From a virus, in the IMG/VR virus record IMGVR_UViG_3300032829_000258, positions 1-30,347 of that record: a stretch of 30,347 nucleotides of DNA. One strand, 5' to 3'. How positions within the stretch are numbered: position 1 is the first letter of the stretch; the number at the start of each line of letters is the position of its first letter. Of this stretch, positions 1 through 30,347 are shown piece by piece. The notes beneath the pieces were generated by a model. It searched no databases. It saw only the letters and a list, made by a program, of their open reading frames with translations, and was not told where the DNA came from. Made by a program: the position numbers and the translations under genes.

Positions 1-35
1 AACGGCTCGCCACGTGGATCCACAATCAGCCCCAT
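1..35 (-). CDS. 5' end of a gene running off the left edge
   Basis: An ATG at 33-35 (minus strand) opens a frame that stays open to the window edge and reads MGLIVDPRGEP. It starts 24 nt after the stop of the small terminase-like gene and is preceded by GAGGTGAGTG, a plausible ribosome binding site. By position a large terminase subunit is expected here, but eleven residues cannot show that. The ATG at 53-55 was rejected because it meets a stop after six codons. Confidence 0.4.
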   Translation of the reverse strand, partial: MGLIVDPRGEP

Positions 36-58
36 CACTCACCTCGCTTTCTCATGGT

Positions 59-367
59 TCACCCCAGCAGTCTTTTGCGTTCGCGGACCTGAAGGGTCCT
101 GATGGCAATCTCCTCGGGAGTCGGGTCGTTTTCTCGCGGACCACTCATGTCCCCCATGATGACCGCGTTCTGGACCTTCACCGTCGGTTGGCCCATGGTC
201 CAACGGAAAAGAAACTCGCACGCCTTCAGGTCTCCCTTTTTGGCGCGTGTCGCGACGGACCGCACGATCTCGGCGATGTCGGACTCGGTCACCCCGTCGT
301 ACATCGCCGTCCGCATCGCGGCCTGCCAGCATGTGACCTCGTTGCTGCGACGGATTTCACCCGACAT
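59..367 (-). CDS. small terminase-like / DUF5681-like phage protein
   Basis: This encodes 102 residues starting MSGEIRRSN. I chose the ATG at 367 rather than the longer frame because a strong AAAGGGAGG site lies 7 nt upstream; it overlaps the end of the Myb-like gene by 11 nt. The middle (VRSVATRAKKGDLKACEFLF) resembles the helical segment of DUF5681-type proteins, with a 'GD..A..fLl.r..G.P' pattern; these are commonly found near terminases. Its place at the end of the replication genes, just before the window edge, fits a packaging role such as a small terminase or accessory factor. The family match is from memory of the pattern, so the function is tentative. Confidence 0.55.
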   Translation of the reverse strand: MSGEIRRSNEVTCWQAAMRTAMYDGVTESDIAEIVRSVATRAKKGDLKACEFLFRWTMGQPTVKVQNAVIMGDMSGPRENDPTPEEIAIRTLQVRERKRLLG

Positions 368-1214
368 CGGATCCTCCCTTTTCAATGGCCATGTCGAGAC
401 CATAGAGGTGCACATTGCGCCCCCTTCCTCCCATCTGCACGCAGCGACCGAGATCCATGACCAGCCCCGCGCGCATCAACTCGGCGAGGTAAGACCCGCC
501 GCCGCCATTCGACTTGAGTAAATGTCGCTGCCCTCGATCTACTCTCCAGCCGATCCGCTCGGCGATCTGCTGTCGTGTCTGCGGGCCATGAAGGTAGAGC
601 GTGTCGAGGATCGCGATGTGCCGGCGGCACACGCGACGGCCGTTGACGACTTCAGGCCAGCCCCGCTCGGCCGCGAGCCGACGCCAGGAGTCCATTCTCA
701 AATCCGTAAGTCGCGGGATGCCGAGCCGCTCGAGCTGACGCTTGACGCCGGCGGACACTGCCTTGCGGGCCTGTAAACCGTGGCTCTGGTCCGGCAGCCC
801 GAGAGCACGCCTCCGCCGCGTGATGTGATGACGATCGTAGCCCAGCCGACGCGCGACCTCGGTATCCGACACTCCCTGCCCGTTGAGCTCGGTCAATCGC
901 GCGTCCATCTCGGGTGTCCATCCCTTCTGCGGGCAGGCGACCTCCAGGTTGCGAGCCCGCATGTAGACCATGCGTTTTGTCCGACCGAGTTCGGCGGCGA
1001 TCGCCGCGGCTGAGATCGTCCGGTAATGTTGGCGCACGACGTCGTCCTCCTCCGGCGTCCAGGGTCGGCGTGGGAATCGAATACCGAGCTTGTAGGCCCG
1101 ATTATCGATCGACGATCGCGACCGACCCATGGCGCGGGCTATCGACTGGAGGTCGCTCCCCGCCGCGATCAAATCGCGCACACGCGAGTCGTCCTCTTGC
1201 GTCCATCGCCCCAT
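357..1214 (-). CDS. DNA-binding protein with three Myb/SANT-like repeats and a C-terminal winged-helix-like region
   Basis: About 285 residues. Three helix-turn-helix modules follow each other at about residues 3-47, 51-96 and 98-140. Each opens with a tryptophan motif (RWTQEDD, PWTPEEDD, GWTPEMD) and ends in a basic recognition-type helix such as RSRSSIDNRAYKLGI. This is the layout of Myb/SANT-like domains, which also occur in phage proteins. Residues about 185-250 (HIAILDTLYLHGPQTRQQIA...) look like a winged-helix DNA-binding segment. The likely role is sequence-specific DNA binding: late-gene control, packaging-site recognition or origin binding. The ATG at 1214 overlaps the stop of the gene before it (ATGA); a GTG one codon earlier is an alternative start. 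Confidence 0.72.
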   Translation of the reverse strand: MGRWTQEDDSRVRDLIAAGSDLQSIARAMGRSRSSIDNRAYKLGIRFPRRPWTPEEDDVVRQHYRTISAAAIAAELGRTKRMVYMRARNLEVACPQKGWTPEMDARLTELNGQGVSDTEVARRLGYDRHHITRRRRALGLPDQSHGLQARKAVSAGVKRQLERLGIPRLTDLRMDSWRRLAAERGWPEVVNGRRVCRRHIAILDTLYLHGPQTRQQIAERIGWRVDRGQRHLLKSNGGGGSYLAELMRAGLVMDLGRCVQMGGRGRNVHLYGLDMAIEKGGSDVG

Positions 1215-1465
1215 CACTCACCGCCTTTCTCACGGAGATCAAGCTGCTGAAGGAGGGGCACATGCTCCGCATCTTGCTTCACCGCAATGCAGAGCTCGGT
1301 CAGTGCCTTCATGCCGCCGAGATCCAGGATCGAATCGAGGTACAACACCGTAGAAACAATCGCATGCTGAGCCGGCGATTTGAACATTTGCCCGCTGTCA
1401 ACGCCCAGGGCGTCGAACAGAAACCGCTTGGCCTCAAGATGTCGTTTAAACATCGGCACACTCAT
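1214..1465 (-). CDS. small hypothetical phage protein (83 aa)
   Basis: The product starts MSVPMFKRHLEAKRFLFDAL and is predicted mostly helical, with no recognised domain. Its ATG overlaps the stop of the preceding gene and its stop overlaps the next start (ATGA at both ends), which indicates translational coupling in a leftward operon. The frame has strong third-position GC bias like its neighbours, so it is probably real. Function unknown. Confidence 0.6.
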   Translation of the reverse strand: MSVPMFKRHLEAKRFLFDALGVDSGQMFKSPAQHAIVSTVLYLDSILDLGGMKALTELCIAVKQDAEHVPLLQQLDLREKGGE

Positions 1466-1704
1466 TCTTCACCTGCTTTCGGTAACGGGCGTCTCCGCGC
1501 CGCCCGCAGCAGCTCCGTCAGGGCGACCAGACGCGGGCCGTTGAATCCTGACGTCACCTTTTCGACCAGGGCGAAGATTCGCTCGGCACCATCGGGCAGA
1601 CATGCCGGCTCATCGCACCCCAGCTCCCGCAGCACGGCATCGAGTGCGGCTCGCCGCTGCTCGCCGAACGTCGCTCGATTCTTCCGCAACGCCTCACGCG
1701 CCAT
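1462..1704 (-). CDS. small hypothetical phage protein (80 aa)
   Basis: The product starts MAREALRKNRATFGEQRRAA and is rich in Arg, Ala and Leu, probably helical; no domain is recognised. A GAAAGGATG sequence about 10 nt before the ATG can serve as the ribosome binding site. It overlaps the following gene by 4 nt and begins 3 nt past the stop of the 68-residue gene upstream, so it belongs to the same leftward operon. Function unknown. Confidence 0.6.
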   Translation of the reverse strand: MAREALRKNRATFGEQRRAALDAVLRELGCDEPACLPDGAERIFALVEKVTSGFNGPRLVALTELLRAARRRPLPKAGEE

Positions 1705-1707
1705 GGT

Positions 1708-1914
1708 TCACGCCATCCTTTCTTTTTTTCTCGGGGCGTAGGGCATCCGGCTCGGCCGCTTTCGCGTGCACGCGATTGCCCCCTCCTCGTCACCCAGCAG
1801 CTCCGTCAGCCGCTGCGGCGATGGCGCCACCTTCCCCTTGATCCGGGCCTCCAGCTTCCCGGCCCGCACCGCCGCGGTCCGCCGCTCGATCTCCCTCTGC
1901 TCCGCCTCGTTCAC
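1708..1914 (-). CDS. small hypothetical phage protein (68 aa), GTG start
   Basis: I place the start at the GTG at 1912-1914 because AGGAGGG lies 4-5 nt before it; a longer frame from an ATG at 1953 has no such site. The product starts (M)NEAEQREIERRTAAVRAG and is strongly charged, helical in its first half and basic at the C-terminus (TRKRPSRMPYAPRKKER). It is the first gene after the iteron-like repeats. Function unknown; a small basic nucleic-acid-binding protein is possible. Confidence 0.6.
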   Translation of the reverse strand: MNEAEQREIERRTAAVRAGKLEARIKGKVAPSPQRLTELLGDEEGAIACTRKRPSRMPYAPRKKERMA

Positions 1915-1997
1915 GCTTCCCTCCTGGCGGAATCCCGCCGTTAATAAACTCAATCAGTCTCCTCTTCTTCGCTTGCCCCAGGATTAACCTGATTCAA

Positions 1998-2318
1998 CCG
2001 TCAGCACCGTCAGCACCGTCAGCACAATATGCGTCGGATGCGTTGATATGGCTTGCCTCCCTTCGACTTAGAACCACAAAATCCTCTGACAGCCGTAAGA
2101 ATCGCCCCTTACTCCAACCGTCAGCAACCGTCAGCAATCGGCAGCACCTCCAGAGCCCAACCGTCAGCAAAAAAGCCCAACCGTCAGCAACGTATTCGAA
2201 CCGTCAGCAGACCCACCCATGCACTCAGAAATCCTCATGTCGATGCCTTCGCTCGGTTTGCGGAATTCGATAGGGCCTGAAATCCATCAACACCGTTGAT
2301 TGCTGACGGTGCTGACGG
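1998..2318. repeat. iteron-like array of the 9-mer CCGTCAGCA; candidate replication origin or protein-loading site
   Basis: The stretch 1915-2345 has no convincing gene. It contains ten exact copies of CCGTCAGCA. Direct copies: 1998-2006, 2007-2015 and 2016-2024 (back to back), 2118-2126, 2128-2136, 2161-2169, 2181-2189 and 2201-2209. Inverted copies: 2301-2309 and 2310-2318. A one-mismatch copy (TCGGCAGCA) is at 2138-2146. Starts at 2118, 2128 and 2138 are 10 bp apart; those at 2161, 2181 and 2201 are 20 bp apart, close to whole helical turns. The array lies just past the 3' end of the primase-helicase gene, and the inverted pair ends 27 nt from its stop. A short AT-rich stretch (GTTAATAAACTCAA) lies near 1940-1953. 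Known phage and plasmid iterons are bound by initiators; that role here is inferred. Confidence 0.65.
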
Positions 2319-2345
2319 TTGAAACGGGATAATCCTTTGGACCCG

Positions 2346-4733
2346 TCAAAGCGGCGCGCCGCTGCTGTTCTCGCGATTTCGCCAGGTGATCGTAAATAAG
2401 CGTGATGCGCTGCTCTCCTCGGTCCGGGTCCGATGTCCGGGGAACTCCACCTCCACGCCCACCCGGCGCATTGCCGGGGCCAGACGGCGGAGCTGGCCCG
2501 ACAGCCCTCGGGGAGTTCGGGGGAAGCCTCCCCCGTCCCGTGTCGCCGCCGTCGCCTTCTCTCGGAGCAGCTCCAGCAGGTCCAGGCACGTGCCCCGCCA
2601 CTCGCCCCCCGGCATCCGTAGATTCTGTAACTCCACGGCGACCGGGCTCTCCTCCAGCACAAGCGCCGTGGCCTCGTCGCGGTTCGATCGGACGATCCGC
2701 GAGAACTCGCCCGGCGCCGCGCCGAGGTGCCGGCAGACGGCCTCGCCCCATCGTTCAAAGTCCGCCATCCGGATCATCCCGGGCAGTTCCACGCTCGGGT
2801 GCAACTTCATCGCCCCCACCGCCGCGTCGAGCACCGCGCCAAAGATCCGCGGATGCCGCTTCTCGAACTCGCCCCAGAGGACCTTGTCCTCCTTGCGCCG
2901 CTCGTCGGGTATCGGCGGGCACGTCACCAGCAGGGCCCGGTTCAAGAGGTCCGCCCGGTGGGCGAAGTCCTCGATCCCGTTCAAGATCATGGGCCGGGTC
3001 GCCTCGAAGATCTGCGACTCGTCGTTGCTGTAGTGCTTCCGCACCTGGAACCCCGCTCCCGTCGCCAGACGTGAGAGGCTGTCTGAGAACCATGGGGGAA
3101 GCTTGGAAATGTTGTCGACCGTGAACACCCAGCCCGAATTGGCGATCACCATGAAGTCTCGCTGGCTCTCGGGCTGAGACCCCAGCTTAGGTCGGGACGG
3201 GTCGATCACGTGCTTGAGGAGTCGGCATGTCGTGGACTTGGCGCTTCCTTGCTCGCCGGTGACAACGATCACGGGATACGGGCCGCCAGGGACCATCGCC
3301 CAGGTGAGCGCCGCGATCACCAGCTTCCGCGCGTCTTCCCCGTCCAGGTTTAGCAGCTCCCAGAGCTCGGCCAGCTCGGCGCCCGTCGCCGGTTCGGGAA
3401 GCGGGCCCAGTCCACCCGGCCGTCGAAACTTCACCGCCGGGTTCGTGACGATCTCCCACCCCTCGGCCGTGACCTGCACGGCCTGGCCCTTGTCGTTGCC
3501 CATGTCGACGTAGAACTCCAGGCCCGTCGGTCCCTTCGCCGGCCCGATCCGCACCTGCGCCTCGACCTGGGCGTCTCCCTCGAAGCACGCCCGCGCCACC
3601 AGGATGTCCTGGATCCGCTGCACCGCCTCGCTGGTGCATGGCTTCTTGTTCTGCGACCAGAACCGGAAGTTGAGCCACCGGTTCACCGCCAGCGAGGTCG
3701 CCGGATGGTTCTCCTTGTGGCCGTTGATCGGCAATGACACCCACGGATCGCCCGACGGCGTCCGGAAGACTTCCACGCCGTCGGTGAGCCGCAGCAAGAC
3801 GTCGGCGTGCGTCTCGATCTTGAACAGCTCGCCATCACCGTTGCCGTTGCCGTTGTGGTGACCGTTCTTCTTCTCCTCCTCGGGCGGAGGCGGCTCCCAC
3901 TCCGCCGTCTTCTCGGCCAGGATCACGAGCTGCTCGACCGTTCCGCCGGCCGCCAGGAAGTCACTGACGTCTCCCTTCTCCGCCAGGCCGGGCATGATCT
4001 CGACCAGGTCGACGATCTTCACCGTGGCCCCGTGCTCCTTCAGCGACTTCGCCACCATCCGGGCGTGCGCCCGGCCCTTGCCGCCGGGAAAGCGCTTCTC
4101 CGCCGTATCGTTGTCGGGGATCACGTAGCAGATCCGGCCGCGGAGGTCCTCCGCGTATCGGTCACGCCACTTCAATGCCCCCATCACATTGCAGGTCGCG
4201 ACGAGCCCGCGCTTGACCAGGTTGTCGACATCCTTCTCTCCCTCGACGATCCAGACCGGTTTCACCGGGTCGGCCGCGAGCAGCTCGGGGAGACGGTAGA
4301 GGACAGGATGGATCTCCTCGAACACGTCCTTGGTGATGAAACCGCCATTACCGTCGGGCCTGCGCTGGCTGAATGACTTCGACCCGTCGGGCCGCTGCCA
4401 TCGCAGGGTCTCGTGCAGCAGCTTGCCGTCGCGATCGTGGTAACGGTAGATCGCCACCACGTTGCCCCGGCCGCTCTTCTTGCTTCCCTGCCCACTACTC
4501 ACCGCCTCTCCGTGCGTCGATCCGCAGTCGCACGCCCCGCGCCGCCGGTGGCTGAAGGTTCGTGAGCCCTCGTGGAACTTGCACCCGGGAGAGCAGTCCT
4601 CCCGGGTGCAGTGGATCCAGTCATCCGTCAAGAAGCCGAAGCATCGCTTCCCCTCGCCGCGAGGCTCGTGCTCGCTGCCTCCGCAAACCGGGCAGGGATG
4701 ATCGGCCGTGAATCGCTGGATCCCGTCAGACAT
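2346..4733 (-). CDS. bifunctional phage DNA primase-helicase (zinc finger, Toprim, P-loop ATPase)
   Basis: About 795 residues. An N-terminal zinc-binding region has CPVC near residue 14, further Cys pairs (CTREDCSPGC) and CDC. A Toprim primase core follows, with VEGEKD near 164 (the catalytic acidic motif), PDNDTA near 206 and the family-typical KGDVSDFL near 253. A low-complexity Asn/Gly/His linker (near 290-301) separates this from an ATPase domain with Walker A GEQGSAKST near 493 and a Walker B-like VFTVDN near 536. Such proteins make primers and unwind DNA at phage forks. I chose the ATG at 4733 because GGAG lies 9 nt before it and it overlaps the ERF stop; ATGs at 4739 and 4748 are alternatives. 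It is the last gene before the iteron-like repeats. Confidence 0.9.
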   Translation of the reverse strand: MSDGIQRFTADHPCPVCGGSEHEPRGEGKRCFGFLTDDWIHCTREDCSPGCKFHEGSRTFSHRRRGACDCGSTHGEAVSSGQGSKKSGRGNVVAIYRYHDRDGKLLHETLRWQRPDGSKSFSQRRPDGNGGFITKDVFEEIHPVLYRLPELLAADPVKPVWIVEGEKDVDNLVKRGLVATCNVMGALKWRDRYAEDLRGRICYVIPDNDTAEKRFPGGKGRAHARMVAKSLKEHGATVKIVDLVEIMPGLAEKGDVSDFLAAGGTVEQLVILAEKTAEWEPPPPEEEKKNGHHNGNGNGDGELFKIETHADVLLRLTDGVEVFRTPSGDPWVSLPINGHKENHPATSLAVNRWLNFRFWSQNKKPCTSEAVQRIQDILVARACFEGDAQVEAQVRIGPAKGPTGLEFYVDMGNDKGQAVQVTAEGWEIVTNPAVKFRRPGGLGPLPEPATGAELAELWELLNLDGEDARKLVIAALTWAMVPGGPYPVIVVTGEQGSAKSTTCRLLKHVIDPSRPKLGSQPESQRDFMVIANSGWVFTVDNISKLPPWFSDSLSRLATGAGFQVRKHYSNDESQIFEATRPMILNGIEDFAHRADLLNRALLVTCPPIPDERRKEDKVLWGEFEKRHPRIFGAVLDAAVGAMKLHPSVELPGMIRMADFERWGEAVCRHLGAAPGEFSRIVRSNRDEATALVLEESPVAVELQNLRMPGGEWRGTCLDLLELLREKATAATRDGGGFPRTPRGLSGQLRRLAPAMRRVGVEVEFPGHRTRTEESSASRLFTITWRNRENSSGAPL

Positions 4734-5544
4734 GACCATTGACTCCATTGCGCTCCGTCGCGCCGTTGGTGCCCTTTGGAGGCCGGCTGTCCGTTCCGGC
4801 CGCCCGGAAATGCTCCGCCGCGATCTGCCAGCCCTCCGCGGCCTGGCTCGGACTCCACTCGATCAGCCGTTGCGGCCATCGGCGATTTGCGCCGAGGTCG
4901 CGTAAGAACCGCATCGTCTCGTTGCTGCCCAGCTTCGTGTCCCGGGCGCGGGCCTTGCGGTATAGCTCCTTGCCGTCTGCCGGCGCTGCCACCTTCGGCA
5001 ACCCATTGAGCACCAGCGGCTCACCGACTGATGTTTGGCGAGGGTCTCCTGGCCCCGCCGTCCGCCCACCGACTGATGTTCGGCGCGGGTCTCCTGACCC
5101 CGCCATCCGCCCACGGTCGACTGCCCCTCTCGCCGCCGCCCCGTCGTCGTCCTCGCACGCCAGTGACAGGATCGCCAGCAGGGCATAGCGGCGAATGTAA
5201 GTGATGGCCGACCCCAGGCGCTGGGGATCCGACCAGGCCGCCACCACCGGGATTTCGCTGGCGATCCACTGGCCCGACTGGTGCAAGACCGTGGTTCGCA
5301 GGTAGCTCAGATGCTGGATCCGACCGTCGGTGTGCTGCGTCTTGCACGGCACAAACGTCTGCGTGACTGCCAGCCCGGCCTGGGCAAGCGCCGGGCGAAT
5401 CGTCTCCATCACCGCGGCCAGGTCGGCGTAGCGGTACACCCGCGTGCCCGCCTGGGCCTCCTGGGTCTTCGAGACAGACTCGACGTGCGACTGAAACTGC
5501 ACGAGTGCGGCGCTCAAAATTTCGATCTTCTCAGAGCTGTTCAT
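4726..5544 (-). CDS. ERF-family single-strand annealing recombinase
   Basis: 272 residues, the usual size for ERF proteins. Conserved ERF blocks are visible: YRYADLAAVMETIRPAL with the following QAGLAVTQ (about 37-62) and LGSAITYIRRYALL with the following CEDDDG (about 110-135). ERF proteins anneal single strands in phage recombination and in restarting or circularising replication. GGAG lies 8 nt before the ATG. The gene overlaps the primase-helicase by 8 nt, so recombination and replication proteins are probably made together. Between the conserved core and the C-terminal region sits a duplicated 15-residue segment (about residues 144-173) that is not part of the family core; it is listed separately. 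Confidence 0.9.
   Translation of the reverse strand: MNSSEKIEILSAALVQFQSHVESVSKTQEAQAGTRVYRYADLAAVMETIRPALAQAGLAVTQTFVPCKTQHTDGRIQHLSYLRTTVLHQSGQWIASEIPVVAAWSDPQRLGSAITYIRRYALLAILSLACEDDDGAAARGAVDRGRMAGSGDPRRTSVGGRTAGPGDPRQTSVGEPLVLNGLPKVAAPADGKELYRKARARDTKLGSNETMRFLRDLGANRRWPQRLIEWSPSQAAEGWQIAAEHFRAAGTDSRPPKGTNGATERNGVNGHV
5023..5112 (-). repeat. two 45-bp direct repeats inside the ERF gene
   Basis: Units 5023-5067 and 5068-5112 differ at four positions. Each encodes 15 residues, GRMAGSGDPRRTSVG and GRTAGPGDPRQTSVG. Because 45 is a multiple of three, the reading frame is kept. I recall similar GDPRRTSVGG-type repeats as dispersed elements in planctomycete genomes, but cannot check that here. 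Confidence 0.85.
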
Positions 5545-5628
5545 GGCGCATCTCCAACGACGCGCGGCTACAATGGCCGCGGCCGGTTTGATTCCTCGGG
5601 ATCAGACCTGTCCAATCTGTGTATGCAA

Positions 5629-5667
5629 GGCACGGCGTGCTCCCCGGGAAGGAAGGCACGCCGTGCC
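5629..5667. repeat. perfect 12-bp inverted repeat (hairpin) after the 94-aa gene
   Basis: GGCACGGCGTGC (5629-5640) is the exact reverse complement of GCACGCCGTGCC (5656-5667), with a 15-nt loop. It starts 4 nt past the stop of the minus-strand gene ending at 5672. There is no T tract in the leftward direction and only TTTT on the other side, so it is more likely an mRNA-stabilising hairpin or mobile palindrome than a strong terminator. The rest of 5545-5671 shows nothing clear. Confidence 0.6.
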
Positions 5668-5671
5668 GTTT

Positions 5672-5956
5672 TCATCGACCGGGTGAGTGGGAAGGAACCC
5701 CGATCGATGAGTCCACCTGGTTTGGCTCGCGGAGCATCCGCCATGCTCCCGCCAGTCGATCGCGGCGATTCTTGATGATCCACATTCGCTCGAACGTCCG
5801 GGCCGCAGCGTCGAGCTGGTTGTCCGCGATCTGCAATGCCATCGTGACGCCGAGCTGGCGGCCCCGGGCACCCAGACGCAGGTGCAATCGCTCGATGCGC
5901 TGAACCGCAAAGTAGGGCGGCCGGAACGACCCCTCGCTCTGCTTGTCGCCTCGCAT
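5672..5956 (-). CDS. small hypothetical phage protein (94 aa)
   Basis: The product starts MRGDKQSEGSFRPPYFAVQR and is Arg-rich with long helical stretches (MALQIADNQLDAAARTFERM). AAGGAG stands just 2 nt before the ATG, an unusually short spacing. The gene begins 10 nt after the stop of the preceding gene in the same leftward operon and is followed by the 12-bp inverted repeat. No domain recognised. Confidence 0.5.
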   Translation of the reverse strand: MRGDKQSEGSFRPPYFAVQRIERLHLRLGARGRQLGVTMALQIADNQLDAAARTFERMWIIKNRRDRLAGAWRMLREPNQVDSSIGVPSHSPGR

Positions 5957-5966
5957 GGCCGGCTCC

Positions 5967-6440
5967 TTAAACGATGATGCAGCCGGGACCCAGCGTCACG
6001 CCCTGGCCGTACACCGACCACGACGTCTCGGTCACATGAGCAACGCCCCAGGGCAGCCAGTGGCTGCCATCCAGCAGGTGCACCTCGTAGGCGCCCGCCG
6101 GCAGCTCGGCGATGGCCTCTCGCAGCGCGATCAGGCCGTCGCACGGCCCGGCCACCGCCTCCTCGATGTCGCCACCGGGTGGCAGCACGGCAAACGAAGC
6201 GTCCCGGTCCTCGTGCAGGTCGTCCGGATCCACCGGCCGGAGGATGGATGAGTTGGCCTCATCCCAGGCCGCATCCGTCGCGCCCAGGGCGGCAATCACG
6301 TGTTGCAGCCGGCTGTCCATCTCCCGCAACCGGTCCACGACCTCGTCTCGGGGCATCGCCCCCGGCCCGCGAATCTCCCGGAGCGCCGTGCGCACCTCCA
6401 GCAGCTCGGTGAGCATCTCGGCCAGCTTGCGCGTATTCAT
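5967..6440 (-). CDS. hypothetical phage early protein (157 aa)
   Basis: Starts MNTRKLAEMLTELLEVRTAL. I chose this ATG because GGGGAGG lies upstream and it overlaps the previous stop (ATGA). The N-terminal half is probably a coiled coil (residues about 1-55). The C-terminal half looks like a small beta domain (AYEVHLLDGSHWLPWGVAHV...). No family recognised. It is part of the leftward early operon upstream of the ERF gene. Confidence 0.6.
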   Translation of the reverse strand: MNTRKLAEMLTELLEVRTALREIRGPGAMPRDEVVDRLREMDSRLQHVIAALGATDAAWDEANSSILRPVDPDDLHEDRDASFAVLPPGGDIEEAVAGPCDGLIALREAIAELPAGAYEVHLLDGSHWLPWGVAHVTETSWSVYGQGVTLGPGCIIV

Positions 6441-6829
6441 CGCGACCTCCCCTGGCGGTCGTAGTACTCCGCCCGCAGCCACTCCAGCCGGCCGACGTAG
6501 TCTTCCGGCGTCCGCGCGTCCAGGTAGCCGCACATCTTGACCATGTCGCGGAGCTGCCCCGCCAGGAACCCGGCAAACGCGCCGCCGATCTGGGCGTACG
6601 CCGCCGCCTGCACGTCCAGCCAGCGAGCCAATGGCGTGAGCTCCGGCTCCGACCGCTCTGTCCTCTCGGGCTGGCTCATCAGCCACTCCCAGTCCGCCGG
6701 CGTCGGCGGTGTTTCCACGTCGGGCACCTTAGCCCCGGTCGCGTGTCCATTCTGCCTGCTCGCCCACGGCGGGCGTTCACTCTCGCTGCGCGCACGGGCC
6801 GACCGGCCCGGCCATGCCGGAAATCTCAT
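6437..6829 (-). CDS. hypothetical phage early protein (about 130 aa)
   Basis: AAAGGA lies 7 nt before the ATG at 6829; an ATG at 6835 is too close to that site. The N-terminus is Arg/Ser-rich and probably disordered. The C-terminal part (ARWLDVQAAAYAQIGGAF to EWLRAEYYDRQ) is helical. It overlaps the next gene by 4 nt. A promoter candidate lies about 75-105 bp upstream. Function unknown. Confidence 0.55.
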   Translation of the reverse strand: MRFPAWPGRSARARSESERPPWASRQNGHATGAKVPDVETPPTPADWEWLMSQPERTERSEPELTPLARWLDVQAAAYAQIGGAFAGFLAGQLRDMVKMCGYLDARTPEDYVGRLEWLRAEYYDRQGRSR

Positions 6830-6904
6830 GATCATGTCCTTTCTAAACTACTGCCTCGCCCGTCCCTACTCGCCAAAGTGAGGATTCAGGCGTGACAATC
6901 TCCG

Positions 6905-6932
6905 AGCCTAGCAAGTCTTGATGGTTTGTCAA
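6905..6932 (-). promoter_or_regulatory. possible promoter for the 6829-to-59 early operon
   Basis: On the minus strand, TTGACA (6927-6932) is an exact -35 consensus, followed after 16 bp by TAGGCT (6905-6910), a weak -10. It lies in the 6830-6960 gap, downstream of the zinc-ribbon gene. The weak -10 makes this tentative. Confidence 0.35.
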
Positions 6933-6960
6933 TCGGGCACATTTTGTTCACGCGTTTCTC

Positions 6961-7323
6961 TCACCTGGACAACTGCTTGGCATAAGCAAGCAGGCGCCGG
7001 AGCCGGGGAATCTCGTACTCCTCACCGCTCCAACTGCCCACCAGGTCGGTCACCTCTTCCCAGAGTGCGTCGGCCACCTCGGTGTGCTGGTCCTCCTGAC
7101 AGTCGCAGCAGACGTCCGGAAATTCCTCGCCCATGTCGTCAACGTGGTAGTGGTCATGGCACCGCGCACAGACGCGGAAGAACTTGCCATAGCACCTGGG
7201 GCAGTAGCCGCCGTGCTCCTCCACCTCGGCCAGCGTGATCCGCTCGCCGCACTCCTCGCACTGCTGAAGCTCATCGAGCTCCTCATCAGTCACTTCCGCT
7301 TCGGTCGTCTCGATCGTGGACAT
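6961..7323 (-). CDS. zinc-ribbon protein, first gene of the leftward early region (120 aa)
   Basis: Starts MSTIETTEAEVTDEELDEL. AGGAGG lies upstream of this ATG, so the longer open frame extending to 7569 is rejected. Cysteines come in pairs: C22/C25, C41/C44, C52/C55 and C72-C75 (VCCDC), with His residues in HDHYHV between. This suggests two or more zinc sites in an acidic small protein. Such proteins often bind nucleic acid or other proteins. A near-consensus promoter lies directly upstream, facing it, with the divergent RHH gene on the other side, so it is probably an early, regulated gene. Exact function unknown. Confidence 0.75.
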   Translation of the reverse strand: MSTIETTEAEVTDEELDELQQCEECGERITLAEVEEHGGYCPRCYGKFFRVCARCHDHYHVDDMGEEFPDVCCDCQEDQHTEVADALWEEVTDLVGSWSGEEYEIPRLRRLLAYAKQLSR

Positions 7324-7345
7324 GGTTGTGTCCTCCTCTACCTGT

Positions 7346-7374
7346 AGTATAGCGTCCGTCCATACGCAAGTCAA
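7346..7374 (-). promoter_or_regulatory. sigma-70-like promoter for the leftward early genes
   Basis: On the minus strand, TTGACT (7369-7374), a 17-bp spacer and TATACT (7346-7351) match the consensus at five of six positions in each box. The start point would be near 7339, giving a short leader carrying the AGGAGG of the zinc-ribbon gene. Half of the inverted repeat (7357-7365) lies inside the spacer. Confidence 0.7.
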
Positions 7375-7422
7375 CAGCCTGTTGAAAATTCCGGATCCCG
7401 GGGTATAGTGGGAGTATGGACG
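7357..7422. promoter_or_regulatory. inverted-repeat operator candidate shared by the divergent promoters
   Basis: CGTCCATAC (7357-7365) and GTATGGACG (7414-7422) are exact reverse complements. The first lies between the -35 and -10 of the leftward promoter. The second covers the expected start point (near 7416) of the rightward promoter. Binding of one repressor to both would close both promoters. The RHH protein encoded just to the right is the natural candidate. Confidence 0.55.
7382..7409 (+). promoter_or_regulatory. sigma-70-like promoter for the RHH gene
   Basis: TTGAAA (7382-7387), a 16-bp spacer and TATAGT (7404-7409) resemble the consensus. The start would fall near 7416, about 45 nt before the RHH start codon. 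Confidence 0.6.
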
Positions 7423-7460
7423 CTGATCAAAATTGGGTCGACCTGAAAGGAGACGCTGTG

Positions 7461-7667
7461 ATGGCCAAGGCGAGGAAGCCCGCGGCGAGGGCAGATTCGA
7501 AGGGGGTGGTTCAGCTCGGCGTGCGCGTGACCAGGGAGTATCGAGAATGGCTGGAGGATGTGGCCTCATACGACCGCCGGACCATGGCCGGCCTGGTGGA
7601 CGCGGCCGTGCAGCACTACGCCCAGGCCATCGGCTTCAAGAAGCCGCCCCCCGAACGTGTGCCTTAA
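7461..7667 (+). CDS. ribbon-helix-helix transcription regulator (68 aa)
   Basis: I start the gene at the ATG at 7461 (MAKARKPAARADSKG) because AAAGGAG lies 8 nt upstream; an in-frame ATG at 7416 has no such site and would fall at the transcription start. After a basic N-terminal tail, VVQLGVRVTREYREWLEDVA and TMAGLVDAAVQHYAQAI fit the beta strand plus two helices of CopG/Arc-type dimers. These bind operators through paired beta strands. Its divergent position and the inverted repeat overlapping both promoters point to an autoregulatory lysogeny/early-gene switch. It could instead be an Mnt/Arc-like antirepressor regulator. Confidence 0.75.
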   Translation: MAKARKPAARADSKGVVQLGVRVTREYREWLEDVASYDRRTMAGLVDAAVQHYAQAIGFKKPPPERVP

Positions 7668-7682
7668 CCTGTTCCGCGCATG

Positions 7683-7734
7683 AAAAAACCCCCGCGGAGG
7701 CCACTTTGAGTTTGGCGAGTAACCTCCGCGAGGG
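7683..7734 (-). terminator. rho-independent terminator, leftward
   Basis: On the minus strand an 11-bp GC-rich stem (CGCGGAGG 7693-7700 pairing with CCTCCGCG 7723-7730, extended by GGG/CCC around one bulged base) is followed by TTTTTT (complement of 7683-7688). It would end leftward transcription coming from the 58-residue gene at 8277, protecting the RHH gene from antisense reading. Confidence 0.75.
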
Positions 7735-7833
7735 CGAGTTCAGAAAGAACTCCCACTCAACCGCAACTGTACAGGATCTCTCCTGCGAGTTGTAGGTCAA
7801 GCGGGCCAGGGGCCGGCCTTGCGACCGCCCCAT

Positions 7834-7874
7834 CGCGCCTTGCGGGAATCGAACCCGCCGCTACCGTCAGGCGC
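7834..7874 (-). other. tRNA-like minihelix (T-arm plus acceptor-like stem), not a complete tRNA
   Basis: On the minus strand GCGGGTTCGATTCCCGC (7842-7858) is a perfect T-arm with a TTCGATT loop, followed by AAGGCGC. The latter pairs at six of seven positions with GCGCCTG (7868-7874), only 9 nt before the T-arm. A CGCG-ATTGTAA-CGCG arm just upstream (near 7876-7890) resembles an anticodon arm, but no D-arm or matching 5' acceptor strand is present. It may be a decayed tRNA, an old attachment-site scar or a tRNA-mimicking RNA. Confidence 0.3.
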
Positions 7875-7928
7875 GCGTTACAATCGCGGCGTGTTTTCCT
7901 CCTTTCGCTGTCTTGAAAGGACCCGAAG

Positions 7929-8153
7929 ATGAACCTTCACTCTTTTGTGGCTTCGGAGGAGATCCGTGTTGATGCCTGCCGGGCCATCTCCGTCGCCATC
8001 GCGAGGATCGTGGCCAGTCCGGAAAAGGTCTGGAGTCCGGAGTCGCTGAAGATCACGGCCGAAGCCCTGGGCGCGGCGATGGCCGCCGGGCATGAGGCCT
8101 TCATGTCTGGACCTCTTCGAAGTAAGCCCGAAGAGCCTTGTGAAGTTCAGTAA
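7929..8153 (+). CDS. small hypothetical protein (74 aa)
   Basis: Starts MNLHSFVASEEIRVDACRAI. AAAGGA lies 6-7 nt before the ATG. Residues about 10-60 are likely helical (ISVAIARIVASPEKVWSPES). It runs convergent to, and overlaps by about 50 nt, the minus-strand gene ending at 8101. No domain recognised; the good ribosome binding site is the main support. Confidence 0.45.
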   Translation: MNLHSFVASEEIRVDACRAISVAIARIVASPEKVWSPESLKITAEALGAAMAAGHEAFMSGPLRSKPEEPCEVQ

Positions 8154-8277
8154 GGTATTCGGCCTGCTGTCTGGCGTTCTGCTTGGGATCGTTGGCGCCG
8201 GCAACAAAGATCCGCCCGGCCTTCACCATCTCCGTTAGCAGGTACAGCGCCTTCTCATTCGCCTCGGATTTCGTCAT
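8101..8277 (-). CDS. small hypothetical protein (58 aa)
   Basis: Starts MTKSEANEKALYLLTEMVKA, in the lower part of a longer open frame. GAGGGG lies 8 nt before the ATG at 8277, which decides the start. It is probably a helical bundle (QQAEYLTELHKALRAYFEEV). It lies between the attachment-site candidate and the leftward terminator at 7683-7734, which likely ends its transcript. Function unknown. Confidence 0.55.
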   Translation of the reverse strand: MTKSEANEKALYLLTEMVKAGRIFVAGANDPKQNARQQAEYLTELHKALRAYFEEVQT

Positions 8278-8319
8278 TGATTCGGCCCCTCGGCCAGCGA
8301 GAGAGGAAAAGCCCGCCAA

Positions 8320-8361
8320 TATGCCCGGGGGGATTTGAACCCTCAACCTTTGGCTCCGGAG
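8320..8361 (-). other. attachment-site (attP) core candidate: 3' half of tRNA-Arg(CCG)
   Basis: On the minus strand the sequence fits tRNA positions 32-73. CTCCGGA (8355-8361) is an anticodon loop with anticodon CCG, then GCCAA (3' anticodon stem), AGGTT (variable loop), GAGGG-TTCAAAT-CCCCC (T-arm, one A.C mismatch), CGGGCAT (3' acceptor strand) and A73. No 5' half (acceptor strand, D-arm, TTGGC stem) precedes it. A tRNA 3' half starting exactly at the anticodon loop, 85 bp from an integrase gene, is the classic form of an att core that restores the host tRNA on integration. The core contains the palindrome CTCCGGAG (8354-8361). Confidence 0.7.
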
Positions 8362-8445
8362 GGTTGTGGTTATTTGTGAGCGCCCGGGACGTTTGGGCGA
8401 TCTGCGGGTTAGGTCTTCAGGGAGACCGACACACCTGGGGATCTG

Positions 8446-9363
8446 ATGATGCATAAACGCCACACATGGGCGGCGTTCGCCGACGACGTGCTTGCCCTGT
8501 ACGCGCCGCCGATCCGCCGCAAAGCGACCTGGCGAAAGCTCGAACACGTCCTGCGTGAGTTTCAGCCGCTGTGCCGCTATTCCGAGGACCTCACGCCCTC
8601 CGTCGTTGCCGCCTGGATCGCGGCCCACCCGGGACGGAGGCCCGCGACCGTCGATTCCTTCTTGCGGAGCTTGCGGGCCGCTTGCAATTACGGGATGTCC
8701 GCAGGGTATCTCCGCGAAAGTCCGTTTGCCTTTCGGTCGCCCCGACACTGGGTTGATTGGAGTGTTGAGCCGCTCCCTCCGGCAGTGCACACCGCCGAGG
8801 AGATCGCCCGGGTGCTGGCGCGGGCTGATTTCGAAGCCCAGGCCGGCCGCTGGCGCAATCTCAGGCTCAGGGCGGTGATTTATACCGCCGCGTTCACGGG
8901 GGCCCGCAAACGCGAGATTCTTGCCGCTTGCGTGGCCGATTTGCAACTAGACCAGGGGCTGATGACGATCCGGCCGAACGCCCGACGGCCGCTCAAGACC
9001 CCGAGCTCGGCCGCGCAGATCCCGCTGGCGCCCCCGCTGGTTGCCGTGCTGGAGGGGTGGGTTGCAATCTGCGGGTCCCCCTGGCTCTTCCCCGGCATCC
9101 GTCGTCAGGGCCCCTGGCTCGAGGGGCCGGCTGGCGCCAAGGCGCTCGACCAAGTCAAAGGCCTGGGATTGCGGGCCGGCGTGCGGGGCCTGACGTTCCA
9201 GAGCTTCCGCCACAGCCTGGCATCGCTGAGCGAGGGGTGGGGAATCGGCGAGCTGGCGCTGCAGCGACTGCTGCGCCATTCGAGCCCGAGGACCCAGGAA
9301 TACTACCGCCACGCGATCCCCGCCGTGCTCCGTGATGTGGCGGCGCGGATCCACTTTCCTTGA
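8446..9363 (+). CDS. int: tyrosine recombinase / phage integrase
   Basis: 305 residues. The N-terminal half (about 1-110) is a helical core-binding domain. The catalytic domain shows Arg154 in TGARKREIL, Lys184 after the beta turn, Arg255-His256 in FQSFRHSLAS, His278 in LLRHSSPRT and Tyr287 in QEYYRH, nine residues after that His as in XerD. The usual His three residues before the second Arg is Gln252, a tolerated variation in some members. The enzyme would recombine attP with the host tRNA gene. It starts at one of two adjacent ATGs (8446 or 8449) after GGGG. It reads away from the tRNA-Arg half-site, as is common. Confidence 0.92.
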   Translation: MMHKRHTWAAFADDVLALYAPPIRRKATWRKLEHVLREFQPLCRYSEDLTPSVVAAWIAAHPGRRPATVDSFLRSLRAACNYGMSAGYLRESPFAFRSPRHWVDWSVEPLPPAVHTAEEIARVLARADFEAQAGRWRNLRLRAVIYTAAFTGARKREILAACVADLQLDQGLMTIRPNARRPLKTPSSAAQIPLAPPLVAVLEGWVAICGSPWLFPGIRRQGPWLEGPAGAKALDQVKGLGLRAGVRGLTFQSFRHSLASLSEGWGIGELALQRLLRHSSPRTQEYYRHAIPAVLRDVAARIHFP

Positions 9364-9450
9364 GGCGACCCCTCATCCGCCCTCCGGGCACCTTCTCCCC
9401 GGTGGAGAAGGGCGCGCGGAAACGGCCGTGCCCCAGGGAGAGCACGGCCG
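9364..9450. repeat. REP-like palindromic element after the integrase gene
   Basis: CCTTCTCC (9391-9398) and GGAGAAGG (9404-9411) form a short hairpin preceded by CCCTCATCCGCCCTCCGGGC, the hallmark of a REP-type repeat common in bacterial chromosomes. A second hairpin, CGGCCGTG (9423-9430) with CACGGCCG (9443-9450), follows. Either may end the integrase mRNA. The rest of 9451-9586 holds one DnaA-box-like TGTGGATAA (9539-9547) and no gene. Confidence 0.55.
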
Positions 9451-9586
9451 AATCTTGAACGCTGGTCCCGGGCGGGTCGCCGCAACGGTCGGCACGACGA
9501 CGCTGTCGTTCTAAGCCCTCACTCTACTCTTGCAATCGTGTGGATAAAAGAGGACATTGAGGCAGGAAATGCCGAAAGGAGGGCCG

Positions 9587-9841
9587 ATGACGGGCATTGA
9601 CGGGAGAAAACGGTTCATGTGGCTTCAGCAGACGCGTGCTGCTGTGAGCTACGATGGCGACACGTGCCGCGTCTTGACGACGACGCGCAAGGCGCCATTC
9701 ACAGGCGCGAGCCTTACCGAGGCCGTGAACGCTGGGATTGCCGCAATCCCGCTCAAGGCGGAAGCCCGGGGCGGGACGAAGAAGCCGGCACGGAAGGCGA
9801 CCACGAAGCCGCGACCCGCGAGGGCCGGGGCGGGCACCTGA
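9587..9841 (+). CDS. small basic hypothetical protein (84 aa)
   Basis: AAAGGAGG stands 6 nt before the ATG at 9587 (MTGIDGRKRFMWLQQTRAAV), so the in-frame upstream ATG at 9557 is not used as the start. The first 60 residues look like a compact alpha/beta unit; the tail from about 68 is Lys/Arg/Ala-rich (TKKPARKATTKPRPARAGAG), typical of nucleic-acid contact. It is the last plus-strand gene before the convergent virion operon. Function unknown. Confidence 0.6.
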   Translation: MTGIDGRKRFMWLQQTRAAVSYDGDTCRVLTTTRKAPFTGASLTEAVNAGIAAIPLKAEARGGTKKPARKATTKPRPARAGAGT

Positions 9842-9845
9842 CCAA

Positions 9846-9879
9846 GGGCCCGGGCGCGATCCCCTTTGCGTCCGGGCCC
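9846..9879. terminator. hairpin between convergent genes
   Basis: GGGCCCGG (9846-9853) pairs with CCGGGCCC (9872-9879), with further possible GCGC/GCG pairing in the loop. It lies between the plus gene ending at 9841 and the minus-strand virion operon ending at 9894. It is suited to stop both transcripts, though no T tract is present. Confidence 0.5.
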
Positions 9880-9893
9880 GCCCTGCGCGCGGA

Positions 9894-10130
9894 TCAGGGC
9901 GCGGCGTACCATTCGACGGTCGACCAGTCGACGTCGCCGGTCTGCGGGTCGCCATCGACGACCTGGGCGGCGACGATCGAGCCGTCGGTCACGGCCAGGA
10001 GCACGATCGACCCGGTGATCAGCCCGTCAGGCTCATCCGCGCCGTAATAGCCGCCGGCCCGCCAGGGAACGATGGGGGGCGGGATAAGGGTGATCGACCC
10101 AGGGGCGAACTGAGCGGGGCAGTCAGCCAC
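9894..10130 (-). CDS. last gene of the virion operon, hypothetical (78 aa)
   Basis: I place the start at the GTG at 10130: GGAGG lies 6 nt before it and it overlaps the previous stop (GTGGCTGA). The longer open frame upstream is Arg-rich shadow sequence. The product starts (M)ADCPAQFAPGSITLIPPPIV and is beta-rich, with no domain recognised. It belongs to the distal-tail end of the late operon. Confidence 0.55.
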   Translation of the reverse strand: MADCPAQFAPGSITLIPPPIVPWRAGGYYGADEPDGLITGSIVLLAVTDGSIVAAQVVDGDPQTGDVDWSTVEWYAAP

Positions 10131-10323
10131 AGCAGCCTCCCACCGCAACCGGCGCCGTCGGCGGATCGGCGGCGATGAGCGCCGCGGCGCGGGCGGCGTC
10201 GTCCTGCGGTTCATCGGGCAAGGATAGCCGCCACACGGCATGGCGTCGCCGCGTCTCGACCAGGTCGTCGCCGGGCGGCGCATCGCGCCAGGATTCGAGT
10301 TGTGCGCGGAGTTCCGGGGTCAT
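10123..10323 (-). CDS. small hypothetical phage protein (66 aa)
   Basis: The ATG at 10323 (MTPELRAQLESWRDAPPGDD) overlaps the stop of the Cys-rich gene (ATGA), which suggests coupling; no independent ribosome site is clear. Helical N-terminal half, Ala/Pro-rich C-terminus ending GGCCG. Unknown function. Confidence 0.5.
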   Translation of the reverse strand: MTPELRAQLESWRDAPPGDDLVETRRRHAVWRLSLPDEPQDDAARAAALIAADPPTAPVAVGGCCG

Positions 10324-11360
10324 TCGGTAATTGCCCAAGGACCGTTCCAGTTAGCCCCGAGCCCCGTCAATCCCGAGAAGGAACCGGACGCCGTGAATGG
10401 AATGGGGCACGTGTACGAGCCCGAGTTCGTGACGCCCAGGGTGTTACTACAACATCCAAAGCCGCACGTCCACGCCGCGGTGCAACCGCTCCCGGTTATC
10501 GTTGCGCCGTCTCCGAACTTTGTGGGGTCGGTCTGGTTTATCACCCACGCTGCGGTGAAGCCCAGCCCCGCCCCAAAGGCCCACTGACCGGACCAGCTTA
10601 CGGTACATGAGCCCGTTGGCGCGGCATTGCAATTCTTGCAGGGACCGCCCGTACACGTGCCCAAGCCTTGCCATATACTGTTCCCGGCGATTGGGCAGTA
10701 GAGCAGCGTAATCGATCCGACCGCGCACGTCGCATAAAGAGTCGTCGCAATCGGGTAGGCGCAATTGTAGTTTGAGCCGGCGCACGTGTAGCCGGTTGCT
10801 GGCAGGAGGTTAACGATATTCGGGAGACCAGACCCAATGCATCCCGCGTTTATCGTGAACGTGCCGGATTGAGGGACGAATCGGGGAGCCGAAACGCTCC
10901 AGGTGTAGGTTCCCGGAGTGCAAAGGGGGAAAGTTACCTGACCCGAACTATTTGTCGTTCCCGACACGCAACCAGCCGAGACGGCCGCGCCGGGCAATGG
11001 TAGACCATTGCAACCATAGACCGTCACGGTATAGCCCGTGCCCGTCGGGCTGTCCGTCACGTTGACGTTAGTCGTTCCTGGGCATGTCACATTGACGGTT
11101 GTGCTGCCGCCGATGAATCCGGTTTTGCCCCACGAAATCGTGTAGCTGCCCGATCCTCCCGAGGTAATGTCAATGCAGCAAGAGCCACCGGAGCCCGTCG
11201 TGCAAGTGCCCCCGGCTGGTCCGGTGACGGTGACGGTCTCGCCGCTTACGGGAGTCCCGTTGCAGTAAGTAATCCCCACGCAGAGCGTGCACGTCGAGCT
11301 CGACCCGCACGTGCAAGGCGACCCGGCGACCGTCCCGATTGCGAATCGATCGAACGCCAT
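10320..11360 (-). CDS. Cys-rich protein with carboxypeptidase-regulatory-like/Ig-like beta modules
   Basis: 346 residues with 26 cysteines (about 7.5%), many in CxC or CC pairs. Two modules (about 27-95 and 109-171) show the pattern of carboxypeptidase-regulatory-like folds, e.g. VYGCNGLPLPGAAVSAGCVS followed by a 'G.v.f....Gty.w.v' run. The rest is Gly/Thr/Ser-rich beta sequence (about 195-346). No signal peptide or membrane segment is visible, so it is likely a virion component at the tail tip, perhaps disulphide-bonded and receptor-binding. Planctomycete surface proteins are often Cys-rich too. It begins 4 nt after the stop of the preceding gene. Confidence 0.6.
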   Translation of the reverse strand: MAFDRFAIGTVAGSPCTCGSSSTCTLCVGITYCNGTPVSGETVTVTGPAGGTCTTGSGGSCCIDITSGGSGSYTISWGKTGFIGGSTTVNVTCPGTTNVNVTDSPTGTGYTVTVYGCNGLPLPGAAVSAGCVSGTTNSSGQVTFPLCTPGTYTWSVSAPRFVPQSGTFTINAGCIGSGLPNIVNLLPATGYTCAGSNYNCAYPIATTLYATCAVGSITLLYCPIAGNSIWQGLGTCTGGPCKNCNAAPTGSCTVSWSGQWAFGAGLGFTAAWVINQTDPTKFGDGATITGSGCTAAWTCGFGCCSNTLGVTNSGSYTCPIPFTASGSFSGLTGLGANWNGPWAITE

Positions 11361-11363
11361 TGG

Positions 11364-11735
11364 TCAGCAGCTCTGGGTGATCGCCAGGTAGGACCCGTCG
11401 CCGTTGGGTCCGCAGATGATGTTTTTTCCCGAGGTTGCGACGGTGGCTTGCGCCATGACGTTGTACACGGTCGCCGTCGTCGTGACGGTGTACGTCGTGC
11501 CGCCGATCAGGGCGTAGACGGTCTGGTTCGTGACGCTGTTTCCGGCGGCGATCACGACCGGGGCGATGTAAAAGATCGTGCCCAGGCCGCCGCCAGGATA
11601 GCCGCCGGGGCCCATCTGATTGTTGGCGATCTGCTGGAGGGCCTGCTTGAGCTGGCGCTGCACGTCCTGAAACGCAAGCAACAGGCGTTCGAAACGGGCC
11701 TCGAGCTGATCCAGCCGGCCGAGGAAGGCGCTCAT
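11364..11735 (-). CDS. tail-associated protein with N-terminal coiled coil (123 aa)
   Basis: The ATG at 11735 overlaps the hub gene's stop (ATGA). Residues about 1-40 ([20 protein letters not shown] onward) form a heptad-like coiled coil, followed by a Gly-rich turn ([11 protein letters not shown]) and a beta domain of about 70 residues. The layout suits a small trimeric tail-tip or fibre-attachment protein. No family recognised. Confidence 0.6.
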
Positions 11736-14233
11736 GAGAAGGCGTCCAGGATGTCTTGGGCCTGTCCTTTGCCGACGTCGGAGATCGAACTGCCCATGTC
11801 CTTGACGTCGCCGGCCGCACCGGTGCCGATGGCTCCGCGCAGGTCGGCTGTCCAGTCGGCCGCGGCCCCGCGCACGCCGCCGGCCATGCCGCCGATCACG
11901 TCCGTCACCGCGCCGGTCAAGCCGCCGGAATTGCCGATCTGGCCCAGCGCGGCGACGGTGCGAGCGTAGGCGTTGGTCGCCCAGGCGTTGCCCCCGAGCT
12001 GCTGCCCGGTGATCGCTGGCCGGATGAACTGCTCGGCCGCGTACCGGCCGCGGCGATTCGACAGCCGGAGCGTGCTGGTGTACCACGTGCCCTCGGGGCC
12101 GGCGTTGAACTGGATGTCGACCGAGACGACAGGCAGGGCGAGCGATTCATAGCCCGTCGTGTACCCGTTGCCGGCGATCGACACGGCCTGGCCGGGCGTC
12201 AGGTAGGTTGTCGGCAGGCCGAGGTAAGGGAGCGAACCCTCGACAACCGTATCCTTCATGGACGCGAGCTGGACGTCGGCGAACGTCTGCATGTTCGGTG
12301 AGCTTGCCGAGTCGCGCCACTCGCGGACCGTGATGTACTTCGTGCGGGAGATCCCCTCGACCGAGTAAAGCGTGCCCGAATACCCACCGCCCGACGGCGA
12401 GACGACCTCGAGTGAGCCGTTGGCGACCGGGAGGAATATCTGCACGTCCGACGGAGGGGTTACCTGGCCGCCGCCGAAGACGAGCGCCGTGGGGATCTGC
12501 GTGGTGATCGTGCCCGAGGTCGGGTCGACGATCACGCCGACCGTCGCCTGGTTGTAGGGGGCCGATCCATTCGCGCTCCAGAACACGGTACAGACCGGCG
12601 AGGTCGTGACCGCCGCGGAGTTGCCGGTCGAGTTCCGATAGGCGTAAGGATAGGGGAACCACTGCTGCATGGCCGCGGCGATGTAGGGGTTGGCGACGTA
12701 GTACCGTCGCCACACGACGTTGCCCGCGGTCGACAGGGCGTAAAGCTGGTAGCTGTTATACGTCGTCGCCGGCAGCGGTCGATCAAGCGTGAGCGTGCTC
12801 GATCCGCCCGCCGTCATGGCGGTGTTGGCGGTCACCCTCGCCGTGTAGGACTGGGCGACGTTCGTGATGACGTCGCTGAACACGGTGATCTGGGCATGCA
12901 GGCCGGTCACCGTCTGGTCGAGCTGGTCGGCCGTGAGCGTGAGCGAGGTGTTGGAGCTGGTGATCGTGACCGACGTCGTCGACCCGCAGGTGCACGAGCC
13001 GTTGTCCTGGCCGGACGTCAAGGAAAACTGCTGGAAAAGCCCCGGCGTCCAGGCTGCCTTGGCCTGGGCGTTGGTGGTCCACCCGCCCCAGCCGGCGAAG
13101 TCCTCGACGAGCCCGCCGCAGGCGATGACGCCGCCTGATGGCGCCCAGTTGAAGGTGTACGACGAGCCCGGGAACGGCTTGAGGCCGAGCGTGACGCCCG
13201 TCACGTCCATGTCGCCGCGGACGACGACCTGGCTGGCACAGTCGGAGATGTCGCGGTGGAGGCTGGGCATCCCGGCCCGCGGGTCGGTGCCGAGGGTGAT
13301 CGTGTTATTCGTGAACGCCGTGGTGTCGACGACCCGGATGTTGCCTGCGTTGTCAACATAGAGCCAGTGATTCGGGTGACAGCTCTGGATTGCCGACTCG
13401 ATCGACTGCAAGATCCGCTCGCCGGCGAACGTGACCGGGAACGGCGGAATGATATTGAGGTTGGCCAGGTCGGTCGTCGTGACGGTTGGCAAGGTCGAGA
13501 TGATGACCGTGGGCGGCGAGGTGTAGCCACTGCCCCCGCTCACCAGACTAAACCCGGTGATGGCGCCTCCCGACACGCTGGCCGTGAACACGGCGCCGGT
13601 ACCGCCGCCGCCGGCCAGGACGACCGTCGGCGCCACGGTGTAGCCGCTGCCCGGGCTGGCCACCGTGATCGACGCGACCGTGCACGAGCCGCTGACGTCG
13701 GCGCCCAGAACCGCCGTGCCGGCGCCGCCCGAGCCGGCCGACGTGAAGTTGCCGATGCCGTACGACGCGAGCGCCGTCACGTTGCCGGCCATGCTGAGCA
13801 GGTCGAGCACGCACTGGCCGATCGTCCGGCCGAGGCGGGACGGGATCGCGTACAGGTCGTCGCCCTGCTGATCGAACCTGGCGATGTCCGAGAGCGTATT
13901 ACTGTCGGTCACGGGCACGTAGTCGGCCCGGTTACGCAGGCCGAGGGCCCGGTACTCGCGAATCCAGCCGGCGTCGTGGTCGTAGTGGTCGGTGAAGCCG
14001 ACGATGTCGCCGGCAAAATAGGTGGTTGATGTGCCGTACGTCGCACCGTTACTCCAGGCGCACGACTTGCCGATCCAGGGGTCGGGCAGGGCGATGAGCT
14101 TGCCCAGGATGCGGGAGACGGACATTGACGGCAAACCGCCGCGCACGTAGGGCGTGCACTGATCGATACTGGCCTGGTAGGTCGTCAGGTTGACCTGCGA
14201 CCCGTTGACGGTGAGGTAGTCTTGGTTCGCCAT
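11732..14233 (-). CDS. large tail hub/baseplate-like protein (833 aa)
   Basis: The second-largest intact protein in the virion region by position class: it follows the tape measure, where tail-hub/Tal proteins usually lie. Residues about 182-247 contain two copies of a 'GSGYT..PTV' beta motif ([20 protein letters not shown] and [15 protein letters not shown]), seen in many phage tail proteins. Much of the rest is beta-rich; the C-terminus (about 745-833) is helical with amphipathic Gly/Ala repeats. It probably forms the tail tip that binds the tape measure and opens on infection. No catalytic motif is evident. No clear ribosome site precedes the ATG. Confidence 0.62.
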
Positions 14234-14251
14234 TGATTTGGGAGGTGTGCT

Positions 14252-14515
14252 ATGGAGCTCGTGCTCGTCGCCCTGGTCGTGAGCTGGATCGGTTGCACGG
14301 TCGCCGGCGCTTACGTGGCGAAGTCGAAAAACCGGGAGCCGATCGAGGGCGTGCTCTTTGCCGCGTTCCTGGGCCCGCTCGGGGTCGTCGTTGCCGCCCT
14401 CATGCCGACGCTTCAGCCTCGCCGCACGGAATGGATCACGCGGAAACGGCAGGTCGAGCTCGACGAGGAGCTGCCCGACGTGGCGAACTGGCGCGACTGG
14501 GTGGCGCGTAACTGA
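14252..14515 (+). CDS. small two-helix membrane protein on the opposite strand (87 aa)
   Basis: GGGAGG lies 6 nt before the ATG. Two hydrophobic segments are visible, about residues 2-21 ([20 protein letters not shown]) and 33-52 ([20 protein letters not shown]), joined by a basic loop; the acidic C-terminus is soluble. The 'LGPLG' second helix is typical of small membrane proteins of unknown role in bacterial genomes. It exactly fills the gap between the divergent hub gene and the convergent tape-measure gene, like a phage moron gene. Lysogenic conversion, superinfection exclusion or holin-like function are possible; none is shown. Confidence 0.72.
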
Positions 14516-14519
14516 TCAG

Positions 14520-15806
14520 TCAGTTGCCGCCCATGTTCTGCTGGGTGCGGTTCTGGTCCTGGAGCCTCATCCTGTTCCACTGGCTGAGCTGTCGTTTCTG
14601 CTCGGCCATGATTTGGTGGACCTGCATTTGAATGCGGGCGATCTGGGCCTGTGCTTCGCCCTGGGTCGTCTGGCCGTTGGCGGCGAGCTGGACGAACTCG
14701 TTCGACCTGGCGAGGAGCGCGGCGATCTGGGCGTCGCCCTGGCCGACGCTGCCAAGGAGGGATCGCTCTCTCTCCGCTCGCGCTTTCTGCTGATCTGCGA
14801 ACGCCTTGCTAACCTCGCGAGCCAGGCTCATCGAGCGAGCCGTGCCCTGCTGGTGACCCAGTTCGATGCCCCGGGTCATGCCTTCCATGTGCTTCTCCAG
14901 CTCGGTCTCATGCTCGAGCTTACCCTTGACGTCCTTTTCGTAGGCCTTTTGTTTAGCCTCCGCGAGCGCCTTGTCCGCGGCGGTCATTCCACCGGGTTCT
15001 CCCCTGATGGCCGCCGCGACCCCACCCCCGCGATGCCGCATGATGTCCTGTAGGTACTGTGTCGCCCCGGCGTCGCCCCCCTGCACGCCGGCGACGAGCT
15101 GATTGACGAGCTGGCGATTCGCCTCGGGTCCGAAGTCGCCCCCCTGGCTCACCATGGCGTCCTCGATCGCCTTCCGTACCGCGCCGCCGCCGAACTGCTG
15201 AATAGCCTTGGTGATGTTGCCGCCGGGCGCCATCGCCGCGCCAGACTTGCCGGCGAGTGCTTTCTCGCCCTCGATCCGCTTCTCTAATGCCGCCTGCTCC
15301 TCAGTGAGCGTCTTGAACTCCTTGAGCTCGGTATTTGTGAGCGTCTGGGCTTTCTTGAGCTCGTCGAGCTTGGCCTTGTTCTTCTCCAGCTCGTCGGTGA
15401 GCCGGTGGACCGCCGTCGCCGCCTCGGGGATGGCGTGCATGTCCTGGAAGGCGCCCATGATGGTGCGCCAGTTTGTCGCGACAAGTGAGAGCGCGGTCGA
15501 GAGCCCCATGAGGCCGATGAACATGGGGCCGGACGCACCAAAGCTGATTGCCGACATCGCCAGGTGATTCGAGGTTCGCTCGAGGATCTCGCCGACGTCC
15601 TTCGAGGAGTGCAAGACCTCGTCGAGCCCCAGCGTCATCTGATGGAGGCCGCGGTGCGCATGGTGGGCGCTGATCTCGTGGCCCTCGAAGGCCTCCGACC
15701 CTTTCTTGACCTCCTGGGTTAGCTCTCGCTCGGCCTCGGTCACCTTCTTGACGCTCTCGACGCCGCCGAATTCGAGCTCGGCTCTGATGCGTTCCGTTTC
15801 GCTCAT
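14520..15806 (-). CDS. tape measure protein (short)
   Basis: 428 residues, almost wholly helical. Long charged coiled-coil stretches flank one hydrophobic segment at about 89-112 (SFGASGPMFIGLMGLSTALS), the usual tape-measure layout. Gln/Ala-rich helices fill the C-terminal part. Using the family rule of about 0.15 nm of tail per residue, it would set a tail of roughly 60 nm. It follows the tail-tube and completion-type genes and precedes the hub, as expected in siphoviruses. It starts 4 nt after the preceding stop. Confidence 0.7.
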   Translation of the reverse strand: MSETERIRAELEFGGVESVKKVTEAERELTQEVKKGSEAFEGHEISAHHAHRGLHQMTLGLDEVLHSSKDVGEILERTSNHLAMSAISFGASGPMFIGLMGLSTALSLVATNWRTIMGAFQDMHAIPEAATAVHRLTDELEKNKAKLDELKKAQTLTNTELKEFKTLTEEQAALEKRIEGEKALAGKSGAAMAPGGNITKAIQQFGGGAVRKAIEDAMVSQGGDFGPEANRQLVNQLVAGVQGGDAGATQYLQDIMRHRGGGVAAAIRGEPGGMTAADKALAEAKQKAYEKDVKGKLEHETELEKHMEGMTRGIELGHQQGTARSMSLAREVSKAFADQQKARAERERSLLGSVGQGDAQIAALLARSNEFVQLAANGQTTQGEAQAQIARIQMQVHQIMAEQKRQLSQWNRMRLQDQNRTQQNMGGN

Positions 15807-15809
15807 CGG

Positions 15810-16496
15810 TCACCCTGCCCTGATTTCGAGCTTCGCCCACCGCACGAGCGAGTCCTTGAGCTTGACGACGCCGCCAGGCCGCACGCCGCGGAGATCGTAC
15901 TGGGGATTGTTTCCCTCGCCGTCGAAGTGACAGTGCAGAAACTTCTCGCCCTTCTGGTTGACGACCTCGAACCACGCGCCCTCGGCGTACCAGACGCTGG
16001 GGTTGTCGACGTTGCGGCCATGCCCCGTCAGCAGGTTGGTGATGACTCGCGAGAATTGCCGGCGGGGTGCGAGCCGCGGGCCGGTGAGCTTGCGGTACTC
16101 GGCGCTGGTCAGGTTGTTGTGCAGGCCCGACGCCGCCGGGCCGTGTCCGGCGAAAATACCCCGCCGCTTGCTGTGATGCTGACCCAGGCGCTGGGCCACG
16201 GTCAGCTTGGGAAGCGGTTCGCGGACGTGCGTGATCACGCTGTTGAGTCGCCCGCCCCGCGGCCCGTAGATCGCGACCCGGATGCGTCGCGACGTCGGCC
16301 GGTAGCGGAGCGGCGGCGCCGCGTGGCCGTCCTTGTCGGTGCCGGCGAGCACGCCCTCGCGGTTGTCGTCCTCGATCACCCGCTCCCAGTGCTCCATGAG
16401 CGGGCCGGCGCGGTCGGCGATATGCTCGATGCGCACGAGCCGCCGACGCAGACGCTCGAAGCCGGCCAGGGCGTTGTCAATGCGGAGCGTGAGCAT
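15810..16496 (-). CDS. tail completion/virion morphogenesis-like protein (228 aa)
   Basis: I chose the ATG at 16496 (MLTLRIDNALAGFERLRRRL) because AAAGGA lies 9 nt upstream; the 71 codons before it are Arg/Ser shadow sequence. The helical N-terminus followed by a basic, Gly-rich middle (PRGGRLNSVITHVREPLPKL) recalls phage virion morphogenesis (gpS/gpG-type) proteins. The C-terminal part (NNPSVW..., FHCHF) is beta-rich. It sits two genes before the tape measure end of the tail module, which fits tail completion. The family call is by context and pattern only. Confidence 0.5.
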   Translation of the reverse strand: MLTLRIDNALAGFERLRRRLVRIEHIADRAGPLMEHWERVIEDDNREGVLAGTDKDGHAAPPLRYRPTSRRIRVAIYGPRGGRLNSVITHVREPLPKLTVAQRLGQHHSKRRGIFAGHGPAASGLHNNLTSAEYRKLTGPRLAPRRQFSRVITNLLTGHGRNVDNPSVWYAEGAWFEVVNQKGEKFLHCHFDGEGNNPQYDLRGVRPGGVVKLKDSLVRWAKLEIRAG

Positions 16497-16620
16497 GGCG
16501 TGCGTCCTTTGCCGCCGCGTTGCAGCGAGCAATCTCGTCGAGCGCCCGCTCGGCGGCGCGCTGCTCCGCGGCCGTGAAATCGGGCGACTCGCCTTTGGAA
16601 TCATCGGGCTTGTCGGGCAC
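16477..16620 (-). CDS. very small acidic protein (47 aa), GTG start
   Basis: A GTG at 16620 opens a 47-codon frame, (M)PDKPDDSKGESPDFTAAEQ onward, ending at a TGA at 16477-16479. GGGAGG stands 9 nt before the start, one of the best ribosome sites in this operon. It overlaps the GNAT-domain gene by 20 nt and the next gene's start by 20 nt, as is normal here. It lies where tail-assembly-chaperone genes are sometimes found, but it is too short to assign. Confidence 0.5.
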   Translation of the reverse strand: MPDKPDDSKGESPDFTAAEQRAAERALDEIARCNAAAKDARHAHAPH

Positions 16621-18037
16621 GGAGATAAGCCTCCCAGACCTGCAAGGAATAAGAACCGGGCGTCAAATCGAATCGCATGTCGAGCGTCTCGCCGTATTGC
16701 TCCCACCACGCACGCCCCGCGGCGGTCGCGTAAAGATCGGAGACCCGCGTCGCGCCCGCGAGCTCGGGCGGGAGGTTGGCAATCGTTTCAAGCGGGAGCG
16801 GCGCGTCATAGCCAAACTTCGGCCAGACCTTATATCCGACGCCCGTGGTGCCGCTGGAGCCGATGAAATCATTGCGCAAGGCGGTCATGTAGAAATGGCT
16901 TGCCCCGGCCTTGGTTGCTGCCTCGACCTGACGACCCATGATCTCGGTCCCCAGGCCATGGCGTTGCTTCTCCTTGGCTATGAAGAGCTCGACGTCGTGA
17001 ATCTTGAGCGGGGCGCCAGCGGGCCGCTCAAGCTCGCGAATCATAGAGATTCCTTCGCCCTTGACAGTCACTATGACATTCCCATAGTTCGTCCAGATAC
17101 TGGCCGTTGTCCCCGCTGGCGCGCCGGCGAGCGTTGCGGCGTCTTGAGCTGTCGCATTCGGGCCGATCACCTGTCTGATGGATTTCAGGATGCTCCGCTT
17201 GCTGTCGGGGTCGATCACGACGCGGGCCGGACTCGCCCCGAATGTCGGTAGAGGAGGAGCCGCCGGCGTCCCTTGCCCCGGCTGCCGCAGGCGCGGGGGT
17301 TGGGGCGCCGGCGGTTTACGCGGTGGCTTCACGTAGCCGATGGCACCGTTGGGTGGCGTCCACTTCTCGCCCTGGGCGTTGAGACGGCGGAATCCGGTGT
17401 GCAGCCCGGCATCGATCGACGCTCGCGTGCGGGCCTCGTCGGCGTGCGCGCCGAGGGTCGCGTTCTCCAGGTCGGTCCGGCCGGTCACCTTGATCTTGCG
17501 GACGGGCGTCTTGACGAGCTGGCCAGTCGGCGTCCTGGCCGGCGGCGGCGCCGGTGCGCCCCTGGCCTTCCAGGCGTTCCAGCGCGAGAGCGCCGTCGCC
17601 CGGATCGACGCGACGCCCGCCGGCGACAGGCCGAAGACGTCACGGCCATAGGCGTCACGCTGGGCGATCAGGATCTCGGCGAACGAGCGACCCGAGACGG
17701 CGTCGAATTCCCACCAGAACTCTGCCGACGTCGTGTGAGCGCGTCCCGTCAGGAGTGACCGCACACGCGACCGCTTGAGCGCCGGCTCGAGCGGCGGCGC
17801 GGTCTTGTGCGTCGGGCCGACCTCGCTCTTGCGGTGCTTGATCGATTCGGGCTTGAGCGGGCGAAGCTTGGCGCCGTCCTTGTCGAGTCCGCGGGCGAGC
17901 TCGGCATCCTTGGCCTTGAGGCCGAGCTCGACGATCCAGCCCCAGTACATGAGCTTGACGCGATCGGGCTGGGTCGCGAGGTCCGGAGGCTCGATGCCGC
18001 GGATCCGGTAGCCGACCTGGGTTGATTGGACGGGCAT
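16601..18037 (-). CDS. minor virion protein with a C-terminal GNAT-like acetyltransferase region
   Basis: 478 residues. The first 160 or so look like a structural/head- or tail-associated domain. A Pro/Arg-rich linker (about 160-265) follows. The C-terminal region (about 280-460) shows a GNAT-like pattern: VELFIAKEKQRHGLGTEIMG contains the 'Q/R..G.G' acetyl-CoA loop, followed by helix 'VEAATKAGASHFYM' and an aromatic 'YKVWPKFGYDA' strand. GNAT enzymes transfer acyl groups from CoA. A fused acetyltransferase in a virion operon might modify virion or host proteins. The GNAT call rests on one motif and predicted order. It starts 10 nt after the tail-tube gene. Confidence 0.55.
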   Translation of the reverse strand: MPVQSTQVGYRIRGIEPPDLATQPDRVKLMYWGWIVELGLKAKDAELARGLDKDGAKLRPLKPESIKHRKSEVGPTHKTAPPLEPALKRSRVRSLLTGRAHTTSAEFWWEFDAVSGRSFAEILIAQRDAYGRDVFGLSPAGVASIRATALSRWNAWKARGAPAPPPARTPTGQLVKTPVRKIKVTGRTDLENATLGAHADEARTRASIDAGLHTGFRRLNAQGEKWTPPNGAIGYVKPPRKPPAPQPPRLRQPGQGTPAAPPLPTFGASPARVVIDPDSKRSILKSIRQVIGPNATAQDAATLAGAPAGTTASIWTNYGNVIVTVKGEGISMIRELERPAGAPLKIHDVELFIAKEKQRHGLGTEIMGRQVEAATKAGASHFYMTALRNDFIGSSGTTGVGYKVWPKFGYDAPLPLETIANLPPELAGATRVSDLYATAAGRAWWEQYGETLDMRFDLTPGSYSLQVWEAYLRARQAR

Positions 18038-18046
18038 GGGATCGGA

Positions 18047-18997
18047 TCAGGTGAACGTCAGGGTGTAGTCTGCCGAGTTCGTCGAGTCGTACTGGTTGGT
18101 GACGGTGAGCGTCTGGAGGAACAGGTCGTTGAGCGCGAGCTGGTCCTCGACCATCGTCAGCAGAGAGTTGGTCTCGAAATTCCAGATCGCGGTGTGCGTC
18201 GTGTTGTTGAGCTCGAACGTGACCGGCGTCTGCACGGTGAGGGCCTCGTACGTCGATCGGTCGTTCGGCGTGACCATGTAGTAATTCTCGGCGACGAGCG
18301 ACGTCGACCGGCCCAGGAGCCGCATGAGCTGGACGTACTGGTTCGTCCAGTACCGCCGGGCGATCACGTTCTTGCACGAGATCTTGAGCGACTGGAAGTT
18401 GGCCCGGGCGCTGGCGATCGTCAGCCCGGAGCTGGCGTGCGTGAACAGATAGGGCCCGGTGGGAAGCTGGGCGTCCGTCGGCGCCGAGGTCGACGGCGGA
18501 CTGGCGAACGCGTTGGGCGTGCTCGCCGAGATGTCGATCGACAGGGCCGCAATCTGGCCGTCCTCGGTGACCTCGAAGTCGTAGCCGTCAACCTTGCAGC
18601 CGGAATAGGACCGCTTGAGGTACGAGCCGTCGGAGAGCTGCACGGCGTGGCACATCCAGGCGCTGGCCAGGTCGCCGGCCGGCTCGGTCGTCGTCCAGGG
18701 CGAGGTCTGCCCGGCGTTGATCCGCGTGCCGCACCAGCCCAGAAGCATTGCCGAATAGGGGCCGGCGTAGAGCTTGGTCGTGAGCCGCCCCTTGAGCTCG
18801 GTCTTGTCGCTCACCCGAAAGGCGTCGATCGCCAGGCCGCCGCCGTAGGGCACGGAGACCATGACTGGCCGCGGCCGCATGGTGAAGGCGTTGCCGCCGT
18901 CGAGCCGGACGTAGAACGCATTCGTGCCGACGGTCGGCGACCCGGTCGGCGTGTTGAATGCGGATTCGGTCTGCCAGTAGAGCCACTCGCGAGCCAT
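18047..18997 (-). CDS. major tail tube-like protein (316 aa)
   Basis: Starts MAREWLYWQTESAFNTPTGS, a typical tail-tube beginning ('...ES.fGT.....'). The sequence is beta-rich throughout with a TFELNN...IWNFETNS region near residue 257-276 and a beta-rich C-terminus. AAGGAGGG stands upstream of the ATG, the strongest site in this part of the operon and consistent with high expression of a major structural protein. It lies between connector/terminator-type genes and the tape measure, as tail-tube genes do. An alternative is another beta-rich minor tail protein. Confidence 0.65.
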   Translation of the reverse strand: MAREWLYWQTESAFNTPTGSPTVGTNAFYVRLDGGNAFTMRPRPVMVSVPYGGGLAIDAFRVSDKTELKGRLTTKLYAGPYSAMLLGWCGTRINAGQTSPWTTTEPAGDLASAWMCHAVQLSDGSYLKRSYSGCKVDGYDFEVTEDGQIAALSIDISASTPNAFASPPSTSAPTDAQLPTGPYLFTHASSGLTIASARANFQSLKISCKNVIARRYWTNQYVQLMRLLGRSTSLVAENYYMVTPNDRSTYEALTVQTPVTFELNNTTHTAIWNFETNSLLTMVEDQLALNDLFLQTLTVTNQYDSTNSADYTLTFT

Positions 18998-19011
18998 GAG
19001 AATGGCCCTCC

Positions 19012-19512
19012 TTACGTGTTGAGCGGAACGCTGATCTCGATCTTGAGCTGGCCGGCCCCGGCGAAGAATACGCCGTCGGGGTCAGGGTCGAATGCCGGCT
19101 GACTGAATAGCACGAGCCCGGTGCGACCGCCGGCCTGGTTGAGCGTCTGGATGATCGCGTTGCGGGCGGCGAGGCCGGTCGACGGGTAGAAGCAGCGTTC
19201 CAGCGCGTACCAGAAGTTCTGCATATCATCGACGCACGAGCCGCGGGTGAGGATCTCGCAGTTGATCAGGAGCCAGCCGCGCATCTGATCGGGCGACGAG
19301 AACTCCTCGCCCATGTTCGACGGAGTCCACCGCATGCAGGGCGCCAGCTCGATGTTGAACTCCTTCGAGTCGTCGGGAATCCCCTGCCACGTCCGGAACG
19401 ACCGCGGTTTCATCACGCGGCTCATCGTCGTGTCGGCGCGAACGATCGATTCCATCGCCCGGAAGACGGCGACGCGCGGCGAGACGTTGAGGTCGAGCGA
19501 GCGAACTGCCAT
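19012..19512 (-). CDS. tail terminator/minor tail-like protein (166 aa)
   Basis: Starts MAVRSLDLNVSPRVAVFRAM. An alpha/beta sequence with a middle of short strands (FNIELAPCMRW, GWLLINCEILTRG) and a C-terminal beta hairpin (LKIEISVPL), similar in size and layout to tail terminator proteins. These are encoded just before the tail tube, as here. The assignment depends on order, not on a motif. Confidence 0.5.
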   Translation of the reverse strand: MAVRSLDLNVSPRVAVFRAMESIVRADTTMSRVMKPRSFRTWQGIPDDSKEFNIELAPCMRWTPSNMGEEFSSPDQMRGWLLINCEILTRGSCVDDMQNFWYALERCFYPSTGLAARNAIIQTLNQAGGRTGLVLFSQPAFDPDPDGVFFAGAGQLKIEISVPLNT

Positions 19513-19518
19513 CGTTGG

Positions 19519-20370
19519 TTACGCCCAGAGTGTGTTCGTGCTGGTGAAGTTGATCGGCACCTCGCCGTAACCGTCGCCGTTGACGTCGATCTCGACCGTC
19601 GACGACGCGAGCAGCGATTCCGCCTCGAAGCGGAACCGCGCCGCCAGCGCGATGTACTGGGCGCCCTTGGTGATCATGCTCTCGCAGATCCGCGAGAGGG
19701 CGTAATAGGCGCACACCTGCTTGACCCGGGCGGTGACCAGGAGCTGGTTCGCGACCAGGACCTGCTTGAGCCAGCGATTCGTGAGCGACGTGCGCCGGCC
19801 GCCGCCGGTGTACCAGGCGTCGAGTGCGAAGCCGTGATAGCCCAGCAGGCTCACGTTGCCGCCGCGATAGTTGCGGAGGATCAGCTCGTCGAGCCAGTCG
19901 CGGGCGTCGGCGCACTGGTCGTCGAACCCGGTGTGCGAGTCGGGGACCTGGATCTCGTCGATCCAGGGCGCGATCGTCCGCAAATCGGTGATCGTGATGT
20001 ACGTCGGCCGGGCCGTGAACGTCGTACCAGTCGCGGCGAGGATCTCCAGCGTCGAACCACGCGGCAGGAGCGCGGCGGTGCGGGTCGGCGATCCGGCGCG
20101 GGTCGCGTACGCCTGGATGAAGTAGACCGCGAACGGCAAGGCGCCGGCGTCGGTGTTCTGGCAGGAGATCAGGATCTGCCCGGCGGGCGCGTTGGAGTTG
20201 TACCAGGTGCACGCCGGCGTCGCGACGGGCGTCTCGTTGGCGCCCGCCCAGACGTTGCAGACGAGCGTGTCGGTGTTCAGGAAGTTGGTCGCGGGCGTCC
20301 CGTCCGGGTTGTTGATCTGGAGTGGGAAGTCGCGCGAGCAGCCCTGGGTGAGTTCCAGCGAGAGCGCCAT
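19519..20370 (-). CDS. virion protein, head-tail connector-like C-terminal half (283 aa)
   Basis: The N-terminal 130 residues are a beta domain (LSLELTQGCSRDFPLQINNP...). The C-terminal half is helical and begins ITDLRTIAPWIDEI, like head-tail adaptor proteins ('..dl....p....').  A DVNGDGYGE sequence near residues 263-271 has the D-x-N-x-D-G-x-x-E spacing of a calcium-binding loop. It may join head and tail and bind Ca2+. It follows the repeat-protein gene by 1 nt. Confidence 0.5.
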   Translation of the reverse strand: MALSLELTQGCSRDFPLQINNPDGTPATNFLNTDTLVCNVWAGANETPVATPACTWYNSNAPAGQILISCQNTDAGALPFAVYFIQAYATRAGSPTRTAALLPRGSTLEILAATGTTFTARPTYITITDLRTIAPWIDEIQVPDSHTGFDDQCADARDWLDELILRNYRGGNVSLLGYHGFALDAWYTGGGRRTSLTNRWLKQVLVANQLLVTARVKQVCAYYALSRICESMITKGAQYIALAARFRFEAESLLASSTVEIDVNGDGYGEVPINFTSTNTLWA

Positions 20371-20371
20371 G

Positions 20372-20773
20372 TCAGTAAACCGAGATAGGTGTCGTTCGGT
20401 CGGGGTCGATACCGAACGGGTCGGCGTTGCCGGCCGTGATCAGGGTTGTCAGACCCGGAGCGACCGAAAAGACGTCGGCGTCGGGGCTCAGATGCATCGT
20501 TCGGTCGGGGTCGATACCGAACGGGTCGGCGTTGCCGGCCGTGATCAGGGTTGTCAGACCCGGAGCGACCGAAAAGACGTCGGCGTCGGGGCTCAGATGC
20601 ATCGTTCGGTCGGGGTCGATACCGAACGGGTCGGCGTTGCCGGCCGTGATCAACGTCGCGGCGAAGTCATTGGGAAGGAAGAGCGCGACGATGCCGCCGG
20701 ACTCGATCAGACGGTACGAGCCCGATTCGAGCAGTCGGCCCGAGCCATTTTCGAGTAATCTCCGATAGCTCAC
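20372..20773 (-). CDS. repeat-containing virion protein (133 aa), GTG start
   Basis: The GTG at 20773 overlaps the preceding stop (GTGA). The first 40 residues (YRRLLENGSGRLLESGSYRL onward) carry a short internal 'RLLESGS' repeat. The rest is two full and one partial copy of a 35-residue unit that includes LITAGNADPFGIDPDRT and SPDADVFSVAPGL. The unit is rich in Asp/Pro and may bind Ca2+ or form a repetitive fibre. Copies are identical at DNA level, implying recent expansion. Function unknown; placed between the fibre-like and connector-like genes. Confidence 0.6.
   Translation of the reverse strand: MSYRRLLENGSGRLLESGSYRLIESGGIVALFLPNDFAATLITAGNADPFGIDPDRTMHLSPDADVFSVAPGLTTLITAGNADPFGIDPDRTMHLSPDADVFSVAPGLTTLITAGNADPFGIDPDRTTPISVY
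20393..20652 (-). repeat. perfect 105-bp tandem repeat (2.5 copies)
   Basis: Units start at 20393, 20498 and 20603; the first two are complete and identical as far as I can read, and the third matches for 50 bp (to 20652) before diverging. The period is 105 bp, so copy-number change keeps frame in the 133-residue protein. Confidence 0.93.
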
Positions 20774-21060
20774 GGCCGCATCACTTCCAGGTAGCCGCGG
20801 TTAGCCGCGATCGTCGCCAGGATCGCGTTCGCTCCAGCTAATGCACCTTCGGCCTCGGCAACTTGCAGCGCCGTCGCGGCGGGGAGAACGCCCTGCACGT
20901 CCGCGTCGGTTAGCGCATTGGCGCCGCCAGTACCATAACCTTCGTTGGCGAATTCGGCGCAGAGCGCCGTCAGGTTATCCGCGTCGGTCATGAGGGCGAC
21001 GACCGCCGGACCGAATCGGCCTAAGTAGTTCGTCTTTTTTTGCTGCCAGGATTGCGCCAT
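20770..21060 (-). CDS. small virion-operon protein (96 aa)
   Basis: Starts MAQSWQQKKTNYLGRFGPAV; mostly helical and Ala-rich (GVLPAATALQVAEAEGALAG). A GGGG site lies before the ATG, which follows the fibre-like gene's stop by 3 nt. It may be a fibre chaperone or small structural protein, since it directly follows the fibre-like gene; no family is recognised. Confidence 0.55.
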   Translation of the reverse strand: MAQSWQQKKTNYLGRFGPAVVALMTDADNLTALCAEFANEGYGTGGANALTDADVQGVLPAATALQVAEAEGALAGANAILATIAANRGYLEVMRP

Positions 21061-21063
21061 TGC

Positions 21064-22449
21064 TTACCCCACTGTTTCGAGTGTGAGTCCGTAAAGCGTG
21101 AGAGATTGGCCGGTGACGGATTCGTTGGCCTGAAGATCGAAAGTTTGGGAGGCGTTGGTAGCAATTGATTTGCTGGCTAGACCGCCTGTGGTCGCGGGGT
21201 TAAAGCAGCCCTGGTTTCCGTTTATGGTGTTAGGGTTATTTGCCGCTTGGTACGTAAACTCGCCGACAGTCCAAAAGGTGCCAGTGCCGCTAGAAATGGC
21301 TGTACAACAGATTCTCGCTCTTACGCGCCACGAGTAAGAGGTCTTGCTTGCCGTCCAGGATATTCCGCCCGTCGTCCCTATCGTGGTCCCCGCCAGGAGC
21401 AACACGATCGTGATAGTCCCTTGGCTCGAGCTCGTCGTGAATGTGCCGAATGCTTCAACGACCAACTTTTGCCCGACGGCCCACCAGTTCGCCGGCAGAA
21501 CGACCGTGCCGACCGCGCCGCTCGTGTTGACCAGCGTCGTCTGCCCGGTCGTCGCCAGCGTGACGCTCGTGGTCTGGCTGTAAATCAGTCCGCCGCGATA
21601 GACAGTAAGCCCATGCTGCCCGACCGCTTCGCACAACTGCGTTGAGTCGTTCCACTGGTCTCCGTCTGCTGGCGAGCCGGGCGCAGACTGCGACGCGCTG
21701 CTGAGCTGGCCTGAACTGCCGATTGTCCAATTCGCTGCCCCGGCGAATGAGCTGCTGCTGTTGTACTGGATCTGGCCGGACGACCCGCCCGGAGAACCAG
21801 AGCCCCCCGCCGGGACTGCCCAGGTCGCATCCTCGCGGAGAAAATGCGTCGTCCCGGCCGAGCTGCCCGGATCGGGCACCAGGCCCGCCGCGTGCGAGCC
21901 GCCCGAGGCCCCCATCGCCGGCAAGTACGTCGCGGCGATCGCGGTCCCCTGCCAGATACCAGAGCCGATCGTGCCCAGGGTGGTGATGGACGCCGAGCCC
22001 GCCCAACTGCTTAGATTGCTGATCTGGCTCGTCGTGATGCTGCCGGTGATGCTGGCTGCGTTGCCGCTGATGTTGCCCGAAACAATCCCGCCGCTGATGG
22101 CCGTCAGCCAGGAGGGGCTGCTGTAGCTGCCGGTCGTCAGCACGACGCCCGACAGCCCGGCGCCCGAGCCGGTGGGCGTCAAATAGTCCGTGCCGGCAGT
22201 CGCCGTCGAGACAACTCCCGCCGCTGCCTTGAGGAGCCCGGTAAGCCCGGTCGGCAGCGTGACCGTGCCGGTGAATGCTGGCGAAGCGAGTGGCGCCAGG
22301 CCGACGAGCGAGACCAGGCTCGATAGCGTGACGCGCTTGTTCGTGCCCGTCGCCGCAAACGTCGTATCGTGGACGTCGAGAATCTCCACCTCGTCGTCCG
22401 TGTGGTACGTCGTGTAAAGCGTCAACGATGAAATAGGTTCGTCAGCCAC
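21064..22449 (-). CDS. tail fibre-like protein (461 aa), GTG start
   Basis: Starts (M)ADEPISSLTLYTTYHTDDEV. The N-terminal third has the 'LAPLASPAFTGTVTLPTG' pattern typical of phage tail-fibre proteins. The middle is Gly/Ser/Thr-rich with repeated short strands (TTLGTIGSGIWQGTAIAATY), as in trimeric beta fibres. The C-terminal domain (about 290-461) is a compact beta domain and probable receptor-binding tip. It would recognise the host surface. GAGGT lies 6 nt before the GTG. Its location inside the head-proximal half of the operon is unusual; head fibres or spikes are an alternative. Confidence 0.75.
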   Translation of the reverse strand: MADEPISSLTLYTTYHTDDEVEILDVHDTTFAATGTNKRVTLSSLVSLVGLAPLASPAFTGTVTLPTGLTGLLKAAAGVVSTATAGTDYLTPTGSGAGLSGVVLTTGSYSSPSWLTAISGGIVSGNISGNAASITGSITTSQISNLSSWAGSASITTLGTIGSGIWQGTAIAATYLPAMGASGGSHAAGLVPDPGSSAGTTHFLREDATWAVPAGGSGSPGGSSGQIQYNSSSSFAGAANWTIGSSGQLSSASQSAPGSPADGDQWNDSTQLCEAVGQHGLTVYRGGLIYSQTTSVTLATTGQTTLVNTSGAVGTVVLPANWWAVGQKLVVEAFGTFTTSSSQGTITIVLLLAGTTIGTTGGISWTASKTSYSWRVRARICCTAISSGTGTFWTVGEFTYQAANNPNTINGNQGCFNPATTGGLASKSIATNASQTFDLQANESVTGQSLTLYGLTLETVG

Positions 22450-22458
22450 AACGAGACC

Positions 22459-22860
22459 TCAGTACGGCGCCGTGTCGGATAGCTTGGGGATGATGATCGC
22501 GGGCTGAAGCGTCACGGTCGTTCCCGCGGCCGTCCCCAGCGCCTGCTGGAAGAGCACGACGTTGCCGGCCGGGGCGACGGGGAAACCGCTCGTTCCCGAG
22601 GCCACCGTGAGCGTGGTCGACGCTGGCACGAGCTGGGCCGACCAGTAGGTCGTCCAGGTCGAGTTCGCGCCCGGACTGGTCGTCGTGCCGGCGAACGCGA
22701 GGACCGCCTGCTGTTGCTGCGGCAGGGACTGGCCGAACGACGGCGACTGATAGATTCCCTGGACCGTGATCTGCGACCCGGAGTCGGGTAGCTGGACGTT
22801 CATGCGCAGGGCGGCGTTATTGATGCCGTCTCCGGCCGCCGCGCTCACCGTGATAGGCAT
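22459..22860 (-). CDS. hypothetical virion protein (133 aa)
   Basis: The ATG at 22860 (MPITVSAAAGDGINNAALRM) begins 2 nt past the preceding stop; the upstream part of the longer frame is shadow sequence of the neighbouring gene. Wholly beta-like, Ser/Thr/Gly-rich (TTLTVASGTSGFPVAPAGNV). It resembles a small decoration or fibre-accessory protein; no family recognised. Confidence 0.55.
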   Translation of the reverse strand: MPITVSAAAGDGINNAALRMNVQLPDSGSQITVQGIYQSPSFGQSLPQQQQAVLAFAGTTTSPGANSTWTTYWSAQLVPASTTLTVASGTSGFPVAPAGNVVLFQQALGTAAGTTVTLQPAIIIPKLSDTAPY

Positions 22861-22862
22861 GG

Positions 22863-23306
22863 TCAGAACCCCGAGAGTTGGAGGTAGCCGCCGACATAGA
22901 AGTCCATGACCTGGTTTGCCGACGACGTGCCCAGAACCGCCTGGAGCGCGTTGCCGCCAATGACCATGGGCTGCGTCTCGAACATCTGGGCGGCCGGCGA
23001 GGTGGCGAACACGGAGGCGCGGGCGACCGGCATCGTGCCGCTCTGGAGCTGAATGTCGACCTCGCTGGCGCCCGCCGTACTGGCGTTGAAGTCGGTGATG
23101 TAGAGCACCATCCCGCCGGGCACCGAAACGATGGGATACGTTGCCAGGGCGTTCGTCGCGTTTGACACGCGCGCGGCACACGAGAACAACGATTGCCCCG
23201 GCGCGAGCGGCCCCGCGGATGATCGGCCGACGAGGGGGGCGACCTCGTACTGATTGCCGTACTGGTCAAACGCCGGTTGTTGCGGCGACGGATTCGGGTA
23301 GGGCAT
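22863..23306 (-). CDS. hypothetical virion protein (147 aa)
   Basis: I use the ATG at 23306 (MPYPNPSPQQPAFDQYGNQY) because GAGGGGGA lies 8 nt before it; a GTG two codons earlier is possible. After a Pro-rich start, the rest is beta-sandwich-like (MVLYITDFNASTAGASEVDI). It overlaps the glycosyltransferase gene by 41 nt. Likely a virion decoration or fibre-base protein; function unknown. Confidence 0.55.
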   Translation of the reverse strand: MPYPNPSPQQPAFDQYGNQYEVAPLVGRSSAGPLAPGQSLFSCAARVSNATNALATYPIVSVPGGMVLYITDFNASTAGASEVDIQLQSGTMPVARASVFATSPAAQMFETQPMVIGGNALQAVLGTSSANQVMDFYVGGYLQLSGF

Positions 23307-23991
23307 TGTCACTCCCCCTCATGACCTTCGAGTCGACCATCCGGACCTGGTTGATCCAGGCCCGGTCGTAATCTGCCATGGTCACGGGTGCGATCCGCAG
23401 GTGATGACACTCCACCTTCGGCGCACACACGACCGGAATTTCGAGCTTGCGGAGCCGCAGAAAGAAGCTGTGATCCTCGCTCAGCTCCTCGTAGCGGGCG
23501 AACGGCTTTTCCTTGAGCTCGGTCTTGATCCGGTCAAACACCTTGCGTTTCGCCCAGAGACACCCGCCGCCCGCGGAATCGACGATCATCGCCGTCGCCT
23601 GGCGGTCCCACTCGACGAGCGGATAAAAGCCGTCTTCCAGCCGCCGGTACAGGACCGGACTGTGCGGGTGCTGGCGGAACTGGTACATGCCTACGACCAC
23701 GTCGGCCTCGGTCTGCGTCGCGACGTTGATCAGGCGGGCCAGGAGATCGGGCTCGAACTGGTGATCCGTGTCGAGCTGCAAGAGCCAGTCGCCGCGCATC
23801 TCCTCGACCATCATGTTCCTGGTGACGTCGTGGACCGAGCAGTGCGGGAATCGCGGGTAGTAGATGAACTCGTTCGGCTGGCAGAAGAACTGCTGGTTCC
23901 AGGCCATCATGTCGATGAACGAGTCGACGAACTGCCCCAGGTAGGCCGGGCAGCCGCCCATGCGGGCCACGGTGCCCAGGTATTTGGTCAT
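23266..23991 (-). CDS. GT-A-type (family 2-like) glycosyltransferase
   Basis: About 241 residues from the ATG at 23991, which overlaps the preceding stop (ATGA); an ATG at 24000 is an alternative. WLLQLDTDHQF holds the D-x-D metal/nucleotide-sugar motif (about residues 74-76), ELSEDHSFFLRL near 170 the acidic acceptor-site motif, and VECHHLRIAP near 193 the downstream His motif seen in such enzymes. It would transfer a sugar from a nucleotide donor. Directly after the fusion gene, it probably acts on the same glycan, perhaps decorating the capsid or fibre. Hydroxymethylated-DNA glucosylation is less likely without base-modifying genes. Confidence 0.78.
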   Translation of the reverse strand: MTKYLGTVARMGGCPAYLGQFVDSFIDMMAWNQQFFCQPNEFIYYPRFPHCSVHDVTRNMMVEEMRGDWLLQLDTDHQFEPDLLARLINVATQTEADVVVGMYQFRQHPHSPVLYRRLEDGFYPLVEWDRQATAMIVDSAGGGCLWAKRKVFDRIKTELKEKPFARYEELSEDHSFFLRLRKLEIPVVCAPKVECHHLRIAPVTMADYDRAWINQVRMVDSKVMRGSDNALPESVAATTGV

Positions 23992-25607
23992 ACTGAGCAT
24001 GCGAGAACTCCGTGGCCGTCAAACGGCGGTGCGCCTGTGAAGTCGTAATGAATCGGCTCGACCTTGGTCTCCTTGAGGCCAGCCGCGGCCAGCCACTGGC
24101 GTATCCGGGACAGCGGCACGCGGTGCGTGTGGTAGCCGGGGCTGTCACCGTCGTACATTCGTTTCTCGGCCCCGCCGCTCTGCTCCTCGAAAGTCCGGTG
24201 ATCATCGGGGACCGTCAGCACGATCTGACCGCCCTGGGCGAGCACGTTTTTGGCGTTAAAGAGAGTCCTGATCGCTTCCTCGTCGGTGAAATGCTCGAGC
24301 ACCTCGCCGATCACGACGCTATCGAACGACTCCGGCGGGAAGGGTAGCGGCTCACGGCAATCGTGCAGCACGTCGACCACGTTCTCCCAGCCGCACGGGT
24401 CGGTCTGCTGGATATCGAGATTGACCCCGCCGCGCTGGCCGAACCGGGGAAAGTCGCGGTTGCTGCCGATGTTGAGCACCCGGCCGTTTCCGTGCCGGAT
24501 CTGGAAATCCATCTGACAGCCCCAGACGTCCGTCGCGTATTCCTCGTATTGCCTCGCGATCTTGTCCCAGGTGAACTTGTCGCGGGCCCAGGCCATCATG
24601 CCGGGGCGAATCTTCGCCTGGCGGTCGGCGTCGCGGGCCAGGGCGACCAGCTCGGCGACGTAGTTTGCCTTGACGAGCGGGTCTTTCGGGTCGCCCTCGA
24701 TCCAGGTCCCGTGCCGCACGTTGTCGGCCAGGGCCCAGACGGGCGCCGTGAGCGGAATGGCGCCGAGCGCCTGCGCTTCCATGCACGTGACACAGCTCGT
24801 TTCGGTGAACTTCGTCGGATAGCACCAGATGCCCGCCGACAGGAATTCGCGGTAAAGATCGCGCTGGTTCATGCGGCCGAGCCACGTCGCGCCGGTCTCG
24901 GCGACCAGGGCCTCGCATTCCGCCTTGAGCCGGATGAGCTGCTGGTCGGCCGCGGCCTTGTCGATATTGTTGAAGCCGTACGCCGCACTGAGCTTAAGCC
25001 GCGGCTCGAACTCCCGGGCCCGCTTGAAGATCTTCAGCAAATCGGCCAGGCCGCGGTCGGGTGAGCTGGTGAAGACGACCTTGAACGGGTCGCGTTCAAT
25101 TCCCTCTGCTTCGACCTCCTCGACCAGCTCGACCTTGAGCCCGTTGGAACTCAGGCCGATCTTGCCGTTCATCTCCGGGTATTCGCCCAGGAGGTAGCGC
25201 ACATGGGCATTGCAGAGCCCGATCAGGATGTCGAGCTTCGCCGCCCGCTCGTGCGTCAGGCCCCACGAGGAGGTTGCGGGATAGGCCACGTCCTGGCAGA
25301 CCAGCCAGAGCTTCTGGAACGGGTGCGGATCGGGAAACCGGTCGATGTCCGCGGGACATCGGGAGAGAACCCACATTCCGCGGGCGGTGAAATCCGCTTC
25401 CTCGCACCGGAACCACTTCGCCCCGCCCTTGTCGATGGGCGGGCAGTCGTCGCGGATCGGCGCGTAGACCTTGACGGCGTGACCGAGGCGAGCGAGCCGC
25501 CAGGCCAGCTCGACGACGGCCGTTTCGCTGCCGCCGATGCCCGTGTCGTCGGGCGTGCGATGATCCCACCGCTCGTAATAGAGCGGCGCGTAAAAGTGAT
25601 AGTCCAT
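23988..25607 (-). CDS. fusion of a GT-B (family 4-like) glycosyltransferase and a SAM-dependent methyltransferase
   Basis: 539 residues. N-terminal GT part (about 1-360): TGIGGSETAVVELAWRLARL (22-41) is the acceptor-side glycine loop, and TETSCVTCMEAQALGAIPLT (268-287) is the donor-site E-x7-E segment (E269, E277). C-terminal class I methyltransferase part (about 375-539): RVLNIGSN (376-383) is motif I, NLDIQ its acidic partner, and LPFPPESFDSVVIGEVLEHF (421-440) the post-motif II region. Such methyltransferases cap or trim glycans. GGAG lies 10 nt upstream. The following gene is a second glycosyltransferase. Confidence 0.85.
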   Translation of the reverse strand: MDYHFYAPLYYERWDHRTPDDTGIGGSETAVVELAWRLARLGHAVKVYAPIRDDCPPIDKGGAKWFRCEEADFTARGMWVLSRCPADIDRFPDPHPFQKLWLVCQDVAYPATSSWGLTHERAAKLDILIGLCNAHVRYLLGEYPEMNGKIGLSSNGLKVELVEEVEAEGIERDPFKVVFTSSPDRGLADLLKIFKRAREFEPRLKLSAAYGFNNIDKAAADQQLIRLKAECEALVAETGATWLGRMNQRDLYREFLSAGIWCYPTKFTETSCVTCMEAQALGAIPLTAPVWALADNVRHGTWIEGDPKDPLVKANYVAELVALARDADRQAKIRPGMMAWARDKFTWDKIARQYEEYATDVWGCQMDFQIRHGNGRVLNIGSNRDFPRFGQRGGVNLDIQQTDPCGWENVVDVLHDCREPLPFPPESFDSVVIGEVLEHFTDEEAIRTLFNAKNVLAQGGQIVLTVPDDHRTFEEQSGGAEKRMYDGDSPGYHTHRVPLSRIRQWLAAAGLKETKVEPIHYDFTGAPPFDGHGVLACSV

Positions 25608-25634
25608 GCGGCGTGAACTCCGGAGGGAATGACA

Positions 25635-25658
25635 GCCCCACTGGCGGCCCAGTGGGGC
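25635..25658. terminator. perfect 10-bp hairpin between decoration and glycan genes
   Basis: GCCCCACTGG (25635-25644) and CCAGTGGGGC (25649-25658) pair exactly around a 4-nt loop, 12 nt after the stop of the 151-residue gene. There is no T tract, so it may reduce read-through from strongly expressed capsid genes or protect their mRNA 3' end rather than stop transcription fully. Confidence 0.55.
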
Positions 25659-25669
25659 GGGAAATCAGA

Positions 25670-26125
25670 TCAGGAAATGTTCTTGCCCATGTTCCCGTAG
25701 AACACGGACTGACTAACCGCGACGACGTCGATCAGGTCGACGTAAGCAGTCACCGAAGAAAGCGTCTTGGTACCGCCGACGGCGGTGAAACCACTCGGCC
25801 AGACCACGTAGGACAGTCCGCCGGTGGGCTGAGTGATGTAGAGGCTGATCTTCTGACCGGCCATCTGGTTGGCGAACAGGGGCCAGATCGTCTGCCCGGC
25901 CGTCGGCTGATACTGGAAGATCGACGCCGTCGACCAGTCGATCGTGAACGAGTTGGTCACGGTCGCCGTGCCTGCGAGGGCGCCGACGCCGGCCGGCTTG
26001 GCCTGCCACTGGCCGGCGTTGCCGACGGGCACAAAGCCCTGCGGCGGATTGTTGTCGACGGGGTCGGTCACGGTGAGTGAGCTGGGGCCGACTCCCTGGC
26101 TCGTAATGGTGCCTTGCACGATCAT
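25670..26125 (-). CDS. capsid decoration-like protein, paralogue B (151 aa)
   Basis: Starts MIVQGTITSQGVGPSSLTVT; AAGGAG 8 nt before the ATG. From about residue 55 it closely matches the neighbouring 157-residue protein (shared blocks YQPTAGQTIWPLFANQ, ITQPTGGLSYVVWP, GGTKTLSSVTAYVD, SQSVF.GN.GKN.S). The beta-rich sequence, duplication and place directly after the capsid gene suggest a decoration or cement protein. No other evidence of role. Confidence 0.7.
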   Translation of the reverse strand: MIVQGTITSQGVGPSSLTVTDPVDNNPPQGFVPVGNAGQWQAKPAGVGALAGTATVTNSFTIDWSTASIFQYQPTAGQTIWPLFANQMAGQKISLYITQPTGGLSYVVWPSGFTAVGGTKTLSSVTAYVDLIDVVAVSQSVFYGNMGKNIS

Positions 26126-26137
26126 GGGAGCGACTCC

Positions 26138-26611
26138 TTACGACACGTTCTTGCCGAGGTTGCCGATGAACACGGACTGGCTGACGCAGTTGACGACGCA
26201 GAAATCGACGTACGCCGTGACGCTCGACAGCGTCTTGGTACCGCCGACGAACGTGATACCCGCCGGCCAGACGACGTACGACAGACCGCCGGTGGGCTGG
26301 GTGATCACCAGCGAGATCTGCTGGCCCGGGGTCTGGTTGGCGAAGAGGGGCCAGATCGTCTGGCCCGCGGTGGGCTGGTACGCAAACACGCTGGCCTGCG
26401 ACCAGTCGATGTTGAAGCTGTTGGTGACGGTCGCCGTCGCCGAGGTGAGGCCGCAGAGCGAGGGTTGCATCTTCCAGCCCGAACCGGTCCCGACGGGCTG
26501 CGCGTTGGCCGTGTAGGGCAACGTGTCGCCGTTGGGATTGGCCGTCGAGATGAGCGTGTTCATCTGCCCCGCAATGGGTGCGGGGCCCTGCGCCTGGAGA
26601 TTGGTCTGCAT
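26138..26611 (-). CDS. capsid decoration-like protein, paralogue A (157 aa)
   Basis: Starts MQTNLQAQGPAPIAGQMNTL; AAAGGGG 7 nt before the ATG. It is the first gene after the capsid gene (13 nt gap). The C-terminal 100 residues match the following protein closely, the N-terminal 50 hardly at all, so the pair arose by duplication with divergence of the outer or attachment part. Likely a capsid cement/decoration protein made in large amount. Confidence 0.7.
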   Translation of the reverse strand: MQTNLQAQGPAPIAGQMNTLISTANPNGDTLPYTANAQPVGTGSGWKMQPSLCGLTSATATVTNSFNIDWSQASVFAYQPTAGQTIWPLFANQTPGQQISLVITQPTGGLSYVVWPAGITFVGGTKTLSSVTAYVDFCVVNCVSQSVFIGNLGKNVS

Positions 26612-26624
26612 GGACAGGCCCCTT

Positions 26625-28013
26625 TCAGCAGTTGATGACGACGCCGAAGTCGGGACGGATCACGCCCAGGGCGTAGCCGAAATCGACGGTCACAAAGAGG
26701 GCCTGGTAGATGTGTACGTAGGACACCATGACGCGGAGGGGAATCCCCATGAGGTCGATGTAGCTCACGTCGACGACATTGCGGGCCTCGTCGGGCGTGG
26801 CGATCGGCCGCAGGGCCAGAGCGATGGCGTACTGGTGCAGCGCCAGGTTGGTGTAGCTCTGCACCGTCGCCGTCTGTCCGGCGCCGGCGTCCACGGCCAG
26901 GATCGGGGTCGCCAGCGTGACGCTCGTCGCCGAGCTGTAGGTGGCGATCTGGTAGAGGTTCGGGTTGGCCGTCGTGTTGTTGCTGAAGCTCAGCCACTGG
27001 CCAACGCTGGCCGCGGTGAAGTTGGTGCCCGATCCAGTGACCGTCGTGCTGCCCGCCGTGGTGGTCACGGTGCCCGCGACGTTGGTGATGAGCCGGGCCG
27101 TGGTCGTCACGCTGCCCGAGCTGACCAGGCTTGACGGGATCGACGAGCTGAGCACCAGGTTGGTGTCATTGCTGACGCTCGACACCTTGTACTGGGTCTT
27201 GGTCGAGTCGTTGCCGAACACCAGGTAGTAGCCGGCCAGAGAGGAACCGCTGGCGGCGGTGGTGAAGTTGGTGTTCAGGCCGACGACGGCGGTAGAGCCG
27301 CTGGTGATCGTCACCTGGCCGTAGAGGATCGTGCCCGATGCGGTCGGCATCTGCTGATCCCAGACGGGCTGGAAGTTGAAGGCGTTTTGCAGGCTGGCAG
27401 TTGTGCGGGCCTGCTGCGCGATCGCCGCGGCGACCAAGCTTTCCTGCACCCAGCCGGCGTCGCCGAGCATCTTCTGGTACACGCGGTTGTGCACGCACAT
27501 CCGGAGCTTGTCCGGGTCGTCGAGGGGCACCTTCTGATCGGCCAGCACGCCCCAGGCGTTGAGCTGATCGGCGACCGTGACCTCGCCCTGCGTCGCCCCG
27601 TAGATGGGCGCGTTGGCGTTGAAGTTGGCCGAGGTGATCAGCGCGGCGATCTGACCGTTGAGGTACTCACGCGCCCTCTTGTAGAGCGGGTCGAAGAACT
27701 TCGTGGCCAGGTCGACGGCGGTCTGCCACTGCTCGAAGTCCTGGAACTGGAGCGCGGCGCCGGGGCGGTTCTGGAAGACCAGGGGCACGTAATTGGGCGC
27801 GACGCTCTGCCCGGACAGGATGCCATTTCCCACGTTGGACAGGGGTCCAAAATCTGGGAAATACACATCAACAGTTTTACCTATTCTTGCGGCCTCGGGC
27901 TTGACGTCCTTGTGCACGGCGTTCAGGAGCGCGGTCTGTCCGACCTTGGCCTTGTTGTATTCGTCGGCCCCGGCCACGAGGGTCTCGAAGAATGCTGAGA
28001 AATTGTTCGCCAT
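26625..28013 (-). CDS. major capsid protein, P22 coat-like, with two inserted beta modules
   Basis: 462 residues. N-terminal part: FFETLVAGADEYNKAKVGQT, then GKTVDVYFPDFGP (46-58) and FQDFEQWQTAVDLATKFFDP (90-109), like P22-type coat proteins. C-terminal part: IDLMGIPLRVMVSYVH (419-434) followed by VDFGYALGVIRPDFGVVI, the P22-type end. Between them lie two related beta modules, about 228-295 and 312-385, each with a 'GST.V.G..TNF' start and a 'Y.v.s.....lvL' end. P22 coat has an insertion domain too, but this one looks duplicated. It forms the icosahedral shell. GGAG lies 10 nt before the ATG. A scaffold-like gene precedes it. Confidence 0.82.
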   Translation of the reverse strand: MANNFSAFFETLVAGADEYNKAKVGQTALLNAVHKDVKPEAARIGKTVDVYFPDFGPLSNVGNGILSGQSVAPNYVPLVFQNRPGAALQFQDFEQWQTAVDLATKFFDPLYKRAREYLNGQIAALITSANFNANAPIYGATQGEVTVADQLNAWGVLADQKVPLDDPDKLRMCVHNRVYQKMLGDAGWVQESLVAAAIAQQARTTASLQNAFNFQPVWDQQMPTASGTILYGQVTITSGSTAVVGLNTNFTTAASGSSLAGYYLVFGNDSTKTQYKVSSVSNDTNLVLSSSIPSSLVSSGSVTTTARLITNVAGTVTTTAGSTTVTGSGTNFTAASVGQWLSFSNNTTANPNLYQIATYSSATSVTLATPILAVDAGAGQTATVQSYTNLALHQYAIALALRPIATPDEARNVVDVSYIDLMGIPLRVMVSYVHIYQALFVTVDFGYALGVIRPDFGVVINC

Positions 28014-28073
28014 GGTGGCGAGTCTCCGACCCTGCCGTTGCGGCGGACGGGACGGGGCACTACGGGTAAGGGA

Positions 28074-28295
28074 TCAAACAAAAGGGACGTGCGGCGGGTG
28101 ATTCGCGGAGCAGATCGAGTGCTCGACGATGGCGATCGCGACGTAACGATCGAAGTTGAAGTTGCACGGGTTGAAGCGAGGCAGTCGCACGGCGTCGTGC
28201 AGGGCCCGGGCGATCACCGCCCGGTATTGTTCGCCGTGGATCGCGACGTAGCGGTCCACTTCGGACGCGGGCAGATCAGCGAATGACTGGGCCAC
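28074..28295 (-). CDS. small hypothetical protein (73 aa), GTG start
   Basis: The GTG at 28295 (MAQSFADLPASEVDRYVAIH) has GGAG 9 nt upstream and overlaps the scaffold-like gene by 20 nt. Charged, helical N-terminal half; 'DRYVAI' occurs twice (near residues 14 and 49). Unknown function; a capsid-assembly accessory is possible from its place between scaffold and capsid genes. Confidence 0.5.
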   Translation of the reverse strand: MAQSFADLPASEVDRYVAIHGEQYRAVIARALHDAVRLPRFNPCNFNFDRYVAIAIVEHSICSANHPPHVPFV

Positions 28296-28923
28296 CGCTC
28301 AGGGCTCCGCTGGCATGCGAGACCGCGGCCTTGATGTACTCCTTGTTTCGTGGGTCGAGCATGAACTTGGGGTCGGCCATCTGGTCAGAGGTCAATCGCG
28401 GGACGGTCGTATTCCGGTCAGCCCGGCCGCCGCCGGCGGGCCTGGCCGCGGTCGCCGGGATCTCCAGCCCGCTGCGGGTCTTGGCAGGAGGAGCGGCTGC
28501 CGCGGGGCTGTCGGCAGCCTCGAAGGCGAAATCCGCCTCGGTCTTCAAACCGTCCAGCAGCTCGGCGAGCTTGGCGTCGTCGGGCTCATCCTTGTCGGCC
28601 TGGTACTCGGCGAGCTTCCAGAGGTGCTTGACCGCGGCGGGCTTGGCGCCCTTCTCGGCGGCGAGCTCGGCGAAGCGGTCGTACGCCGTCTTGTCGCGGA
28701 GCTGCTGCTTGAGCGCGGCGAGTTCCTTGGTCTGCTCGTCGGGGTCGGCGACCTTGGCCTTGAGCGCGGCGAGCTCCTTCTGGGCGTCTTCGAGCGCTTT
28801 CTGCGCGGCGTCTCGCTCGAGCTTGAACTCTCGCATTTTGCCGCCCATCTTGGCGATCTTGCCCGGAGAGAGCGTGACCGGCTGAGTGGCGGGAGTCTCC
28901 TTGGTGGGTGCGGCTGCGGCCAT
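28276..28923 (-). CDS. scaffold-like protein with coiled coil (215 aa)
   Basis: Starts at the ATG at 28923, overlapping the preceding stop (ATGA), with AAAGG 8 nt upstream. Residues about 25-80 are a long charged coiled coil (RDAAQKALEDAQKELAALKA). A Pro/Ala-rich, probably disordered, region (about 145-180) and a short C-terminal helix follow (LTSDQMADPKFMLDPRNKEY). This is the layout of scaffolding proteins, which bind coat protein during assembly and leave before packaging, and its gene lies upstream of the coat gene as usual. Confidence 0.75.
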   Translation of the reverse strand: MAAAAPTKETPATQPVTLSPGKIAKMGGKMREFKLERDAAQKALEDAQKELAALKAKVADPDEQTKELAALKQQLRDKTAYDRFAELAAEKGAKPAAVKHLWKLAEYQADKDEPDDAKLAELLDGLKTEADFAFEAADSPAAAAPPAKTRSGLEIPATAARPAGGGRADRNTTVPRLTSDQMADPKFMLDPRNKEYIKAAVSHASGALSGGPVIR

Positions 28924-29435
28924 CACTTACCTTTCGTCATCTTGGACAGGAAGAGGGGTAGGCCCATGTCTTTGATCAGTTGCTGCTTGCGGTCGCCCTC
29001 GAGGTAGAGCTTGTCGAGGTCGCGGGCGTAGCCGTGGAACTTCTCGTTGATCGCCCGGTAGCTTGCCCGGTCGGCCGGGTCGCTGGCGTTCTTGCGCGCG
29101 GCGTTCGCCGCCTCGAACACGGCCTGGTGAGCGGCTCGCAGGCCGTCGATCGTGTCACATGCCTGCTCGAAGGCGTCGGGCGCGTTGTCGGCGTAGGACG
29201 TGTCGCCGAGGTTCGTGTCGACCGTCGCGCCCAGCTCCATCAAGGTCTTGCGGCAATCATGCTGCCGGCAAACCGCCTCGCGATGCCGCTTGTGAAACCA
29301 CTTCTTGAGCTTCGGATAAGCGGTCGTACCGTCCTTGAAAGCGTGCTCTTGCTTGTGCCACTTCTCGCTCGCCGTGAACTCGGCGTCATGCGCGGCCTGG
29401 AGGGCGTCGATGAGATCAGAATCGGGGGAATCCAC
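28923..29435 (-). CDS. bacterioferritin-like four-helix protein (170 aa), GTG start
   Basis: The GTG at 29435 has GAGGG 8 nt upstream. The helical sequence aligns by eye with bacterioferritin: DAEFTASEKWHKQEH (17-31) corresponds to the first helix with its Glu (Glu19), HKRHREAVCRQHDCRKTLME (48-67) to the second helix (its ExxH appears as C56-x-x-H59), EKFH (131-134) to the second ExxH, and LIKDMGLPLFL (153-163) to the family C-terminus 'LIqKMGLqnYL'. The iron site is thus only partly conserved. Bacterioferritins store iron; here, between portal and scaffold genes, it may be a structural use of the fold. An unrelated helical bundle is the alternative. Confidence 0.6.
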   Translation of the reverse strand: MDSPDSDLIDALQAAHDAEFTASEKWHKQEHAFKDGTTAYPKLKKWFHKRHREAVCRQHDCRKTLMELGATVDTNLGDTSYADNAPDAFEQACDTIDGLRAAHQAVFEAANAARKNASDPADRASYRAINEKFHGYARDLDKLYLEGDRKQQLIKDMGLPLFLSKMTKGK

Positions 29436-29436
29436 G

Positions 29437-29598
29437 TCAGAACCCTCTTTCTGGTGGGCAGGTCATTTCGCCCTTGATTGCGCAGTTCACGAAGAACACG
29501 CCGAGGGCAACTTTCCACCCGCCCGACCAGATCAGAAGTCCGTAGCCGATCACATAGAGGACGGCGGTTGCGATTAGCCTTTCGCGATAGGTCGGCAT
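29437..29598 (-). CDS. very small membrane protein (53 aa)
   Basis: The ATG at 29598 overlaps the portal gene's stop (TGATG), with AGGAGG 10 nt upstream. It starts MPTYRERLIATAVLYVIGYG. Hydrophobic stretches at about 8-24 and 27-41 (WKVALGVFFVNCAI) suggest one or two membrane passes; the C-terminus is CPPERGF. Between portal and the bacterioferritin-like gene. A holin-like or minor virion role is possible; unassigned. Confidence 0.55.
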   Translation of the reverse strand: MPTYRERLIATAVLYVIGYGLLIWSGGWKVALGVFFVNCAIKGEMTCPPERGF

Positions 29599-30347
29599 CA
29601 CGTCGCGTCCTCCTCGGGATCGGTGTCATCGCTCTTGGTTGCCGCGGCGGCTTTCATCTGGTCAGCCTGGCGCGCGTCTTGCTCCTCGCTGGGCATCGTC
29701 GCCGAGCCGACTGGCGTCAGCTCTTGCGGGAGAATGTCCTTGATCTGCTCCTCGTCCTTGGCGACTTGCTTGATCTGCTCGACGGCCTGGTCGTGCGTGA
29801 GGCCGTACCGCTCCATGCAGACCGTGATCCGCGACTTGAGCCCCACCTGCATCTCCCACTCGTCGCTCTGGTCGCGTTCCGGGCCGGGCACGGGAATCCG
29901 CGGCTCGGCCCAGGCGAGCAGCAGTTGCAGGGTCTGGGCCTGGCTGACCAGGTCGGCATGCCCGTAGTGGTTGCCGGCGGCGGTCAAAATCACGCGGGCC
30001 AGGGCGAGCTCGACCATCTGGTAGAGCTTGCGGCGTTTCTTCGCACGCAGGAGGAGCGGCGCGGTCTTGATGATCAGGCTCACGCCCGACGGTGCGTCGC
30101 TGTACTCGAGCTCGAGGGCGCTCCATGGCAGGTCGATCGCGTTGGCCGTCTGCTTGATGTACTTCTCGAGGTCGACCCAGATGTCCTGAATCGCGAGCGT
30201 CGCCTGGAGATACTCGGCCGACGGTTCGCCCGTGTCGCCGTAACCCTCGCCGGTGTAGCCCGTGCCGCCGCGCACCAGTCGCAGGAACCGGCCGGGCCCC
30301 ACCTCGGGCGTGAACGCGGGCCCGACGTTCTTGAACACGCCGATCGG
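29598..30347 (-). CDS. portal protein, C-terminal part (5' end outside the window)
   Basis: The frame is open through the right edge (PIGVFKNVGPAF... at the boundary), so the gene starts outside; about 250 residues are visible. The early part (about residues 40-120 of the visible piece) is rich in helix: YLQATLAIQDIWVDLEKYIK, then LLLRAKKRRKLYQMVELALA, like the wing/stem region of phage portals. The end is acidic and Ala-rich (MKAAAATKSDDTDPEEDAT). The portal is the DNA gate between head and tail. It heads the structural operon in the order portal, scaffold, coat. The call rests on this order and helix pattern. Confidence 0.65.
   Translation of the reverse strand, partial: PIGVFKNVGPAFTPEVGPGRFLRLVRGGTGYTGEGYGDTGEPSAEYLQATLAIQDIWVDLEKYIKQTANAIDLPWSALELEYSDAPSGVSLIIKTAPLLLRAKKRRKLYQMVELALARVILTAAGNHYGHADLVSQAQTLQLLLAWAEPRIPVPGPERDQSDEWEMQVGLKSRITVCMERYGLTHDQAVEQIKQVAKDEEQIKDILPQELTPVGSATMPSEEQDARQADQMKAAAATKSDDTDPEEDAT

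Follow-up and report, generated by a model that had tools for sequence, protein, structure and literature searches.

A 9-bp iteron array directly 3' of a phage primase-helicase gene is a probable replication origin resembling those of phage satellites

Analysis of a 30,347-bp IMG/VR virus record, the whole of which is called the window below, revealed an array of ten exact copies of the 9-mer CCGTCAGCA at positions 1998-2318, eight on the plus strand and two on the minus strand, beside a gene encoding a primase-helicase. This array is very probably the replication origin of the phage, and the adjacent primase-helicase is its likely initiator. The proposed initiation pathway includes three steps: (i) the C-terminal winged helix of the primase-helicase would bind the 9-bp iterons, (ii) two helicase hexamers would assemble on the opposed iteron clusters, between which the GC content is lower, and (iii) the hexamers would melt the duplex, allowing priming in both directions. 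An initiator-binding region at this place had been suggested in the initial annotation, and that suggestion is supported by the conserved position of the arrays, their 9-bp pitch, their shared core, and the structural match of the protein to the primase-helicase of SaPI5.

Exact copies of CCGTCAGCA start at positions 1998, 2007, 2016, 2118, 2128, 2161, 2181, and 2201 on the plus strand and at 2301 and 2310 on the minus strand, with successive spacings of 9, 9, 102, 10, 33, 20, 20, 100, and 9 bp. Within 330 bp, the most frequent 9-mer is present 10 times, compared with 2-4 times in 40 dinucleotide shuffles, and outside the array the exact 9-mer occurs only twice more in the window, at 16025 and 24212. 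Exact matching and shuffling thus confirm the repeats that had been annotated, eight direct and two inverted in a stretch (1998-2318) without a convincing gene. The distal cluster (1998-2024, plus strand) consists of three abutting 9-bp iterons, ACCGTCAGC(A), which point back to the primase gene when read in the gene direction. It is followed on the same strand by a pair of exact copies with 10-bp spacing (2118-2136) and a triplet of exact copies with 20-bp spacing (2161, 2181, and 2201; 2161-2209). The gene-proximal cluster (2301-2318, minus strand) contains two abutting iterons in the opposite orientation. The gap between the opposed iterons (2210-2300) has a GC content of about 0.50 versus 0.65 in the window and is a candidate melting stretch. 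The array is enclosed by an imperfect 36-bp inverted repeat (33/36 matching positions) with arms at 1980-2015 on the plus strand and 2301-2336 on the minus strand, which had been overlooked in the first reading of the sequence.

Phasing of 10 and 20 bp had been proposed for the array. Both spacings do occur; however, they are secondary, since the dominant pitch is the 9 bp of the abutting copies, which had been missed. The 10- and 20-bp spacings place copies on one face of the helix in the window, and initiators often autoregulate; both points would fit an operator at which a repressor or the primase-helicase itself controls transcription of the replication genes. We nevertheless consider a regulatory array of this kind unlikely, because the arrays of nearly all relatives described below lie 3' of the gene, often within its coding end, rather than at a promoter, and because array and helicase gene occur together in elements that otherwise differ greatly.

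The minus strand carries the primase-helicase gene at positions 2346-4748, where 2346 marks the end of the stop codon; therefore, the array lies directly 3' of the gene, 28 bp beyond the stop codon (2318 to 2346). The encoded protein of 800 amino acids, the candidate initiator, combines a Toprim (DnaG-like) primase, a D5/SF3-like helicase, and a C-terminal winged helix, and has PHROG matches to DNA primases. In the AlphaFold2 model (mean pLDDT of 78), residues 716-789, encoded at 2382-2603 on the minus strand, form a strand, three helices, a strand, a wing, and a strand; this predicted winged helix is the candidate iteron reader. The top match in VIA-align is the SaPI5 primase-helicase (7ola; Z 19.8, rmsd 6.5 over 380 residues), and the alignment extends into the winged helix; the same protein is ranked second by Foldseek. 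The next fold matches, vaccinia D5, monkeypox E5, and AsfvPrimPol, are all helicases of the same kind, and N-terminal residues 85-299 match a DnaG-type core (2au3, Z 15.3). When compared with PDB on its own, separately from the rest of the protein, the winged helix gave only generic winged-helix matches, none at an E value of 0.001 or better. Judged from the model, the protein is a D5/SF3-like helicase with a predicted C-terminal DNA-binding domain, as in initiators of the PICI type.

To compare the array with those of related elements, homologues of the primase-helicase were gathered from viral contigs and planctomycete genomes. A single-protein search of viral contigs with the primase gave no matches, and the homologues came from alignment-based searches; the only genome relative obtained by direct search belongs to a Planctomycetales bacterium (41% identity). 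In the first set, a 9-bp tandem was found near the gene 3' end in 24 of 43 loci, compared with 3 of 44 controls. The enlarged set comprised 107 unique loci, 104 of them with enough sequence. A tandem with a 9-bp period is present near the gene 3' end in 67 of these 104 loci versus 4 of 103 equal-length upstream controls, and a clear one is absent from the other 37. Lags other than 9 bp, up to 17 bp, were seen in at most 19 of the 104 loci, and lag 18 (2 x 9) in 37. Because the loci, most of which stem from a single phylum and from viral contigs, are mutually related, these counts do not represent independent events.

The array is on the same (3') side of the gene in most relatives, and its sequence differs between them. 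At the Planctomycetales locus, the homologous gene is directly followed by an array of another sequence, ATCGTCCCC, and further relatives have ACCGTCTAC, CGGCGCAAA, CCGTAGTCA, and others at the same position. The occurrence of different sequences at the same place argues for a function and against a copied repeat. It thereby bears on another explanation, suggested by the 36-bp inverted repeat that encloses the array of the window, namely a MITE-like mobile repeat with terminal inverted repeats that landed by chance beside the primase gene. Such an insertion is highly improbable, given also that no obvious target-site duplication is seen and that flanking symmetry is not general among the relatives. 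At one locus (L008, 3489-6960), the repeat of the window, ACCGTCAGC, stands 5' of its primase-helicase gene, whose product differs in the N-terminal part. Two of the three contigs with a shared 20-mer, L009 (judged by reading) and L010 (judged by its repeat profile), look like collagen-like coding repeats and were rejected as chance matches.

Comparison of one tandem unit per locus, with strand and phase left free and fitted by expectation maximisation, showed that the 69 units from 69 loci converge on a common core, ANCGTC, with a variable triplet after it. In total, the aligned unit carries 8.3 bits of information, compared with at most 5.2 bits in letter-shuffled units given the same freedom. 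The four CGTC positions are conserved in 88-93% of units and the A in 74%; exceptions include L017, L026, and L029. The layout was analyzed in the 58 loci at which the unit of the locus occurs at least three times (median of 7 copies). Same-strand spacings of 9 bp (129 cases) prevail over those of 11 bp (13), 12 bp (11), and 10 bp (7). In 32 of the 58 loci, the copies converge (a forward copy comes first and a reverse copy last), and in 7 they diverge; among loci with two or more tandem clusters, the outermost clusters are convergent in 16, divergent in 5, and in the same direction in 9. Of 49 gaps between opposed copies, 38 have a higher AT content than their locus, the enrichment being modest.

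The first copy precedes the ORF stop in 51 of the 58 loci; the array of the window is outside the gene. Some of these repeats are visibly translated as three-residue repeats in the C-terminal tail of the primase-helicase, for example, PDGPDGPDG, VHGVHGG, and DDADDADD. Sites of translated repeats lie at about 785-825 in L027, at 4380-4640 in L073, and at the ORF end near 3915 in L016. The repeat co-varies weakly with the protein (Mantel r 0.19, P 0.005), and the correlation falls to r 0.09 (P 0.085) once corrected for helicase distance; this approach does not allow iteron specificity to be attributed to the winged helix. A wing sequence shared by the window and L008, RTExSSxxR, was considered as the setter of the motif and was not borne out by L120, L122, and L123, which have the same iteron.

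Homologues of the helicase are also present in plasmids. In the Stanieria plasmids, CGTCAG repeats are found just past the stop codon, and in the archaeal plasmid pH6Ac of Methanothrix harundinacea, 9-bp direct and inverted repeats lie within the 3' part of the gene. The large replication protein of pH6Ac (L073, 11,991 bp) is 45% identical to that of the viral contig L027 in the helicase part, a likeness at the sequence level that suggests transfer between domains. Two Methylobacterium plasmids, two Streptomyces plasmids, and phage Zeta1847 encode a homologue and have no 9-bp tandems at the gene 3' end.

A minimum of GC skew had been expected at the array; it lies near 8 kb instead. The skew extremes are away from the repeats in both the window and pH6Ac, and the skew of the window, pH6Ac, and the two Methylobacterium plasmids gives no origin signal at the gene end. 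The sign of the skew in the window changes at about 7000-8500, just before the integrase gene, and the long genes on either side are mostly on the minus strand.

Apart from the replication gene, the window has genes for an integrase and an Erf-like annealing protein and, among the structural proteins, for a major head protein and for tail or baseplate-like proteins. Because of these genes, the element is a phage, probably a temperate one, rather than a satellite. The presence of the integrase and structural genes lends no support to the phage-plasmid lifestyle that had been proposed, and plasmid maintenance genes were not seen among the scanned proteins, which represent a part of the ORFs of a possibly incomplete record. 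Two putative glycosyltransferase genes with weak PHROG matches were observed among the phage genes (23266-25607, minus strand).

A 286-amino-acid protein with three Myb/HTH domains is encoded at 357-1217 on the minus strand; it has a PHROG match to a D5-like transcriptional regulator and weak matches to a ParB-type HTH and to KorB. The initial annotation had named this protein as a binding candidate and a partition protein as a possible ligand of the array. Indeed, the combination of direct and inverted repeats, together with the ParB-type HTH and KorB matches, is what might be seen if the array were a centromere-like partition site to which the element's own ParB-like or Myb-like protein binds. 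This explanation appears very unlikely, since the position of the array is tied to the primase-helicase, the retrieved flanking sequences of the relatives, most of which have the array, contain no homologue of the Myb-like protein, and neither a ParA nor a ParB partner was seen among the scanned proteins, the weak ParB-type match inside the Myb-like protein excepted. The same distribution in the relatives argues against the Myb-like protein as the binder.

An origin read by the primase-helicase has clear counterparts among known replicons. The C-terminal domains of SaPI Rep and SCCmec Cch2 bind repeats directly downstream of their own genes (PMC7581432). PICI origins contain two iteron sets around an AT-rich region, and a pri-rep-ori segment drives plasmid maintenance (PMC6092414). 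In P4 alpha, a winged helix binds the origin repeats (PMC4234260). The simplest account would be that the initiator recognises the array just as the origin repeats of these systems are recognised. The putative origin of the window shares several features with SaPI/PICI pri-rep-ori modules: (i) it is directly 3' of the initiator gene, (ii) short iterons form opposed sets around an AT-richer stretch, albeit one of modest enrichment, and (iii) the helicase is of the self-loading type with a DNA-binding C-terminal domain, predicted in the case of the window (PMC7581432, PMC6092414). In contrast to SaPI/PICI, the array of the window belongs to a phage that encodes head and tail proteins itself, whereas PICIs have no virion genes of their own; the primase is of the Toprim (DnaG-like) rather than the AEP type; and the iterons are abutting 9-mers with an ANCGTC core, which in many relatives are inside the coding sequence. 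Thus, the origin would work like a PICI origin, and the element itself is not a PICI.

The fusion of a Toprim primase with a helicase and a C-terminal winged helix in one protein is the architecture of P4 alpha, which binds origin repeats (PMC4234260); the protein of the window is a candidate for the same activity. Unlike the satellite phage P4, the element of the window is not a satellite, and the likeness to alpha described here is one of architecture. The iteron sequence and placement in P4 appear to differ from those of the window. In the crenarchaeal plasmid pRN1, the region directly downstream of the gene for ORF904, a primase-helicase with a C-terminal winged helix, is an essential origin (PMC4234260); unlike the window, it has a large stem-loop and no iterons, and the primase is not of the Toprim type. 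In RepE-type iteron plasmids, iterons are also read by a winged-helix initiator, to which the winged helix of the window gave a generic match (Z about 5); RepE-type initiators are not helicases, whereas the candidate initiator of the window is a primase-helicase.

An origin of the SaPI/PICI-like kind is known, and the best-supported view is that the window contains a variant with abutting 9-mers in a phage with virion genes. A closely similar organisation beside helicases was observed in this phage, in numerous genomes and viral contigs, and also in plasmids; the layout, thought to be confined to origins of small phage satellites, thus seems to have a much wider distribution. The open-access literature that was searched contains no earlier account of such an origin for the archaeal plasmid or for full-size phages of this group. 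More tentatively, with slightly less than even confidence, we propose that these loci form a widespread and as yet undescribed family of origins, found in phages as well as in bacterial elements and one archaeal plasmid, characterized by abutting 9-bp iterons in convergent clusters at the gene 3' end, where they are frequently translated, and by an ANCGTC core with a variable triplet that sets specificity. If this is true, the three variable bases would be a compatibility code between elements. The combination of a fixed pitch, a core, and a variable part may offer a route to the prediction of origins from sequence in uncultured phages, and the same pattern would provide a means to study how initiators discriminate between the cognate origin and foreign ones. 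That an origin should be translated within the very initiator that it serves would be a further oddity of these elements.

Follow-up and report, generated by a model that had tools for sequence, protein, structure and literature searches.

Positions 8320-8361 on the minus strand of the window, which is the whole stretch of DNA analysed here and comprises an entire 30,347-bp IMG/VR virus record, can be read with a probability of about 95% as the core of a phage attachment site (attP), which the neighbouring tyrosine integrase would recombine with a host tRNA-Arg(CCG) gene, with exchange in the anticodon loop. Read from 8361 to 8320, the minus strand corresponds to positions 32-73 of tRNA-Arg with the anticodon CCG (CTCCGGA/GCCAA/AGGTT/GAGGG/TTCAAAT/CCCCC/CGGGCAT/A), and C31 (window position 8362) is also compatible with this tRNA. 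The 5' half is missing beside it. ARAGORN found no whole tRNA across the window, and an Rfam scan gave no tRNA at gathering scores; the reading of 8320-8361 as a complete tRNA gene, which the initial annotation had named as the result that would speak against it, was rejected on these searches. The arrangement it had described, a tRNA-Arg(CCG) 3' half near an integrase gene and without its 5' half, is thus confirmed. Against 207 distinct 43-mers from tRNA 3' ends, the best score of the half is 41/43, and five shuffled windows gave zero clusters of 30/43 or more against the same set. These shuffles replaced an earlier control of random 500-bp pieces, 4/60 of which reached 30/43 or more, because the source stretches contained real tRNA genes; the control stretches also hold two matches of 30-31/43 (L187 and L208), neither of which is a known tRNA gene.

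The integrase gene (8446-9363, plus strand) encodes 305 amino acids, and its ATG at 8446, on the strand opposite to the half, is separated by 84 bp from the half's anticodon end. The protein matches PF00589 (E 3.5e-9) and a PHROG integrase (E 5.9e-36). Its predicted structure, at modest confidence (mean pLDDT 66), has a four-helix N-terminal part and a catalytic part. Judging by protein length and domain cover, only core-binding and catalytic parts are apparent and an arm-binding domain is probably absent. The closest solved structures by sequence are Xer recombinases (4a8e, 5hxy and 1a0p; E 2.5e-10 to 2.4e-5), and by fold lambda Int and XerA; searches of the PDB and phage records returned distant integrases only. 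The integrase resembles XerA, XerC and XerD in these sequence matches and in the two-domain layout, but it is phage-encoded and would target a tRNA gene instead of dif. Identity as XerC or XerD was rejected, since the curated NCBIfam cut-offs are far from reached (XerD, 29.3 bits with a cut-off of 329.6; XerC, 24.3 with a cut-off of 335.15), as is that for XerA.

The residues R154, K184, R255, H278 and Y287 are present in the window integrase. The His of the box II HxxR motif is replaced by Gln, and this His is not conserved in the family, whose 21 members all retain the HxxR Arg, the box III His and the Tyr. The box I Arg is replaced by Gly or His in L152, L153, L170 and L171, which form one branch of the integrase tree (support 92/91). 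Although its box I Arg is missing, L170 is located in a prophage with exact att repeats.

As a single query, the window integrase had no match in the virus records. The window head protein found 46 loci there, and an integrase search in 18 of these records detected one in five, most of them outside the family of the window integrase. A profile query of the virus records returned four loci, the fourth of which (L154, 29% identity) was excluded from the counts as too distant. A profile for the genome searches was built from four virus-record integrases, namely that of the window, its nearest homologue G018 (63% identity), L152 and L153 (each 49-50% identical to that of the window). In all four of the close virus-record integrases, a tRNA 3' half lies upstream on the opposite strand. 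The half is Arg(CCG) in G018, where its position and orientation are those seen in the window, Arg(TCG) in L152 and Arg(ACG) in L153. ARAGORN reports a complete tRNA-Arg at the L152 site, probably a half whose left arm resembles that of a tRNA. A further Arg(CCG) half, 41/42 identical to that of the window, lies at 6049-6090 on the minus strand of a 33-kb virus record (L140 in G022), which has a primase-like gene resembling that of the window and in which a scan for PF00589 detected no integrase.

The profile of these four was applied to the planctomycete order of L060, Planctomycetaceae bacterium CP_BE_BS_28, the planctomycete genome with the best-matching tRNA gene. Matches at E 1e-25 or better occur in 10/45 genomes of the order, at 16 places. 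The class was sampled with 248 genomes, 11 of which match at 1e-40 or better; ten are the same genomes of the order, and the eleventh, G070, is outside the order list. The 16 places and the one from the class sample together give 17 genomic members, and in 12/17 the strand opposite the integrase gene carries a tRNA 3' half upstream: Ala(CGC) in three, Arg(TCG), Met(CAT) and Thr(CGT) in two each, and Arg(ACG), Asp(GTC) and Lys(CTT) in one each. The halves were detected by a T-arm pattern, by the copy in an intact tRNA (L175) or by a tRNA library (L171). An upstream half was sought and not found at L179 and L217, a whole tRNA takes its place at L183 and L185, and the upstream sequence of L181 is cut off too short for the search. 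The targets of the family cover at least eight tRNA anticodons, and the cut stays at the anticodon loop.

Integrated relatives show what becomes of such halves. The contig around the element was fetched for 12 of the 17 genomic integrase places, and on 7/12 of these contigs the same 3' half recurs beyond the integrase as part of an intact tRNA gene, 34.4-39.3 kb away (Asp, 34.4 kb; Ala, 34.5; Lys, 35.8; Thr, 36.5; Arg(ACG), 37.3; Met, 38.4; Arg(TCG), 39.3). Of the five contigs with no intact partner, four break off within 30 kb in the direction of the prophage, and the fifth, G049, shows no half. The seven prophages are bounded by exact direct repeats of 42-57 bp, which start 0-2 nt before the anticodon loop (12 nt for Arg(TCG)) and either stop at the tRNA 3' end or continue 2-3 nt past it. 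In these seven relatives with homologous integrases, the tRNA is rebuilt and a 3' fragment is displaced. The Lys prophage, G055:C75, shares with the window the integrase (41%), the major head protein (43%) and eight other proteins; its structural genes are mostly in the order of the window, with a 316-aa one (window 18047-18997) displaced. It is direct evidence that a relative carrying both modules integrates at the anticodon loop. The Arg(ACG) prophage has a primase-helicase like that of the window (41%). In G061 a second whole tRNA-Asp (G061:C4:1586856-1586930) lies 168 bp from the rebuilt one and is either phage-borne or the true attL, in which case the phage half would have three differences.

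By analogy with these relatives, the integrase of the window would recombine attP with a host tRNA-Arg(CCG) gene, and strands would be exchanged within the 7-bp anticodon loop. The loop CTCCGGA (8355-8361, minus strand) is the most likely overlap, or crossover, region, and the repeat starts in the seven prophages are consistent with this placement. The phage-borne 3' half would then join the host 5' half to give a working tRNA gene at one prophage end, and the host's own 3' half would be displaced to the end beside the integrase gene. By carrying a tRNA 3' half, the phage could insert into a tRNA gene without destroying it. In a lysogen, a 58-codon reading frame at window 8101-8277 (minus strand), which begins 42 bp past the tRNA 3' end, would directly follow the rebuilt tRNA gene.

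The host gene was sought through the half itself. The exact 42-mer has no match in IMG/VR or GTDB contigs, and a degenerate 31-mer was therefore used, which matched 84 genome stretches and two virus records. The alignment of the matches has 87 rows, including two from viruses; most of the genomic ones extend upstream as tRNA-Arg(CCG), and ARAGORN calls a whole tRNA-Arg(CCG) at 18 of the 20 genomic loci given to it. The whole tRNA-Arg(CCG) gene of L060 is identical to the half at 41/42; 41/42 is also reached in an Ignavibacteriae MAG (L091), outside the planctomycetes, so the tRNA match by itself does not point to a single phylum. With up to three mismatches allowed, 1/45 genomes of the order of L060 matched, and with a slightly degenerate pattern and up to two mismatches, 1/397 genomes of its class; both are L060's own. 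The planctomycete tRNA-Arg(CCG) identical over 42 bp that the initial annotation foresaw was thus matched at 41/42 at best, and the genome sets searched held neither a lysogen of the window's phage nor an exact 42/42 host tRNA.

The one difference from the L060 tRNA is A42 in the phage and G42 in the host gene. Since the phage half joined to the L060 5' half gives a C28/A42 mismatch, the true host should have U28. The window half was also joined in silico to 80 genomic 5' halves (5/85 genomic rows were omitted for want of a recognisable D-arm or upstream sequence), and ARAGORN recognises tRNA-Arg(CCG) in 69/80 of the chimeras. The best evidence for the host is the integrase family, which is close to order-specific. 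Together with the 41/42 match, it supports the earlier proposal that the target is a planctomycete tRNA-Arg(CCG); we infer that the window's phage itself uses this gene, and its host likely belongs to the order of L060.

Several other tRNA arrangements were observed in planctomycete genomes. Dense tRNA arrays, with up to 31 tRNA genes per 3 kb, occur in genomes of the order of L060 (L156-L164), and displaced tRNA-Arg(CCG) halves occur in other planctomycete MAGs (L072, L097 and L111). G020 has integrase matches near such sequences: on C186 a tRNA-Arg(CCG) half is about 650 bp from one, and on C95 the distance to the complete tRNA-Arg(CCG) gene is about 185 bp.

Locally, the half resembles the integrase-side junction of the integrated relatives, where a half without its 5' part also lies beside the integrase gene. 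It could accordingly be an attR or displaced fragment of an integrated prophage, with the contig a piece of chromosome that holds one prophage end. This is very improbable, however, given that a primase-helicase-like gene and an ERF gene lie to the left of the half, and a head-protein gene with tail and other structural genes to the right, whereas in the integrated relatives the far side of the half falls outside the repeat-bounded element; the source, moreover, is a virus record. Because phage genes flank it on both sides, the half sits inside phage DNA, as expected of an attP in a non-integrated genome. Elsewhere in the window, a phage gene at 23988-25607 (minus strand) matches both glycosyltransferase and methyltransferase families.

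Still less probable is an origin by decay, in which a tRNA gene carried by the phage would have lost its 5' part and the remaining half would play no role in integration. tRNA genes are common in phages, and the window holds a second T-arm-like remnant at 7833-7875 (minus strand), with a perfect T-arm, GCGGG-TTCGATT-CCCGC, and a flanking acceptor-like helix. Yet chance decay is unlikely to have produced the boundary at the anticodon loop, because the half of the window shares that boundary with the remaining halves of the family, and in seven prophages the repeats that have an intact partner begin there as well. The element at 7833-7875 was itself considered as a possible second attP; it matches tRNA 3' ends at 30/43 at best, has a fold z of -1.6 and is absent from the virus records, and is possibly the remnant of an older attP, or chance. 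The reading of 8320-8361 as an attP core is supported by the same arrangement beside homologous integrases and by the integration of seven relatives, whose exact repeats begin at the anticodon loop.

The initial annotation had further suggested that a CTCCGGAG palindrome flanked by AACC/GGTT marks the crossover and the core-binding layout. Both features are present in the window as described. On comparison with L053 and L151, the sequence 5' of the core (8362-8377, minus strand) is a phage-specific arm, and the AACC within it (8368-8371) is common to the window and its nearest relative, L151. Of 17 sites compared, L140 and 16 from the family, three have AACC at -10 to -7 (the window, L151 and L178), and the GGT(T/C) on the other flank is ordinary tRNA sequence. 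The CTCCGGAG palindrome is restricted to the three CCG sites and is present only where the anticodon is CCG. Neither feature was retained as a general core element, a symmetrical core layout is no general trait of the family, and the comparison supports neither AACC/GGTT as a binding arrangement nor a crossover role for the palindrome.

The arrangement in the window corresponds to a known type of site. Of the 3919 candidates in Islander (PMC4383910), 2083 are islands whose site is centred on the anticodon, and 3760 have a 3' fragment. Its subsite 'A' shares with the window a 3' tRNA fragment as the identity block, an anticodon-loop crossover and a tRNA rebuilt on integration. Nothing essential differs; the family of the window is nearly confined to one planctomycete order, with at least eight anticodons. 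According to PMC10865867, mycobacteriophage attP cores typically cover 30-45 bp of a tRNA 3' half; phage Boilgate, for example, has attP immediately upstream of int and a 43-bp core over a tRNA 3' half, with the tRNA rebuilt at attL. The integrases in that source are described as lambda-like with an arm-binding domain, whereas that of the window appears to have core-binding and catalytic parts only.

The same source describes tRNA-dependent lysogeny, in which the core is short (about 10 bp), the host tRNA is not rebuilt and the phage encodes a whole tRNA of the same isotype. This was rejected for the window, in that the 41/42 identity block reaches the tRNA 3' end and most of the chimeras are recognised as tRNA; the 30-kb window, a record that may be incomplete, holds no phage-encoded tRNA. 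What it does hold is an adjoining tyrosine recombinase gene and identity to a host tRNA from the anticodon loop to the 3' end with the 5' half absent. The site is well supported as an ordinary anticodon-loop attP of known type, with an unusually clear comparative series of retargeted relatives. In the literature on planctomycete prophage integrases that was available, in part and largely outside subscription journals, no paper was evidently about this family.

A more speculative and rather doubtful proposal is that this clade of small, seemingly arm-less integrases, in one planctomycete order, shifts its chromosomal target from one tRNA isotype to another (Arg CCG/TCG/ACG, Lys CTT, Met CAT, Asp GTC, Ala CGC and Thr CGT) by swapping the 42-nt half. 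The enzyme might recognise generic tRNA features, with the target read via identity at the anticodon loop. If true, this clade would amount to a naturally occurring series of reprogrammable integrases.

In short, an integration site is predicted for an uncultured phage, and its likely host is narrowed to one planctomycete order. The comparison also yields a set of related integrases whose att junctions are mapped for several tRNA targets in Planctomycetota. This set could reveal what decides the choice of target, and could supply integration vectors for bacteria that are poor in genetic tools.

Follow-up and report, generated by a model that had tools for sequence, protein, structure and literature searches.

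A glycosyltransferase–methyltransferase fusion and its partner glycosyltransferase in the virion operon of an environmental virus: a putative pathway for a methyl-capped glycan

INTRODUCTION

The closest described counterparts of the locus analysed here are found in cluster O mycobacteriophages, in which an O-methyltransferase gene and three glycosyltransferase genes lie between the portal and protease genes and modification of the capsid has been suggested (Cresawn et al., PMC4351075). The capsid and tail tube of Corndog are glycosylated according to Freeman et al. (2023), as quoted in PMC11600133, PMC12363180 and PMC12619734. In Firecracker (L060) one methyltransferase gene and several glycosyltransferase genes are located in the virion operon beside head genes. 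A virus-encoded glycosyltransferase is also known from the archaeal virus STIV, where A197 is essential and the capsid protein is glycosylated (PMC10551542).

Here we analyse a linear, probably partial virus record from IMG/VR, 30,347 bases long, which we refer to as the window. As in Corndog (gp35–38) and Firecracker (gp33–36), its virion operon contains a methyltransferase together with glycosyltransferases. Whereas in those phages the O-methyltransferase is a gene of its own, accompanied by three glycosyltransferases and positioned between portal and protease, in the window it is fused to one member of a pair made up of a GT4-type and a GT-A enzyme. Comparison with Firecracker gp33–36 by hhalign gave probabilities below 1%, with single sequences as targets, so that very remote homology might escape. 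If our preferred reading is right, the cassette works like the Corndog system, as an analogue and not as a detectable homologue. A GT4 that is homologous (31–33% identity) stands right after the major capsid gene in the Manatee Spring podoviruses MW202524 and MW202718 (L008/L009), but there it is fused to a different GT2 domain and ‘gtA’ is not matched by our GT-A profile. These metagenomic genomes carry several glycosyltransferases and two methyltransferases between their capsid and tail genes. The initial annotation had described decoration of the virion as rare and poorly studied; that view needs tempering, as Corndog-type mycobacteriophages are known to glycosylate their virions and to encode a methyltransferase next to the glycosyltransferases in the virion operon (PMC4351075, PMC11600133).

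RESULTS

A GT4-type glycosyltransferase fused to a methyltransferase

Positions 23988–25607 on the minus strand constitute a single unbroken open reading frame with an ATG start, encoding 539 amino acids. Residues 1–361 (24525–25607, minus strand) form a GT4-type domain of the retaining GT-B class, identified by Pfam, AlphaFold and PDB matches, and residues 362–539 plus the stop codon (23988–24524, minus strand) a class I SAM methyltransferase domain. The Pfam matches of the N-terminal part, Glyco_transf_4 (3e-5) and Glycos_transf_1 (1.4e-5), score 24.4 and 25.1 bits against curated cut-offs of 28.5 and 26.4, respectively. The C-terminal part matches Methyltransf_11 at 3.2e-6, with 28.1 bits and thus above the curated cut-off of 21.2. 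An independent contig, L001, contains the same fusion in one reading frame with ~70% identity, which shows that the fusion is no assembly accident. The AlphaFold model is confident (pLDDT 91; pTM 0.74), with an uncertain relative orientation of the two domains. The initial annotation, which had proposed precisely such a fusion from the sequence, is borne out by the Pfam matches, the model and the L001 frame.

Matches to the glycosyltransferase domain fill the fold-match list of the fusion model. Modelled residues 1–361 adopt the two-Rossmann GT-B fold, with MshA (Z 31.8, 2.7 Å over 324 residues) and PimA (Z 29.9) among its PDB matches. Among 30 relatives the N-terminal loop G25-G26 is nearly invariant and the catalytic-type E269 invariant; the second glutamate of the E-x7-E motif, E277 in the window, is Asp in some relatives and Lys in one. 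Judging from this predicted fold, the domain is a standard GT-B enzyme. The closest solved relative of the methyltransferase domain is PDB 3cc8, matched by profile at 1.6e-9. Motif I is atypical, reading LN-G-x-x-x-D instead of D-x-G-x-G-x-G. An acidic D398 (N-x-D398) follows strand 2, D416-x-R418 follows strand 3 and G-E-x-x-E-H, including E438-H439, follows strand 4; N-x-D, D-x-R, E-H and a histidine are invariant across relatives. The SAM-pocket motifs are placed correctly with respect to the predicted strands and SAM binding is predicted. The loss of this pocket had been named beforehand as the finding that would speak against a methyltransferase; the pocket motifs are retained, with motif I unusual. 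An NCBIfam scan returned matches below cut-off, the best of which, for the separate methyltransferase of locus L005, was the oligosaccharide methyltransferase MftM.

A GT-A glycosyltransferase with a probably coupled start

The adjacent gene (23266–24000, minus strand) encodes a 244-residue GT-A glycosyltransferase, recognised by PF00535 (GT2/GT-A; 1.3e-7, 32.2 bits, cut-off 23.3), invariant motifs, its predicted model and its fold matches. Its ATG at 24000 falls 13 nucleotides inside the upstream fusion gene and is preceded by a GGAG motif. The start is common to relatives (‘ML..’) and, taken together, overlap, GGAG and shared start support well the coupled start that had been put forward earlier. 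The GT-A protein of L001, encoded by the next gene, is 75% identical, and the motifs D77-x-D79, E175-D176 and H200 are invariant in 37 relatives.

In the confident GT-A model (pLDDT 88) the closest folds are STIV A197 (2c0n; Z 17.7, 2.4 Å over 162 residues, 19% identity) and the procollagen glycosyltransferase LH3 (Z 17.5), followed by Mimivirus R699 (16.1), yeast Mnn9 (15.9) and COLGALT1 (15.2); matches within 1 Z were counted as ties. A197 is virus-encoded, like the window protein, but belongs to an archaeal virus, matches it very weakly in sequence (E 0.08) and has no noted GT4 or methyltransferase partner. LH3, R699 and COLGALT1 share the GT-A fold (Z 15–17.5), and LH3 and COLGALT1 act on protein side chains, but the three are about 13–15% identical to the GT-A protein and multidomain, with collagen as acceptor. 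Several of the fold neighbours glycosylate protein or glycoprotein acceptors. The model also resembles TarP, TarS and RmlT; since the wall-teichoic-acid enzymes TarP and RmlT lie close behind at Z 14–15, the fold cannot tell the possible acceptors apart. Hydropathy analysis revealed no transmembrane segment in the fusion or the GT-A protein (best 19-residue values 1.19 and 0.94), and a search of cultured phages with the GT-A protein gave no match.

The cassette lies among virion genes

Upstream of the cassette, on the same minus strand, are a portal-like gene (29598–30338; 1.4e-4), a gene for a scaffold-like coiled protein recognised by weak matches alone (28276–28926) and the major head protein gene (26625–28013; phrog_283, 4.6e-23). 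The head protein contains inserted fibre-like, Ser/Thr-rich tandem domains at about residues 232–390, of which residues 312–372 are matched by tail-fibre PHROGs. It is 77% identical to its L001 counterpart, with the inserted block diverging faster than the rest, and it found no match in cultured phages. Two genes separate it from the fusion. One encodes a 157-residue protein, a possible decoration protein with 21% Ser+Thr (26138–26611, minus strand), and the other its 151-residue paralogue, identified by visible similarity and position (25670–26125, minus strand); neither has a family match. On the other side, the gene of a 149-residue protein without significant family match (22863–23312, minus strand) directly follows the GT-A gene and overlaps its end. 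The head protein is a candidate acceptor, as are, by position, the 157- and 151-residue proteins, and the 149-residue protein is a candidate acceptor or structural protein.

Further along the minus strand lie the gene of a small protein (MPITVSAAAGDG...; 22459–22860), related to positions 10754–11161 of L001, and that of a 461-residue Ser/Thr/Gly-rich protein with 29% Ser+Thr (21064–22449), which is fibre-like in sequence character and matches no Pfam or PHROG family. Connector-like genes follow on the same strand before a tail tube-like gene (18047–18997, minus strand; Phage_tube_2, 5e-5). The cassette had been placed among capsid and fibre genes: its location in the virion operon, between the phrog_283 head gene and tail genes, is supported, whereas the fibre label of 21064–22449 rests on sequence character. 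A tyrosine integrase gene (8446–9363) and a primase gene (2346–4748) are located away from the cassette.

GC content is uniform across the cassette, which therefore carries no mark of recent foreign DNA. Among the window genes scanned no sugar-nucleotide pathway was recognised, and we accordingly assume that donors come from the host. Scanning the window for Rfam families and tRNA genes gave no match. At 20392–20652, within the open reading frame 20372–20773, there is a perfect in-frame 105-bp tandem repeat of 2.5 copies (LITAGNADPFGIDPDRT...), either a very recent duplication or an assembly effect. Short repeats of 9–10 bp (ACCGTCAGC / CAACCGTCAG) at 1997–2146, beside replication genes, are possibly iterons.

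The two glycosyltransferases are co-inherited in many viruses

A GT-A profile search found 48 viral loci. Removal of overlapping or duplicate contigs by hand, with the remote matches L055–L057 excluded, left 39 non-redundant loci including the window. In 38 of these a GT4 gene, detected with local HMMs, is on the same strand as the GT-A gene and nearly always adjacent to it; the remaining locus, L035, ends at a contig edge before its methyltransferase gene. Gaps between the two are mostly <1 kb, reaching 1.6–5.3 kb in L015, L020 and L048. As the search was seeded with GT-A alone, this linkage is not built in, with the reservation that the seeds were taken from loci in which the pair is linked. 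The GT4 and GT-A distance matrices correlate with r=0.88, the largest value in 2,000 permutations being 0.27, which indicates that the two enzymes have travelled together; mean pairwise identities are just 42–47%.

In 14 of the 39 loci the methyltransferase forms a fusion with GT4, in another 14 it is a separate gene, in one (L029) it is joined to GT-A, and 10 loci lack it; this distribution requires nine changes on the GT-A tree. When separate, it sits between the two glycosyltransferases, in L005 via a GTGA overlap. Fusion of the methyltransferase to either glycosyltransferase is strong gene-fusion evidence for a single pathway. The earlier idea of two sugar transferases plus a methyl cap gains support from this conserved linkage, the alternative fusions and the structural-gene surroundings across many viruses, well beyond what the window by itself provides. 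The cassette recurs in many unrelated environmental viruses, and a short-pattern-based scan of ~85,000 prokaryote species yielded two weak matches only.

Some loci show variations of the cassette. The GT4–methyltransferase fusion of L020 (6664–8871) has about 200 extra C-terminal residues, and extra weak GT-A paralogues are found near the cassette in L027 (3032–3463 and 6055–6501) and L048 (1317–2386). In L067, a marine single-cell virus (Kyanoviridae) which, like the Manatee Spring podoviruses, comes from outside IMG/VR, positions 8151–9553 encode a remote GT-A/GT4 pair in reversed order.

Flanking genes and a possible tailless lineage

The PHROG scan covered 94 upstream and 100 downstream neighbours. 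Among the first 25 of 42 upstream and of 50 downstream families, the named ones are, by raw counts, mostly head, tail, neck, sheath, baseplate and fibre families. The head families comprise phrog_1357 (3), phrog_283 and phrog_267; tail sheath, major tail, neck, tail terminator, baseplate and tail fibre families are present, as are HNH/homing endonucleases and a small number of glycosyltransferases. Many of the flanking genes are without a family match, and the position of the cassette within the virion operon varies between viruses. Beside the cassette we found no conserved acceptor: the small downstream proteins form three groups, unrelated by profile comparison. This clustering used automatic gene calls, in which the first gene downstream in the window was called in the wrong frame.

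Many loci with a separate methyltransferase (L003–L005, L032–L034, L037–L039, L046, L051, L052 and kin) have neighbours in common. Ten of their neighbour proteins have no PHROG match, and no phrog_2 terminase was found in the larger records L005, L033, L038 and L046. As this terminase is present in just 4 of 30 records overall, most of the viruses are unclassifiable by phrog_2. One record of the lineage examined in full (L061–L063) encodes a HerA-type/DUF87 ATPase and many small hydrophobic proteins. Records L061–L066 group with the lineage of L003, L005, L032–L034, L038, L039, L046 and L051. A conserved downstream protein of ~230 residues is a candidate capsid protein. The lineage may consist of tailless viruses, perhaps an undescribed group, in which case the cassette crosses major virus groups.

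DISCUSSION

On the strength of these observations, we think it probable that the three activities make up one virus-encoded pathway which puts a short, methyl-capped glycan on a virion protein during assembly. In the scheme that we infer, the GT-A enzyme would transfer a first sugar from a host nucleotide-sugar, with the help of a metal, to an amino-acid side chain in one of the structural proteins, and the GT4 domain would add a second. The fused methyltransferase would then use SAM to methylate a hydroxyl of the finished glycan and so end the chain. A protein acceptor for GT-A is suggested by the neighbours of its predicted fold, and candidates would be the head protein or the small proteins on either side of the cassette. 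The benefit may be shielding of the particle or altered adsorption.

What else might the enzymes do? They might instead modify a host surface glycan such as O-antigen, capsule or teichoic acid during infection or lysogeny, and so block superinfection. The relatives of the GT4 domain include the LPS and capsule enzymes PRK15484, HepE and WaaG, the GT-A model resembles TarP, TarS and RmlT, and pelagimyophage glycosyltransferases have been interpreted as host-surface modifiers (PMC7029224). As the virus has a tyrosine integrase and looks temperate, a lysogenic role at the host surface is conceivable. Neither a membrane anchor nor a flippase partner such as GtrA/GtrB was seen, however, the cassette is located in the late virion operon of many viruses and not near lysogeny genes, and the family is nearly absent from cellular genomes. 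We consider a host-surface target unlikely; given the LPS enzymes among the GT4 fold neighbours and the temperate appearance of the virus, we accord it a real minority share and regard it as the main rival reading. A GtrABC serotype-conversion system was considered separately and rejected: neither glycosyltransferase has a transmembrane segment by hydropathy and phrog_841 (GtrB) was matched at just 0.0095.

Two other targets appear far less plausible. Phage glycosyltransferases are known as DNA modifiers (Pyle et al. 2024, as cited in PMC12619734), and the enzymes might glycosylate and methylate phage DNA as a defence against restriction. Yet the thymidylate-synthase family PF00303, which would represent a base hydroxymethylase, was found in 0 of 30 records, mostly partial, against 9 of 14 genomes of the positive control, and no nucleotide-metabolism family is among the flanking families listed. 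A Tet_JBP search was uninformative, its control being silent. Because the records are mostly incomplete and a control worked in just one of the two tests, we retain DNA modification, with a very low probability. Hardly more credible is a small molecule, or a protein other than those of the mature virion, such as a host protein or the scaffold, as the substrate of the glycosyltransferase pair. The small-molecule enzymes MshA and BshA are fold neighbours of the GT4 domain, but its GT-A partner is most like enzymes with protein acceptors and the genomic context is virion morphogenesis. The recurrence of the cassette in many unrelated viruses leads us back to the virion as the site of modification: the product is probably a small sugar, methylated and carried by the virus particle, in the manner shown for a few mycobacterial phages.

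A broader proposal, which we offer tentatively and with more doubt than conviction, is that GT4, GT-A and an optional mobile methyltransferase constitute a transferable virion-glycan cassette, passed on as a whole among unrelated viruses. These would include tailed phages whose head families differ and a lineage of probably tailless viruses with a HerA ATPase. On this proposal, genetically encoded methylated virion glycans would be common in uncultivated viruses and almost absent from cultured ones.

What are the implications for the viruses themselves? Where environmental viral contigs encode glycosyltransferases, the genes are often recorded as auxiliary metabolic genes or as genes acting on the host surface. 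The recognition of phages by antibodies is reported to change when they bear glycan coats (cited in PMC11600133), and consequently particle stability, grazing or adsorption may be affected too. The cassette is a compact three-enzyme system, and a co-inherited set of this kind in the virion operons of diverse viruses points to sugar coats of phage particles as a widespread trait.

Follow-up and report, generated by a model that had tools for sequence, protein, structure and literature searches.

A bacterioferritin-fold protein encoded between portal-like and scaffold-like genes in a phage head module

The window, by which the whole stretch of DNA analysed is meant, is a complete virus record of the IMG/VR type and a fragment of 30,347 bases. 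Its minus strand carries, in this order, a portal-like gene, an open reading frame for 53 residues, the ferritin-fold gene studied here, a scaffold-like gene, a small open reading frame and the major capsid protein gene. The ferritin-fold gene (28923..29435, minus strand) is an open reading frame of 170 amino acids with a GTG start. The sequence GTGA (28923..28926, minus strand) holds both its stop codon and the GTG start codon of the scaffold-like gene, which overlap. The scaffold-like gene (28276..28926, minus strand) encodes a coiled-coil-rich protein of 216 amino acids and precedes the capsid gene; the homologous protein of a related locus, L037, matched PF06810 Phage_scaffold (1.7e-7, just below the cut-off) and phrog_194 (2.1e-5). 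The small open reading frame at 28074-28295 (minus strand) separates the scaffold-like gene from the major capsid protein gene (26625..28013, minus strand; phrog_283, E 4.6e-23).

On the other side, the portal-like gene (29598..30347, minus strand) is cut by the window end, and its C-terminal part is present. The encoded protein matched PF05133 SPP1_portal with an E value of 1.4e-4, and the full-length homologue in L041 with 2.3e-4, both below the curated cut-off. The small hydrophobic open reading frame of 53 amino acids that follows (29437..29598, minus strand) overlaps the portal stop codon with its start (TGATG), and no homology was found to support it as a gene. The hits behind the portal and scaffold assignments are individually weak and mutually consistent, and on them the two genes are named as portal-like and scaffold-like. 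The earlier note had placed the ferritin-fold gene between portal and scaffold, and this arrangement was borne out, with the capsid gene downstream. A tail-tube match and baseplate-type matches were obtained farther along the window; judged by sequence similarity, these fit a tailed phage.

Used as a lone query, the ferritin-fold protein found no relative in Pfam, PHROGs, NCBIfam, the PDB, INPHARED, IMG/VR or GTDB contigs. Only a search with the neighbouring capsid protein led to relatives; it gave 46 related loci. A homologue is encoded in 14 of these loci, all from uncultured phages, in a single copy per record and in every case directly upstream of the scaffold gene. Alignment A1 was made from 12 homologue sequences, the window protein included. 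Identity to the window protein is 43-54% for eight of the other 11 members and 22-25% for a distant clade (L037, L039 and L041). Apart from the start, A11, L12, H27, E30, L43, F47, R57, G69, K150 and G158 are invariant across all 12 sequences. A scan of GTDB genome contigs with the family profile gave no homologue; the scan needs short conserved stretches and is weak evidence of absence.

The window protein was modelled by AlphaFold2 with A1 (mean pLDDT 93.9, pTM 0.88). The model has helices at residues 6-35 (A), 41-67 (B), 85-116 (C), 120-157 (D) and 159-167 (E), and shows the antiparallel four-helix bundle with a long B-C crossover that marks the ferritin-like superfamily. The best 50 PDB matches returned by VIA-align were all Bfr, BfrB or FtnA (Z 20.4-22.3, rmsd 1.2-2.0 Å, 152-157 residues aligned, 4-16% identity), and comparison with 1bcf in Foldseek gave TM scores of 0.86 and 0.92 and an rmsd of 1.7. 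The structure prediction and fold search called for in the earlier note, for which any fold other than ferritin was the adverse outcome, thus returned a four-helix ferritin bundle with Z 20-22.

Profile comparisons agree with the model. Three homologues score above the curated cut-off of Pfam Ferritin (PF00210): L037 (1.8e-11), L041 (3.1e-9) and L039 (7.7e-6). A search of the whole records placed PF00210 above the cut-off in five of them, and 10 of the 12 A1 members match it at a loose threshold. The window protein itself gave no match to PF00210 and is tied to the matching homologues through A1. In hhalign, the A1 profile matched a profile of seven bacterioferritins over its whole length with a probability of 95.2% (E 2.8e-8); 60 column shuffles reached 9.6% at most and the reversed alignment 0.1%. 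The 12-member profile was also aligned by HMMER end to end with residues 1-151 of E. coli Bfr. The MGLPLFL end falls on MGLQNYL of Bfr and is modelled as a fifth helix. The similarity to Bfr over the whole length and the MGLxxxL end, both claimed in the earlier note, therefore stand. The single sequence has no significant match, so this by-eye likeness is one that one-sequence searches miss.

Bacterioferritin is the closest relative both in fold and by profile, E helix included. Because the fold matches, the Pfam Ferritin hits and the profile score against its controls agree, the window protein is assigned to the ferritin-like superfamily, nearest to bacterioferritin. The model of the distant homologue L037 is poorer (pTM 0.71); it is close to Bfr only across helices A-B (70 residues, about 1.0-1.4 Å), and, taken whole, it is matched best by rubrerythrins, with an rmsd of about 6 Å. 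As a prediction it helps to set the A-B register, and it does not confirm a closed bundle for the distant clade.

The ferroxidase centre of E. coli Bfr is built from E18, E51, H54, E94, E127 and H130, and haem is bound by Met52. E18 corresponds to E19 of the window protein in both sequence alignments and is replaced by Asn in two relatives. E51 and H54 fall on A54 and R57 by hhalign and on E53 and C56 by HMMER. Residues 8-77 of the L037 protein match residues 1-70 of FtnA and SoBfr12 without gaps (rmsd 1.0 Å); in the structural match, Bfr E51 lies on A58 and H54 on R61, which are A54 and R57 of the window protein in A1. The A54/R57 register is preferred because this gapless match agrees with it, and Bfr H54 is then most likely replaced by the invariant arginine R57. 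The register of helix B is uncertain by one residue, and E53 and C56 might occupy the positions of E51 and H54.

Elsewhere, E94 falls on I96 or T95 depending on the alignment, E127 and H130 on L140 and L143 in either sequence alignment, and the haem ligand Met52 on A54 or V55, with Met at this position in none of the 12 members. Of the six ferroxidase ligands, one is thus clearly kept (E19) and five are replaced in the preferred register. A di-iron ferroxidase of the Bfr type is very unlikely because the positions of E51/H54, E94, E127 and H130 are replaced. The earlier note had read one ExxH site as turned into CxxH and had considered, as one option, an iron protein packed in the virion. C56-R-Q-H59 and E131-K-F-H134 do occur; neither is aligned with E51xxH54 or E127xxH130, and their pairing as Bfr ligand sites was rejected, both being out of register. 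The iron-protein label is not supported, most ferroxidase ligands and the haem methionine being gone; packing in the virion is possible.

Compared with bacterioferritin (PF00210, 1bcf), the window protein thus has in common the whole-chain fold, the short E helix that begins with MGLxxxL and a full-length profile match. It differs in the absence of five of the six ferroxidase ligands (in the preferred register) and of haem Met52, in a longer C-D region and in the location of its gene, a phage head operon. Dps encoded by phages (PHROG 3636, 'DNA binding protein'), known from Gratiaviridae, Lactobacillus, Streptomyces and Grimontviridae phages, is likewise a ferritin-superfamily protein of tailed phages. 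Dps has no E helix, and its set of intersubunit ligands is not found in the window protein, which, aligned by HMMER with Listeria Dps, shares H31 but has H59 and K63 where Dps has D58 and E62. The A1 profile matched five phage Dps proteins at 29.7% over 90 columns, against 95.2% for Bfr. Dps was rejected as the best assignment on account of the missing D58/E62 ligands and this profile match. A scan of IMG/VR for Dps retained only stand-alone proteins like that of S-SRM01, and a scan for Bfr of the E. coli type matched two viral contigs.

The gene is under purifying selection, with pairwise dN/dS values of 0.09-0.55 in the family; the highest values involve the window protein. Its divergence correlates with that of the scaffold (Mantel r 0.83, p 0.0002) and of the portal (Mantel r 0.85, p 0.002). 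Gene neighbourhood and parallel divergence can be explained by linkage alone. Portal and scaffold are both present in 28 loci; the ferritin-fold gene accompanies them in 10 of these and is missing from 18. The portal and scaffold frames overlap in L040, leaving no room for a gene, and in other loci unrelated small genes occupy the slot. Nine records without the gene have no second-site copy in their available sequence, and all may be fragments. Since 18 of 28 related loci with portal and scaffold do without it, the gene is accessory and not required for this type of head. For the ferritin used in assembly that the earlier note had envisaged, the link to the head module holds (fixed position, stop/start coupling and parallel divergence), and a role in assembly is weakened by the same 18 loci.

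The slot is filled in several ways. Proteins are encoded there in L005 (1563-3458), L008 (2205-3962), L011 (2544-3275), L022 (3253-4029), L036 (1826-2986), L038 (3015-3461) and L042 (2824-3534). Several of these have a common N-terminus (WVTLDDGQHVYIG or WVTINGNHVLIG) and variable C-termini, which by eye include a zincin-like stretch with HExxH (L008 and L011), an ART-like one (L036) and a ParB-like one (L005). They look like a modular accessory family, possibly delivered with the virion. A small Cys-rich protein (MCMNGKCGRCGAACKAPEPK...) fills the slot in L014, L016, L018, L024 and L045, which have no ferritin-like gene there. In L037, a DNA N6/N4 methylase (2792-3610; PF01555, 1.7e-30) is inserted between the portal and the ferritin-like gene; Pfam returned nothing on the other slot proteins.

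Four explanations were weighed. The one ranked first, and held tentatively, is an accessory head-module protein with the bacterioferritin fold and no ferroxidase, made with the procapsid and probably associated with the head. It is preferred because the ferroxidase ligands are lost and the position is fixed. Ranked next, and rather doubtful, is an auxiliary metabolic gene, that is, a cytoplasmic ferritin-like protein handling iron, haem or peroxide for which the head operon merely provides late expression. Phage Dps genes are common (PMC8008677; PMC6669764) and a Bfr has been reported from a Bathyarchaeia virus (PMC10904782); patchy presence suits such a gene, and that most relatives do without it is as compatible with an accessory gene directed at the host as with a dispensable head component. 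However, the family has other residues in place of the haem methionine and of most Bfr ferroxidase ligands, and the ferritin-fold gene lies invariably directly before the scaffold gene. Unlike here, Dps in five annotated phage records sits with nucleotide-metabolism or other non-head genes; these records gave no support to the idea that the head modules of other phages also hold Dps genes.

Somewhat less probable still is a new metal site, for example at a dimer interface, in which H27, E30 and H31 together with H48, H51 and H59 of helix B would bind Fe, Zn or another metal; it would resemble the intersubunit site of Dps and use other residues. Among the 12 sequences, H27 and E30 do not vary and H31 hardly varies, the proteins of the main clade hold 8-15 histidines, and HMMER aligns H31 with the ligand H31 of Listeria Dps. 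Against these points, the distant clade has Arg in place of H59, most members have Asp in place of H48, the equivalents of Dps D58 and E62 are not carboxylates in the window protein, and the histidines could serve packing or DNA contact instead. That the protein is not a ferritin at all, its likeness arising by chance in an unrelated helical bundle such as a second scaffold or a portal-binding bundle, is highly improbable. The single sequence lacks a significant database match, middling structural scores come easily to helical bundles, and the L037 model is close to Bfr over helices A-B only; yet Z values of 20-22 were obtained over nearly the whole chain with bacterioferritins and ferritins as the sole top 50, homologues exceed the Pfam Ferritin cut-off, and shuffled and reversed controls score far lower.

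For the non-enzymatic head-associated protein, the following course is proposed. The gene would be expressed late, in step with the portal and scaffold. The product would probably oligomerise through a two-fold interface of the Bfr type; by residue numbering, the invariant H27 and the nearly invariant H31 map to the face of helix A that lines the haem and dimer interface in Bfr. It may then enter the procapsid or attach to it as a head component that is not essential; its gene lies in the slot that holds gp7 in SPP1 and different accessory genes in other relatives. Its role would be structural, or protective of the genome or virion, and not that of an iron oxidase. In this explanation the protein descends from a bacterioferritin of cells or from a near relative among the ferritins. 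That a ferroxidase-less bacterioferritin was recruited into the virion, as a head protein lying inside or at the portal vertex and co-assembled with the procapsid, is a possibility to which less credence is given. No procapsid-targeting motif was identified in the protein.

Two known systems bear likeness to this arrangement. SPP1 gp7 is encoded in the portal-scaffold slot, binds the portal and enters the procapsid in few copies, where it is internal and dispensable; related proteins of other phages bear fused toxins (PMC6316719). The window protein resembles gp7 and the MuF minor head proteins in gene slot and dispensability alone, the folds being unrelated as far as known. Encapsulins have ferritin-like cargo encoded beside the shell gene, and their shells are related to phage capsids (PMC7355545). 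This cargo is likewise of the ferritin superfamily, with its gene next to that of an icosahedral shell of the phage capsid lineage. Encapsulin cargo (e.g. of Myxococcus) mineralises iron and carries a loading peptide, whereas no loading peptide was identified in the window protein and its Bfr-type site is lost.

A ferritin fold in the portal-scaffold slot was not found described in the literature searched, outside which most subscription journals lie. Two peptides of host Bfr were detected in purified AXL1 virions (PMC9206674) and may stem from a co-purifying host protein. Until now, the ferritin-like proteins of phages have been interpreted as products of stress or iron genes that work inside the infected cell. 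That selection maintains, in a head operon, a family with the Bfr fold but no longer its iron chemistry suggests that ferritins may have taken on a second role in viruses; encapsulins, with shells of the phage capsid fold and ferritin-like cargo, would offer a parallel to a role in the head.

Three BFVD entries from uncultured Caudovirales named 'prohead protease' (A0A6J7XDU5, A0A6J7WIS1 and A0A6J7WPK9) match the ferritin-fold model. Their names suggest Dps-like domains fused to head proteases and, if true, such fusions would be an independent case of a ferritin fold in phage heads.

Two further observations were made near the head genes of the window. Insertions at about residues 230-390 of the capsid protein (26625-28013) match the tail fibre families phrog_1980 (2.1e-11) and phrog_6567 (5.4e-9), and look as if they were surface domains taken from fibres. 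Directly downstream of the head genes (23266-25607, minus strand) are encoded a glycosyltransferase-methyltransferase fusion of 539 amino acids and a GT2-like glycosyltransferase.
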